This document shows, one piece after another, positions 1 through 64,000 of a stretch of DNA of 64,000 bases (positions within the stretch are counted from its first letter, which is position 1; each line of letters begins with the position of its first letter). Made by a program: the position numbers and the translations under genes. A model generated the notes under the pieces. The model ran no database searches. It worked only from the letters and a program-made list of their open reading frames with translations, and was not told where the DNA came from. Origin of the DNA: Membranipora membranacea (Eukaryota > Bryozoa > Gymnolaemata > Cheilostomatida > Membraniporidae); contig OU612069.1 of NCBI GenBank assembly GCA_914767715.1, positions 1,858,001-1,922,000 on the forward strand. The letters run 5' to 3'.

Positions 1-349
1 GACATAATCCTAGTAGGTGTGAACACAGAAATAGGAAAACAAATTACAAAATTCTAAGGCTAAATAAGATAAATCAATATTGTAGATAATAGGCCATAGG
101 AAGATCAATACTTTGCGTTGAGTAGGATATTTCATTTTTAGAGGAGGAAACATCACACAAACCCAAAACTGGTCACATTGACAATAGATTAACTAAGATA
201 AGACAAGCTATTGCAGAAAAAAAATCAATTTCCAACATTTTTGTGGTGCTGTACATCCAAATTCTTTTCACTGAGGTTGGGTTCATTCATTGATCGTAAG
301 CGCCCATTCTTCATATTCTGGTGCCTGAACGTATTTTTGTATTCACAGA
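1..349. other. Left edge upstream of the ROCO-caspase coding start
   Basis: No coding exon or recognisable repeat is visible. The sequence ends in a pyrimidine-poor acceptor (attcacag) two bases before the ATG of the next feature. The start codon therefore probably sits at the beginning of a second exon, with a non-coding first exon further left or outside the window. Confidence 0.4.
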
Positions 350-351
350 GA

Positions 352-529
352 ATGGGGAACACTGGATCCAGCAAAACAACTGAGAGGCCCAACTTCTATG
401 ATTACCGAACTTCTGTTGACTGCGGAAATGTCGCCATCAGCAGACCCACAACACTTAATATAGGGGCAGCAGCACAACCTTATACCAGGCAGCAGCGACT
501 TGTGGCTATATCACCTGATCAAAGTAGAG
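352..529 (+). CDS. Exon 1 of the ROCO-caspase gene, myristoylation-type N-terminus
   Basis: The ATG at 352 gives MGNTGSSKTTE, which fits the N-myristoylation consensus (Gly2, small residue at position 5, Ser6). The rest is a low-complexity polar segment with no recognised domain. An acceptor (ttcacag) lies just upstream, and the donor G|GTATGA at 530 leaves phase 1, which exon 2 needs. Reading on past the donor meets a stop at 538-540. Membrane anchoring by lipid is inference from the motif. No paralogue of this exon was seen elsewhere in the window. Confidence 0.6.
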
Positions 530-3500
530 GTATGAACTAGCCTAGGCAGGCTGTCTGGGGTGGGTGGGTGTGTGTATGGTGTCCCCCACCACCCACCCGA
601 CCCCGACAGCCTGCCCAGTAGAGGTATGAACCAGCCTGGGCAGGCTGTCAGGGTGGATGTATGGTGTCCCCAACCATCCCCCCGACCCCGACAGCCTGCC
701 CAGTAGAGGTATGAATAAAACTTTGTCTTCTCCTCGGCTAGAATTGAAGACCCTCCGCATCAAAATGATAATCAACTTTCATGTCATGATAATGTTCAAT
801 ATACAATTCATTATAGCATAAATAGCAATAGGATGTCATGTTAATGACTACCAGTTATAAACATAGCACAAGGAAGTTACCGATAAAGATTGATCTTACT
901 GCCGCTGTAATAAAAACAGCCTAATCACAATATCAGACATAGATCAAAGCTTCACTGACATTCTTTGTAAAACAACTGTAGCCTAAGGTCACCAAGCTAT
1001 TGGCTTGATTGATTAATGAAATTGTGTTTTGCAAGTCCTTGATTTGAACACGGCGGGATGTCAGTTTATGATCGCTGGGCCAAGAAATTATTCAAACTGG
1101 CTTGCAAAGCTGAAGATTTTGTAATTAATATTTATGACAACAATGGAGGTTGGGCTAAAGTTGCTTCAACTTCCCTCGTTAAAATGATGAATGCCACTCT
1201 CATCGAGTACACTGATACAGCATTGTAAAGATATGAGATCTGAATGTACCATAGAGGAGTAAAGTATTTGTGGGGGGGAAGCTCTCAATTTCACTTGGAA
1301 TATCATGATTTAAGGCTAGCCAGCATTTACTCGCCCACTTTATTTTATGTTGACTCTTCTCCAGTATATAGCTAGCTCTAGAGTCTAAAGTCTAGGGTAT
1401 GTGGCAATGTTCGATGATGATTGAAGCATGCATCATGAATCATTAGACAGCCGGCATCGAAACGCGCCTGTGACATATTCTGTTGCTGTTTTTTTTCAGT
1501 TCAAAGATATGAGGTTTGGTTTAGCTGCAGCCCACAGATGTCTCTTCCCGATGACTTATCGTACAGTGACCTGACAATTGGAGGTATAAAGTCCAACACT
1601 CGAGGAGAGAGTATTATTTCAATGGCTATACGAGAGGATATACCCCCACTATATGAGATAGCGAGCAATCTCAAATGTTTAAGAGTGCGAAACATACCTT
1701 GTACCGAGCAGTTGGAACAGTGAGTAGTTTAAAGTGGCTCATGTTTCACACTTTTTATCATGTATTGACAGCTAAATTTACGTAACTATTGGTAAGTGGG
1801 AACCACAGATAAATATACTCACTAAACTGACAAAAAACATTCAATATGTCACAGTTCAATGCAAGACATGGCTTAATTAGTTTACTGAATTGCCATCATT
1901 GAAATATATAACTAATCAAAGTATGCAGGGCATGTTATCAGCACCATGTCTTTCAGATGCAATGACAGTCGGTAAAGGTATGTAAAAGGCCTTTCTGCAC
2001 GGCATGGTAATTTTTTTTATCGGAACGTCTGCTTCTAATTATCTCAAACAACTTGTCTGACTGTCCAACAGAAAGGTAAACTCATTTATCATAAAATAAG
2101 TAATGCACAAAGATATGTATTTGTGACTCATACTGGGTTTATACTGGTAGCCATACTTCATACTACAACCCTTCTTATATCGATATCGATATGGATGCAG
2201 CTTGCGGAGATTTGTGCTAGTGAGCAGCTCTGATGCATATGAGCTCCCAACTAGGGAGTATCTCACAGGGCCGTAGTTTAGAAAAATGGTAGGGGAGGCG
2301 CAAATCCTTGAGGGTGTGAAGAAACACCAGGTCATGTATTAAAAGCTCCTTCTAAGTCCCGAGTGCCTAGCCTTCAATGTGTTTTGAAATATAAATAGCA
2401 AATGGAAACCCCAAAGGAGCTGATTCTAACAAGGAATAGTCAATTATAGCATTTTTAGGCCACTCAATTCGGCATTCTAAGGGAAGCAGAGTGTCCCTGC
2501 CTCCCCTAGAACTACGGGCCTGTTTCAAGTCTATGGTGAGCATCATGGTGATGTGTGTAATGACTTGGTTTTATATATTTTGCAGTCTTAACAACCTCAA
2601 AGATCTGGAGTTTCTAGACTTACAAGGGAACACAAATTTAAAGACTCTACCTATCTGGTTTGGCGGCCTGAAAAGCCTGAGGATCCTAAACCTGAGTGGA
2701 TGCTGGAAACTCAAACTGCTACCACAAAGGTAATATAAACAATAGTGTTGAATGTTGAAAAGAAAATTTGTGCAAAATGCTGATTATCATAGCCGGTTGG
2801 ATGGGGATGGAATTGAATTTATGCATCATTAGATCAAGTCGAAGCCACCTAGGTTCTAACCTAGGGTAATTTATCTAACGGTATGACACTCTAACACAAA
2901 CAAAGCCACCTATGCTCTAAGCAAGGATGAATTATCTTAAGGTATGACACTCTAACACAAACAAAGCCAGCTATGCTCTAAGCTAGGTTAATTTATCTTA
3001 AGGTATGACACTGTAACACTATCAAAGCAATGTATACATTTATGAACGCGTAATTTATACGAAGTGGTTGGCGGTAATCTGGTCGGTCAGACATGGTCAC
3101 ACTACACCAAATTTAGCCAGATTTTGATTCCAACAGGACATATATCAAACCTGTGGGGCAACTCACTCTCATTATGGACTAAATTCTAATCTTATGTATT
3201 TTCATTATTTACAGAAAAAGTAGTATGGATGAATCGTGCTGGCTTGACTTTCCAAAATCATTTTTAAGTATTAGGCCTAGTTAAAATAAAAAAGAATACA
3301 TTTACAAATCAATAATCAGTAATTCAGTATCAAAATGATCTATTTCAAATGAAATATTTTCAACTGCTCCCAATGCCCAGCCTGTGGCAAAACTTCATCC
3401 GATGTAGCAAATGACACTTCCATAAAACAAAGGAGATGGAAGTTATGCAACTGTGAATGGACTGTATTATGGCTTAAGTATAGGTGGTTTTGTTCTTTAT

Positions 3501-6500
3501 GATGGCTTTAGTATAGGTGGTCCTGTTCTGGTTGTGCAGTAGTATGCATGCTTCTGTGTATTGTATCATCCCATATGAATTCAATAATTAGCAATTAGCC
3601 TTTAATTTATATTTTTGAGTGTTTGGTGGGTCAGTTAGCCGACTTATTTGGACATGATTTAAGCTTTGGTGGGCAGGATGGCAAACTCTCACCCAGTGGC
3701 GTATATTATCACTCACGGCCCACGGAGAACCGTGAGTGGCTGAATAGCTCAGTGTGTAGAGCGGCCGCCTTATAATCACTGTTAAAAAAATTGTTGTGGG
3801 TTCGAATCCCATCAAGATGAGTTTTTTTTCAAATGGGTGCTTTATAACTGGAGCATTTTTACCGTAATCTTCTACTGCTATTGAGTTGTTTTCTGAAAGT
3901 ACCCAACAGCTCAGTGAGCTATTGAAATACCTCTCTGCTTGCACTATTTTGCTACCGATATGCAAAAATTTCCGTGGTGGGAGGGGCGCTTAAGCGCCCT
4001 CCCACCACGGAAATTTTTGCATATCGGCACCCTCCCCGCCACGCCTACGGCGTGTGAATCGGGCTGCGCCCGATTATTATGCTCATCTCTGAAAAGTCAG
4101 TGAGTGAAATATTTTAGAATATACGCCCCTGCTCTCACCAGGATGTGAGGGTCAGATCATATTTATTTGAAAGAAAATATCAATATTGTTAGGATAAGCT
4201 GTCTACCCATTTTCAAAGTAGCAACATGTATTTAGACAGCCAACAAGGGTAAGGTTGGCAGTAACTCAAAACTATAACCCATTGGGCTGGAAACTTTGCT
4301 CATGTTTTATGAGTGCCGACCAGTTCTGTGAAAATTCCGTCCATCAGGATATGATATGGTTGTTGTGAACGAGTTTAGATGAATGTGGTTACGCGTAATG
4401 TGAATCCTAGTAGAGATTGTGAGTATGAGGAATTTTATGTATTACATTTGCTAGTTGCCTTCTTGTGTACAAGAGAAGACAACTATAAAATATATGTTAA
4501 CAGTATGAATGAGAATCCCTAGTTCATACATGAATGAACATCGATGATTTCTGGAGAGTGAGTGAGGTATTAATAGCGAGTAAAGAGCTTAGCTCGGGGA
4601 CTCTTGATCCGCCGAGAGAACTGAGCACATCAAAAACATTAATTGGAGCTGAAATATGTGGCAGCAGCACCCAGATATCTAGCCACATATTCAGTATTAG
4701 ATAGTATTATAAAACACCAGAAAACCACCAGAAAATAACAGAAAAAACAACAACAGCAACAACAGCAACAAACAACAACAACAACAACAACAACAACAAA
4801 CAACAACAACAACATGATTGCGTGATTGCTTGCTTGAATATCTTGTTCTGTTTATATTTGTATATGTTTTCTATCATGACGTTGTCTCTCACCCATGTTT
4901 TTGTCTATCTCTAGGTTCGATATCACGTAACAGGACAGGTCGATCAGGATTAAATTGCTTTGATGGTTGTCGATTCAGAAGTAGAATAGTATAATTCGGC
5001 AAATGCTCAATTTATATAAATATACAACTCACTGAATTATACTATTCTACCTCTGAATCGACAACCATCAAAGTAATTTAATCCTGATCGACCTGTCCTT
5101 TTACGGTGATATCGAACCTAGAGATAGACAAAAACATGGGTGAGAGACAACGTCATGATAGAAAACATATACAAATATAAACAGAACAAGATATTAACTC
5201 GCAAGCACAATCACGCAATCATGTTGTTGTTGTTTGTTGTTGTTGTTTGTTGTTGTTGTTTGTTGTTGTTGTTTTTTTTGTTATTTTCTGGTTGTTTTCT
5301 GGTTGTTTTCTGGTTTTTTATAATACTATCTAATACTGAATATGTGGCTAGATATCTGGGTGTTGCTGCCACATATTTCAGCTCCAATTAATGTTTTTGA
5401 TGTGCTCAGTTCTCTCGGTGGATCAAGAGTCCCCGAGCTAAGCTCTTCACTTGCTATTAATACCTCACTCACTCTCCCTAATCATCCATGTTCATTCATG
5501 TATGAAATAGGGCTTCTCATTCATACTGTTAACATATTTGTGATACTTTGTAGTTGTCTTCTCTTGTACACGAGAAGGCAACTAGCAAATGTAATACGTA
5601 AAATTCCTCATACTCACAATCTCTACTAGGATTCACATTACGCGTAACCACATTCATCTAAACTCGTTCACAACATGGTTAGCTTGCATAATTTCAGATT
5701 TTCAACAACAATCTAAATGAATATTAGTCATGATACATACTGTGTAACTGTCATATTGTGATGTGTTCATTGTAAATGTATTTATTTAATTGATTGGCAA
5801 ACCACAAAACCACAACTAAGTGGATCAAAGCCAGGAACAGAAAAGAAAGAAAAAAAGAATAACATGTTGCAATATCATGCAACCTGATTGGTTGTTGAGA
5901 GTTTCTGCAGATAGTCCTTGCTCTGCAGGATGCAGACAACTCCTTGTGATGCAGTTGGAGAGAACTCCTTGTTCTGCCTGTACATTACACATACTTCATT
6001 GACTACGTGACTATTGTACATAATATTGCTAGCATATAGTCAATTTTTTTCAATATTATTATTTTTATATGTGAAATCAGCCTGCGGAATTTACCGAACA
6101 TTGAAGTGCTGGATCTATCAGAGATTATTTACCAACAAGAGATTCCATCGATAGTGGGAGAGATGTTGAGCTTGACTAAACTACTAGTTAGGGACTGTGA
6201 GCTCTGTAGTCTACCTGAAAGGTTTGTTGTCTGGCATTTAGTATTAGTAAGAGTATGCTAATATTTCATACTGTTCATCGTCGAGGCGGAGAGAGTTATC
6301 CTACCTTGGGTACAGGAACTGGTACCCATAGTACTCATGCCGCACCCTATATCCATGCCCGCCGGATATCTGGCTACTCTATATACCGAAGAAGGAAAGG
6401 GGTTCTTTGTACTGCGTGTGGGATGTGCAAACATACAGTTGACCTCTGGTATTTTTAGTCGCGTTCCGCAAGGACCTTGCTAGGATGAATGATGTGCCAG

Positions 6501-9500
6501 TACCAAATCAGACATGGCTGTCGGCCCCGGAAATCAAACCTGGACCTCAAAGATCCTAATCCCGTACTACTAACCACTGCTGACTCCCTCATACCGATAG
6601 TCCTGTTTGTTAATTAATTCGGTATCTAAATGAGTGTGTCCGATACAACTGAAGGCATAGGTGTAACTTTAATCTAAGGCATATTATTTGCACTTTTTCA
6701 CACACAACAACTTGCAGTACCATTCTGCTTATGCTGGCAGATCCCCTTCATCATTTTATCGGGAGAGGTACCTGTTTGTCAATTGTTGCTCCAGGCACTG
6801 ATGGGATATAGCCAGTGAGAGAATACAAAGGAGAGGCAACTTCCCTTTGACCCAGATGCCAACACGTTTTTGTTGCAATGAACGTCACTGCTCAGTTGTG
6901 TATGATGATATTTTGGGCAGTTTTTTTGTGTCTACAATTCTGAATAGCGAATAATTTACTCGTGCAACATTTACTCAGTGTTTTTAAAAATGTTTCCGTA
7001 TTTGTAAAAGTTATTTTCTCTTGTCAACTTTCTCATTGGTCAACACTGTAAATGAGAAGGAGAAGATAACTTTTAATTTTAGAGAACCGGTAAAAAAACG
7101 AATCATAAGACAACTCTCCATAAGCTCCAGAGCTGAGTTGATAACATTGCTTAAAGCACCCACACAATTGTCCAAGTATAAACAGACTTTATTAAGATTA
7201 ATGTTATATTGCAATCGATAATGTTTGATCATTGCTTGCCATATTATTGTACTGTTACTTTCTTCCTTTCACTCATACTTGGACCACAAGGAAATGAGAT
7301 GATTTCTACGAAATTTTTACTTCTGTAGTTTACAGTCACTACAGAAACTTGAATTTTTGGACCTCTCAGGCAACACGTCACTGAGAGACTTACCAGTGTT
7401 CATTGGGAGTATGACGAATCTAGTAACTTTGGATGCCCATAACTGTGGATTAACACAGCTACCTGAAAGGTGAGCGATGCATGGTAAATGAGTGACACAT
7501 GGTAAAAGTATTGTTGACATTAACGAATTCTCTGTAAACTGTTAACACTTACTGTTACAAAGTATAAGCAAATTAAAAACTGATTGTTCAAAAAGGCCAT
7601 GTTGTTTGTGGCAATTTTCTCGTCAACATTGGCAGATATTCTTTGTATGCATTGTACATTAATTTAATTGGCGCATACCTTTGGACATGAATTAAAAAAT
7701 CTTGATAATGTGTAACACTGTGAGGCAGACCCAGGCTGCTATTGACTCGCATAACTAGACCTTCCTTATAGTTTGCTTTTCTTTCTAGTCTGTACTCTTT
7801 GTCAAAGCTACAGGCTTTAAGCATATCAGACAACCCTCTGAGGAGATTACCGGATAAAATCGCTGATCTGAGAAACTTGAAAAAGCTACATGCTGCTTGC
7901 TGTGAGCTAGAACATATCCCACAAAGGTAAATATAAGCATTTCAGAAGGTTGACCACAGATTTTATTAATTCCGACTTGTAGGGATTGGTAATGATGGTT
8001 AATAATACTAGATGACCATTGATGCCGCAACCATCTGAAGGCGAATATCACTGTTTTTATCTTCAACTGCTAATACATCATCAATTTGAAAAGTAGTTCA
8101 TTATCGCTCAAGCCTCCGGGTAGAGTGGTTAGGGAAGCTCAGAGACAGTAACATAAGTGACTTATCCTATGAATGAATCAGTGAAATTTCTCTACCTTTT
8201 ACAGCATGTCAGACCTTATCGAGCTACATGAATTGGATCTAAGTGACAATCCTGCCTTGACAGCTATTCCTGAGGGTGTTTTCATGCGCAGGAATCTCCA
8301 TACCGTTGATTGTGATGGATGCGATAACCTTACATCACCTCCGATCAGTGTATGTACCCAAGGAGTGGAAGCTGTTCGCAAGTATATGTCCGATCTTGAA
8401 GTTGACCGTGAGAAAAATGTGAAGTTTGTTCCTGTAACAGTAATCGGGCAAGCAATGGCTGGGAAGACGAGCCTTGTCAGGTCTATGCAGCACAACAAGC
8501 GCATTTTGGCTCGTCGCTCAAAAAGTAGCGAACTTGATGAAACCACTAAAGTATTCAAAGTATCTGAGGCCGAAGTTGACCAACAATCAAAGCTTGTTAT
8601 GTTTGACTTCGGAGGACAGGCAGTGTATCAGTTTGCCTATCAACTAGCATTTGGAACTCGTAATGTTCCCCTACTGACTGTAGATATTGCTGAATTTGAC
8701 AGAGTTGCTGCTGCTGAGGGCACAGAGACAGCTTGTGAAAAGCTATGTTTCAAATGGCTTTCTCAACTGTACCTGTCTTGCCCACAGCTTGGCCAACCAA
8801 TAGTTGCTCTGACCCATTCTGATGAAATCAGTGACAAACTCCTTGAACAAAGAAAACAAGAACTCATAGCCACCACGGAAGCCCTGCGCAAGAAGACAAT
8901 CAGAGAAGAAGAAACAACAAAAAGCAGTGTTGGCGCCAAGCTGCCAACCTTCTCTGATCAATCAAAGCCGTTACTGGAAACCGTGATCGTTTTCTCAAAA
9001 GACTCAGGGGTGATGGACATAAATCAACTGAAGTCCTGTTTGATCCGACAAGGTTTGTCACTACTGACAGAAATTCCAGCAAGTTGGTACGAAATAATAG
9101 AGTTTTCTGACGGTCAAACAGAAAAGCCGTTTCTCCTCATTTCAGAGCTTGATACTAAGTTCCCTGGTGACAAAGATCACTTTGCGCTTCAATATCTTCA
9201 TGAAATTGGGAGACTGAAGTGGTACAAACTGATAGATGAACTATCTGGTTTTGTTTTCCATCGAATAGAAGTCCTTACTAAGTTAATAGAGCTGATTTTT
9301 GACCATTCAAGCAAAGAAGCATGGAATATGCGCGTAGAGAGATTTGAGTGTTTCAAATATCTGGATCAACTAGTATCAAAGGAAAGATACAAACAAATGG
9401 TTCGAAAATTTCAGAATACAGGAATCATGGATGGAGAACTTCTTCACAACCTACTGGAGAAAGAGTCAAGCTTGCCAAGTGAAATAGCCATAGATGTTCT

Positions 9501-12500
9501 AAAAGCATTCCATCTGATATGTGGTCCAATCAATGAGGAGAAACACAGCCAATACATCGTCCCATGTTTCAGTACTGACACCATCGTTCCCAGGGCCACC
9601 CTAAACTCAGTCCCACTCAAAATAATGATCCGCTTCCACGGACTACAGATGCCCAGCTACGTGTATCATCTCATCACAGCACTTTTCCTGAAGATGCACA
9701 TCACAGATTTCAATCAAGTTGCTGCAGGAAAGAACGGAGCTCAGGTCATTGACCTAGATGGAACCACAAAGTACTTGCTGCACAGCAATGACGATGGAAC
9801 TGTTTCACTTCTTTCATACTGCGCACCATCAGAAATTAAGAGTGCCTGGATAGCGATCATCGACTCCCTGCTGAAGATCACTGAAAATCTGAAAACTTTC
9901 TGGAAAGGTGTCAATTACGAGAAGATCATCCACTGCTCCCATTGTCTATTGAGAAATCCTCAAGGGCCAGGCACACCAATGAATCCGCGATGGGTTGAGT
10001 TTCCGGTGACTTCTGACAAGCCATTGCACGACCTTATGGGAAGATTCCATGTCTTCAGTGGCAAAGAAGAGGCTCCTTGCCCGCTCAGTGAAGATCTGGT
10101 GCCAGCTCCGCTGGTATTCCCCTGTGAGTTTGAACAACCAAGAATGATTTTATAAGCTGAATTCTTGCTGGGCCCAGGTTGTTTATCTATTGAGAATTCT
10201 ATGTAAGTTTTGCTATAAATTATGCAAAGCAACATATTGACCTTGCTTGTGCTGTTCAAACAATTGACTTTAAATGAGCTCGTGATTCAGTACCTGGGAG
10301 GAAGCTGTGCAAAACCTGCTTCTCAGATCTGTTCTGTCATTATTGGATGCTATAATCTATATGTTTTTAATAGATGATGTTCTGCCAAACATTCCACCCT
10401 TTTTTCAAAACTATGTTCAGCCGTTTATTCCAACCTTGCATTAACGCTATATGCTTCATGTTTCGTTCTACGCTACGATCCAAGCATGTTTCCGCACAAT
10501 ATTATTTGCTACGGACCAGTCTTAGTTTGAATGTCTGAACAAGGAGTTAAAGAGTTAACTCCTTGGTCTGAACCAATTTCAAATTCAGACACTGTTTGCG
10601 AAAATCATTAGTATTACTAAAGTTTTCCTTTTTTCTTTAGGTTCTGATATCACAGAAAATGGTATCAAGAAACTGGAACTATTTGTCTCCAATATGCAGC
10701 AGGAAAACACTGTAAACTGTAAGTAAGCAGTCTTGCTATATTACCATGTTTGGTCTTTTAGGATGCATTAGCCTTGAGGGAAGGTTTTGGTCCCATCTCT
10801 ATATCGAGACTGGAACCAAATGAAGAGCTTCAATACTAGCAAAACTGAATGCACATCTTGGAATTTCAATGTATTTAAATATTAATTTGAAATGAAATTC
10901 ATCTCTAGATTATAAAGAACAGTATGGATGCTTGCTCATCTACAATGACGTGGCTTTTGTTTACAAATAGGTATGCCTGAGGGAGCAGCGCTCATGTCGT
11001 ATACTGCCATTCCGGAATCTCTGATACAAACTCTTGTCAAACTAGTTAACTCATCAGATGACCCCTTACTTGATTTAGTGCCAGCTAAAACTGTGGAGGA
11101 AGATCTTACTTCTATACCTGCTCAAGTAAGTGAAATGTAAGACGTGTCCCCCCTAATTGATGTTGAAATATGCTTTCAGAATTCTCATCAAATAGAATAA
11201 GAAACAAATGTAACAACAAAATTGAAAATTATCTGCTGAGAAATAAAATATTTTACATCACCTTTCATTTTATCTATGTTTTGTTGAAATTGATTTTGTG
11301 GTCAACTTGCAGCCAACAACAGAAGTAGAATTACTGAGACATGTTGGTGTGATACTTGCCAATTCAGAATGTACACCAGCGTAGGGATGACAAATTCATG
11401 TTATTGGTAACTTATCAAACATACCAGCGGAACCTCTCAACTATGTTGAGTCTTAAGTTACCATAGCCTACAAAGAGAAAACTAGCTGTGCAAATGTCAT
11501 ATCTTGATAGTTTTTTATTTTTATAGTTGGTGTATCCCAACACTGAAACTCGGGGAAGGGCACTCATTTTATCCAATGATTTCAACGGCTCTAGAAAAGG
11601 TTCGTTGAAGGACTACAGAAACATTAAGCTTATGTTGGATAGATTTGGTTTCGTTACAAGCGGAGAACACGGCAATTATACTGCTGAGGTATGTTTAACA
11701 CTAGTCAATTTTCATCTATCATTAATCATATCTTTCCCTTAAACCACTGTTTACTCCTTTATAAAAGTTTCTCTTTTCACAAGTTGGCGATGTTCTTTAA
11801 TGAATGCAATACATTGATACTGAGCAAATTTATGACGATAATTCTATTCTCATGTATAAATATTTATTGATTCATTTTCCTGACCCATGATAACTCGGTT
11901 TTCAGGATATGGTGCGATGTATTCATATTGAAACACAGTTGATAAACACGGCAGGTGGGGAATCTATACATGAACAGTTGGGTGCATTTGTTCTTGTTAT
12001 CACCAGCCATGGTGATGAAGGATCAGTCATAGGTGTAGACGGTCATCACATAAAGATAACTGATATCATGGATTTGCTCTCACCTAAAAACTTTCCTGCC
12101 ATGAAAGGAAAACCAAAGATCATCATCATTCAAGCGTGTTCTGGAGGTGAGGCATAGGTTTCACAAGTATATGTATTTGTGTTGGTGTGGTTAACTGTCA
12201 AAATTCAAAACACAGATAAACTATTTTTTAATATAAACTTCATTCGTTTTGTTTTCATTCAGTGAGTATGTTTTTTCCAGATCAGCCATCGAGAGAAAAG
12301 GAAAAGTAAATGATCAATTCTTTATTTGTATAAATTTCCATCTCAAAATAAAGGATTTACTCCTGTAATTTCATTACCTCAACAAACAGATTTTTGTTCC
12401 AATGTTAGATGTAACTATTACAAAAATATTTTACAGATAAACGGGAATTGCTACTTGAGGAGATTGTTGTAGAGCAGACGGATAGTCTTCTCAAGACTAC

Positions 12501-13651
12501 AAAGGAAGACAAGATGAGATGCATCAAGAGCAGCAGTGATGAAGATGTTGAAGAGATTGATTCGGCAAGCCAAGATATCTCAACAGCAGATTTCATAGTA
12601 ATGCAATCCAGCTATGATTGTAAGTTAGCTTGTTTAAAATAGCATGACTGTGCTACCTTAAGAAACTGTGCCACCAAAAGTGAACAAGAGGTTTAAGTTT
12701 GAGGGATTTCAAATTTATGAGAATTAGCAGTTTTAAATCATACCAATATTGGCAAGCATCAAAGTTACATCAAAATACATTTTTTTAATCTTTGCAATCA
12801 TTTATAAGGCAGAAAAGTATTGTTAATTTGCGGTACAAATGTGTTCTTTTATTTTAAGCATTTTCGTCTCCACGGAGAAATGACATTGGCTCGGTGTTCG
12901 TCAGAGCTTTGGTAGTTGTGTTTTACAATTTCGCTCACAATCACCACATCGAAGATCTGGCTAAAATTGTAAGTTGACCTAGAGAAGTTTACAGTACTGT
13001 CTGAACTGTAAATGTTAATCGCAGCCAATTTTTGAGTGTTGGTTTTGTTGTCACTCACCGTGCCATATGCAAAGTTCCACCTTTCTCTAGTTATACGTTT
13101 AATGTTAGGATGCTTTTTCCCCCAATTTGAATAGTATTTGTACAGCAGACATAATGCGAACACATTTTCGAGTTAAGATGTAGGTGATCTTTATTGCTGA
13201 TAAAAAAGTACAAATTTGTTGCTTACCAATATGTCACCATGATCTTCTAAATATAAAACCCATCATAATCGTTTTGGGATAGTTAGATGACGCAATCGGT
13301 TAGCGTGCTTGCTATTCACTTCCAGGTGTTGTGGGTTTAATGTTAATTGGTCTATCTCCCAGCACCCTTGTGTGTATACCTCTACCTCTCCTTTATCTTT
13401 GAAAGGTTAGAGAAGTGGTTGCCGAATGCGGTATTCAAAGAACCAACCAGCTGAAGAAAAACCCAAAGATGAAAAATGCTGTCAGTGCGCAGGTTGCGTC
13501 CATGCCTAAGACTGTCTGCACCTTCCTGCGCAGTCGTCTGTTCCTTCAACCAGGATTCAGGATGAGAGATCAAGACCAACCAGAATCATTCGTCAATCCG
13601 ATTCTACCTGAGCGAACAAAGACAAAGATTGAACAACTAGGTAAGTGTTAG
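352..13651 (+). CDS. LRR-Roc-COR-caspase fusion gene (split, about 14 coding exons)
   Basis: Predicted intracellular signalling protein joining a leucine-rich-repeat ROCO GTPase to a C14 caspase. The exon model is 352-529, 1500-1719, 2586-2729, 6081-6221, 7329-7469, 7789-7926, 8205-10123, 10641-10718, 10971-11125, 11527-11688, 11906-12146, 12437-12619, 12859-12968 and 13406-13651. Every junction is GT-AG and the phases match throughout, giving 4056 nt or about 1351 residues. Order: MGxxxS start, unknown N-terminal region (about 1-132), LRRs (about 133-350), Roc with P-loop near 400-412, COR to about 950, linker, caspase p20 (about 1039-1172), p10 (about 1234-1330) and a basic tail. The last exon either stops at TAG 13649-13651 or is spliced at the GTAAGT at 13641. 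More LRR exons may have been missed. The fusion is inferred from splice phase, not from a transcript. Splitting into a ROCO gene ending at 10155 and a separate caspase gene is the main alternative. Confidence 0.78.
530..715 (+). repeat. Tandem repeat that triplicates the exon 1 splice donor
   Basis: The motif AGTAGAGGTATGAA, containing the exon 1 donor, recurs so that GT dinucleotides lie at 530, 624 and 709. Between the copies are GC-rich inverted stretches (caggctgtc... with ...gacagcctg) able to form hairpins. Using the second or third donor would include an in-frame stop, so only the first gives the long protein. A related sequence occurs at 31565-31615. Confidence 0.75.
716..1499. other. 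Remainder of intron 1
   Basis: AT-rich sequence with no convincing exon, RNA gene or mobile element. It ends in a strong pyrimidine tract and acceptor (ttttttttcag). Confidence 0.5.
1500..1719 (+). CDS. Exon 2 of the ROCO-caspase gene
   Basis: The exon is open in the frame dictated by exon 1 (enters phase 1, leaves phase 2 at CA|GTGAGT). It encodes about 73 residues with no named domain. The C-terminal part (LYEIASNLKCLRVRNIP) has the spacing of a degenerate LRR, so it may be the cap that starts the LRR domain. The phase-2 exit matches every LRR exon that follows. Confidence 0.6.
2266..2524. mobile_element. Short TIR element (MITE-like) in intron 2
   Basis: Imperfect inverted termini: about 'agggccgtagttt...taggggagg' on the left pairs with the reverse complement of 'cctcccctagaactacgggcc' on the right. 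The element is about 260 bp with no coding capacity. It sits about 60 bp before LRR exon 3. The target duplication was not resolved. Confidence 0.45.
2586..2729 (+). CDS. Exon 3, two leucine-rich repeats
   Basis: A 144-nt exon from ttgcag|T to CAAAG|gtaata, phase 2 at both ends. It encodes two 23-24-residue LRRs of the type LEFLDLQGN..LKTLP and LRILNLSGC..LKLLP. The final partial codon AG joins the first base of the next exon to give Ser. LRRs of this class form the sensing or partner-binding arm of ROCO proteins. Confidence 0.88.
2836..3030 (+). repeat. Tandem repeat, about 63-bp unit, three copies
   Basis: Units share 'aaagccacctatgctctaag', 'aatttatctta' and 'ggtatgacactctaacacaa' with small differences. 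The array lies in intron 3 and has no visible coding potential. Confidence 0.8.
3031..3724. other. Intron 3, left part
   Basis: AT-rich sequence without an exon. It contains a short two-copy tandem repeat at about 3470-3522 ('ggctttagtataggtggt' type). I see nothing else. Confidence 0.4.
3725..3830 (+). repeat. tRNA-derived SINE head
   Basis: The A-box-like 'tagctcagtgtgtagagc' and B-box-like 'gtgggttcgaatccc' lie about 45 bp apart, as in a tRNA promoter. The anticodon arm is AT-rich and irregular, and a T-run follows. This looks like a SINE or tRNA pseudogene rather than a functional tRNA. Confidence 0.6.
3956..4026. repeat. Near-perfect 70-bp palindrome
   Basis: Two arms of about 35 bp, reading 'cgatatgcaaaaatttccg' inward to GGGCGCTT, meet at GCGCTTAAGCGC. 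One extra G in the left arm is the only mismatch I see. The next 60 bp hold two smaller hairpins ('cgcctacggcg' and 'atcgggctgcgcccgat'). The cluster may be a transposon end. Confidence 0.85.
4362..5674. mobile_element. Long inverted-repeat (foldback) element
   Basis: Two arms of about 640 bp (4362-4997 and 5034-5674) are reverse complements with scattered differences, separated by only 36 bp. Both arms carry a CAA/TTG microsatellite at matching places (about 4748-4812 and 5220-5272) and the same sequences flanking it. No transposase is visible, and the open frames inside read through the microsatellite and are not credible genes. Transcribed through the intron, this would form a long hairpin. 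Confidence 0.85.
5675..6080. other. Intron 3, right part
   Basis: No exon is visible before the acceptor at 6080. A short degenerate duplication around 5890-5980 ('ctccttg...tctgc' repeated) is the only structure seen. Confidence 0.4.
6081..6221 (+). CDS. Exon 4, two leucine-rich repeats
   Basis: A 141-nt phase-2/phase-2 exon between aaatcag|C and GAAAG|gtttgt. It encodes repeats of the type IEVLDLSEI..QEIPSIVG and LTKLLVRDCELCSLP. It has the same length class and boundaries as exons 3, 5 and 6. Confidence 0.85.
6285..6600 (-). repeat. SINE-like repeat, minus strand
   Basis: On the minus strand, from about 6600 downward, a tRNA-like head ('gagtcagcagtggttagtag', then 'ggtttgatttcc' as a B-box-like stretch) is followed by a body of about 250 bp. 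The intron holding it lies between LRR exons 4 and 5. The head is diverged, so assignment to a tRNA class is not possible. Confidence 0.45.
6601..7328. other. Rest of intron 4
   Basis: AT-rich. Open frames on both strands at 7011-7232 overlap each other and show no domain, so I treat them as chance. It ends at the acceptor ttctgtag before exon 5. Confidence 0.4.
7329..7469 (+). CDS. Exon 5, two leucine-rich repeats
   Basis: A 141-nt phase-2/phase-2 exon with LRR cores LEFLDLSGN..LRDLPVFIG and LVTLDAHNCGLTQLP. The donor is GAAAG|gtgagc. It is very close in register to exons 3, 4 and 6, as expected if single exons were duplicated. Confidence 0.88.
7789..7926 (+). CDS. Exon 6, two leucine-rich repeats
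   Basis: A 138-nt phase-2/phase-2 exon with cores LQALSISDNPLRRLPDKIA and LKKLHAACCELEHIP. The acceptor is tttctag and the donor CAAAG|gtaaat. The one-codon shortening relative to exons 4 and 5 falls in the first repeat. Confidence 0.87.
8205..10123 (+). CDS. Exon 7, last LRR plus Roc GTPase and COR domains
   Basis: A single 1.9-kb exon. It opens with an LRR (LHELDLSDNPALTAIPEG) and a short connector. The Roc (Ras-of-complex) GTPase follows, with P-loop VIGQAMAGKTSL (about 8440-8475), switch II DFGGQ (about 8608) and base-specificity motif ALTHSD (about 8806-8823). These are the G1, G3 and G4 elements needed to bind GTP. The rest matches a COR dimerisation region, including FWKGVNYEKIIHCSHC near the end. 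In ROCO proteins Roc-COR dimers act as a nucleotide switch controlling an attached effector. The donor T|GTGAGT at 10124 gives phase 1, which the next exons need. Without splicing the frame stops at 10153-10155 after about 10 more codons. An inverted, frameshifted copy of the COR part lies at about 17.1-18.35 kb. Confidence 0.93.
10124..10640. other. Intron 7, with alternative stop of exon 7
   Basis: If the donor at 10124 is not used, translation ends at TAA 10153-10155, giving a ROCO protein without caspase. The intron contains a short palindrome at about 10540-10566 ('aaggagttaa...ttaactcctt') and ends in ttttctttag. Confidence 0.6.
10641..10718 (+). CDS. Exon 8, linker between COR and caspase
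   Basis: A 78-nt phase-1/phase-1 exon with strong signals (ttctttag|GT and ACT|gtaagt). It encodes 26 residues (DITENGIKKLELFVSN core), probably helical. No domain is recognised. The sequence is also present, frameshifted, in the inverted copy near 17.05 kb. Confidence 0.7.
10971..11125 (+). CDS. Exon 9, linker before the caspase
   Basis: Enters phase 1 at aaatag|GT and leaves phase 0 at CTCAA|gtaagt. It encodes 51 residues including PESLIQTLVKLVNS, predicted helical. This could be part of a small helical adaptor fold or a caspase prodomain, but I see no diagnostic Death, CARD or DED motif. A decayed copy is at about 16.1-16.28 kb on the minus strand. Confidence 0.68.
11312..11384 (+). CDS. 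Possible alternative terminal exon (ROCO without caspase)
   Basis: After the acceptor caacttgcag the phase-0 frame reads PTTEVELLRHVGVILAN and then stops at TAG 11382-11384. The inverted copy at about 15.9 kb keeps a similar peptide (PKTEQDLLRHVRMILAN), so the segment was once coding. In this copy I see no phase-0 donor. Inclusion would therefore end the protein before the caspase, and skipping joins exon 9 to the caspase in frame. It could be a decayed exon or a regulated poison or terminal exon. Confidence 0.45.
11527..11688 (+). CDS. Exon 11, caspase p20 first half
   Basis: A 162-nt phase-0 exon between ttttatag and GAG|gtatgt. It starts the C14 peptidase fold: YPNTETRGRALILSNDF is the first strand, followed by R-K-G (Arg at about residue 1061). 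That Arg is the family position that binds the P1 aspartate of the substrate. The segment LMLDRFGF after it matches the caspase 'L-G-F' strand. This is the first unmistakable caspase sequence downstream of the ROCO exons. Confidence 0.9.
11906..12146 (+). CDS. Exon 12, caspase p20 with catalytic His and Cys
   Basis: Phase 0 in, phase 1 out (GGA G|gtgagg). It contains VLVITSHGDEG, with the catalytic His at about residue 1127, and IIIIQACSG, with the nucleophile Cys at about residue 1170. The spacing of 43 residues is usual for caspases. The Arg of the common QACRG pentapeptide is Ser here. The active-site dyad is intact, so a working cysteine protease is expected. Confidence 0.93.
12281..12309 (+). 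CDS. Possible alternative last exon after the catalytic Cys
   Basis: After ttttttccag, in phase 1, the frame reads DQPSREKEK and stops at TAA 12307-12309. Joined to exon 12 it would give a p20-only form without p10. Treated as a 25-nt internal exon it would break the frame. Signals are adequate but the evidence is weak. Confidence 0.25.
12437..12619 (+). CDS. Exon 13, caspase intersubunit linker
   Basis: A 183-nt phase-1/phase-1 exon. It begins DKRELL and runs into an acidic stretch (SSSDEDVEEIDSASQD), then ADFIVMQSSYD, which aligns with the 'ADFL' strand at the start of the small subunit of caspases. The acidic aspartates are the natural place for maturation cleavage between p20 and p10; EEID|S is one candidate. 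Confidence 0.85.
12859..12968 (+). CDS. Exon 14, caspase p10
   Basis: A 110-nt exon, phase 1 in and phase 0 out (AAAATT|gtaagt). SPRRNDIGSVFVRALVVVF matches the caspase p10 loop and helix (Ser-x-Arg, then Gly-Ser-x-Phe). The Arg here is the second substrate-pocket arginine. Part of this exon is copied at 18.47 kb, where the donor GT has become TT. Confidence 0.9.
13275..13390 (+). repeat. tRNA-derived SINE in the last intron
   Basis: A-box-like 'agatgacgcaatcggttag' and a B-box-like stretch ('ggtgttgtgggttt') about 35 bp later, then a short body ending near the pyrimidine tract of exon 15. The second copy of this locus has the same SINE, split by a 1.76-kb insertion (18810-18854 and 20620-20700). 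Confidence 0.55.
13406..13651 (+). CDS. Exon 15, end of caspase p10 and C-terminal tail
   Basis: Enters phase 0 after ctttgaaag. VREVVAECG continues the p10 helix and RSRLFLQPGF is the last strand. A basic tail of about 35 residues follows (PERTKTKIEQLGKC), then TAG at 13649-13651. Because CTAG|GTAAGT at 13641 is also a good donor, a further exon is possible. The tail and stop are conserved in the copy at 20.7 kb. Confidence 0.82.
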   Translation, partial: VREVVAECGIQRTNQLKKNPKMKNAVSAQVASMPKTVCTFLRSRLFLQPGFRMRDQDQPESFVNPILPERTKTKIEQLGKC

Positions 13652-13707
13652 TGTTTATTGATTCGCATTGGTTCTCTATTTTATTGTAAAATTTGAAGAT
13701 TAAAAGG

Positions 13708-13952
13708 TTGATTAAAATCCGATGTCTTATCACTCGCCCATCCCGAGGCATGGGCGGCGATATATTATTGCCTTATTGGCGAGGCCGCAATATCTGCGCC
13801 AATTTGCTCTCTGTTTGCAGGCAGGTCCGAGCACACCTGGGGGACCAACCAATCCCCAGTAGAAGATGGACTGCAGTGGGATTCGAACCCACGACCTTCA
13901 ACACTTGCGTGTTGAAGTCCAGCGCTCTAACCAACTGAGCCACCTCCTACTC
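13708..13952 (-). repeat. tRNA-derived SINE (family S1), copy 1
   Basis: Read on the minus strand, the head 'ggtggctcagttggttagag' (A box) and 'gtgggttcgaatccc' (B box) is followed by a body of about 165 bp ending 'acatcggattttaatc'-like. It is about 90% identical by eye to copy 2 at 23.5 kb. The acceptor stem does not pair, so this is not a working tRNA. Confidence 0.8.
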
Positions 13953-14800
13953 CTATTATATCAATTTTCTTTGCCATAAACAAAGATGCATGAACTGTAA
14001 AATGTTTTTACTATATGCTTGTTAAGTATCCATTGGTTTATAAATCAGGAAGTTATCTGTGAATTGCCAGCTGGGGGTCCTATAGGAGGGGGTGACTAAC
14101 ACGCCATTTCCTGGCTAACCCTAAAAAGTTAGAAATACAACGTCTAAGTAAGTACAGTAAGTTCCTAGAGGACAGCGTTGGCAGGGCAAGAACTTTATAG
14201 GAGGGAATTCAACCTCGATAATTTAGAAAAGGCGAAAACTTTAGCACCAACCACATATGCACCAAAGTCACCTTTCACACACTGAGAAATACAGTAACAT
14301 TAGGTAGTACTTTAGGGCGGGAGGGTGGGAATTGCGAAAAGACGACTTGTCTCTTCAGTTATTTAGAATAATAGGAATGAGAAAAACCCGCGAACTGAAC
14401 TGAGATGAATAAACTAGCATACTAGCATGTGGTACTAAATGATGTATGGGCCAAGATAAGATAAATACAAAATATGAGGTTCAAAAGACAGGCTAGAGTA
14501 AGTAAATTTTACAAGTCATAACACAGTACTGTATCATTAAATAACTGAGCCTTGTCACATTGCTTGCGAAAAAAAATTGAGTTCTTTAGGTATAAAAAAC
14601 TCTGTATTTTTTAAAAATTCTTAAAAATTCAGATAATTTGTCAGCATTTTGTGAACCTACGAGCTTGTATAACTTTAAAATGATATATGGTGACCATGCA
14701 CTTGTCATTTCTGCTTTAAATGCTCAAATCATATGATATTGCCCGATTACAGATAACAAATAATTTTCTGATTAAGTGCACCTTCTAGACACATAATCAG
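13953..14800. other. Region downstream of the caspase gene
   Basis: No coding exon recognised. About 14040-14060 and 14735-14760 match the second copy (21.05 and 21.83 kb). The stretch between differs because other sequence replaced it in the copy. Confidence 0.4.
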
Positions 14801-14807
14801 GTGTACC

Positions 14808-15161
14808 TTATCGGGTCACACCGGCACAAATTAGTATGTTCCTTGAGTCATACATGTTTTTCTGCTGATAGATTTTATTAGTGTCAAATTCTTCCAACGT
14901 TGTTGACAAACTGAGACAGTAGTCAATGGCGTTCTTCACCTCAGAAAGCCCATATTTCCTGATGAAACCCGTCCAACATTGTTCTGGAAAATATCTCCAC
15001 CCTATTGTGCTGTTGTAGATTATGTGATAAGAACAGAAACCCACGGAGGCGATCAGGTGAAGCAGGCTAGCTTCTATAAGTGGAAAGTAAGACACTGATG
15101 ATGAGTAACCAGACTCTGTATTACTGGCGTTTGAGTACCATGTTTGAGTACCACATTGCAA
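14808..15161 (-). CDS. Unknown open frame of 117 codons, minus strand
   Basis: The frame reads with a protein-like composition (for example YFPEQCWTGFIRKYGL, EVKNAIDYCLSLSTTLEEFD) and ends at the stop at 14808. A second copy at about 21.96-22.3 kb keeps most residues but has frameshifts and stops. No domain is recognised. It may be the last exon of a small gene or a transposon fragment. The start codon is uncertain. Confidence 0.4.
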   Translation of the reverse strand: MQCGTQTWYSNASNTESGYSSSVSYFPLIEASLLHLIASVGFCSYHIIYNSTIGWRYFPEQCWTGFIRKYGLSEVKNAIDYCLSLSTTLEEFDTNKIYQQKNMYDSRNILICAGVTR

Positions 15162-15889
15162 TTTATCAGACTTTTATCGTATGTTTGCTGAACACACACA
15201 TTTTAGATATATCTTACCATATAGATGATATGTTACCACAAAGACACAGATTTTGTTGTGTATTCAAGCTTGGTATATTATAGTGTAGCTTGAAGAACTT
15301 CTTTATTATTATAACAATGTTGTTTGTTGTAACAATGTTTATTATTGTAACAACATTGTAACAATGTATATCATACGCTGTTACAATGAGAAAGATGCAA
15401 ATGCCAACATGAAGCATAATATTGTGTTCTCATAGCATTAAACTTCTAAGATGTTGTTATGACTCAATACGTTATTGGTATATCAGTACAGCACAGAAGT
15501 TTTGGGTTTGTACAAATTTACTCATAGTTAGACAGGATGTAGCTTATTCTCGATATTGGTATCACTTGCATATGTGTATATTGTATATGACGTGTAGATG
15601 ACAAGGAATTTATTGTTGTCTTTTTCAGACCATCATGTTTTATTCCCTTGATTTTTATTCCCTTGATTTTATTTAGAATGTTTTTCTTTTGTACATTATT
15701 GAGAACATCTTCTGATGACAGTGGATGCAACAAAATGGAAATATATCTATATGTCTTTGGTAGACTCTCAATTCATGGGTTATTTTTCTTCATTGGTTTT
15801 GCCTTCTATAAAGGTGACAATTCATCAAGATAGTTACAGCAGACAATCCAAAAAAAATGTAACGCACTTCAGTACATCCCAGATTAATT
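15162..15889. other. Duplicated non-coding segment
   Basis: Matches 22.3-24.16 kb once the insertions there are removed. It includes a 15300-15365 stretch rich in 'aacaatgtt' inverted motifs. I see no gene. Confidence 0.45.
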
Positions 15890-18347
15890 CATGCTTTTAA
15901 TAGGACCTTGAAATTGGCAAGTATCATACGAACATGTCTCAGTAAATCTTGTTCTGTTTTGGGCTGAAAGTTGACCACAAAATTAATTTGGTGGTGTAAA
16001 ATATTTCATTTATCAGCAGATAATTTCCAATTTTCTTGTCTATTATGGATGAGAATTTTAAAAGCATATTTCATCATCAACTAGAGGGACGCACCCTCCA
16101 TTTCACTTACTTGAGCAGGTTTAGAAGTAAGCTCTTCCTCCACAGTTTTAGTTTTGCACAAAATCAAATAAGTGATCATTTGATGAGTTAACTAGTTTGA
16201 AAAGATTTTGTATCCAAGATTCCTGAATGACTGTATTCGACATGAGCGCTGCTCCCTCATGCATACCTATTTGTAAACAAAAGCCATGTTGTTGAAGATG
16301 AGCTAACGTCCATGCTGTTCTTTATAATCTGAAGATGAATTTCATTTCAAAGAAATAGACAGTTTTCTTAGCTCTGATTTGGGCCTCAATTCGGTGTTGT
16401 CCTTTTTCCAGTTTGGTACTTTTAACCCACGCCGCATAGGGAATACGTGCTGAAAAGAGGGATATCTTGAAAACCGCTTATGTTAGGATAAAAATGATTT
16501 TTGATGCAGAATCTGCACCATTAAAAACTGATAGGGACATAGTTTGGGAAATAATTTTGGTATTCAAATAGTCAATTATATCAATTTCAACCAGGTTTGC
16601 GGACAAATTTCATGGAATTTTTCATGGATTTTGTCACTAAAATTAAGATTTATCAATTTTCAAGCCCCAATGATTTGGAAACTCTGGCTCACAGGGTTTT
16701 CAATAGTGCAGATTCTGATTCAAAAATCATTTTTATCCTCACATAAGTCATTTTCAAGATAACCCTCTTTTCAGCACGTTTTTCCTATGCGGCGTGGGTT
16801 AAAAGTACCAAAGTGGAGAGAGGACAACTCCTCAGATGAGAGCTCAGAAAACTGTCCATATTTAAATACATTGGCTTTCCAATAATATGTGCATTTGATT
16901 TTGCTAGGATTGAAGCTCTTAATTTAGTTCAAATATCGATATAGAGATGGGACCAAAATCTTTTCTCAGGGCTAATACATCCCCAAAGATCAAACATGGT
17001 AATGTAGCAAGACTGCTTACTTTTCCTGCTCCATATTGCAGACATATAGTTCCAGTTTTTTTATACCAATTTTCTGTGATATCAGAACCTAAAGAAATAA
17101 TAAGGACAATTATAGGAGAAATTGTAATAGCAATGATTTTCTAAAACTGTGTCTGAATTTGCAGAAGGGGCAACACAGAATTAATTTATTGTCTGAGACT
17201 TCCTAACTAAGAATATCGTGTGGAACCATGCGTGAATCAAAGTGTAAAGCATGTGCAGAGTCATCTCCCGGGTACTCCATCATGAGCTTATTTAAAGTGA
17301 ATTGTTGAAGCGGCACATGCAAGGTCACCGTGTTACTTTGCATAACATAATCTATAGCAATACTTTATCAGAATTTGCAATAGATAAACGATCTGATACC
17401 AGCGACCATTTAGCTAATAGAAGCATTCTTAGTAGTTCAAACTCACAAGGGAATTCCAGGGGAGCTGGCACAAGATTTTCACTGAGCGGGAAAGGAGCCT
17501 TTTCTTTGCCGCTGAAGACATGGGATCTCCCCATGAGGTGGTGCAATGGTTTGTCTGAAGTCACCGGAAACTCAAACCATGGCGAATTCATTGGTGTGCC
17601 TGGCTCTTGGGGATTTCTCAACAGGCAGTGGGAGCAGTGGATGATCTTCTCGTAGTTGACATCTTTCCAGAATTTCAGATTTTCCGTGATCTTCGGCAGA
17701 GAGTCGATGATCGCTATCCAGGCACTCTTAATTTCTGATGGTGCGCAGAATGAAAGAAGTGAAACAGTTTTCTCGTCATTGCTGTGCAGCAAATACTTTT
17801 TGGTATTCCATCTAGCCCAATCACCTGAGCACCACCTGCAGCAACTTGATTGAAATCTGTGATGTGCACCTTCAGGAAAAGAGCTGTGATGATAAACGTA
17901 GCTAGGCATCTGTAGTCCGTGGAAGCGGATCACTCTTTTGAGTGGGAGTGAGTTTCGGATGGCCTTGGGAATGATGGTGTCAGTACTGAAACATGGGACG
18001 ATGTACTGGCTGTGTTTCTCCTCATTGATTGGACCACATCAGAATGCTTTTAGAACGTTTATGGCTATTTCACTTGGCAAGCTTGACTCTTTCCCCAGAA
18101 GGTTGAGAAGAAGTTCTCCATCCATGATTCCTGTAGTCTGAAACTTTTTAACCATTAGTTCGTATCTTTCCTTTGATACTACTTGATTCCAGATATTTGA
18201 AACACTCAAATCTCTCTACGCGCATATTCCATGCTTCTTTGCTTGAATGGTCAAAAATCAGGACTTTTATTCGCTGGAAAACAAATCCAGATAGTTCATT
18301 TATCAGTTTGTACTACTTCAATCTCCCGATTTCATGAAGATATTGAA
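15890..18347 (-). pseudogene. Inverted, broken copy of ROCO exons 7-10
   Basis: Reverse complement of about 9186-11370: COR end (17.1-18.35 kb), exon 8 copy (about 17.05 kb), exon 9 copy (about 16.1-16.28 kb) and exon 10 copy (about 15.9 kb). The COR part has frameshifts around 17.85 and 18.3 kb and lacks a few dozen bases that exon 7 keeps. Exons 8 and 9 are also frameshifted. Roc, LRR and p20 parts are absent. It cannot make a ROCO protein and is interrupted by a MITE at 16359-16854. Confidence 0.88.
16359..16854. mobile_element. MITE with about 110-170-bp inverted termini
   Basis: The left end 'acagttttcttagctctga' pairs with the right end '...gctcagaaaactgt'. Further in, 'aacccacgccgcataggga' pairs with the reverse complement of 'cctatgcggcgtgggtt'. 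The element is absent at the matching position in intron 8 of the parent gene (about 10.88 kb), which shows it inserted after the duplication. Confidence 0.8.
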
Positions 18348-18464
18348 CAGTTAATTATGTGTGTTTATATTGGGAAGACTTTGTGGGCGCTTTTAGCAAT
18401 GTCATCAATACTGGGACATTTGTGGAGAGTTGTCCCATGACTTGTTTTCTTTGGTTTTGTAAAA

Positions 18465-18507
18465 TTACAATTTCGCTCACAATCTCCACATCGAAGATCT
18501 GGCTAAA
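18465..18507 (+). pseudogene. Partial copy of caspase exon 14
   Basis: Keeps the last 14 codons of exon 14 (...HIEDLAKI with one changed residue) but the donor GTAAGT is TTGAGT. The start of the exon and all of p20 are missing, so this copy cannot encode a protease. Confidence 0.8.
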
Positions 18508-18854
18508 ATTTTGAGTTGACCTAGCGAACTGTCAGAACTGCAATTTTAATCGCAGCTAATTTTTGAGTCATGATCTTGATGTCATACACATGCAAAGTTC
18601 CACCTTTCTCTAGTTTTACGTTTAATGTTAGGATGCTGTTTCCCCCAAATTGAATAATTCTATGTACAGTAGACATTATGCGAACACATTTTCAAGTTTA
18701 GATGTAGGTGATGTTGTTTGCTGATAAAAAAAGTACATATTTGTTGCTTTTGCTTTCTAATTTGCCATCAAGATCTTCAAAATATAAAACTCATCATAAT
18801 TGTTTTGGCGATGGTTAGATGACGTAATCGGTTAGCGCGCTTGCTATTTACTGC

Positions 18855-20619
18855 CAACTGTCCCCCGCGCAAAAACAACCCCGGGACACTTTACAATAAA
18901 AACAGGCTCATTGTAAACTGTCCTCCCCTATTGTAAACTGTCCCCTATTGTAAACTGCCCCCCTATTGTAAACCTTGCCCCTATTGCAAATTGTCCCCCC
19001 TATTGATGACTGTTCATTTCAAGGGCCAGCTGTTTATCATAGTGTAGGCGTCATAATGATATTATTTGACCATTTTCGCAATGTAATGAGCGTAACAGGT
19101 GTTTTGCTTTTCACAGTAGCTCAATGAGCTGCTCGAAAACAACCCCCCCCCCCCCCTACATACACACCTATCTAGAATGGCACTGCCATTCAGTATTTCA
19201 TATTTCATACTCATAAACATATGAATACTCATATGTTATATAAATACTCGTAAATACACATACCCATAAACATATAAATACATATAAATATTTATATGTT
19301 TATGGTCATACTTAAGTAATGCAAGTAATGCAGCAGAAACCTTTTTAGCAGGACTCACACAAAAATACTGAATAGCAGTGCCATTCTAGATAGGTTTTGG
19401 GGGGCGGGGGTTTCTTCGCGCGGCTCATTGAGCTACTGTGAAAAGCAAAACACCTGTTACGTTCATTACATTTCGAAAATGGTCAAATAGTATCATAATG
19501 ACGCCTACACTATGGCTGTAAAATAACATAAGATGCCACCTGGAATTTTTGAGAGTGCAGTTTAAAAAAGTAACTGTTGGGGGATGGTTGTTTTTGCGCG
19601 GCCTAAAGGGCAACCAAGGTTTCAAACAACTTCTCATCGATTAATAGCAGATTGCACCTTCTGCATAGGCAAAAAGACAAAATCTTTTTCGGATGATTAT
19701 TCAGCCAGAATTCTTGTGAAACATTACATCCATCAGGTGCTCAAACTCAGCTAAAATAGAAAACTACAGAGCAGTTTCCTGTTCCTGTTATTTTTTAGCC
19801 TGTGCTCTATCATCATTACAGCAATGTCTTGGAACCTCCCCTAAACTGAAGTGTTATCCAGCTTAGAGTCAGCAACTACTTTGAGTTTTGCATAGCGTAA
19901 TGCACAAAGCTGATGCTGCCTAGCACATTATTTACTACCATTTAATGCATTGCTGCAAAACTTTGGTTGCCCTTAAAGCAAACTTTTGTCGAGGTGTAGC
20001 AAAAATTCTGGCCTCAACTCAATACAAAAGCAGCAATAGTACACATTGCCACTAGTTGGTTTGTTCAGCCATCACTACATGAGAGAGTATATCATCATCA
20101 AGGTGCCTAAGTGCGATTTTGATAATTGTTCTTACTAAGGCAATGGTAGCTGTTTGCAAGGCACTCCAAGGACAGTGTGTTCTGTGATGTGGTAACTACA
20201 CATCTATTCACTGTTGGCTTAGTGCACCTTTCTTCGCAAACCAGACATCTCTAAATCATAAAAACTTCAAATAACAGCTAGTGTTTGCGAAAAATAGATC
20301 TATCAAGTACCACATGAAAAAGAGGCTTTATACACTTATTCATAATGTCAATGAGAAACCACCACCATCCCATGGTACAGCTTGGGCCATCATAGTGGCA
20401 GCCAGAACATCATGGTAAGCTCCAGTTAGATTATCTGACCCATTTAGAATGATAATAAATAGCTGGCCCTTGAAATGCACAGTCATCAATTACAATAGGG
20501 TGAGGGGCAGTTTACAATAGGCCTGTTTTTATTGTGAAGTGTCCATGGGACAGTTTACAATATTGTAAAGAGTCCTGGGGTTGTTTTCGAGCGGGGGACG
20601 GTTTACAATACTACACCGG
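18855..20619. mobile_element. Foldback DNA element splitting a SINE
   Basis: Long inverted termini of about 170-190 bp: 'gtcccccgcgcaaaaacaac' on the left matches the reverse complement of 'gttgttttcgagcgggggac' on the right, continuing through 'gggccagctgttta' and its mirror near 20465. The left arm contains five 'attgtaaactgtcccc'-type direct units. The empty site is the intact SINE at 13.33 kb. No transposase frame was found. It carries a second inverted repeat inside. Confidence 0.82.
19041..19512. mobile_element. Nested inverted-repeat element
   Basis: 'agtgtaggcgtcataatgat' at 19041 is mirrored at 19493-19512, and 'cagtagctcaatgagctg' near 19115 is mirrored near 19425. Inner stems 'ctatctagaatggcactgcc' and its mirror follow. 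A poly-C run (about 14 C) sits in the left arm. This looks like one foldback element inserted in another. Confidence 0.75.
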
Positions 20620-20705
20620 AGGTGTTGTGGGTTCAACTCCTTTCAATGTTGATTCTTCCAGCCCCCAGCACCCACGGGTGTATACCTCTCTTTTATCTTT
20701 GAAAG

Positions 20706-20945
20706 GTTGGAGAAGTGGTTGCCGAATGCGGAAATCAAAGAACCAACCAGCTGAAGAAAAACCAAAAGATGAAAAATTCTGGCAATACACAGGTTGCGTC
20801 CTTGCCTAAGACTGTATGCACCTTCCTGCGCAGTCGTCTGTTCCTTCAACCAGGATTCAGGATGAGAGAACAAGACCACCCAGAATCATTGCCGATTCTA
20901 CCTGAGCGAACAAAGACAAAGATTGAACAACTAGGTAAGTGTTAG
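20706..20945 (+). pseudogene. Second copy of caspase exon 15, still open
   Basis: 229 nt to the same CTAG|GTAAGT, with the same acceptor (ctttgaaag) and an uninterrupted frame (VGEVVAECGNQ... to EQLGKC and stop at 20943-20945). Six bases shorter than exon 15. It has no intact upstream caspase exons of its own, so it is a pseudogene unless spliced to the first gene as an alternative last exon. Confidence 0.75.
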
Positions 20946-21132
20946 TGTTTATTGATTCTCATTGGTTTCCTTGTTTTATGGTAAAATTTGAAGAGAGATC
21001 AGTTTGCTTTGTCCTTTACCTATGGATTTCTGGATGAACTGTTGATTTAAAAATCAGATATTAATCTGTGAGTTACCAGCTGTGTACTTGGTACACAGTC
21101 CATTATAAATAACTTTATACAAATCATGTACC

Positions 21133-21617
21133 GTAACTTAGTCAAGCATACCGCGGTAATAATAAGGGCATTGTTTCCAAATTCTATAGGCAGGCGGCTA
21201 ATGAGTGAACATACATACTGACTCAGTTGTAACATGCTAGCATCGACTATATATCTCTTATTTTTATTAACAATATCCGACCTCAGAAGAGACATATAAA
21301 ATTGGAGAGCTCAATGTATTGACCTTGTAATGACCTTGCAGTTGTTTGCCTCGTTACAACTACATAACATTATCATCCAATTAAAAACGTTCTGACCAAT
21401 AGTTAACCAATCAACATTCTTCTTCTCCAACCAGTTGATGCGATGCTTATTATTATGGCAGACAGAAATGTATCATAATGTTTTGTTTTGTAGAAGTAAG
21501 TAGGACAGCTGTGGGCTGTGGTCAGGTCTGTGCAGTGTGGTGGGAGGGCATTAGCATGTAACACATAGTGTGCACATTTCTTGATCATTATATTGCCTGG
21601 GCGGCTAGATATTGTGG
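21133..21617. repeat. Dispersed repeat D1, copy 1
   Basis: About 480 bp nearly identical to 42250-42729. It begins 'acttagtcaagcataccgcg' and ends 'tgcctgggcggcta'. It lies inside the duplicated caspase-tail segment and is absent from the parent. No coding capacity is recognised. Confidence 0.85.
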
Positions 21618-22493
21618 TTAAATGACAGTGGGCATGCTGGTGTGATATGGCTAAAATCTGTGTTTTGTTTCCTAAATTAATCCAGGCCTGTTCACCAACA
21701 AGCCACGTGGTTACAATACGCGACCTTACGGTATATAACTGCTGAGATCATCATTGTTAAAAAAAGGACCGATTGGCCACTATTAACTGCTCAGTGGTGT
21801 AAAGGGTAAATGTTTCCTCCCTCAAATTGTATGATGTTGCCCGGTTATAGATTTCAAGAAACTAAAGCTGTATAGTATTATTACTCAAAAGAAATTATTA
21901 AACTGGTTAAAAACAGAATCTGATCACTGCATCAAGCAACTTCTAGACAGATAATTAGATGAAAATTGTCGGGTCAAACCAGCACAAATGAGTATGTTCC
22001 TTGAGTCATGCATTTTTTATACTGTTAGGTGTTTTTAGTATAAGTGTCAAATTCTTCCAACGTTGTTGACAAAATGAAACAGAACTCATTCGTTCTTCAC
22101 CTCAGAAAGCGGATATGTTATGTCCTGATGAAATACATCCAACCTTGTCATGAAAATATCCCTACCTTATTGTGTTATGTTAGATTATGTCATAAGAATA
22201 GAAACTCACGGGGGTGATCAGGTGAAGCAAGCTAACTTCTAAGTGGAAAGTAAGACACTGATGATGAAGAACCAGACTCTGCATCACTGGCTTTTGATAT
22301 CAGACTATTTTTGTATGATTGCTGAAAATACTTTTTTTAGATAAATATTTTACCACAAAGACAAAGATTTTGTCGTGTATTCAAGCTTGTTTATCATAAA
22401 CTTCTTTATTATATACATTGTTACAATGTGGAAGATGCAAATGCCAAGAGGAAGCATAGTATTGTGTTCTCGGAGCATTCAAGGTCTTAGATG

Positions 22494-23474
22494 CATACTT
22501 GCCAAGTAATCTAAATACAAAATAGGGAGATTCCATTTTACGGCGATACTGCACCACAACGTGGTGCTTCGAGGGTGCGAAGCACCCGAGTCATCCACCT
22601 GGGGGTTTGGGGGGCGGAGCCCCGTCTGCAGAAGCTCTGAGAGCGTTTCCAGCCACTAGGAAGGGCTGTAAATGTATATTTGACCCCAAATAATTTCATG
22701 TTTGTACTAGTACTAAAATATCAAACTGAGGTGAAATACACTTTAAACAATTACAATCAATCCATGGGCCCCTGGGACTCTTACATACATGCCTTTACAT
22801 TGCCAATGTCCAGTATCAAACACCCCATTGGCAAAGTAGAGGCATGTAAGTCCCAGGGGCCCTTGCCTGTCAAGACTGTCAGGCTACAAGTGCCCATGCA
22901 TCATCAAGATCTGAAAATGTGCTCAGTCACAGACAGTGAGAATCCAGATAAGGTTTTAAATTCCTGTTTGACTAACATTAAATATGTTTCAAAGTGTTTG
23001 GTCCGAGCTTTGTTAAATTGGAGTGGACCTACCTTTGGAATTGTTAGGTTTCTATTTTCCTTCACTTAAATTTAACTAGACTAGACAGTACAAAATTATT
23101 ACTAAAAAATGTGTGATCTGAAAGGAAATGAAAACTAAATGTATGCACTTGACTAGCTACTTTATATTTTGACCAATGACAGTCAGTGTTGTGAGTTATG
23201 AGAGGATGCTATTGGTCATTTACAATAATAGGCTGAATCTTAACAAAACAGGTAAATTTGTTAGGATTGTTTAATTGATAATTCCTTTCAATTTTGAGTG
23301 CAAAGACCTTAACAGTAACTAGTCAACAACAACATGTGCTTGGATAACTATCAAAAAATTGCGATTGGGCTGTTTTCTCTAAAATCTGGAGGAAATAGTG
23401 AGATTTACAAAAAGTGGGAGGTGGGTGTAAAAATCTGGAGGGTCACGCCTAAATCGGGAGACTTGGCAAGTATG
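22494..23474. mobile_element. Non-autonomous hAT-like transposon with 8-bp target duplication
   Basis: Perfect 14-bp termini CATACTTGCCAAGT and its reverse complement, flanked on both sides by CTTAGATG (22486-22493 and 23475-23482). The parent segment at about 15450 shows a single similar CTAAGATG, the empty site. An 8-bp target duplication is typical of the hAT superfamily. The internal open frame at 22680-23069 shows no transposase motif and includes an inverted pair 'gggcccctgggact'/'agtcccaggggccc'. Confidence 0.85.
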
Positions 23475-23511
23475 CTTAGATGTTGTACTGAATCAATATG
23501 TTGATTAAAAT

Positions 23512-23752
23512 TGATTAAAATCCGATGTCATATCTCTGGCCCATCCCGAGGCATGGGCGGCGAAATATTAATACCTTAATGGCGAGGCCGCTATATCTGC
23601 GCCAATTTGCTCTCTTGCAGGCAGGTCGGAGCACACCTGGGGGCCAACCAATCCCCAGTAGAAGATGGACTGCAGTGGGATTCGAACCCACGACCTTCAA
23701 CACTTGCGTGTTGAAGTCCGGCGCTCTAGCCAACTGAGCCACCTCCTACTCG
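23512..23752 (-). repeat. tRNA-derived SINE (family S1), copy 2
   Basis: Same head and body as copy 1 at 13.7 kb. On the minus strand A box 'ggtggctcagttggctagag' and B box 'gtgggttcgaatccc'. It is inserted in the duplicated segment at a position that is empty in the parent (about 15470), so it is an independent insertion. Confidence 0.82.
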
Positions 23753-24030
23753 TCGTTATCGGTATATTAGTACAGCATTGAAGTTCCCTCTTGAGGGTTT
23801 GTATGAATTTACTTATAGTAAGGCAGGTCGTAGCATACTCTGTATCGGTATCACTTGCATATGTGTATTAATGTTATACGGCGTGTAGATAACAAGGAAT
23901 TTATTGTTTTCTTTTACTTACCATCATGTTTTATTCCCTTGATTTTATTTCTTTTTTTTATTTTGTTTTTTTGCACATCTTCTGATGACGGTATATGCAA
24001 TAAAAAAAAGAAATATATATACATATATAT

Positions 24031-24057
24031 ATAATTGAGAGCCTAGCTAGCAAATAC

Positions 24058-24115
<58 letters not shown>

Positions 24116-24136
24116 TTGCTAGCTAGGCTCTCAATT
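24031..24136. repeat. TA-rich microsatellite inside a palindrome
   Basis: 'attgagagcctagctagcaa' at the left and its reverse complement at the right enclose about 65 bp of (AT)n with 'ac' interruptions. It could extrude as a cruciform. The parent segment has only the single right-hand 'ctctcaattcatggg'. Confidence 0.85.
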
Positions 24137-24160
24137 CATGGGTTATTTTTCTTAATCTTA

Positions 24161-24457
24161 GCTGAATATTTTAAAAAGACAATAACATAATATATTCAAT
24201 ATTGATAATTAGAGCCTAAACATTTACCGGATGAGCTGTAGCACATGTGCCCAAAAGTAGACTGAGGATTTTGTGGCTTTCCCATATTTTAACTTCATAA
24301 TTGGTTATCGCAGATTCTCACTTGCATTCATTTGAGCCCTAAAAGTACCTGCCCTGCTATGTTAGTGCAGTTTCATGTCAGCATTTAGGAAACATACATT
24401 GTTATGTTCGTGTAAAATAAATGATGGCATAGCTGCTCATCTCTCAGTGCATTCAAT
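24161..24457. other. Spacer before the Copia remnant
   Basis: AT-rich, no gene or repeat recognised. Confidence 0.4.
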
Positions 24458-24458
24458 G

Positions 24459-24515
24459 TTAACTTTGGTTATTTAGAGTAATATATTCTGAGTATGATAA
24501 TAACCCAACATGTTT
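24459..24515 (-). repeat. Direct repeat at the 3' end of the Copia remnant
   Basis: About 55 bp ('gttattatcatactcagaat...gttaaca' on the minus strand) nearly identical to 25731-25786. The copies flank the remnant like short LTR pieces. The coding frame runs straight into this copy, so the missing pol region was probably lost by a deletion ending here. Confidence 0.65.
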
Positions 24516-25695
24516 ACCAGTGTACCCCTTAGCAATGACCATGCTTCTCTGATTCTTGACCCAACACCGATTACGGCCAAACTGCACCACATAGTCATTC
24601 TGAGTGATTGCTTTCACTGAAAGTAAATTACCATTGAGAGCAGGTACATGTAGAACATTCTTGAGAATTACAGTGCGTTGCTTAGTCTGACTTACCCGCA
24701 CAGAAAGTCTTACACTACCTCTCGCAATGCCCTGAACTTCCGAACCATCAGCGACCGTCACATACTCTGGATTATCGAGCGTAGTGTACTCTGTGAATAC
24801 ATCCTTAGTCCGGCACATATGACTGCTGACACCACTGTCTATAACCCACGGCTGTTGTACAGTATCATCATTGACAGCAGATTTGCTTTCTGGTACCATG
24901 AACCACTGTTTCATCATCTGCTGAGGCAGTTGATGCTTGGTGTTGTGTGTGGCCACCACGTCCTCTGTACCTTCCACCTTGACCTCGGCCGCAACTTTAT
25001 TTCTGTGGACAGAACCTCATATAGTGATCAGGGCTATTACTGATATAGCACCCCCTGACTTGTGAGCTATCAGCAGTTTTGGCTTCAGCTGATAGAGCAG
25101 CATCAGATTTGACATTATGACTGGTGCCGCTTTTGTTCCTCGTTAAGAAGAGCGTTCTATACAAATTCGAGAGTGAGTCTATCACTATCTAACTCTAACT
25201 CTAACGCTGTAACTAACGTGTCAAAACTCTCTGGCAAGCTACCTAATAAGGTCGCAACTTGGTCCTCTTCACTTACTGGTGCTTTTATTGCGGCTACCCT
25301 GTTTGTGATTTCCTTCATATCCTTTAAATGGCTCTCGATGGACGCATTCTCACTCATAACTGTCCTGAAATACTTCTTCTTAAGGAACAAGCGGTTTGCG
25401 AGACTTTCTCTTTCGAAGTGCGATTGCAACTTTTCCATGTGTCTTTTGCATCCTCACACTCTGTTATGAGATATAACAGTTCATCACTTACAGAGAGTAC
25501 AATGTGACTGTGTACTTTAGCTCTGCGAGTCTGGTACTGCTTCTTGTCATCCGCTGAAGCACTGGATCCAGGTGCTGTCTCAGAACCATCTACATAGCCA
25601 AACAGTCCTTTTGCAGTTAAGAGATGTTTAGCCTTAAATTTCTTTGTAGGATAGTTGTCTTTGGTGAGTTTGGTAATCTCTATCTTATCACCCAT
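24459..25695 (-). pseudogene. Copia-type retrotransposon remnant (gag to protease)
   Basis: Minus-strand reading starts at ATG 25693-25695 (MGDKIEITKLTKDNYPTKKF, the typical start of Copia gag). It continues in shifted frames through gag (25157-25438) and a degenerate zinc knuckle (GCYISNSPDHYMRFC; the second Cys is lost). The aspartic protease motif WVIDSGVSSHM follows (24.8 kb), then a pre-integrase segment (LHVPALNGNLLSVKAI). It has several frameshifts, and the integrase, RT and RNase H are absent. The element is dead. Confidence 0.85.
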
Positions 25696-25730
25696 CTTTA
25701 TGTCAGCAGCACTGGGCCCATAACCTGTTA

Positions 25731-25786
25731 ACTTAGGTTATTTAGAGTAATATATTCTGAGTATGATAATAACACAACATGTCTCA
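25731..25786 (-). repeat. Direct repeat at the 5' end of the Copia remnant
   Basis: Matches 24459-24515. It is followed on the minus strand by 'ggttatgggcccag', in the position of a primer binding site, and then by the gag ATG. A full-length LTR upstream was not delimited. Confidence 0.6.
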
Positions 25787-26233
25787 TGGAGGAACAAAGA
25801 GCAAGGACAAAACATTGCCGCTGTAAACAGATTGTCTTTCCTTAAGCAAAGGGGAGTAAACTCCTATACAAAACACAAAAACCCGAAACTACATTACACA
25901 ATATCCAACATTCAATTCAAAATAGTTACCCAAGTGACGATATTTTTAGCAATGCTCCATCTCGCCATTGCTTTTGTTTTCAATATAAGTAAAAACTGTA
26001 TCATGCATAAACATAATAGTGACTTGAACCAATGAACTAAACCCCCAAGGGGTTTAGTTCATTTCTTGAACACAAAGCTACAATAATATCGTGTTATAAT
26101 CAATACAAAATCTGGAAGTTGATTGGACAATACTTTCTCAATATTAGAGAATATACAATGGAATGATATGAAACGTAATTTTAGCATATATAGTCAACGA
26201 GAAAATTAGTTCTTGGCAATAGAGGTTATCAAA
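25787..26233. other. Upstream region of the first ankyrin/coiled-coil gene
   Basis: No exon is visible. A 30-bp hairpin lies at about 26031-26062 ('gaactaaaccccc'/'ggggtttagttc'). Promoter elements could not be identified with confidence. Confidence 0.4.
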
Positions 26234-28133
26234 ATGGCGAACACAGAGCCAATCAATGAAGATATTGCAAAAGACATGGTAAAAGATATCCTGCAGAAAT
26301 ACATGCAGAACCCAAACAAAGATCCACCAAGACTCGACAGACTTGAAGCACTTTTGGGAGCTATCAATGATGATGAGATGAAGGCAAGAATCTTGTCCAT
26401 TCAGATGAATGAAGAGAACATCTACCATACAGCAGTCCGTCAAAACAACTCTGAGCTGATACAGGTCCTCAACAAACACCTGCCAAACAAAATGCAAGAT
26501 GGTGATTCAATCCTGGTGAAGAAGAAGAAGTGTAACCGCCGGAGGAGGTTCAGGGGAGTTCTTTATGGCCGAGATGCTCAGTGTCTGACGCCGCTGCACC
26601 TAGCAGTGCTCAGGTGGAGAGATGAGGGAGACGACACGATGTTCAGAGCGCTGATGGAAGCTGACGGTCTTACTGCAAGACAGAAGCTTGAAATGCTTTG
26701 CGCTACTGATGAGAAGGGAAGAACTGTGATCGGCATTGCTATTGATGCAGACATAGATCAAGAGACGAAAGAAAAGATGGTCCAAGATGTTTGCGAAGAG
26801 CTCCGTGAAGCCAGGAAAACAATAGATGGTGAGTGATATATTCCTTTAGAATCTATGCTGTGATTTTACATCCTTGAGAATTGGTAATAACATTTAGATC
26901 AACTGAGTGCGTCTCCTGCGCTTTTGCAACACACATTTTTTGCTCTGATGATAAGATATTTGCAGAGTCACCTAAGTATACAGTACCCATACAGTTTGAA
27001 ATGGTGACTTGGTAACTTATTGTGAACTAAGTTATCATCAGCTATAAAATTCTTACAACTCAACCATTTCTTAATTGACAGATTTGGCAGCTGAAAACTC
27101 AAGGCTTCAACAAGAAGTGGTGGGACTGAAAGAAGAGATTAGTGAAAATGTATTAATTGCTAAGGTTGATGAGCTGAAAAAAGAAAATGCTGCTATGGAG
27201 AGAAGAATAGATGAAAAGATGAGAGCATTTGAGCTAATGATCGATAATCAGGTCAGTCAGAGTCAAATACAGAGTTGGTAATAAATATATCAATTTAGGA
27301 ATCCATTTGAAAATCAGCAAGGTACTGCTCAATAGTTACAAGTAGGGATTACTCAAAAAGCCAAATCTTAAACAGAATTTGTACATTATGCAAAGATGTT
27401 AAAAATTCCTAATTATGAAAATTAATACCTCAAAATTTATGTACACCTTTTAATCTGATCCTTGTATTGTAACAAAACAAAAACAACTCAAAAAGAGATG
27501 GAAAGTGCCACAATTTCAGTCAGAAAATTTCAGAGTCTTGAGTACATACCCTTTTGAGCATGTGCTCTGACCCAGAAAGCTTTGACGTTTTGTTACAAAA
27601 ATGGCGCTCAAATACCTAATCAATTGATATCGTTAGTAAGTGTGTTTTTCATGCTATGGCTTCCTTTGTTGCTCAGCAAAAAAAATGTTTCCCGAACCTT
27701 TAAATCCAGGTTTTGAGGAAGAGTATTTTACATACTGCACTGCTTCAAAACATGACTCAGTTGAAGCAGGGAATTGATGATGTCACCTTTCCCCTCATAT
27801 AATTTGATTTGTTAAAAAAATGTTAATGACAATGATCAAGGCCAAACACCAGCATTTGGAGAGGCTAGGCTCTACTTGGGAACACATTGCAATTGCTGTA
27901 ATAAACTTCTCACATCAAGGTTAAGCAAACTTTTACAAAGTTTTTACCTTGACCTTTACCTTTACCAGGACTCTGCGAGCATGTATAGTGTAGACTCTGG
28001 AGTTTGTGCAGGAAGTGCAGCAGATCGCGTCCTGCAAAATCGAGACATACAATACAGCCGTACCACTACACAAGAGCTGATCAAGCCTGTTCATTTCGAC
28101 TATCACTGCATCAATAACATCTCCTCATTCTGA
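26234..28133 (+). CDS. Ankyrin-like/coiled-coil gene, member 1 (3 exons)
   Basis: Exons 26234-26828, 27082-27251 and 27969-28133 join (phase 1, then phase 0) into 309 residues. The start is the ATG at 26234 in AAAATGG. Residues 62-84 (NIYHTAVRQNNSELIQVLN) and 119-145 (TPLHLAVLRWRDEG...) resemble two ankyrin repeats. Lys/Arg-rich residues 96-107 lie between. Residues 199-254 are a heptad coiled coil (LAAENSRLQQEVVGLKEE). The tail is Ser-rich and ends near DYHCINNI. Function unknown. Ankyrin plus coiled coil suggests a protein-binding, self-associating factor. Members 2 and 3 have the same exon phases. Confidence 0.75.
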
Positions 28134-28871
28134 TCCCTGTAAACAGGAAGATCTATCTTACTTTTAAAATTCAAAAGAGCGACATTTTTACAGACTTTTT
28201 GGGCCACAAAGGTATTTGTTCTTGTATTTTGTGAGGGAGTATTATGACTAGTTCTCTCTGATACAAGCTTCCGTAAAAAAAGAGACAAAAATATTTTATG
28301 ACATAGCCAATGTCTTTGCTGCGATTGACCAACAATTTGGCTAAGTTAGAGACTGATAGAGCAGAATCTAAGAAAGCTAATTCCTTAAAATAGTCTAGGG
28401 TGAGGTTTGTGAACTCTTTATGCCGTTAAGTTTAGCATATCAGAGAAGAGACAAGACTGTTATGTTATATCGATAAGCTCAGCCTCGAGCATGAAGCCCA
28501 CTTTTTATTCTTATTGATAAACTAATGATGCTTTTCTGACATTTGATAATCTGCTCATCTTAGTCCTAAAGTAAGGTTGCTCGCTGTGATCTAATACAAT
28601 CATTTATTATTATTTTCTTATTTTTTTAGATAAGGCAAGCTATTTGTTTTGGTAGTTTATAAATCAATTCAATTCTGTGTGAACTTAAATTTACTGAATT
28701 TTCACCTAAACTGTTTTGTTCCACCGAACGAACGCATAGAAGGGAATTATAATGCATTCATGTTTAGGGGTAGAGTGTATTTCAATCAATTCGATGATTG
28801 ACCACATATCAACATATTGAATAGATATATATACTTTTATTGTCATTCTACATCATCTTTAGGAATGTTTT
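28134..28871. other. Downstream of member 1
   Basis: AT-rich sequence, no gene recognised. Probably includes the 3' UTR. Confidence 0.4.
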
Positions 28872-29150
28872 TCATGCAGTGACAGAACAAAAAAGAAAAA
28901 ACTTAAGCGGAGAGAAAAAATACTCAAGTAACAAGAATTGATAGGATATAAAGTGCTTTGATAGTTGTTGTTTAAAATGAGTGAGTTTGGTTGCTGAGCG
29001 TATCTGAATTGGTAAAGAGTTAAAAGTTGTAGTGATTTTTTGTCTTAATTGATCAGTGTGATAATGTAATAGGTATCTGTCTCTAAAAAAGGTTTTAGAG
29101 CTAGCTGGAATAAAGCCTTCCAAAAGAAAGTCAGGTGCAATCAAATGCAA
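28872..29150 (-). mobile_element. 3' fragment of a non-LTR retrotransposon reverse transcriptase
   Basis: The minus-strand frame includes TTFNSLPIQIRSATKLTHFK followed by QQLSKHF, which resembles the conserved C-terminal tail of LINE reverse transcriptases (W/F-N-S-L-P-x-x-I-R then F-K-x-x-L). No catalytic part remains. Assignment to a clade is not possible. Confidence 0.5.
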
Positions 29151-29151
29151 A

Positions 29152-29347
29152 ACTTGGAAACCAAAAATACAGGTGAAATGACCAGCAAGGAGAGGAAAAG
29201 CACAATAGATAGCGGCAGCTTGTGCTTTGATCAAGCCAAGTGACGAATTTTGGAAACCAAAAATACAGGTGAAATGACCAGCAAGGAGAGGAAAAGCACA
29301 ATAGATAGCGGGCAGCTTGTGCTTTGATCAAGCCAAGTGACGAATTT
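29152..29347. repeat. 98-bp tandem duplication
   Basis: Two nearly identical units, each beginning 'ttggaaaccaaaaatacagg' and ending 'caagccaagtgacgaattt', differing by one inserted G. The identity suggests a recent event. Confidence 0.92.
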
Positions 29348-31998
29348 TTAGCACTTCAAAGTGAAATCAATACAGAATTTAATGAACACGAGTCAGCCTG
29401 TGGAAAAAGTTTGACCCTAGTATGGTACCTCTTCCATGTCAATAACTCAACACTCAATAACATTACACAATAGCACCCTAATTGATGCTCTTTTTGAATA
29501 GCAGGATATTGATTTCTGTTTTTTATGGACATGCTACTCAATCAATTGTAATTGGTCTTTTTGATCAATATTTTGAAGTAATTTTAACAAATGCTCACAA
29601 CTAAATCAATGGGAGCTCTGACAATAAAAGCTTTCGCAGGGGCTATTCATTACCATGAGCTTTAGATCCTAAACAAATGACAGCAACATTATCGCATTTC
29701 TTTCAAACACAAAGAAAATGAACACGGCTATTGATATTGGCAGCTATCCAGTGTGTATTGCCGTATGTAAGTGAATACATGAGTCTAAATACTTTGTCCT
29801 CACTAAACGTTCAGAATGTTTATTTAATGTGCCTTAAATATCAGTGGAACGTATCATGGTTAAGAGTGCCTCATAGAGAGTGGTCCCTCTTTCAATCTTG
29901 AAGTTAAGACTGAACAATGAAACTCGTTTCGCTCACCCTCTTACCAAACAGTGTTCCTTAGTGCGAGTGGTAATCAAACCAAGGAGTTGGAGACTCTAAC
30001 TCCCTGATGAAATACTACTATTCTCTCCCGCTCATTCTGTCCATCCTCCTTTACAACAATTCAAACAGATATCGGTTTCCAATTTGTCAGACACAATAGT
30101 AGTTGCCTATAGCCTCTCTAATGCTCTCTTAGCTATCATCCATCTACAACAGTAACCAAGTACACAGCCATATAATCAACACAATTAATTTATAATATCA
30201 TTTAACGCTATGTTATAAGTCATCTCTTCGCTTTCAAATTTATGTCTAGTAGCATCGCACAACCGGTTTTTTATGTGAATATGTTATCAGGTAGTGAAAT
30301 CTGTCAGACCTTTGCACTGTTTAATCAAACCCCTCTTAAAACAATATTGTCCTCACCTACCTCGCGCAATTAAAGTTTTCTCCTTCTTATCCTGTTGTGG
30401 GCATCCTCTTGATTATGTCCCTCAACCTATTTTGTTGGCGTTCTATAGCATGGGCTACAACTGTTTAAATCATAGAAAGTGCCTAATTGATCCAATGTAA
30501 TACAAAAAGATTCTGCTACCCCACTATTATATGCCTGTTTCGTTTAGTTTGACTCTGTAATGATTCACCTTTTCTTTATGAAGGTCATGGTTATATTCTT
30601 CAAACGAAGAAACTGATGATCATTTCTAACCATTTGACCATTCTAACCACTGATTTAAACCATAATAATATCTTTCAGGCTTTGATACAAAAATTAAATA
30701 AATCTGTTGACTCTACAATACCGTCTCATCCTAGCACAGTAGTTATGAAAATTTTCGGAAATGTCTTATAATCACATGGCCCGAATAGAAGAAGTTAAGG
30801 GGTGTGTAGATAGCATGATTAATTATATTTACGTACCACCAAACCTGTAAACCTGTAACATGAAGAGGTATGCAGTTTGTATTGTGTATATTCAATATAA
30901 TATCTGGAGTGGCTCAATGATTCGTTTTGACATATTCAAGAGAATTGGATAGTGGATAACAGTAAATTTAATCCGAGCATTATAGTAATATTTAAATAAT
31001 GGGCCATGTTGACTCTGTAATTTTGGGTCATATGATTAGGCTGACTTATGCCACATTGGATAAAAATAAAGAGTTGTGTTTATTAACATATTTTTAGTTA
31101 TTTCACATCAGCATTGACAATTAGACCCCCCCCCCCACGCTGAGGCTCAAATGAACCACAAATTTATTTTCAGTTAAATTATAGACTTATTAGTTTTTTT
31201 GTGGGAAAACACCTGTGTATGATTTTATTTTTTTGTAAAAGTTATTGAAGATTTTTCATGGCATGAAAATTATATTTGTGGCATTGGACCATAATCAATC
31301 ACATTAAATCGAACAGCATCATCTCACTTGGCCTAAGTCATTGCAATCACACAGAATAGCCCTTTTCAAGAACAGCGTAAATACGTCAAATTTAAAGATA
31401 AAATGTCAAGTTCACTATTCAAGGCAATCCCAATTTCACAGATCCACTTCATCATTGAATTCTCCCACCACATAAAACTGAAAATAGACCCAAAAACCTT
31501 TTGAAAATCAGAATCTCGTTTTCCTGTTTGGTCGATTGTCAGCAGAAACAACTAGATGTGTCAGTAAGCCTGGACAGGCTGGCAGGGGTGGGTGGACGGG
31601 GGAGACAGCCTGGGTAAATCTGTCACAGACCAGTCTATCACTTTCATAGATTCGGATTCACAACCAAGAGCCAACTAACATCCATGTGGAGATAAATCTA
31701 ATACCCTTGATATGAAACGCTATGCAGATTTTTTACTCTTATTTCTAAGACACACTAAAACAATTGGTGATCAATGTTCACCATTATATCTAGAGAGCTC
31801 AAAGCTCGAGCTCATCATTAGAGCTTATCACATTGATGAGGTAATCAATGCGCCAATCAGCTTTGGCTGCTGGGAATATAATCATAAGACATTTTCTACT
31901 CCAACAAGTGGGTGGAGCTTCTGCATGTCAATTAACACTCGGAGCAGGGTTAGACCTCAGTGTATTTTAGGCCTCTAGCACTGTAGGAGGTTTATTAA
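29348..31998. other. Gene-poor AT-rich region
   Basis: No coding exon recognised on either strand. Contains a 13-C run at about 31126 and, at 31565-31615, a GC-rich fragment related to the repeat in intron 1 of the ROCO gene ('caggctggcaggggtgggtgg'). Confidence 0.4.
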
Positions 31999-32403
31999 AT
32001 GGTCATGACAGATGCTCAAATAAAATTGGTACAGGGGATACTAAATAGGTATGGCAAGAATCCGGAAACAAACCCGATAACACAAGCTGAAGTGAAAGAC
32101 TTTAAAAAAACACTAGTCAATATGGGAAAAGACATGGACAGACTTAATCTTTGGACAGAATTTGGGTTGACGCTGTACCATAAGGTCGTTGAGATTGGCG
32201 ATACTTCAGCTGTTGAGAGTATGAATATGCTCATAACTGTATCCAAGCGTGAAAAAACTGCTCACAACTTGCAAAACTCCTGGGCGCATCGAACGCTTCA
32301 AGAGTTCCCTCCTTGGCCAGGGAGCACAGTGTCTTACACCAAATCACTTAGCAATTAAACAATGGGGTGAAAGATGTGGGAAGGATTTGATGTACAGTGC
32401 CCT
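31999..32403 (+). pseudogene. Broken ankyrin-like exon 1 (family relic A)
   Basis: The frame from 31999 (MTDAQIKLVQGILNRYGKNP) aligns with exon 1 of member 1. A frameshift near 32250 moves the continuation (LLGQGAQCLTPNHLAIKQW) to another frame. The homology stops at about 32403, where an inverted fragment begins. No coiled-coil or tail exon follows. Confidence 0.75.
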
Positions 32404-32409
32404 AATCAT

Positions 32410-32515
32410 TGATTTGCATTTCTGCAGGATGTCTTGTACCATGTCCTTAGCAATATCTTCGTTGATTGGCTGTGTGCCATTTTGATAACCATTAAATGCT
32501 ATTGCCAAAAACTAC
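32410..32515 (-). pseudogene. Inverted fragment of the 5' end of a member-1-like gene
   Basis: On the minus strand the 5' flank, the ATG and the first 25 codons of member 1 are recognisable ('ttatcaaaatggc', then 'atattgc' and 'gacatcctgcagaaat'). A small deletion after the ATG breaks the frame. It lies between two plus-strand relics. Confidence 0.75.
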
Positions 32516-32519
32516 TTTT

Positions 32520-32875
32520 TTCACGCCACAGTAAGCGTCTCCGATTGCAATGCTATCAGAGTTCTAATGGGTTGATCTCTGATAAGAAGCGTGTGGATTG
32601 CTTTTATTGAAGAAGGAAATCGGTGGCTGGTACGGATTTCGAGGCTCGTTAGTCGAAATGTGTCACTCCCATCCATTTGGAAGTGGAACAATGGGGAAGG
32701 GTGAAGGCTGTGAAAAAGTGTACGAGGCTCTCATCGAAGGTTTGCCCGATAGCATAAAATTAGAAGTCTTAAACGTTTTGGAAGAGAAGTGCCGGAATGC
32801 ACTCAAAGTAGCTGCTGATGTTGAGGATAGAGAGAAAAGAAAAATGATGGAGAAGAGAATCAAAGATGGTTGATG
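32520..32875 (+). pseudogene. Broken ankyrin-like exon 1 (family relic B)
   Basis: The second half of an exon 1: VSDCNAIRVLMG, then FRGSLVEMCHSHPFG, then EALIEGLPDSIKLEVLNVLE, ending IKDG at the normal exon border where the donor is a weak 'gttgat'. It has stops and a frameshift. A short GAT-rich stretch follows. Confidence 0.7.
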
Positions 32876-33088
32876 ATGATGTGGATGAGGATGATGATGT
32901 GGAAACTGCTCAGATGTGTGACCTTGGTAAAACAATATTCTACTGCATTCAGTCATGCCGAGGAAAGTAAACTTTCTAGATTCTTGTTTGATTCAACTTT
33001 TTTATGAGATATTGTGCTATTGCTGATTTTAATAAATAATATCTTGATATCACAATCAGTTAAATTGTAACTCTTGAATTATGGTGAT

Positions 33089-34382
33089 TTAAGGTCATGC
33101 CTCACCTAGAATACTAACTTGAGAACTTCTGATCCGAATTTCTTGATTTTTGATTCACATTGTAGCTATTCCTCGTCGAGCAATTTCCAAAGCCTCAATT
33201 ATCCTTAATATAGTTTCTTATGTTTGTGATTGCAATTTTAAAAATTTAAGCAACTGGTGCCCATGCAAAAGAATAGGAGCTGCCAATAACTGGGAGCATC
33301 TGGCTCAGACGCCTCACAACCATTAATTTGTATCAAACCAGGATTGGCAGCGCAAAGTAGTCCCAATAAAATTAACTTGTGAGAATCGATCGTAGTCACA
33401 AGCCTTGACATGAATATCAAGTACTAGAGAAGGAAAGTCCTATAATAACTGACAGGATTATACAAGCCAGCTAGTGAAATATTGTCAAATACACTAAATT
33501 GACTGGATTTCAGGGAATTATATTACTACGCCAAATCTGGTGCAGAAATATTGCAGGCAAAAAATCATGAATGGTTGGATTTTCCTCTGTATTCATGAGG
33601 CATTTATTTCCATTTGAGTAGAGATATCGATTTAATATTTTGGAATATACAAAAATGATATGTTTGTAGGTAGTTCCTATGCAATTGTTTACTCAAAGTA
33701 TCTTTTATTTGAAATTAGCTGGACAAAATGAATTTTGAGTTTACAGCCTGCCTCTGGAAAACTGAATGATAGGCATTCTTATTATACTCCTTCTCCAACA
33801 CAAAAGTTTCATTTGGTTTAAAAACAATGCTTAGTGCCCTCACCGAGGTTTTCAAATAATTTTACGTCTCGTTTCGTCAGGTCAAAGTGCATTTTTGTCA
33901 ATATTTTGACTAGTTTAGACGTCAGATAATTCAAAATTGCCAACTGGCACATGATATTTTTTTCATCAATACTGGTCAGCACTGGGTTAGTGAGGGCACT
34001 AGGGTAATCACATTTGTCCACCTTGGACAACAATTGACACAGCTCACTTTCATTATAGCATTGTCAACATTGATGGTTTATCTATCAGTGTGTGAATTTG
34101 AATTTCGTTTTTATCAAGTCAAATCAAACATTGAACATTATTGTTGTTATGGCTGCATGATATAAGGGTAATCTTTATGTTTAGCTGAATTTTCTGCTCC
34201 AAGAACTTGCAATGTCTTTTTAAATGGACAATAGTGACAATAGGTTTTGACATGTTGCTGAAGTGCAGTGTCGCGTTATGACGTTACGTCATGGCGTAAC
34301 GTCATCAAATTTTGGGTTTAGACTTCATTGATCATGTGGATTGAGAAACCCCAAAATGATTTTTGGCGAGGCATGACCTTAA
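33089..34382. mobile_element. TTAA-flanked TIR element, about 1.3 kb
   Basis: TTAAGGTCATGCCTC at 33089 is mirrored by GAGGCATGACCTTAA ending at 34382. TTAA borders are typical of piggyBac-like and some other DNA transposons. An internal inverted pair ('tagtgccctcacc'/'ggttagtgagggcac') lies at about 33830-34005. No transposase domain was seen, so it is non-autonomous if it is a transposon. Confidence 0.55.
34270..34308. promoter_or_regulatory. Inverted pair of TGACGT-like sites
   Basis: 'atgacgttacgtcat' is followed four bases on by 'cgtaacgtcat', giving several overlapping CRE/ATF-like half sites in a small palindrome. Lying inside a putative transposon, it may be chance or part of the element. 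Confidence 0.3.
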
Positions 34383-34669
34383 GGGACCTTAACCATGACC
34401 TTAACTGAACTGTACATCTTTTTGGCAGCATGTTCAGATTAGCCTCCTGATACACCATGGCTCGATACCAGCAAGAAATTCAAGTGCAGAATTAGCAGGG
34501 CATGCAGTCAAGTCTACACATTGGACACGTGAATCATCATTGCTATCCAATTAGAAAAATGCAGCAGCTAACACAGAATCAGGCCTGGTCTTATTTTTAA
34601 AACCTGTATTTCATAGAAACTGTTAAAAACTTCATTGACATGGTGGGATCATAAGGCACACTGGTCGTT

Positions 34670-35921
34670 ATGAGAAGGGCTAAATTTGTTATCTTATTTG
34701 CTGTATGAGCTTCAAATGATAAAGGTGAAACAATATGAGTCCGTTAGAATGCAGGATCCTGCCTTAAGATAACAAATCTTCTAACTGACTCAGTAGCCAG
34801 TTGATTTTCAAATTTTTCCCAATACATAGATGAGATTATGATTGTGATTACGAACATTGTCTCCTAGATCAGGCAAACATTTATAGCACCATGATAATAG
34901 GATATTTCCTGAAACGATATTATTGTAATTGAAGCTATGTAGGCAGTATCTAATAACATAGATGATTAAAGAGATAATGCTCACATGACAAACTTGGCAG
35001 GCCTTTTAATTGGACATTGGGACTGTTGATTTCTCAGTGCGTCATGATTCGGATCGATGTATTGCCCGAGTACCGCTTTAAACAAAAAGTTGCCAATGGT
35101 CTAGCAATAAGTTAATGTTGGTTTCCTGAATGAGTTGGGCTTAGGTTTAGGTTACAACTCAGTCGATAACCGAGATGAGTTCTTAGCAAGGTTTCCTTCT
35201 CCGTGTTGTGGGACGGGAGGGGATGGAGGCATCCGGCTAGGGGGATTTAATTCTCAGGCCGCTGTACATACAGTGAAAGCAGGGGTAAACACAAACCCAG
35301 AACCTAGCTCTCTGGGCGGATTTGACATGTACTGGCTGATATATACCCAATCCAGATTCCCTTTTGGTTTGCTTACTTGGTTAGATACCCGGTGACTTTG
35401 ACTCCGGCATACCAAGTGACTTTGATTATGTACTGGGTCATGGCCATCGATAGTTTGCGATTGTCTCCGAGCCCAAACAAGAACTATGTTTATCAATACA
35501 TATATTTTATTTTAGTATAGAATTTCATACAAATAAATGTAATAGAACGTGATCCAAGTGTGGCCAAGGCAGCCAGCCAAAACACCCAACAGATCACAAA
35601 ATGTAATCAACAATTACAAGATAAATGTTACTATCAAAATGTGCGACACTTTAAAAAACAAAGATTAACCAAATACTCTCAAGTTGCTGTAGAACAAATC
35701 CAGAAGATCTGTTTTATACACTGAGTTTAAGCAACAACAAAATATCTATTGGCAGAAGCTAAGCAATATGTTAATGTCTCAAATGAAGCAAATTTTTGTC
35801 AAAGTCTGAGAAGGACATGAGCTATGATGTTGGTTAATATTGTTATATGTTTTCATCTTTGTCCAAAGCTTGAGGAATAGCGATGTATTAAGGGCACGGC
35901 CGCCATATTGCCAAGTTACTC
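34670..35921. repeat. Segmental repeat R, copy 1 (flank of member 2)
   Basis: Diverged blocks match 52880-54720 ('ctcacatgacaaactcggc', 'cgagttcttagcaaggtt', 'ggacaggaggggatgga', 'gccagccaaaacacccaac') and 51640-51955. In copy 1 it runs up to the stop codon of member 2, so the 3' flank was duplicated with the gene. No separate gene inside. Confidence 0.75.
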
Positions 35922-37288
35922 TCAGTTTGTAGGCAGGTCTGAGCACTCCCTAGGCACAGATATAATGTTGTTTATGCAGTGATAATCAGACTTAAACGGC
36001 TTGCGAATTTTTGAGGGAGTCGGTTCTTTCTGCAGGTTACCTGGATTCCCCCAGCCACTTAAACCACTTGTAACACTTGTTCCAGAATCACAGCTCATGA
36101 GGCTTGCGCTCTCTTGCTACAAAAATAAATGTTGTTGTGTTGAATTTCTTGATACAAATCAACTTAGATGTATTATTAGTAATATTGTGGGAGATGTGTG
36201 TTAATCAAAGAAAATAAGAGCTTGGGCATAGTTGCATAGTTTGAGTATAGCTGAAATTCTCATACAAACTCAACAAGCAGCGTCTGCCTACCAGTTGATC
36301 CAATTCACTTACATGCTCAGCAAGAAATATTTTAAAAAGGGCTTTCATTCTCTCTGGCTCATCCTTTTTCTGTGTCTCAATTTCTTGCTTTAGTGTCCGA
36401 ATTTCTGTAAGCAGGTTATTTTCATCTTGCATCTTTTCAAGTTCCTCCACTTTCTTTTCAAGTTTCACTTTGTCAGCTCCCAAATCTAAATTAATGCACA
36501 GATAATGCTAAGAACAGAGATAATGGCAATGTATGACTGAGCGTGGTAGCCTACAGAATGGTCACCCAAACAGGACCACAGCTGTAAAGGTTTGAAACTT
36601 GTGAATGCAACTAGTCTTTTGATCTGAAATCTGTAATGCTATAAAATTGCATCAGGTGCTTTGTTAAATCAATTTGACTGTATGGACTATGGTATAAGGT
36701 ATTTTCAGATGCCACCCGCTTACCATCAATCTCTTTTCTGACTACTTCAAGAGGGGCAACAATCTTTGCAACCATGTCATCCTTCTTCTGCTGTCGGATG
36801 TTTGACTCATAAGCCACTCCAACGGGTGCTCTCCCTTTCTCATCTGTGGACAAGAGAACTTCCAGCTTCAATCTCTGTGTCAAGCCATCAAGTAGTGCTT
36901 TGAAGACAGCTTCATTTCCATTCTTCTCACGCCATTGCCTCACAGCAAGATGGACTGGGGTCAGGCAGTGAGCGCACTGTCCTGCAAGAGATCCCCGGAA
37001 TCTTTGGAAGGCAGTTACATCTTTCTTCATCTGCAGAAGTTGGTGTCGCTTTTTTTCTGGCAACAACCGATGGAGCAAAGTTATTGCCGCAACATCATTC
37101 GTACGAGCTGCAACGTGGTACACATTTTCGTCATAAGATGTTGTCAGGTCAGCAACATTCAAGCCTTCGCGATCAACTACATTTGTTGTAGCGATGTATC
37201 TTTCAAGGATGTCAACATCCAATGGGAATTTTGCAGGGTTATTTACATACCACTCTATTACTTGCTCAACCCTTTTCTGGAGATCCAT
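35922..37288 (-). CDS. Ankyrin-like/coiled-coil gene, member 2 (3 exons)
   Basis: Exons 37288-36724, 36485-36313 and 36116-35922 join (phase 1, phase 0) into 310 residues. The start ATG at 37288 gives MDLQKRVEQVIEWYVNN. Ankyrin-like stretches are at residues 55-78 (NVYHVAARTNDVAAITLLHR) and 109-135 (LTPVHLAVRQWREKNG). A coiled coil fills exon 2 (KLEKKVEELEKM, EIRTLKQEIET). Exon 3 has SASLMSCDSGTSV and DYHCINNI, shared with member 1. Same exon phases as members 1 and 3. It points towards member 1 (convergent). The exon 1 strand is also open in antisense, which I regard as a shadow. Function unknown. Confidence 0.75.
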
Positions 37289-38400
37289 TGCCACCTTGAA
37301 AAAGAGATTTATCACTGGTTGAAAATTTTTGAAGAAAGTTTCGTCTTTTTTGCCAATATTCAACGGTCGGGATGGCAGGATGCTCCTATTATCAGGCTTC
37401 AAGAGGTACCACATGGGGGAGCTTAATATGGTAAGCCTAGGAAGATCGCCAGACTGATTGATTCAGAAATATGAAAGAAGACAGAATAGTGAAAGATACT
37501 CACAATATCAAGTGATCGCAAGGAGATGAAACTATTCACTTAAAGCTTAACTTCACAGCTACCAATGGATCAATAAACAAATGTCTCTGACCAAATACAA
37601 ACGTGCCACAATGATTGCTTTATCATTATATTACCTTGTAGCATATGAATCATTCTCATTTGAATAATGTTTCCCTTATCAGCATAATACAGGTCGCGGA
37701 ACTTTCAGAAACAATGATATCTTCAATTAAAGTGTGCCATATCTAAGTAGTTTTGATAACTAAGGCTTATGGTCACATGAAAATGAGCATCTGGGTATGA
37801 TTTGTGTTTGGAACTGATGACTTAGGTTTTCCCAACTTGATTCACTTTCTCCCATCCCTGACCAGGTTGATAGTCCAACCAATTCTGATGCCAAACATGG
37901 CCTCCATTTTGTCTCCAAATATGTCATGAATCTTTTTTTACGTAGACACTCGTATAGACCATGGACAATCATGGCTAATAATGACTGATTTACATTTAAC
38001 CATTTTTCTCAGAAAATAATTATTATTATACATTACAAATCGTTATAGCTACACATTTCTCAACTATATTGAACTCTGCTGTTGGATTTTTGAAAGCTAA
38101 TTTATAAATGAAAATATTTAGGAATACCGTAAGGTCGCGTATTGTAGCCGCGTGGTTAATGTCCATGAGTGGTTAAAACGATGAACTCCCTCTTCCTCAG
38201 GAATAACAACAGGACGATATTGACCAATCAGCAAACAGTATCGCTTGAGCTATGTCTGGGACATTTGTTGAAATCAAAATGGCCGCCAAGTGATGAAATC
38301 AATATTACATCTATGAAATAAAATGGCTAATAAGCCCATATTCCTTACAAAAGAGTTCATGACTATTAGTTATATCTCAAGAAAACATCTTAGATACAAC
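37289..38400. other. Upstream region of member 2
   Basis: The open frame of exon 1 extends upstream of the chosen ATG to 37414, without a better start context. Further left I see no gene. 38126-38190 contains fragments related to the flanks of dispersed repeat D1. Confidence 0.4.
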
Positions 38401-38419
38401 ATACAGTGGTGCGCGTACC

Positions 38420-38840
38420 ACTGCACAACACACAGGTCTTCAGCTAGAAACCATGAGTCAAACGCTGTTTCGAGGCCTTCTCTAGTACAACCTCCTCATG
38501 GCCGGCCCCAGCAGCATGAAGCCACCCCTGTGTGTTGCTGAGCATCTCAATCAATCTCATCGATCCCTCAGTGCATTTTGTCAGTTTCGGTGGTTTGACA
38601 TAATTGGTGTGTTTACGCTGTTGCGCAACCAGGGAGGCTGCCAACTCTTCATTGTTTCAGTGCAACAATGTTCGCCCCATCACTCTCATGCTTATACTCT
38701 AAGCCGAACCAGTGCAGGGAGGTTTGCTTTCCATCAACTCATCGGCGCAAAGTCGCTATCGTCAAGGCACCCGCCCCTCGTGCCACTCGTTCACTACTCA
38801 AATTCACCACATTGAGCATAGTACAACTCATACACAAGTC
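38420..38840 (-). repeat. Coding-like dispersed repeat D2, copy 1
   Basis: On the minus strand the frame ending at 38444 (CTEGSMRLIEML... to LEKASKQRLTHGF) matches a diverged plus-strand copy at 46060-46400 (KRTEGK... to KKASKQRLTDGL). Other frames of both copies also align ('ggtgccttgacgat', 'agcatgagagtgatg'), so this is an old mobile or gene fragment. No domain recognised. Confidence 0.55.
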
Positions 38841-39179
38841 AGAGAGATGACTTGTTTGCGCTACAGCCAGTGGGCTGACTGTGATTTCCTGTCTCGCTCT
38901 GCCTGCCTTTTATGCGAGGGCCAAGCTTTTAATCCTATGTTTGTAAAACCTTAGATCTAACTCAGACTCACTTTGATTTTCACTCTGCAGAGATTAAACT
39001 ACTTTAATTTGAGTATTAAAGGCATAATCTTGCTTAGCCTTCTACCCCAAGCAATTTGCTTATCATCACTTAATCCCCTCATTCTAATCCTTACAAGGAT
39101 TATAACAAAAGGAATTAAATGCTGGCCAACTCCACAAAACAAAGTGAGTGTGTTAAACCCCAGCTTACAAGTAATAGGA
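38841..39179. other. Spacer and 3' flank of the LINE
   Basis: No gene recognised. The right part is likely 3' untranslated sequence of the LINE that follows on the minus strand. Confidence 0.4.
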
Positions 39180-41147
39180 TTACTTAGCTTTTGTCTTCAC
39201 ACAGTGCTGTTGCCATATCCATGCAGATGCGCTTTCTGCCTCATGTACTATGCTTTTTGTGGCTTGTTTGAGTGCTCTTCCTGAAAGCCCAACTCTGGTC
39301 AGAAATTTGGTAGCTGATCTAGCCATGAATCCACGGCAGCCAACTTCCACTGCGAATAATTCGCAATTCCAACCTTTGTCTTGGCATTGTGTGACCAGAT
39401 CTTCGTATCTTGTCAGTTTTCTCTCATGCGCATATGAGAGATTTTCTTCCCAAGGCACCGTCAATTCCATCAGTATTAGTGCTTTTTCTTTGTCAGACCA
39501 AACAATTAAGTCTGGTCTTTGGTTCGTGATCACAATATGCTGTGGCATGCTGAGCTGCTCTGTGAGGTCGCATCTCACCTGCCATTCTCCGCTGTTCATC
39601 AATCCCTTTTTGCGCAAAATCTTTTCACGCGCTTCACCACCAGCATTAGCATATTCACACTTCTCCGTGACATATTTACACAACACTTTCAGGACTTGAT
39701 TATGCCTATACGTGTATCTTCCCAGGCTCTGTTGGCAATTCGACAGTATATGTCGAAGTGTGCCCTTAGCCGAGCACTCGGCGCATTTCGAGTTCTCGGT
39801 CAAATTCCAGCGTTCCAGGTTTGCCGGGGTCGGTAGTTGATCATAAGCTGCACCAACCAGAAAGCTGATCCTTTGTGGCTCCATCGACCACAATTCTGTC
39901 CATTTGAGCTGACGCTGCTCAACAGACTCCCAACAAGTCCACCTGCCTTGTTGGGCTTGGCCTACAGCTTGTGTCTGGCGGCGCTCCTCTTCCATCTTGC
40001 GCACCTCATCAACTACCATCTCCCGTCTAACCTTTGGGCTTTCCTTTGAGAACCACCGGTTTGCTTCCCAGCCGATGCCATGACGTGCAGTTGTCACAGC
40101 ACCCACAATCTCACTTATCTCCAGTCGAGATTTGGCATCTCTGACAGTCTCTGTGACAGACCATTTTTTACCAGTGTCAAGTGTTGGAGCACATTCCCTT
40201 ATCACCTGGTCTGGTGACTCGTTCAACATCATATCCAGTCTCGCCTTTGATGTTTTGTACTCTTCCACAAGCGATTTCATAGGTAGTGAAAGAGTAAACG
40301 AACTGGCATACAGTGCATTAGTGTTGAAGCTCCTTGGAACTCCAAGCCACTTACGCATGTGCTTGTTAATCATTTGCTCCATTCTCTCAACTGGTGTTAG
40401 CGGAATATCATAAACTGTCAGAGGCCACAGAATTCGAGGCATGAGTGCAAAGTTGAGAATCCAGGCTTTGTATTTGCCAGACAGACGACATTTTTCAATC
40501 GCGTCCAGCCCTGTAATGAGTTGCTTTTTCACCTCGTTTCCGCGAAACCTGTCTGTGATCGGTAAACTGTACCATCTTCCTAAGCTCTTCACAGGCTGCT
40601 CTGCAAGTGTGGGAATACGCTCTGTTCCTATGAAGTAGGTATTTGGTACAGGTTTGCCTTTACACAAAGACAGGGACCGGCTCTTGCTAGGTTTGAATCG
40701 CATCGCACATCTCTCTATCAACTCATGCAGTCTATCGATTGAAGCTACAACCTGGGCCTTATCTGGTGATATTATTGTAATATCGTCCAAAAAGGCCCTC
40801 ATCGGCGGAAGTATCTGGTTATTCGCAACCTGGATCCCATTCACACTGCCTTGTGAATTCCGTATAACTATCTCCATCACCATAACGAATAGCAAAGGTG
40901 ATATAGCACATCCCATAGGGATGCCTACTGCCAGCTCTTGCCAGCTCGTGGTAAAGTTCTTAGTAGTGAATCGCATTTTGAACTTTTTATAGTAGCGCTC
41001 AACCATAACCCTTAGCCTGTCGGGTACCCAGAAGTGTGATAGTGCGAGGTCAATTATGCTGTGCGGTACAGAACCATAGGCATTCGCCAAATCCAACCAG
41101 ATTACCTCAAGGTTCGATTTTGCTTGTTTAGCAGACTTACCCTACCA
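39180..41147 (-). mobile_element. 5'-truncated LINE with reverse transcriptase and restriction-like endonuclease
   Basis: A single open frame of about 650 codons. It starts inside the RT palm (WLDLANAYGSVPHSI) and includes the catalytic FLDD box (MRAFLDDITI) and the thumb. Downstream is a zinc-knuckle (CAECSAKGTLRHILSNC), then a C-terminal restriction-like endonuclease signature (RPDLIVW ... ILMELTVPWEENL). RT followed by CCHC and a C-terminal REL-endonuclease is the layout of the R2/CRE/NeSL-type LINE clades. RT fingers and N-terminal zinc fingers are missing: just upstream (about 41147) the frame meets a stop. An uninterrupted frame implies a young insertion that was truncated on arrival. 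Confidence 0.87.
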
Positions 41148-42249
41148 TTCTACAGCTGCATCACTTGCCCAATATACCTGATAGTAGTGTTATTGATTAT
41201 GTGAACATCAACACACGTGTGTATTTTGTTGCTTATTTCTCTGTTGGCTCAGAAAATATAGTTAGGGTGGTTTCTTGGGCCCCAAACTATGCTCATTGGA
41301 TAGAGCACATGTTGTAGGTAATCAACTATGTTTAACTTTTCCAAAACATTGTCCATGTGAGGGGGTAGCAAGCCACAAAAGCAAAAGTGTGTCTTCAAAA
41401 TACTTCACAAATGATACAATTTCACAATAAATATCTTCAGTCATAGTGCACTTAGAGACATGTGGTTTTTTTTATCAGGTAAACACCCATTTAATTGAGA
41501 TCAACTATGAATCAAATACAGCTTGTCACATACACTGTATGTGACACGCCTAGGTGCATGACTCTACATGAAGTTAGGCATTGTATATTGCACTGTCATG
41601 GTTGCCATGGTCCTAATCTGATTAATTGTTATACTCTTCAGCATTTACTTCCATTTTTTGCACATTTAATTACCATCTAAATGCGGAGGTTGGCCATCAA
41701 TATAATGACGTATCATCCCACCTGTTTCTATTTTTACGGCCTATTTATACAGGTCAGTATAAAGAACAGGGGTTTTTGCTCTGAAGATTCAGTTACAACT
41801 TGGCGTTGCAATTTATCAGTTGCCTGGGGCATTTGCCCCAGGGTGTAGTTCAGTAATAAAATCATCAAACTGCCGAAAAACTGCATTCAGTATTATAAAG
41901 AACTCTGCCAGCAGTGAACTGTCGTGATCTTTCTCGATCCGACAAGCTTACTACCCCTCAATAATCTTAGAAACATGATCTGCTCTGCTCTGAATTGGTG
42001 GCAGTGAACCTTCTCAGCCAATGAAAGCCCTGATATTATTTGATGCAGTGAGACTGTGAGTCTATTGTTTATTTTCTATTAGTTAGTGGCATACACAATG
42101 GAAAGCCGAATATTTTGATATAGACCTTATCTATTAAGCCTATATTATAAGGGACACTAAATAGGCCAATTGTCTAGGACATCACACTAAGCCACACACA
42201 CAATTCATATGTGTTGTTATTCCTGAGGGAGAGGAACTTCATTGGTTAA
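41148..42249. other. Gene-poor region
   Basis: No exon recognised. A small hairpin 'tggggcatttgcccca' lies near 41824. The sequence around 42213-42247 is related, inverted, to 38182-38210. Confidence 0.4.
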
Positions 42250-42729
42250 AACTTAGTCAAGCATACCGCGGTTATAATAAGGGCATTGTTTCCAAATTCT
42301 ATAGGCAGGTGGCTAATGAGTGAACACACATACTAACTCAGTAGTAACAAGCTAGCAGCGACTAGTATCTCTTATTTTTATTGACAATATCCGACCTCAG
42401 AAGAGACATATTAAATTGTTGAGCTCAATGTATTGACCTTGTATTGACCTAGCTGTTGTTTGCCTCGTTACAACTACATAAAATTATCATCCAATTAGAA
42501 ACGATCTGACCAATATTTAACCAATCAGCATTCTTCTTCCCCACCAGTCGATGCAACTCTTTATTATTATGGCAGACAGAATTATATCATAATGTTTTGT
42601 TTTGATGAAGTTAGTAGGACAGCTGTGGGCTGTGGTCAGGTCTGTGCAGTGTGGTGGGAGGGCATTAGCATGTAACTTATAGTGTGCACATTTCTTGATC
42701 ATTATATTGCCTGGGCGGCTAAATATTGT
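42250..42729. repeat. Dispersed repeat D1, copy 2
   Basis: Nearly identical to 21133-21617, starting 'acttagtcaagcataccgcg'. The downstream sequences differ after 'gcggcta', marking the element border. Confidence 0.85.
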
Positions 42730-45700
42730 AAAATCTGCAAGCTGAAAAAGCCTCAGAAAGATGACAATGCTACAAAAAGCATGAGGGCACCCATGAACAA
42801 GCGTCGTCCAAAAGAATATGCTGAGTACAAAATTTCAACAGCCAACAGTGATTTGGTGATAGTCATGGGTATGGGGAGGATGTTGCCTCTGGCTCACTTT
42901 AGGGGTCAAGGGGCAGAAGCAGCAGCAGTACTGGTATCACTGCAAGGTCTGATGTTTGTCAATCTAACATGTCAAAAAATCATTAGTTATTTTTTCAATA
43001 TTATACTATATGTCCATGTTCTGAATAGCTTTATGGGGTCAGAGCCTAAGTGTGCCTTTAATACATAGGCTACATCTTTGGATGAATTGCAGTTGTGAAG
43101 CAAATCTCTAATTAAGGGCCCTGTGCTTCTCTTCTTGGCCATATCATTAAAACCATATATTGATACCTAAAGTCCAAAATACCAAAAGTGAGAAATCGAA
43201 AATCGAAATTGGGGCAAGGGATTGCTGAAATCGAAGGTGTAAAATCGAAATAGGGTAAGTCGATGCCAAAATCAGAATCGAGGTAGCCCTAGCCAAATAC
43301 AAAATCGTGACAGCACTAGTTAGAAGTGAGTGGGAACTGAGTACCCCTAAAGAAAAATATAGTGGGAGGACATTTAGAAACCACTGGATTCTGTGCAGAA
43401 AAACTTTGAAACCAGATATTAATCACAAATTATCAATCATCAGGAATACTATTGCAGATCTATATTTCATCTATCAGATCATCATAAGTTTGCATAGTTT
43501 GCTATGATTAGTGCATAAATTGTTGTCACCCCTCCAGCTCCCTACCCAGTATAAATATTAGGTTGTGAACGCATCACACTGCCAAAAGTACCGACAGTAA
43601 GCAAAGGGTACTTTTTAATGGGATCAACTTTTGTTGGAAAACATAATTTTTCTTCTAACAGCGAATCCCATAGACATATGTGAGGGACGAATAACGCACA
43701 CTCCCGTAACTTTAATATGAATGACAGGAGTGTAAGGTTCCGTCCTGCACACTACTGTGTTTGTTATATAAATTTCTAATCCAAATATTAATACTATAAA
43801 TTATCGCTTTGATTGGTTTGACACAAAGTAAATTTTGGTTCTATTTTTTGTGTGATGGTGTAATGTGTTTTGGTGTCATTATATAATGTGTAATGGTTAG
43901 CACTCTCAACTTTATGGACCTCTGAAATCCACCTAAGCAATCACTAACTTGATTATTTGTGATTCCGCAAAGTTCGGCCCAAACATGTGGTTGAGTCGCG
44001 AACAAGTGGTTGCCCGTACTCTGAAAGTAAAATGACCGTCTAAATTTCAATATAAAAATATAATTATGGGTAATGAGGATAAATATGACTGCAGTTATAA
44101 AATATTGGATTTAATCAAAAGTAGCGCGGCTAGTAACAAAATAACCGGTATACTGTGGCTAAATGCTCTCCAGGACAAATCAATGTATGAAATGACAACT
44201 TCACCTTCAATAAGACAAGATTCACTTGATCCTCTGCAGGAAGTTAGAAATGGCAGACTCGCCAATAACGATGGAGCTTCAACAAAATTATAACCGATGA
44301 TCAGTCGATATAACCAAGGACTTACCTTTGCCTTGAACTGGAACTTTATAATAATTATAAGTAAGTAAATTGTACATAACACAACCTTCGTCAAGGCTGT
44401 TCCAAAAATGAGCTCATGTTAAGTGTCTCTGCAGCTCTTTATATAGTCACAGACATGAAGAGAGGGAGTTCATTGGTCACAGCAGGCATCGTTCCTATTC
44501 CATATCTAATTCGATTTTAGGAGTTGACATTATTGCAACATTTTCTTTGTTACCGCTTACAATGGTCTTGTCATCTTTATGAAGAGTTCTAGAACATTCT
44601 TAAAGAGTTCTCGAACATTCTTATTCTGGTGTAACTATTGTTTCTCCTAACATAGGGATCTTTTCATCATCTGGCTGTTTTGATTTATCAATAGCATCCG
44701 CATAGATTGATCTTATTCAGAGCATCGCTTGACAATGGGGATGAGTATCCATTAAAATGAAATGAAAAATCCAAAGTCCAAATCAAGCACTTGAATATCT
44801 AAAATCTAAAACTCAAAAATATAAAAATAATCTCAATTCATGTATATCCTTGACTGATGCCCATGAGTCTATGATAGTCTAGCTGAGATCGTCTGTCCAA
44901 AGATATTCTATGACAGGCATGAACAGGGATGGGTAGGAACGCAGAGGGCCGGGCGGTATCATACTGTGCATATATCAATAACAAAAGATAAAACAGGATT
45001 CTCTGGAATAAATGAAGTTGAAATATTCTTCTATTACACTTAGTATACAACTGGTTTTAAATTATTTGTTCCCCTCATTCTTCATGAAATACAATGAAAC
45101 AGCAATTTGATGACAACAAGCTAATGAATCTAGCACAGTTTCAATCACAAAATTCTGATCTTTTGTAATATTATTTTCTCACATTTCTTTTACATTATCA
45201 CACTGTAAAACAGAGCAATATGTGCTAGCTCTACTTTTTATTTCACATTTTTCCTTTTCTTACAACACCAACAAATCATATATACAAATTGTTTACCCTT
45301 CACTTTTATCTTAGTGTTGTAGCGAGATTGGTCATCTGAGGGGGTCAGTGACAGAATATGTAAAGATTGCGATTTTATTCAAAAGCGTTACTATTTTCTA
45401 CGCCAGCCTCAGTAAAAACTGTCAAATCATTCCATAATTAGAATGAAACAAAGGTTGTTGGTTCCACAAAGGGCTTTTGAAATTCACAAAGTTGGCTGTG
45501 GGAGCGTGTAGACTTTTGGAGGGCAATGACTATGCTTCCTTGAGGAGTGCAATAGATTCTGTTTATGACCGATTGGATGTCAATATATGCCGCCAATCAC
45601 CTAATTGAAGTTCAGCAAAATAGGGGTGTTTGATTTTAAGCATACATGTCATCAGCATTTTGCACAGTGATGTACAGCGACACATATGAGACACAAAACT

Positions 45701-46055
45701 CTGGTTTAAAAACCTATGCTCTATTGTCAATACAGTTTCGATTACACTATGGAAAATACTGGATTTCCTGTTCAAGAAGTAGTCATTCGTACTTCCCTGG
45801 CCACTTCACAGTCAGCATTAACGTCATAAGATTATTATTTTTATCTTAAAAAGGTCGACCAGGTTGATAGACATTGCACAGCGTTCAAGGTCCATGGCAA
45901 GTGTAGAGATCACCTGCAGAGAGTGAACAAGATTCATTTTCGCTTAATTTAAGCATAGATAGCTTGTCATGATTTTTTTTGTAAAGCATTCAATACTTCC
46001 AACATATTTTTGAGTTACACCGAATTCTGACTATATACAGATCAGGCTTCGACTC
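42730..46055. other. Gene-poor region
   Basis: Several short open frames, including one at 42682-43068 that starts in repeat D1 and one at 44066-44293 (MGNEDKYDCSYKIL), show no domain and no convincing splice partners. I see no structured RNA or clear mobile element. Confidence 0.4.
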
Positions 46056-46059
46056 ACAA

Positions 46060-46400
46060 TTAGCAATGAGGTGTGCAATGAAATTGGCAAGAGGGCAGGT
46101 GCCTTGACGATTGCTACTTTACGCTGATGACAATGATTTGATAGGAAAGGCAACATCCCTGCGCTGGTTTGGCTCAGTGTAAAAGCATGAGAGTGATGTG
46201 GCAGCCATTTTTACATTGTCACAGCAAATAACAAAACGCACTGAGGGCAAGTAGTGAATGAATGGGATGCTCATCAATGCAAAGAGGTGGCTTCATGCTG
46301 TTGACACCAGTGGTGAGGATGATTTACTAAAAAAGGCCTCCAAACAGCGCTTGACTGATGGTTTGTAGCTGAAGACCTTTGTGTTGCGCAGTGGTATGTG
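46060..46400 (+). repeat. Coding-like dispersed repeat D2, copy 2
   Basis: Inverted relative to copy 1 at 38.42-38.84 kb, about 70% similar by eye, with stops in the best frame (ends KKASKQRLTDGL). Confidence 0.55.
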
Positions 46401-47644
46401 CACTTCTGTATTTTGTGTCCCTATCCATATTCTTAAGATAAGGTGACAAGCGAATTATATTTTGCATCTAATAGTCATAAAAAATTATAACAATCTATCT
46501 AGGTAGAACTTTTGCCTGCATGTGATCATGTTCACCCTTTGCAGGTGATCTTTCTACTTGTCGGAAAACAAAGATGACTAAAATTACAAACAGGAAAACC
46601 AGTATTGCATCATAGTTCATCCCTGTAATAAAAACTCAATTGGCTGTCATGAGAATTCATTTTATAAACCGCGGTGCCTGGAATTGAGCAAACCTATTCA
46701 CGCCCTTTCCATTGATAGCAATATGGCCTGATGTTGATTATTCTGACAATGGAGTGGCCAGGAAAATACAGCTGACTCATTTCTGAGCGGAAAACCAGTA
46801 TTGCATTATTATATTATATGTGCATAATCAAAGTTTAAGTCTCTGATTGAAGTGATAAAATTCTTCAAAGTTTTAAGCTATGAGGAAGTCAAACAACGTC
46901 TCCATGTTTGGACAACGAATAGCCAAAGTCATAGGCTTATACTGCAGTGGAATAAAAAAGTCAGCGCCATGTTTTTCCATCATGTATTGACAGAATGATC
47001 ATCATACATTGCACCTCCAACCATACACCACAATGGGAAGTGCCACTTTTGTTCCAGTTTAAAATCAGAGTGTTACTCAATGTTTCCATTGTTTCGCTCA
47101 GGCTTATCTCATGTGAAAATGGAGAGCAATATTGAGGTTATCAGTTGAATCAAATTGTTGTGTCATTGTCATCCTCATTGAACATTCCAACCAGAGTTTG
47201 ATTTTAAACTTTAGATTTGTGCCTCATGTATGTCAAAGCACTTCATTGTCCATAGTTGCACTGCAATGAGTTTGTTTATGGATTCAAACGCACCTGTTTT
47301 GCTGAAAAAGATAACAATTCCATTTTTATTTATACCAGGTATAAAAATATGCATGATGGAGACAAAAGGAAAAGTTGAAGTTAATGATTACTACTTTTAC
47401 ATTTCTGATGGTAGCGGAGATAAATAGATTTCCTATATATAACATATACTTGTTCAAGCTCCAAATGGGATTGCATATGAAGTTTTCAGAATCCTTGCGT
47501 CAAATGAAGAAAATGAACGGGCCGCAAAGATGGCAGCAATGATTGGGGATAATGAGTTGCATTGATCGGTGATGAGTAAAGTTAATATCTTATCTATTCT
47601 AATCTAATAAACGAATCAGTAATCAAGGTTATAATTCGACCAAA
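46401..47644. other. Flank of member 3
   Basis: A 66-codon frame at 47230-47427 and an adjacent open stretch at 47460-47560 (APNGIAYEVFRILASNEENE) have a protein-like look but no recognisable domain or matching splice sites. They may be gene relics. Otherwise nothing. Confidence 0.35.
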
Positions 47645-49809
47645 CTACTCGGATGTTTGAGTTGGTTGTATTGTCAATTCTCCTGGTTTAGCAGAACTTG
47701 GTTGGTATGGTTGGCAATCACGATTTGAATTTATCGATATTGCGGAATCATAGCTTGTTATGCTCAGTCTACTTTGTGTCTGTGTCTGAAAATAAATAAA
47801 TCGTAGATAAAAGATTAATTAAAATATAGTGTAAAATGAACATAAAAACCTCATTTCAAGGTCAGATGACAAAAAGGTGAGAAAAAACTATATGAACTCT
47901 GCTGAATATCTCCGAAACAAATGCTCATGTTATCTTTGATTGGGTGTGCAGCATTTCATTTCATTTCATTTGCACTATTTGCAATTAATCATGTATTACC
48001 AGGAGTACTTACACTATCTATACCACTTTTTGCCAACAGAATGCTCAATATGTTTTGCATATCTACTCTTTCACTTGCTGCTTCTTCATGCCTCCTTTCA
48101 TGCCTCCTTTCATTATTCTCCAGTTTGTCATCTACATCTCTTAGTTTTTGATTGAGAACTCTATTCTCTTCAATCAATTCTTTTTGATCTCTATTCAGCA
48201 ACTGGTTGTCTGCTTTCAGTTTTTGTATCAGCTTTTCATATTTTCTATTTTGTTGTGCATCATCTCCCGTTTGTTTGAGAGCTGAGAAGTAGAAAGATAT
48301 AATAATAGTGTAAGAGTTCTATGGGTCAATTGCTTTGCCCTGAACAGACACATAACAAACTATTTTTTAAATAAAGCTTCAAAATGAGCACAAGAACAGC
48401 TCAATTGGGTAACTAGGATTGAAGTTACGACTCATCAAAGTAATGCCTCGCTGACGTTCACGAGCCTTGCGTAGGAGGATATGATATAATAACATTCATT
48501 TTTGCGTATATGTTCACCATTTGAAACTTAGGACACATGGATTTTCATCAAGATTGGATATAATGAGCTGTAATCCAACATAGCATCGTGTCATTGTAGA
48601 GATTAGTCAAAAGCAAAACAATTGAAGGTAATTAAAACAGATTTTGAGGTGGAAAAAAGCGGGTTTCACTTTAACAGTTTCATATACAAAAAATGTCGAA
48701 TATAGTGGTCAAACACTCTGATGTGACCTCACACAAATGCTTTCCGAAATCACGAGCAAATATTGAAAGGGTCGACTTGTGAGGTGAGGGTGGTCTAGGT
48801 GCTCAGACGGCTGTCATGCATTGCGTTATCAATCACACTCACTGGGTGGTTGACAATTTGATGCCACAGACTATAGCATTGTAGACGTCTGAGATCTTAG
48901 ATTAGGGGGGAGTGGGAAGGGGTCAATGAGTGAAGTTATTAAATTAAATTACAATTTGCTAAGATGCTTTGATGACTTAGAAGAAAGCACCTTAGCTCAA
49001 CAACACAGAAGTTAAGAGGGATGTCAAAGATCCTTCTTGGTGAGATGAGATTTTCACTAAATTATGTTTTAGAAGTAAGAAGTTTTTAACAAATCTCACC
49101 TTCCTACTGGAAATTTATAATTAAACAATGTAACTGAATTTTAAAAAATGTAAGACAATTGAAGACAATACAATTCAATATTTGCCTCCAATGAAGGTTA
49201 AGGATGGCTGACCAACAGATTGATGATGGAATCTGAACAACATAAACCTTTACCTCTCAGATTTTTGCGTGCCTCATAAAGTGTGGCGCCAAGAATTGAA
49301 GACATTTCAGTCTTCTTTTGATGCTTTATTCTGGAATCGTTCACCAAACATATCGGGGACCTGCATTTTTCATCAGTCATAGTGAGAGCCTGCAGCTTTA
49401 GTACAGAGTCATGGCCCTCCATCAAAGCATTGAAGATTGAGTCATCTCCATCTGGTTTTCTCCATAGCGCGACACACAGATTAACGGGGGTGTAGCATTT
49501 AGCCTTCGAACCTAACAATCCTAAAAATTTGACCCCTCCAGTTATCTCTGTTGTCAGCATAAGTAGTAGCTGCTCACGCTTTTCGACTGTGAAAATCTTA
49601 TGAAGGATTCTGATAGACTGCACATCTTTGTGACGAACAGCAATGTGATACACGTTCTCACCATCATTGTTCGTAAGGGAATCGATGTTTATCCCATTTC
49701 TGTCAGCATCAGTAGTTTTGGATATACATGCCTCAATTATTTGTTCATCTAAACGGTATTTTTTTGGATCGTGAGTAAATCTTTCAAGTTCTATTTTGAG
49801 TCTATCCAT
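47645..49809 (-). CDS. Ankyrin-like/coiled-coil gene, member 3 (3 exons)
   Basis: Exons 49809-49254, 48281-48013 and 47785-47645 join (phase 1, phase 0) into 321 residues. Ankyrin-like stretches are NVYHIAVRHKDVQSIRILHK and YTPVNLCVALWRKPDG; the second has lost the TPLHLA core, so it is the most diverged member. Exon 2 is a longer, highly charged coiled coil (89 codons, with a short internal repeat ERRHERRHE). Exon 3 keeps the Ser-rich motif (RLSITSYDSAISI) but lacks DYHCINNI. Function unknown. Conservation of exon borders despite strong protein divergence argues that it is or was a real gene. Confidence 0.68.
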
Positions 49810-50990
49810 CTCTTTACCTGTGCCGCTTAAAAATAAAACATAAGTTGAAGTTTGATGAGCATATTCCGATCAGATGGGTGTGGGTTTTTGCTTCATAACT
49901 GTTTCAATTGAGTTGTGAGATTAATGAGTGTATTGTTCCGAGAATCACATTCAGAGTTAGCCTGTCTAGAACAACTATATAGTCAAGATAGGCTAATTCA
50001 GAATCAAACTCAGATGAGATTCAAGCAAAAGTAAAATTAGTAACAAAGTATTTGCTGCCAATCTATGCATTCAATACAACACCTTGATATATTCAGGCTT
50101 CAAATTTCCGCTGATTTTTTAATTAAAAAATTTGTAAGTGATATATCGGTTGCGCTAACTCACCGTTGTTTCCCTCTTAGCAATTAACTAGCTTATGACT
50201 GTACAAACAGCCAACTATGTTTACTGGTTGACCTGCCTTCATTGACAGGCAGATACTACACCCAAACATATTGCCAGCCAATCAAAACAGACCATTATAT
50301 ATCTGATAACAAGGTTTCATCTTGATAGTTTTCATTGGATTTCAAATTTAGGATGACTCAACCAGTTTCGCATTAGCAAATGAGCAAATATCACAAGAAA
50401 GTGAAAATACAACTGCAGATCATTTTCTTAGCAACAACCGATTGAACGATGGGATTGCATAAACATCCTAAGACTTTTCAAAAACAAAATTAGTTTCAAC
50501 TGGTTCAATGGTATGTGTAGATGAATTGGCAAAAACAGGGGCAACCTCAATAATACTTTATTTTGTTAACTATTTGACTTCTCCAAGGAAGTCTAAATTA
50601 TAATTGCATTGAATAGTTTCAATGTATGGATAATTAAGTTGGCTAAGCATAGTTGATTGTCTTTTCATATCATCACATCCGCCTTGTGTCTCCCTCCCAC
50701 TGCCTTCAACATCCGTTGATTTGATGAACAGAAACTTTTGGTGTGTACCATATAAATCATGTGATGTTTATCAAAGTATCCTTTATCAGCTGAATACAAC
50801 ACTATGAACTTTCTTCAACCATATAAACTTCAATTCAGGTATACAGTATCTGTATGAGATAACTGAAAATAATGCTCACATGACAATGAATAACTTGTTA
50901 TGATTTTAATTTGGGCATGACGACAGTGGTTTTCTCAACGTTGTATAATTCCCCTACCAATAATTTCCCTATATTTTTTCCTTAGACAAC
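49810..50990. other. Upstream region of member 3
   Basis: No exon, RNA gene or clear element recognised. Confidence 0.4.
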
Positions 50991-51230
50991 AACTGATTTG
51001 TCTGGCCCCGCGACAGCTGTATCCATGGCAACCCTGACTCAATTTGTAACCAAGAAGAATTCTAAGCGAGGTTCATGCCTGCATGCCATGTCTAGCTGCC
51101 TAACATAAAGATAGCAGGGACAAACATAAATAGCCGGAACTCCGCTCACCTCGGATGTTTGGGCAGGAGCAGACTAATAAATGCATGTTTGATTTGATTT
51201 TGATTTGATTTGATTTGATTTGTATTCATT
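50991..51230 (+). mobile_element. Probable LINE or SINE 3' end with TGATT-type tail
   Basis: A GC-richer stretch ('ccggaactccgctcacctcg') passes into 'aataaatgcatg' and then repeated 'gatttgatttgatttg' at 51186-51222. Many non-LTR elements end in such a short tandem tail. No coding part remains. Confidence 0.45.
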
Positions 51231-51955
51231 CAATCATCATGACAGATGGTACAGAATGCGAGCGATGGTATGGCATAGTAAAAACAACACACTAAAAATT
51301 ATTTATATACTAGACCGTTGTCATGATAGGTCATGAAAAAATTGAAAAAAGCCTTTTCTCCGCCTTTCAGTCCTGCAGAGTTTTGGCCGAAAAAGTTGTA
51401 TAGCTCGAGATGATGTTCTGGAATTCTTGTTGAAAAGTAGTTGACTAAAAAGAGGATGTGATTCATTATTCACTATACGCAGAAAATGTGAATAAGAGAT
51501 ATCAAAAAGAAAATCACAGAGTTTTGGGATGCCTAAGACTGATAATCTATGATCGTATTCTAAATCTGGAAAAATTATCTCCTAGGATCTGTTTAGGATC
51601 TCCTTGGTCTCTGTTTGTGTCCGACCATCAGTACATTTATTATATTCAAATATATAGTATCATGAATATCTGTAATAGATTATAATCGTGATTTGCGTCT
51701 TGTGATATGATGACCGAGGAATAATTTGTTTAACGATAGTTGAAAGAGTACAAAAAGAATCAGCAGAGAAAATAATCCGTATGAGTGTAAAATATAATCT
51801 ATTGGCACAACAGCTAAGCAATATTTTCTAAAATAAGCAAACTTTGAGGATAAAATTATCCATAAAAACCTTGATAAAGTCTTACAAGGACATAAGGTAT
51901 GGTGTTATGTGATAATTGCAATTAAACTGCTTGCGAAGTTTTGCGGGAGTGCATG
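51231..51955. repeat. Segmental repeat R, copy 2 (partial)
   Basis: From about 51640 the sequence matches 35500-35920 and 54340-54700 ('ctattggcacaacagctaag', 'aaggacataaggtatggtg'). It leads into a relic third exon of the ankyrin family. The part before 51640 shows nothing. Confidence 0.55.
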
Positions 51956-52074
51956 GTTTCTTATTGCAGTTCACCTGGATTCCCTGGATTCTCTTGGACA
52001 CTTGCACCACTTGGAACACTTGTTCCTGAATCACAGCTCATGAGACTTGCTTTCTCGTGCTGCGAAAAGAAAAG
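51956..52074 (-). pseudogene. Relic third exon of an ankyrin/coiled-coil gene
   Basis: After an acceptor-like tttcgcag the minus-strand frame reads HEKASLMSCDSGTSVPSG, close to member 2 (ESASLMSCDSGTSV), and ends in a premature TAA before the DYHCINNI motif. No exon 1 or 2 was found upstream to 54 kb, so the gene is lost. Confidence 0.75.
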
Positions 52075-52179
52075 GCAATCGGGGCAAATAAATTTCTTGG
52101 TAGAAGTAATTTTAGATGAAATCTTAGAAGGTCCTGTTGAATAAAAAAGTTTATTATGTTCTCTATAATTTCAACTTTC

Positions 52180-52257
52180 AAAGAAAAGCCGTACAAGTTT
52201 GACAAGAGAAGAAAGAGAAAAGCGGTACAAGTTTGACAAGAGAAGAAAGAGAAAATC
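52180..52257. repeat. 39-bp tandem duplication
   Basis: Two units of 'ggtacaagtttgacaagaga' type followed by 'agaaagagaaaa'. In the minus-strand reading it begins near the pyrimidine-rich side of the relic exon. Confidence 0.85.
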
Positions 52258-52429
52258 GCTGAGATTGGATAGAATGCATGCAATTTGTATAAGGCATAGT
52301 GAAGGAAGTACATCATGATGAGTTGGTAACATTGATTCAACACTTTTGTTGACCACTTATCGACCAAGAGAAAGGAATAAAAGCAGGCTTGCAAGGAAGA
52401 AGGACCTTCACATCAAATTAATAGGGAAG

Positions 52430-52482
52430 AGGTGAGAATGCAATTGAAAAAAATGAAGAATACTTCAATTGCATTCTCACCT
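52430..52482. repeat. Perfect 19-bp stem hairpin
   Basis: 'aggtgagaatgcaattgaa' and its exact reverse complement are separated by 15 bp. No known family. It could be a tiny foldback element. Confidence 0.85.
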
Positions 52483-52879
52483 GTAGAGATTATGCTTCAA
52501 TGTTTCTCAGAATACCATATCAATCATGATTGCGATTCCAATCAAGGTCTCATACAACAGCTAAATATGGCACCAGGATTTAAATTATGTTAGACAATAG
52601 ACAATAAAAGACAACCACACACAGGACATTATCATCGGCTTTGATAGCTTATCACGCCTTATAAGGGAGATGTTATCAGTAGAAACGCTTTCCATTCCTC
52701 CTATCTGATCTTTTGGACTTTACCTGGTAGTCATCATTGTTTACATTGTTGGAATATTTTGGGATGGAATATCCCCCCCCCCAAACAACATTGTGTTATG
52801 TTATGTCATGTGATTTTTAATCATTCGGAGCCCGGATATGCCAAGAAGAGACTACAGCCTATGACTGCTGTTTATATAC

Positions 52880-54720
52880 GTTATTGATATGGAGAGATCA
52901 CAAGGTACACTGGTCTTTCTGGGCTCAATGTATTATCTATTTTGCTGTATGCCCTTCGAATAGTATAACGAGACAATATGATTTCAGTAAAATTTAGGAC
53001 GCCTTCCATTCAAAACGATTGTTAGCCTATAAATAAGGTGAACATGTGTGCATTAGGGCTATGATGACTTCACGGTAACCCTGTGACCTCTCACTTACAA
53101 ATATTATATATATCCGTCATGATTTCTGGGTTACCTGTAACTGTAAGAATAGATTTTATAATTTTACGCACTATATTGGCTAAATCAAAATCGCTAAATA
53201 TGGCAAGCAATGCTATCTTGAGCTATGCTATGCAGTAACTACTAACTTAGATGATTAAAAAGATAATTCTCACATGACAAACTCGGCACGTTTCTGTATT
53301 GGGAGATGATGACTGTGGATTTCCTCATGAAAAATAGATCCCGATAATTTTTTTCAATATATATGGGTAATCTGCATGAGTTAGGGCTTAGCTAAAGGTT
53401 AGAAACCAATTGGTAATCGAGACGAGTTCTTAGCAAGGTTCAAGATAGTAAAAATCTCAGGTGTTCTCACTTTTATGAGAATTTATAATGCTACAGAAGG
53501 TGTAAGACAGGTTCCTCGAATTTCTTAAGTTGATGTCACAAGTAAATGCTCTAGATATTCAAACTTTGAGCTTACTATGTAAATATTGTGATTCAGATAA
53601 TGATCTCCTTCATCAGCTGGCAGCTGCACAAAGCGCAAGAGTTTTAGACACTTTTTTTATATAGAAATGATGCGGGACCTGATTGATTAGAAAATTAAAA
53701 GTGTCTACTCATATGAAAAACATGCATCATTAGTACTCGGATCGGATTGGACATGATGAGGTTTCTCCAGTGCAGCATTGTCGTTCCATATAGTATTTCA
53801 CTAAATCTAAAGACAAAGCTATTCGATTTTTTATCATCGCGAGCTCAGATATGCTGAGGTCAAACGGCTTATGTCAGCCGTTTATCGAGGTCTATAACTA
53901 ACATGGGAGGATCATAAGGTATGCTGGTCTTTCTGAGGACTAAATTTGCACTTCAAATAATATAGGTTACGATTCAACTGGTGACTATAAGGAAATTTTT
54001 ATAGGAAGGTTTCTTTCTCCGTGTCGAGGGACAGGAGGGGATGGATAATTATCTCAGGCTGCTTTACAGACAAATATAGCAGAGGTAAACACAAACCGAG
54101 GACCTAGCTCTCCTGGGCTGATTGGACAGGTATAAATTCATCTTTGGTACCCTAATATGGTATCTTGGCTTGGATCGATACTCTTTGATTAGCACTCCAT
54201 CATACAATCGGACTTTGTACTTGTTCTGAGTCTTGGCCATTGATAGTTCCCGAATGTCTCCGAACAACGATTATGTTTATCAATACTTATATTATATTTT
54301 AATATAGAATTTCATACAAATAAATGTAATAGAATATAATCATGATCCGTCACATATGAGGGCCGAGGATGATTAATATATTGATGGTCGTAGAAGTACA
54401 AAAAAGAATTAACAGAGAACGTAATAATAAGTGTGGCACAGCGGCCAGCCAAAACACCCAACAATCAGTTACTGATCAAAAAACGTAATCAACAATTACG
54501 AGATAAATGTTACTATCAAAATGTGCGATAATTTTAAAGACAAAGATGAACCAAATACTCTCGAGTTTCTGTAGGAGAAAACCAGAATTTCTGGTATTTT
54601 TACATGCTGAGTATAAGCAACGAAATATTATCTATTGGCAATAGCTAAGCAATATTATCTATAATAAAGCAAATTTATCCATGAACATAAATATTTGAAA
54701 ATATTGGTCTCAGTGGAGAC
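52880..54720. repeat. Segmental repeat R, copy 3
   Basis: Diverged match to 34670-35790, with internal duplication: the 'acactggtctttctg' block occurs near 52912 and again near 53928. The matching third exon is not adjacent here, so the unit was rearranged. No gene recognised. Confidence 0.7.
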
Positions 54721-55171
54721 CATCAAACAATCTTACTTGGCTTAACGTTACGTTCTCTTATCTGGTGGGCAAGGAAGTATGCCATATAGAAATAAAGCTG
54801 TTAAAGGATAGATAAAGAATTAAGGTAATGAAAAATCTTCTACGCTCATAGGCATAACCTTAGGGTGACCTTAGGGCAATCTCAACCAAATCATAACATC
54901 TACAATTACAAGTCTAGTTTAGAAATGAGATGTCGGAACTTATCACAAACGTTTCCGATCAGTGCACATGCGCCTCGTCTATAAGAAAGTTAGCGGCATT
55001 CTTTGTCCGCAGAGAGTTGACTCGAATTCTCAACTCTATTTTGCCTTTCCTTAGAGAACATTTCTGGGTCCACATGACAAGCCCATCACTGTATTGATTG
55101 GTAATATTCAGTACTGTTTGTTTAGCAGGGTGTATTACGTTGTGTATTACATTGTGGATAGACTTAGTTTC
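54721..55171. other. 3' flank of the TOCA/CIP4-like gene
   Basis: Probably the 3' untranslated and downstream region of the minus-strand gene. No other feature seen. Confidence 0.4.
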
Positions 55172-58100
55172 TCAGTTGACTCTCATATAGCTGGTGGGGA
55201 CGAACCCTTCCTCTCCGTTATTTCTTCTGATTCTAGTCCAGCCATCACCGTTATCATGTTCCACTATATTCATTTCTTCATCAGCCTCTACACTGAGCGA
55301 TCCAACTGTAGTGGCTGTAAAACAGTGTTATAGAATTTAGAAATCTAAGTACATTGCCTGTAACCAGCCCCAGTAAGTAAGAGCCAACAATTTACAGGGT
55401 CTAAGACTAAGATGCCGGCAAGCAATTAACAAGGAATTTCTCAGAAGATCTGTGTGAAAGCGACCATCATAATTGATGGAAATTGGAGCCAAATTATTTT
55501 AAATTATCATGAATAAGGTTTAGTCAGTTCTGGTCTCTTTTTCACATCGCTAAGTGTATGATTGAGCTGTGAATCTAATTACTCACAGCACTCACTCACT
55601 CACTCACTCACAGCAGTGAATTTGATACCACATACAGCAAAGTGAACAGTAATATTAATGGTCGCATTTGTCTCGGGCTGAAACACCCTATGCCTGATCT
55701 ATTAGTGAATTATTGAAAAATACAAACCTTCAAATGTATAGAGTGCGGTGGCTTTACCAATCACAGCCAGTGGCTCGCCTTCAGCGGCTTGGCCCTCATT
55801 GTCATCAAAGTCCTCATCGTCAAAACTATCAGCCATAGCAGTACTGTAAGAAGAAATAAAAACTGGAATAAAATATACGTCATAATCGATTCATTAGAGT
55901 CATATAACTGCTTAGTCGTAACTCAAAAAGCATTGTTCGAGTCATAATATTATAATATTATACAAATAACACTTAGAGCCCGACGTCTTGAGTGAGTGGA
56001 GAGTCCTCTCTTGTTACATTAGCTGGTAGCAACCAAGTCTGTGGCCCTACTGAGACAGATGGGGCAGTTATCTTGTCAACCCCAATTATCATAATCTACA
56101 GAAATGGTATGGGTGCCAATGATAAACAGATGCTATGGGAAAACATGCGAAAAAGATAATCTATCAAACTGTGAGGTACTCAAAGTTAAACGAAAATAAT
56201 ATTTTAAAACTGGATTACTTCTTTGAGGTTGAACTTTAGGACAACATGGATTTGTAGAAAGGGTAGAGCGAAAAAGGTAATAATCTAATTAAATTTGGCG
56301 TTACAACTCGCACATATAAAAATTTATGGCTAGCTATACACAAACAAAGCTTATAGATAAATACAAGACAGGGTAAAGTAGAAGAGATAAGATATTTTAC
56401 CAGCAGTGCTAATCGCGTACTAATATATTCTTTTTTATACTGGAAGGGTTTGCTCGATTTTCTAGCCCAGACAATAGTACACAGCAAAATTATTCTCTCT
56501 CAGGCTAGCACTCCAAATAACTAACTTTTTAAATATTTTTACACATTGCTAGTTGACCTCAATTTTCCATGGTCATGCACTCTTTCAAATGTTAACAGGC
56601 ACATCCACAGCACGAGAGGAGCCTAAACTATGAACTCAGAATGTCGACAACATCAAAAGCACAAAACAAACTAAAACCAACAACGAATAAGGGTGACATT
56701 CAGAGGTAACTGGTATAACCTTGACCTAGCCTCTTCTTTCACTTCCTCTTTTACTATGTCCTGTGGCGCTGCAGTGGCGCTGCTGCTACTGCTAGTGCTA
56801 GAATCAGATAACATCAAGCAAACTATGCTAAATCGGAGCGGAATTATATCAGCAATAAATTCAACTGTAAGCTACATCAACTCTTCAATAGATGTCATAA
56901 CTATTCATAATTGATTTGTTAGGGTCCGAGAGAAAACCTGGAAATCTGAAATGGGCATGAAATGGGCATAAGGGGGTAAAAACCACATTGGGATAAATAA
57001 GGTAAAATGATTCTCATAACATGGTGGGTAACTCCAAGATTTGGTTTATTCCAGAAGTTTCCTCAATGAACATAGATGTCATAATCACACGCTGGCGTGG
57101 CAGTGCAATCAGCAAGACAAAGATCAGGCATGATAATAGCTGTCAGCAACAACATAACATTCGAATCATCCCAAATTTGTCCAGGGAATTATGAAACACC
57201 CGGATTGGCTTCGATGCAAGGTCTTAGACTTGATAAACCATTTAATTCCGGCTGGGCATAGTTTGAATGCAAATTGTTGCTGAGAGCTGCGTGTGGGCAA
57301 ACAGATATTTAAAGTGCACAGACAGACACAGGCCAGCAAATCTATGGAAATTTAATCAGGCTTAGCTCTATGTCGATCACGAGCAGTTGATATGTGGGGA
57401 TATATTCAGTGCACAGAATACATCCCCACATACCAACAGACTGAGATAACAGACCACATTTGACAGGACTGAGAGAGGTGGGGGGGGGGAGGTTATTACC
57501 CGTGATAGGATTGTTCATCAAGCACTTGCAAGCTGTCGTCAAAAAACTGACTGCTTGTAGTGCCAACAGAGTACATTGAACTAAAACAGGGTCACAACAA
57601 TAAGATAATTTACTGCTCTAGTTTACTACACCACTATATTATCCCACTAGTGTGCAGGCTATGTGTATGACAGTTTAGTAGCAGCATGATATAAGCATCT
57701 TGTTGAGATGGAAGGGTAGTATTCTAAATAGTAAAACAAATTTCCCATTACTGTCTGTAATTTTTGGGTAATTTTTAGATTAAAATCTCCTGCATGTAAG
57801 ACAAGATGTCCCTATATTCCACAGATAATGTTGACTCTACCATCGACCTCAGCATTGAACTGTCATGCAGATATAGCGTGCAGAGTGGGAGTGTGGTTAG
57901 GGCCTCTGATTAATTTGGTCAGTTTTTTTGTGTTCTAGAACAAAGTCACCGACAATTAATTAAAATTTTAATCTGATATAAGGATATGGATTTAACCTAT
58001 GTTTGGGGTCACAGTTGACGGTGATAGTCATTCTATGTATAGCATGGATGTTAGAAGTCCTGATTGAGGGCGCGTGGTCTAGGGCATTACATCATGCGAT

Positions 58101-60812
58101 AAAGCCGATAGATCGTCAGTAATTTGAGACAACATTGACAGCTACCTCTAATAACTGAACTAAGAAGAATCTCCAAACATGGGTAAATAAATAACTTTGT
58201 CTACCAGCGCAAAGACAAGCTCAATCTTATGGGTGAAAATTTTGAAAAAATCTTTTGAAGCGATTGAGAGAAATTTGGCATTGGGAGAACTAGATATTCT
58301 GTTTCACAATCAACCATACCGTTGCAGCTAATGCCATGAAACATTATATAAGGATTAACTGCACTGGGACCAAAAGGAACTTTTGGGGGAGGCGTGATAG
58401 AGGTGAAGTCCTTACCTGGCCTGTCTGTGTGGTGTCTGGCTAACACTCATAGTGTTTGGTGTGCTCTGAGCCGGGGTACCGTTAACTACAACAAGAGAAA
58501 ACCATCAAATCACTAAACTCAAAAGTGATTATGTGAAATTTGGTTGGCAGAACTGAAAAATACACAAGAAGAATCTTAGCCATGTAGTTCAGGTCAACAT
58601 GAATTTTCAACCAAGATGGGAACATGATCGTTGGACTAGTACGAGTACCACATAGAGTGATTGATGCTACGTTAGATCAACACTGATATCCAAGATGTAG
58701 CCTTTTCCTCCAGCAGCCAAAAACTCAATTAGTGTACACGAAATTTTCGTGCAACCAAAAGTTTGGTGTATGGTGCATAGATTGCAATAGCAGACAAATA
58801 AACATAAACATTATTGAAACTCTGTAGGTTTACAGGATGTGTGTAAATCTTTAAGGGCAACAAAATCACCAATTGATTTTTCACCTAAACAAAGTGCTAC
58901 GTAAAGTCCCCTTCTTTCTATATTTCAACAGCTGAAACACCGGAATGAGCATGGTGAACTTCTGGTGAACAGGAAGTCGCTAGTCTAGTAAAACTGTTTG
59001 AGCTTTCCGTGTGTTGTGTCAGAACACAGATGTTGTGCATTTGGTGTTTACCTGTTCTTTCCAACTCAGGGCTTTCGAGCACAGCATAGTAGCCTAACTC
59101 AGGCTCATTGTATAATGGCAGAGGGGGTAACACTAGAACGCCCTCAGTTAGAGGGGGGAAACCTGAGGTTATCACAGAATCAGGTAACATTACTAAGCAT
59201 ATTTCAAGAACTAAAAGGTTCTACAAAAACAACCCAGAATTTACCGAAAGTTGTAAAAATTGAAAATTTTTGTGATCAAGAATTTCATGTTGTTGGAGTT
59301 GTGCACTCTTTGAACCTTATGTTCAAGGACTGCACAACTCCAAATAAATACAGGTTTTTGTCAGTTATTATATTCATGCACTAGGTGACCCGCTGAACTA
59401 TTTACTTCCTATTATCTATCAATATAAGGTGGTTCACCTACCCATTGTATCACAAGCAAGTCTCTGTACATAATTATAATCAATAGAGAGACTTCAATTT
59501 TCTGACAATATCAACGAAAGTTTGTCAAAGTAACAACTGTATTTATGTTGAAATAATCAGACTTACCAGCTTGTGGGGTACTGGGAGTGTCCGAGTTAGT
59601 ACTCTGGTAAGATCCGACACTGGAACGTCGCGCCATGGTTGGGGTTCCTCCGTTACCATTACCATCGGCTGCAGCAAGGTAACCCTAGATAAATAATAAG
59701 GGTAAGAACTTGTTACACCAGTAAGGCCCCTTATCATTTTTCCAGATCTCGGCATCTTTACTTTACCTACTCAGTGCTCACCACTGTGCTAGCTTTGATT
59801 GGCTGAGGGCTTGGGAGGCAGCCAATCAGAGTAAGCTATTGTAACACAAAAATGGACTCGTCCGCTTGCTCAAGACGCCAGACTCTTAGTGTTCTATGTA
59901 TTAATATACTGTAATGGCTGGCTAGAGTGGTTCCTCAAAACTGATAAAATGATTATACATTATACATTTCAATCACTGCAGAGAGTAAGTTACTAAGGAC
60001 CAATTTTGCAGGAGAGAATCCTCAAGGGTTGTAAAAAAATACATATTGCCAGTTGGAATACCATTCACATATCTATATTGAACAGCTACAGGCAACTAGC
60101 CAGGTTTCTTCTTTGACCGCAATGCCCACAGGAAGTCAATAGACGACCACACATAAAGTAAAATCCTACAAGACATAATATATTATGGCACATTTGATAA
60201 TCAAACCTCATATTTTGCCAGTTCGGAATCAAGACCGTCCAGTTTAGCTTTACTGTCTTCGAGCTGACTGTTGATTGAGTTAGCGTCACCAAGTTTTGGG
60301 TTTGTTGTGTATACTTCATGCATCTTAACCAGCGCCTCCCTGTAAAACAAGAACACAAAACTGATATACTGATAAAAATCACAGCAATGGTCGTCTCATA
60401 TACCTTTATGCGATAAATATCATGTGTATATGAAACTAGCGCTAGTCACAACTGTCGTCAAAGTGAGAAAGATGATAAGTTACAAGAGTCAAGTGGTATA
60501 AAGCAGCAGTCACAACTTCTTGAATTTTTTTCAACATTTTATTGGCATAATTTTCATTCTCAAAGAGTGTTTTTCAATATAAGCCATGAAAATATTGTAA
60601 ACCATTCTTTGAGAATTGATGGATGGGAGACTATAAAACGCAGCTTGACTGTGCACACTCAGACTTCCTCTTGTGTCCACGAGGCTAACAACTGACCTGC
60701 CAGAGAGCTCCTTGGTGACTTCATGTTTGATTTGCTTGATCTTTTCTTTGAGCTGTTTTTTCTGCTGTTGAGGGGGCAAATGACCAAAATCTTCCCTCTC
60801 TGGTTCAGATGA
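55172..60812 (-). CDS. CIP4/FBP17/TOCA-1-like adaptor, C-terminal half (partial)
   Basis: Minus-strand exons 60812-60697, 60339-60207, 59684-59567, (59093-59052 optional), 58485-58416, 57580-57500, 55843-55728 and 55314-55172 join in frame and end at TGA 55172-55174. The first two encode an HR1 coiled-coil (EDFGHLPPQQQKKQLKEKI ... MHEVYTTNPKLGDANS), the Cdc42-binding region of this family. The middle exons encode a Ser/Thr/Pro-rich linker with acidic DDEDFDDNE. The last two encode a complete SH3 domain (ALYTFEATTVGSLSVEADEE ... GFVPTSYMRV), which in relatives binds N-WASP and dynamin and links membrane bending to actin assembly. The F-BAR domain that precedes HR1 was not found up to 64000. 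The gene is therefore partial here, with its 5' exons to the right or beyond the window. Confidence 0.93.
57391..57432. repeat. Short hairpin in a TOCA-like intron
   Basis: 'tatgtggggatatattc' and 'gaatacatccccacata' pair over 17 bp with one G:T-type mismatch and an 8-bp loop. It is a small foldback or candidate structured RNA. Confidence 0.6.
58416..58485 (-). CDS. TOCA-like linker exon
   Basis: A 70-nt exon between ttgttgtag and CCAG|gtaagg. It encodes Thr/Ser/Pro-rich NGTPAQSTPNTMSVSQTPH. Phase 1 in and phase 2 out, matching its neighbours. A low-complexity linker of this kind is typical between HR1 and SH3. Confidence 0.8.
59052..59093 (-). CDS. Possible 42-nt cassette exon of the TOCA-like gene
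   Basis: A phase-1/phase-1 segment between 'gagttag' and ACAG|gtaaac. It encodes GYYAVLESPELERT. It can be included or skipped without changing frame. The acceptor has a poor pyrimidine tract, so it may be alternative or not used. Confidence 0.35.
59291..59347. repeat. miRNA-like hairpin in a TOCA-like intron
   Basis: 'ttggagttgtgcactctttg' on the left arm pairs with 'caaggactgcacaactccaa' on the right arm over about 23 bp with two mismatches and a 5-bp loop. The loop is shorter than in most animal pre-miRNAs, so a foldback element is as likely. Confidence 0.6.
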
Positions 60813-63800
60813 CTGTAAAGATACAAAAGACACAGAAGTTGAAGAAAAGGATCAACAAATCTCAAATATTCATAGTTTGGGCAGATAGTGAGACCAACTT
60901 TTTCTTTGTAGCTGATAGGTTTTGCCAAGCGGATGTCTCCTAAGTTTCATAGAGTTGAGTTGATGAATTCCGAGCATGAATAAAGATCCTCTACATTCTC
61001 AGCAGGTCAGGAGCAGCTAAGCATTAACTCAATGATTAATAAGACCAGGAGAGCATAGTAACATACATTAATCGTGTGAGTGATTCCCAAAATTCCTACC
61101 AACATGTCCCAAATATGGTATTGTTTATTTAACATCAATTCGCTGAACCACAATGGGTTGGTCTATATTCCTTAGTTTAGTTGAAAAGCAGTACGAAAAT
61201 AAACAGTGAACAACATGGTCACAAAGCTGAACAGGTTTATAACATAAGCTGAGAACTAGCGATAGGTAAATATAGTCTGAGAACTTCACACCGTGGTGTG
61301 GCAGTTACAAGACTAAGTCATTCCGTGGACTGGGTTGGGGAGTTTTTTTAACAAGATCTTACATTTAGCATCAATCCACTACATGCGGCAAACATCTAAA
61401 ACATGACCAAACAAATGCTCTCACAATACGTACAACTAAAGGTAGGAGTTTTGGATGCAGGGAATTCTTGGAACTGATTGGGTGAGAAAGTTGGAACTTT
61501 TTGTGTCTCCAAGTCAACAAGTGCAATTGAGATGATTTCTTTGTTAGTTGGATAAGCTAGGGATTCAAAACTATGTAGAATGTAAAAATGAGTCATTACA
61601 AAAGTAGAATGCTCCACATCAAGAATGGACCAAAAACAATTTTTCCTTCTAAAATTTAAACTTGATGTATTGGGCCCGACTTCAACCGAATCATATAAAT
61701 AAACCAAACCATAGATATATATACAGAGACAGAGCTACAAGAATAGGGCCGGAGGTTAATGAGATATGATGAGTTTCTACTATATCTAAGATAGGCTGAA
61801 TGAGCATGCAATGAAAATGGCGGCTGAATAAAGACTAAAAATCATAATGAAAGTCAAACATGATCAATTTTCATCGTTTGACAGTAATTGCTGACTAGAC
61901 TAAAAAGTTTTATCTTGCATGCAATGTCCTATTTCCATCTCTTGAATATAAAGGCAATAAATTTGTAACAGGATAAAGTTTCTCAAGGTCAGAGGGGGGT
62001 CAGGGAAAACATAAACATGTACATAAAGCAAATGAAAGAGAGAATAATGCAGCCCCAGCCTGGTAGATAAAAATAACATTAAGTATGAGCAAACTAAACG
62101 GGTAACTGAACATTTTACAATGGTTTCCAAAAACTTCAAACAAATGTATGGAAAATCAAGCTCATCACTCAAAGGGATTTGGTGTATGATCGGATTGAAA
62201 GTGCTCAAATTCTGTTCAGGTTGCTGTTAGTGGCATTCAAATTTCTACTACAGCTCATCACATCAGGTTGAAAAACAGAATGCAACAAGCAGCGACCCAG
62301 GCAGAGTTGGAGAACGTAAACTAAAGTGTAAGATGTGATTCTCTTTCTGAATGGTGAAGAGGTTTCAAACAGACAGTGACTTGTAAAGGTGTTCAGTTAA
62401 CCCTAAAACATTTAGTTTTGGGCTAAATTATTTACATACACTGCGGGGCGGGGTTTACCTACCCTAGATTTCACAGACCCTGGCTATAAGGTTTATAAAC
62501 AACAGGTAAATATTACAAGGAAAAAGGGAAACCAACATAATTCAACTATCACTATTACTCAAATAACACCAGGAATAAACTACAAAAACATGTATAAATA
62601 GGTTATGAAATGCTAAAAAGTGAGGCTGAACTGTGACGGGAGGATGAGGATTTTTCCGGGAAACACAATGTTTGGTTTTATAACACAAAGAAAAGGCCGA
62701 TCTTAGCATGCAGATTGTCCGTTCAGCAATATGGAATCTATCAATGCCCAAAGGCAACTGATAAAAAAAAGCTTTTTCTCAGCTTCATTTCAGGCAGTTT
62801 CTTGTAATGCAATGAGAGAACTGATGCAATGTATGTGAAGTGTTATTCACTTTTTTTCAAATGCATGAGAAAGCTTTTTGTTCTTTTTTTTGGTAACAGT
62901 TCTAAATCAGCCCAATTCAGGCCGTCAACAGATATGGGCAAAGCAGCCAAGGCAGACCAAGGACCACCTCGGACAGACGTAGACATCAGGCAGCATACTA
63001 CTCTAACAGCAAGCATAACCTTCTCATAACACACAGACCAGCAAAGTATACAAAGCAGCATGACCTTCTCATAACACACAGACCAGCAAAGTATACAAAG
63101 CATCCAAACCAGGCAGTTCGTCCGGGTTCACTGTTCCAGATCGGAGCCAGAAGACTGGTTTAGACTGGTCAGGTGCACAGGTGGAGAAGTGTGGTTATCT
63201 TTAAACTTTTCAGTTAGCAGGAATCTCCATATTTCACCTGTCTGAGCACTTAAAAAACCAGCAAGCATGATGGGAGCCTAATTTCAATCCATGCTAATAG
63301 AGACAGAGAGAGAGGCATTGCAAACTCAAATAAACCTTTCTATAATGAGTAATATCACTGTGTGATCTCCAGTATGAGTTCTTTTTCTACAACCATCAAC
63401 CAATCAAAACATTAGAAAAAAACTAGTTTACGTTTCATGGATATTGATTGGTAAATTTAACTTTATCAGTTAACCAATCATCATCCAATCAGTTGAATCT
63501 GTGAATCTTTTGCTTATTCCTTACTGGTGCTGATCCAGAGAACCAGAGAACTGATGGACACTGTGCTACCACAACAAGTAGACAACACAGCTGATCAACA
63601 ACAAAACCTAGCGACATGGTTAACCACTACTAAGCAATACTGGTAGTCTACAAATTCTAACATATGGCATATGAACAGGGACCAAGCAAATATATTGCGT
63701 TCACAAAAACAATTGGGCCAATATTAGGGATTACACCTTTTTTAACAGTGTTTCAATTTGTCTATACCAAGTCATGGGAGAGATCAATTCATCATGGGGG

Positions 63801-64000
63801 ATGTGTGTTGAAGCTAAGGCAATTTCTCAGTTGTTCCTATTCTATTTCAATTTCTGAATATTTAACTTTCCCTTTACCAAGCTATCTGCTTAATACAAAC
63901 AAATTACTCGCGGGGATGGAAAGATTTGAAGTATTGATCACAATAAAACCAAGGTTCAACTATGCTTTCTATATATAATAGGATCACAAGACAGGCATAT
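60813..64000. other. Intronic or upstream region of the TOCA-like gene
   Basis: I searched the minus strand for F-BAR exons and found none I could support. A frame at 62843-63103 (SVDGLNWADLELLP) and one at 61396-61707 have no recognised domain. A 43-bp tandem duplication ('cttctcataacacacagacc' unit) lies at about 63018-63100. Otherwise AT-rich and featureless. Confidence 0.4.

Follow-up and report, generated by a model that had tools for sequence, protein, structure and literature searches.

A predicted one-chain LRR-ROCO-caspase and its expanded gene family in the bryozoan Membranipora membranacea

The window analyzed here, a stretch of 64,000 nucleotides (contig C5:1858001-1922000) from the cheilostome bryozoan Membranipora membranacea, the sea mat, carries what we read as a single gene for a 1374-amino-acid protein in which leucine-rich repeats (LRRs), a Roc GTPase, a COR domain, a linker and a caspase follow one another in one chain. 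The gene would belong to an expanded family, and the order of its domains suggests a mechanism leading from sensor to protease. We place the probability of this reading, proposed mechanism included, at roughly 0.8. The components are known; their combination and its scale in this genome appear to be new.

Results

A sequence-only reading of the locus had joined 14 exons with matching phases into one open frame. When we rejoined them, GT..AG was present at every border and the phases agreed, giving an open frame of 1351 amino acids; the joins, borders and phases of that reading therefore stand, but its 3' end was probably wrong, and it had missed a 15th exon as well as the gene family described below. 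Ending exon 14 at the 13651 stop was rejected, as a conserved donor at 13640|13641 precedes it, and the stop probably reflects read-through of that donor. The C-terminal ending YKWxVR recurs downstream in loci L044 and L046 (blastp) and L045 (motif), and was not found within the portion of L043 examined. Among five possible acceptor sites for exon 15, we took the one at 15019, since its pyrimidine tract is the best of them and it yields an Asp start as in L044. The corrected 15-exon structure (Table 1) is the one by which the transcript would be spliced. At the other end of the gene, tblastn of the upstream regions of three paralogs gave no convincing match to exons 1 and 2; the MGNTGSS start of exon 1 we take to be a possible N-myristoylation motif.

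Table 1. Predicted exons of the gene and the degenerate second copy, in window coordinates
Feature	Position	Strand	Remarks
Exon 1	352..529	+	start codon, MGNTGSS; GT donor and phase fit; paralog support not found
Exon 2	1500..1719	+	border and phase fit; paralog support not found
Exon 3, LRR	2586..2729	+	phase 2-2; exon joining and Pfam
Exon 4, LRR	6081..6221	+	phase 2-2; exon joining and Pfam
Exon 5, LRR	7329..7469	+	phase 2-2; similar 141-bp phase-2 LRR exons in paralogs
Exon 6, LRR	7789..7926	+	phase 2-2; exon joining and Pfam
Exon 7, last LRRs, Roc GTPase and COR	8205..10123	+	phase-1 donor T|GTGAGT
Exon 8, linker (SDITENGIKKLELF...)	10641..10718	+	same-phase look-alikes in L012, L019, L020, less clearly L023
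Exon 9, linker	10971..11125	+	look-alikes by eye in L042-L046
Exon 10, start of caspase large subunit	11527..11688	+	Pfam; family HMM I10 1.3e-33 (HMM built from 6 sequences, the window's own among them)
Exon 11, caspase large subunit	11906..12146	+	His1127 (12008-12010), Cys1170 (12137-12139)
Exon 12, Asp-rich linker between the subunits and first part of small subunit	12437..12619	+	
Exon 13, caspase small subunit with SPRR	12859..12968	+	
Exon 14, end of caspase small subunit	13406..13640	+	donor G|GTAAGT at 13641; the corresponding position in L043-L046 also reads GT
Exon 15, C terminus ...FYKWKVRH*	15019..15098	+	phase-1 acceptor; YKWxVR in L044, L045, L046
Degenerate second copy, parts of exons 7, 8, 9 and shared introns	15912..18351	-	79-86% DNA identity, frame indels
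Degenerate second copy, parts of exons 13, 14	18465..20994	+	83-88% DNA identity, two blocks

A Pfam search of the joined protein bore out the proposed combination of LRRs, Roc and a C14 caspase in one frame. Peptidase_C14 matched residues 1047-1294 with an E-value of 1.5e-29 (103.8 bits), and because this one profile spans five separately chosen exons (10-14), it is also evidence for the joins between them. LRR families matched at 1.7e-20 at best, while Roc, like Peptidase_C14 above its cut-off, passed it only barely (3.1e-6; 27.9 bits against 27). All of the motifs that had been claimed are present: GQAMAGKT (402-409), DFGGQ (455-459) and THSD (524-527) in Roc, and His1127 in SHG and Cys1170 in QACSG in the caspase. 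The Arg of SPRR in exon 13 is presumably the substrate-binding Arg, as in caspases.

The COR domain was recovered by alignment of paralogs, the window protein alone reaching 14.7 bits against a Pfam COR-A cut-off of 35.3. COR-A was matched at E<=0.1 by all 13 members of an alignment of the window's exon 7 and 12 of its paralogs in this genome (best 9.9e-6). Profile-profile comparison of this alignment with 29 prokaryotic Roco proteins, which had been found with two peptide patterns and some of which are cut by contig ends, aligned columns 3-583 of 640, covering the end of the LRRs, Roc and COR (probability 99.8, E 6.2e-29). These results together identify an LRR-Roc-COR protein of the ROCO family. 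Prokaryotic Roco proteins are also the nearest solved structures to exon 7 by sequence, and the prokaryote contigs contained no close relatives of that exon; a single-sequence AlphaFold model of exon 7 had a mean pLDDT of 30.8. In the 33 loci L009-L041, GxxxxGK[ST] and LTHxD are kept in 33 and DFGG in 32, although these loci are not independent cases, since clustering at 90% identity leaves just 11 groups.

By its Roc motifs and a COR domain directly after Roc, the predicted protein classes as a ROCO protein, and by a p20-p10 domain with catalytic His and Cys, as a member of the caspase family (Peptidase C14). ROCO membership predicts that Roc-COR would bind and hydrolyze GTP and dimerize. In the PDB, the caspase part has some of its best sequence matches among the initiator caspases CED-3 (2.7e-15), caspase-9, -2, -8 and -1, from which the predicted protein differs in that its prodomain is the whole LRR-ROCO receptor and not a death-fold domain: CARD, DD, DED and PYD had no Pfam match at E<=0.5 in the joined protein. 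Nor did NACHT or NB-ARC at the same threshold, and membership among the NLRs was rejected because NACHT is absent.

We then considered whether the caspase is under constraint as a protease. Among close paralogs, dN/dS was 0.03 for caspase exon 10 (58 synonymous and 7 nonsynonymous differences, summed over pairs of eight close paralogs), 0.32 for the Roc-COR exon (Roc 0.22, LRR tail 0.64) and 0.76 for the linker, which is thus fast-evolving; of the 10 loci compared, 9 served for the linker (without L028) and 8 for exon 10 (without L028 and L022). When the gene was compared with the degenerate copy, exon 9 had no third-position excess and so no coding bias. The family's caspases fall into two types, which we label I and II. 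His-Gly and Cys are kept in all 13 type-I loci readable through both, one of them reading QSC, with 6 of 19 type-I rows omitted because the locus end cuts them; SHG and QAC are kept in all 6 type-II loci readable through both.

One alternative accepts the fused gene but takes its caspase for a pseudo-protease with a regulatory or scaffolding function, or the family for a developmental rather than a defensive one. The rapid evolution of the linker would fit it, as would a precedent from bacterial conflict systems, where about 70% of the caspase domains at the effector position are given as inactive (PMC7159879). Against a pseudo-protease, both catalytic residues are kept in 19 of 19 loci, exon 10 evolves at a dN/dS of 0.03, and small-subunit exons were seen in 11 of 12 other type-I loci when these were read downstream (L042-L046 and L048-L055, among which L042 and L050 had none). 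We consider this alternative unlikely.

A second alternative divides the locus into two neighboring genes on one strand, the first an LRR-ROCO that would end at the 10155 stop and the second a caspase that would begin in exon 8 or exon 9, the two having been duplicated in tandem as a pair. The frame of exon 7 does continue to that stop, which also makes an LRR-Roc-COR-only isoform possible; exon 9 holds a possible start codon; and the linker is weakly constrained. Order alone, moreover, is no proof of one gene, because tandem duplication could keep neighboring genes together. The same holds for the correlation between Roc-COR and caspase exon-10 distances (r=0.84 over 27 distinct loci; r=0.58 over 8 loci with one per 90%-identity group; 0 of 2000 permutations in each case), which is expected also for a gene pair duplicated as a unit.

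What speaks against two genes is the structure of the junction. In every one of 30 loci, the window included, COR ends with a ...PC motif and a phase-1 donor, whereas past this donor the sequence varies between groups and the stop lies at varying distances, so the donor marks the end of an exon and the 10155 stop lies beyond it. Look-alikes of exon 8, with the pattern SxITxxGIxxLD, occur in L012, L019 and L020 and less clearly in L023, and they are open in the frame set by the donor. In some paralogs, no intron separates the parts of the linker from one another or the linker from the caspase: the parts of exons 8 and 9 are fused in one exon in the L020/L043 group, and residues at the linker position form one exon with the first caspase exon in L039, L040, L041 and L047. 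Two separate genes would predict neither a donor at the end of COR nor these missing introns.

Locus L066 carries the joining furthest, with an uninterrupted frame of 792 amino acids that takes in LRRs, Roc and most of COR and extends into a caspase His region before the examined sequence ends. The stretch between COR and the His region is absent; with the last part of COR and the beginning of the caspase gone, L066 may be an aberrant copy. Pfam recognized LRR, Roc and COR-A in this frame but not the caspase His part, and the type-II His region went unrecognized by Pfam in L047 as well. The His region of L066 has a type-II family similarity of 59 bits, and the next exon, with QAC, matches Peptidase_C14 at 1.8e-10 (Pfam); family similarity, SHG and this match of the Cys exon are what the type-II assignment rests on. 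In three neighbors of L066, the match lists report the same 842-amino-acid frame at both the Roc and the caspase matches. With the single frame of L066, the conserved donor and the lost linker introns added to the order of exons across the genome (159 of 173 loci, below), the proposed fusion of ROCO and caspase is supported; one gene rather than two neighbors is strongly supported by these comparisons, and we regard two genes as very unlikely.

We searched the genome (339,339,785 bases in 18 contigs; the published assembly, tzMemMemb1.1, is given as 339,374,674 bases in 21 scaffolds, PMC10290214, a few small ones of which are missing from the sequence searched) for further members of the family. 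The number of candidates scored per search was limited to 150 (69 for the 640-amino-acid query), so that totals are lower bounds and missed loci are not absences. With exon 7 as query, 69 of 316 candidates were scored; the matches other than the window itself were long Roc-COR frames, 42-50% identical, and one frame among the 69 had an internal stop. Caspase exons lay 3' on the same strand within 1.5 kb in 30 of the first 30 loci, the window included (family HMMs; first by tblastn), and 3' in 8 of 8 further loci from other clusters (HMM). They are also present, by reading, behind the giant LRR-Roc-COR exons of L039-L041. The eight best Pfam Roc matches (L001-L008) had no caspase exon within 1.5 kb by HMM.

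A union of position lists gave 173 Roc loci (a count of 122 leaves out Roc frames shorter than 350 amino acids; two such frames on C5, of 233 and 204 amino acids, are in the counts of 124 and 173). Of these 173 loci, 159 are followed on their own strand, no more than 12 kb away, by a caspase exon (107 through type I and 52 more through type II); 200 random placements gave 1.7 such loci on average and never more than 7. Conversely, a co-oriented Roc exon precedes 111 of the 150 type-I exon-11 matches scored (of 237 candidates) by at most 12 kb (median 3.2 kb), and none of the 150 has Roc on the wrong side or the opposite strand within 12 kb. For type II (150 scored of 272), Roc lies 5' of 48 of the 52 best matches and of 52 overall, with 3 on the wrong side and 1 on the opposite strand; the weaker matches are mostly other caspases. 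Fourteen of the 173 Roc loci lack a listed caspase match, one of which, L054, has caspase exons by HMM, and 39 of the 150 type-I exons lack a listed Roc exon upstream. Three such exons, about 3 kb apart at C11:2801400-2807916 (+) with no listed Roc exon near, indicate that caspase-only genes or fragments do occur.

Clusters of three or more contain 147 of the 173 Roc loci, and 125 of 129 neighbor pairs closer than 250 kb are on the same strand. These data are best read as a family that tandem amplification has expanded in this lineage to about 160 loci or more, of which some may be fragments. That most of these are functionless recent pseudogenes or collapsed assembly repeats, as the degenerate copy in the window and the near identity of the arrays in places might suggest, is scarcely credible given that stops are absent from 150 of 150 type-I exon-11 homologues scored (of 237 candidates) and 148 of 150 Roc matches, and that dN/dS is below 1 in Roc and caspase.

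One family member, with Roc and type-I caspase matches, lies about 122 kb before the window at C5:1731046-1735913 (-). Clusters of caspase-like exons with no listed Roc nearby occur at C11 0.15-0.21 Mb, C9 9.5 Mb, C2 24 Mb, C8 14.9 Mb and C3 24.6 Mb, and may be further caspase expansions in this genome. The LRR exons of the family are about 141 bp long and in phase 2 at both ends, which permits shuffling of the kind described in brown algae for ROCO genes (PMC11378527). In one case, at C10:1613600, two LRR exons recur as a pair almost unchanged. In L039 (667-5904), L040 and L041, dozens of near-identical LRRs of 23-24 amino acids stand in one giant frame, which suggests rapid change in repeat number.

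Discussion

Caspases are activated by induced proximity, and in the NLR-adaptor-caspase pathways, such as the inflammasome and the apoptosome, an LRR sensor and an NTP switch lead to a caspase output. A comparable working of the LRR-ROCO-caspase is plausible, with Roc-COR in place of NACHT or NB-ARC, no CARD, DD or DED found and the caspase in the same chain. The LRRs, whose exons share one phase and so lend themselves to shuffling and duplication, would bind a ligand or monitor a partner, and sensing would change the nucleotide and dimer state of Roc-COR. For CtRoco, a mainly monomeric state with GTP and a dimeric nucleotide-free state have been reported (PMC6337361). Across a linker of about 80 residues, two caspase domains could then meet, and induced proximity together with cleavage in the Asp-rich linker of exon 12 would turn the protease on. 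This linker is the likely site of self-cleavage; its Asp content is only suggestive of cleavage after Asp or self-processing. With no need of a CARD or DED adaptor, the active protease would bring about cell death or a response of the inflammatory type.

What the data show is the anatomy of the genes and the constraint on them; the splicing of the exons, ligand binding, control of the protease by GTP, cell death and a role in immunity or allorecognition are proposals. We see about an even chance that these one-chain LRR-ROCO-caspases, about 160 or more in number and varied through duplication of LRR exons, serve as immune receptors or as receptors for colony self and non-self, with a ROCO GTPase and not a NACHT ATPase gating the caspase. 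To our knowledge, the immunity of bryozoans, a phylum of colonial animals, has been little studied. Such proteins would amount to an inflammasome in a single polypeptide, and to a second evolutionary route from LRR sensor to caspase, with ROCO in place of NLR, no adaptor and tandem arrays.

Other ROCO proteins share parts of this architecture. Prokaryotic Roco proteins and vertebrate MFHAS1 (LRR-ROCO group 1) have the same LRR-Roc-COR order, Roc motifs and linker from LRR to Roc, but, unlike the Membranipora protein, no caspase. Peptidase_C14 was found at E<=1e-5 in none of the 29 prokaryotic Roco proteins, in which TIR_2 occurs in 9, EAD11 in 2 and EAD1 in 1 at that threshold; at E<=1e-3, TIR_2 occurs in 10 and EAD11 in 2, representing other fusions of ROCO to effectors. 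DAPK1 and LRRK1/2 likewise join a ROCO GTPase to an effector, which in their case is a kinase, and DAPK1 differs further in having no LRRs. DAPK1 is described as acting in cell death (PMC6337361). How the GTPase cycle of ROCO proteins such as LRRK2 and DAPK1 controls the effector is debated (PMC6337361), and a natural ROCO-caspase would offer proteolysis as a simple read-out for this question.

The peptidase domain IPR009003 we take to be trypsin-like. It is this domain, and not a caspase, that stands at the C terminus of group 3 (3 genes) of the brown-algal ROCO proteins, which are not animal (PMC11378527). These candidate immune receptors, described as 111 genes in four species, likewise form a large family with LRRs on separate exons subject to shuffling (PMC11378527). 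Among lophotrochozoans, ROCO also occurs in immune-type proteins in Aplysia, joined to TIR and not to a caspase (PMC9334734). Animals are credited with as many as forty ROCO domain combinations (PMC11378527). A non-exhaustive search of the open-access literature found no description of a ROCO-caspase fusion, in keeping with the suggestion of the sequence-only reading that no animal LRR-Roc-COR-caspase had been described. The word caspase is absent from the portion of a Roco review that we examined (PMC6337361), and the legend to a figure of Trichoplax (T. adhaerens) ROCO proteins gives CARD and TIR but not a caspase domain.

Other elements of the window

The second copy downstream of the gene (15912-20994) is rearranged, with exons 7-9 on the minus strand and exons 13-14 on the plus strand, and was rejected as a second working gene because its frames are broken. 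Intron 3 contains, by eye, a long inverted repeat with CAACAA/TTGTTG tracts (4530-5660) that looks like a foldback mobile element. A repeat at 13690-13952, just past exon 14, recurs at 23495-23751 with 92% identity; by eye it is tRNA-like, in the manner of a SINE. A tRNA scan found none. Two pieces of retrotransposons lie on the minus strand, one with reverse transcriptase and zf-RVT (39186-41141) and one with Pol_BBD (24465-25016), the latter presumably copia-type. Similar single-exon frames occur at 26210 and 31999 (+) and at 36617 and 49204 (-), two of the four with ankyrin matches below the cut-off.
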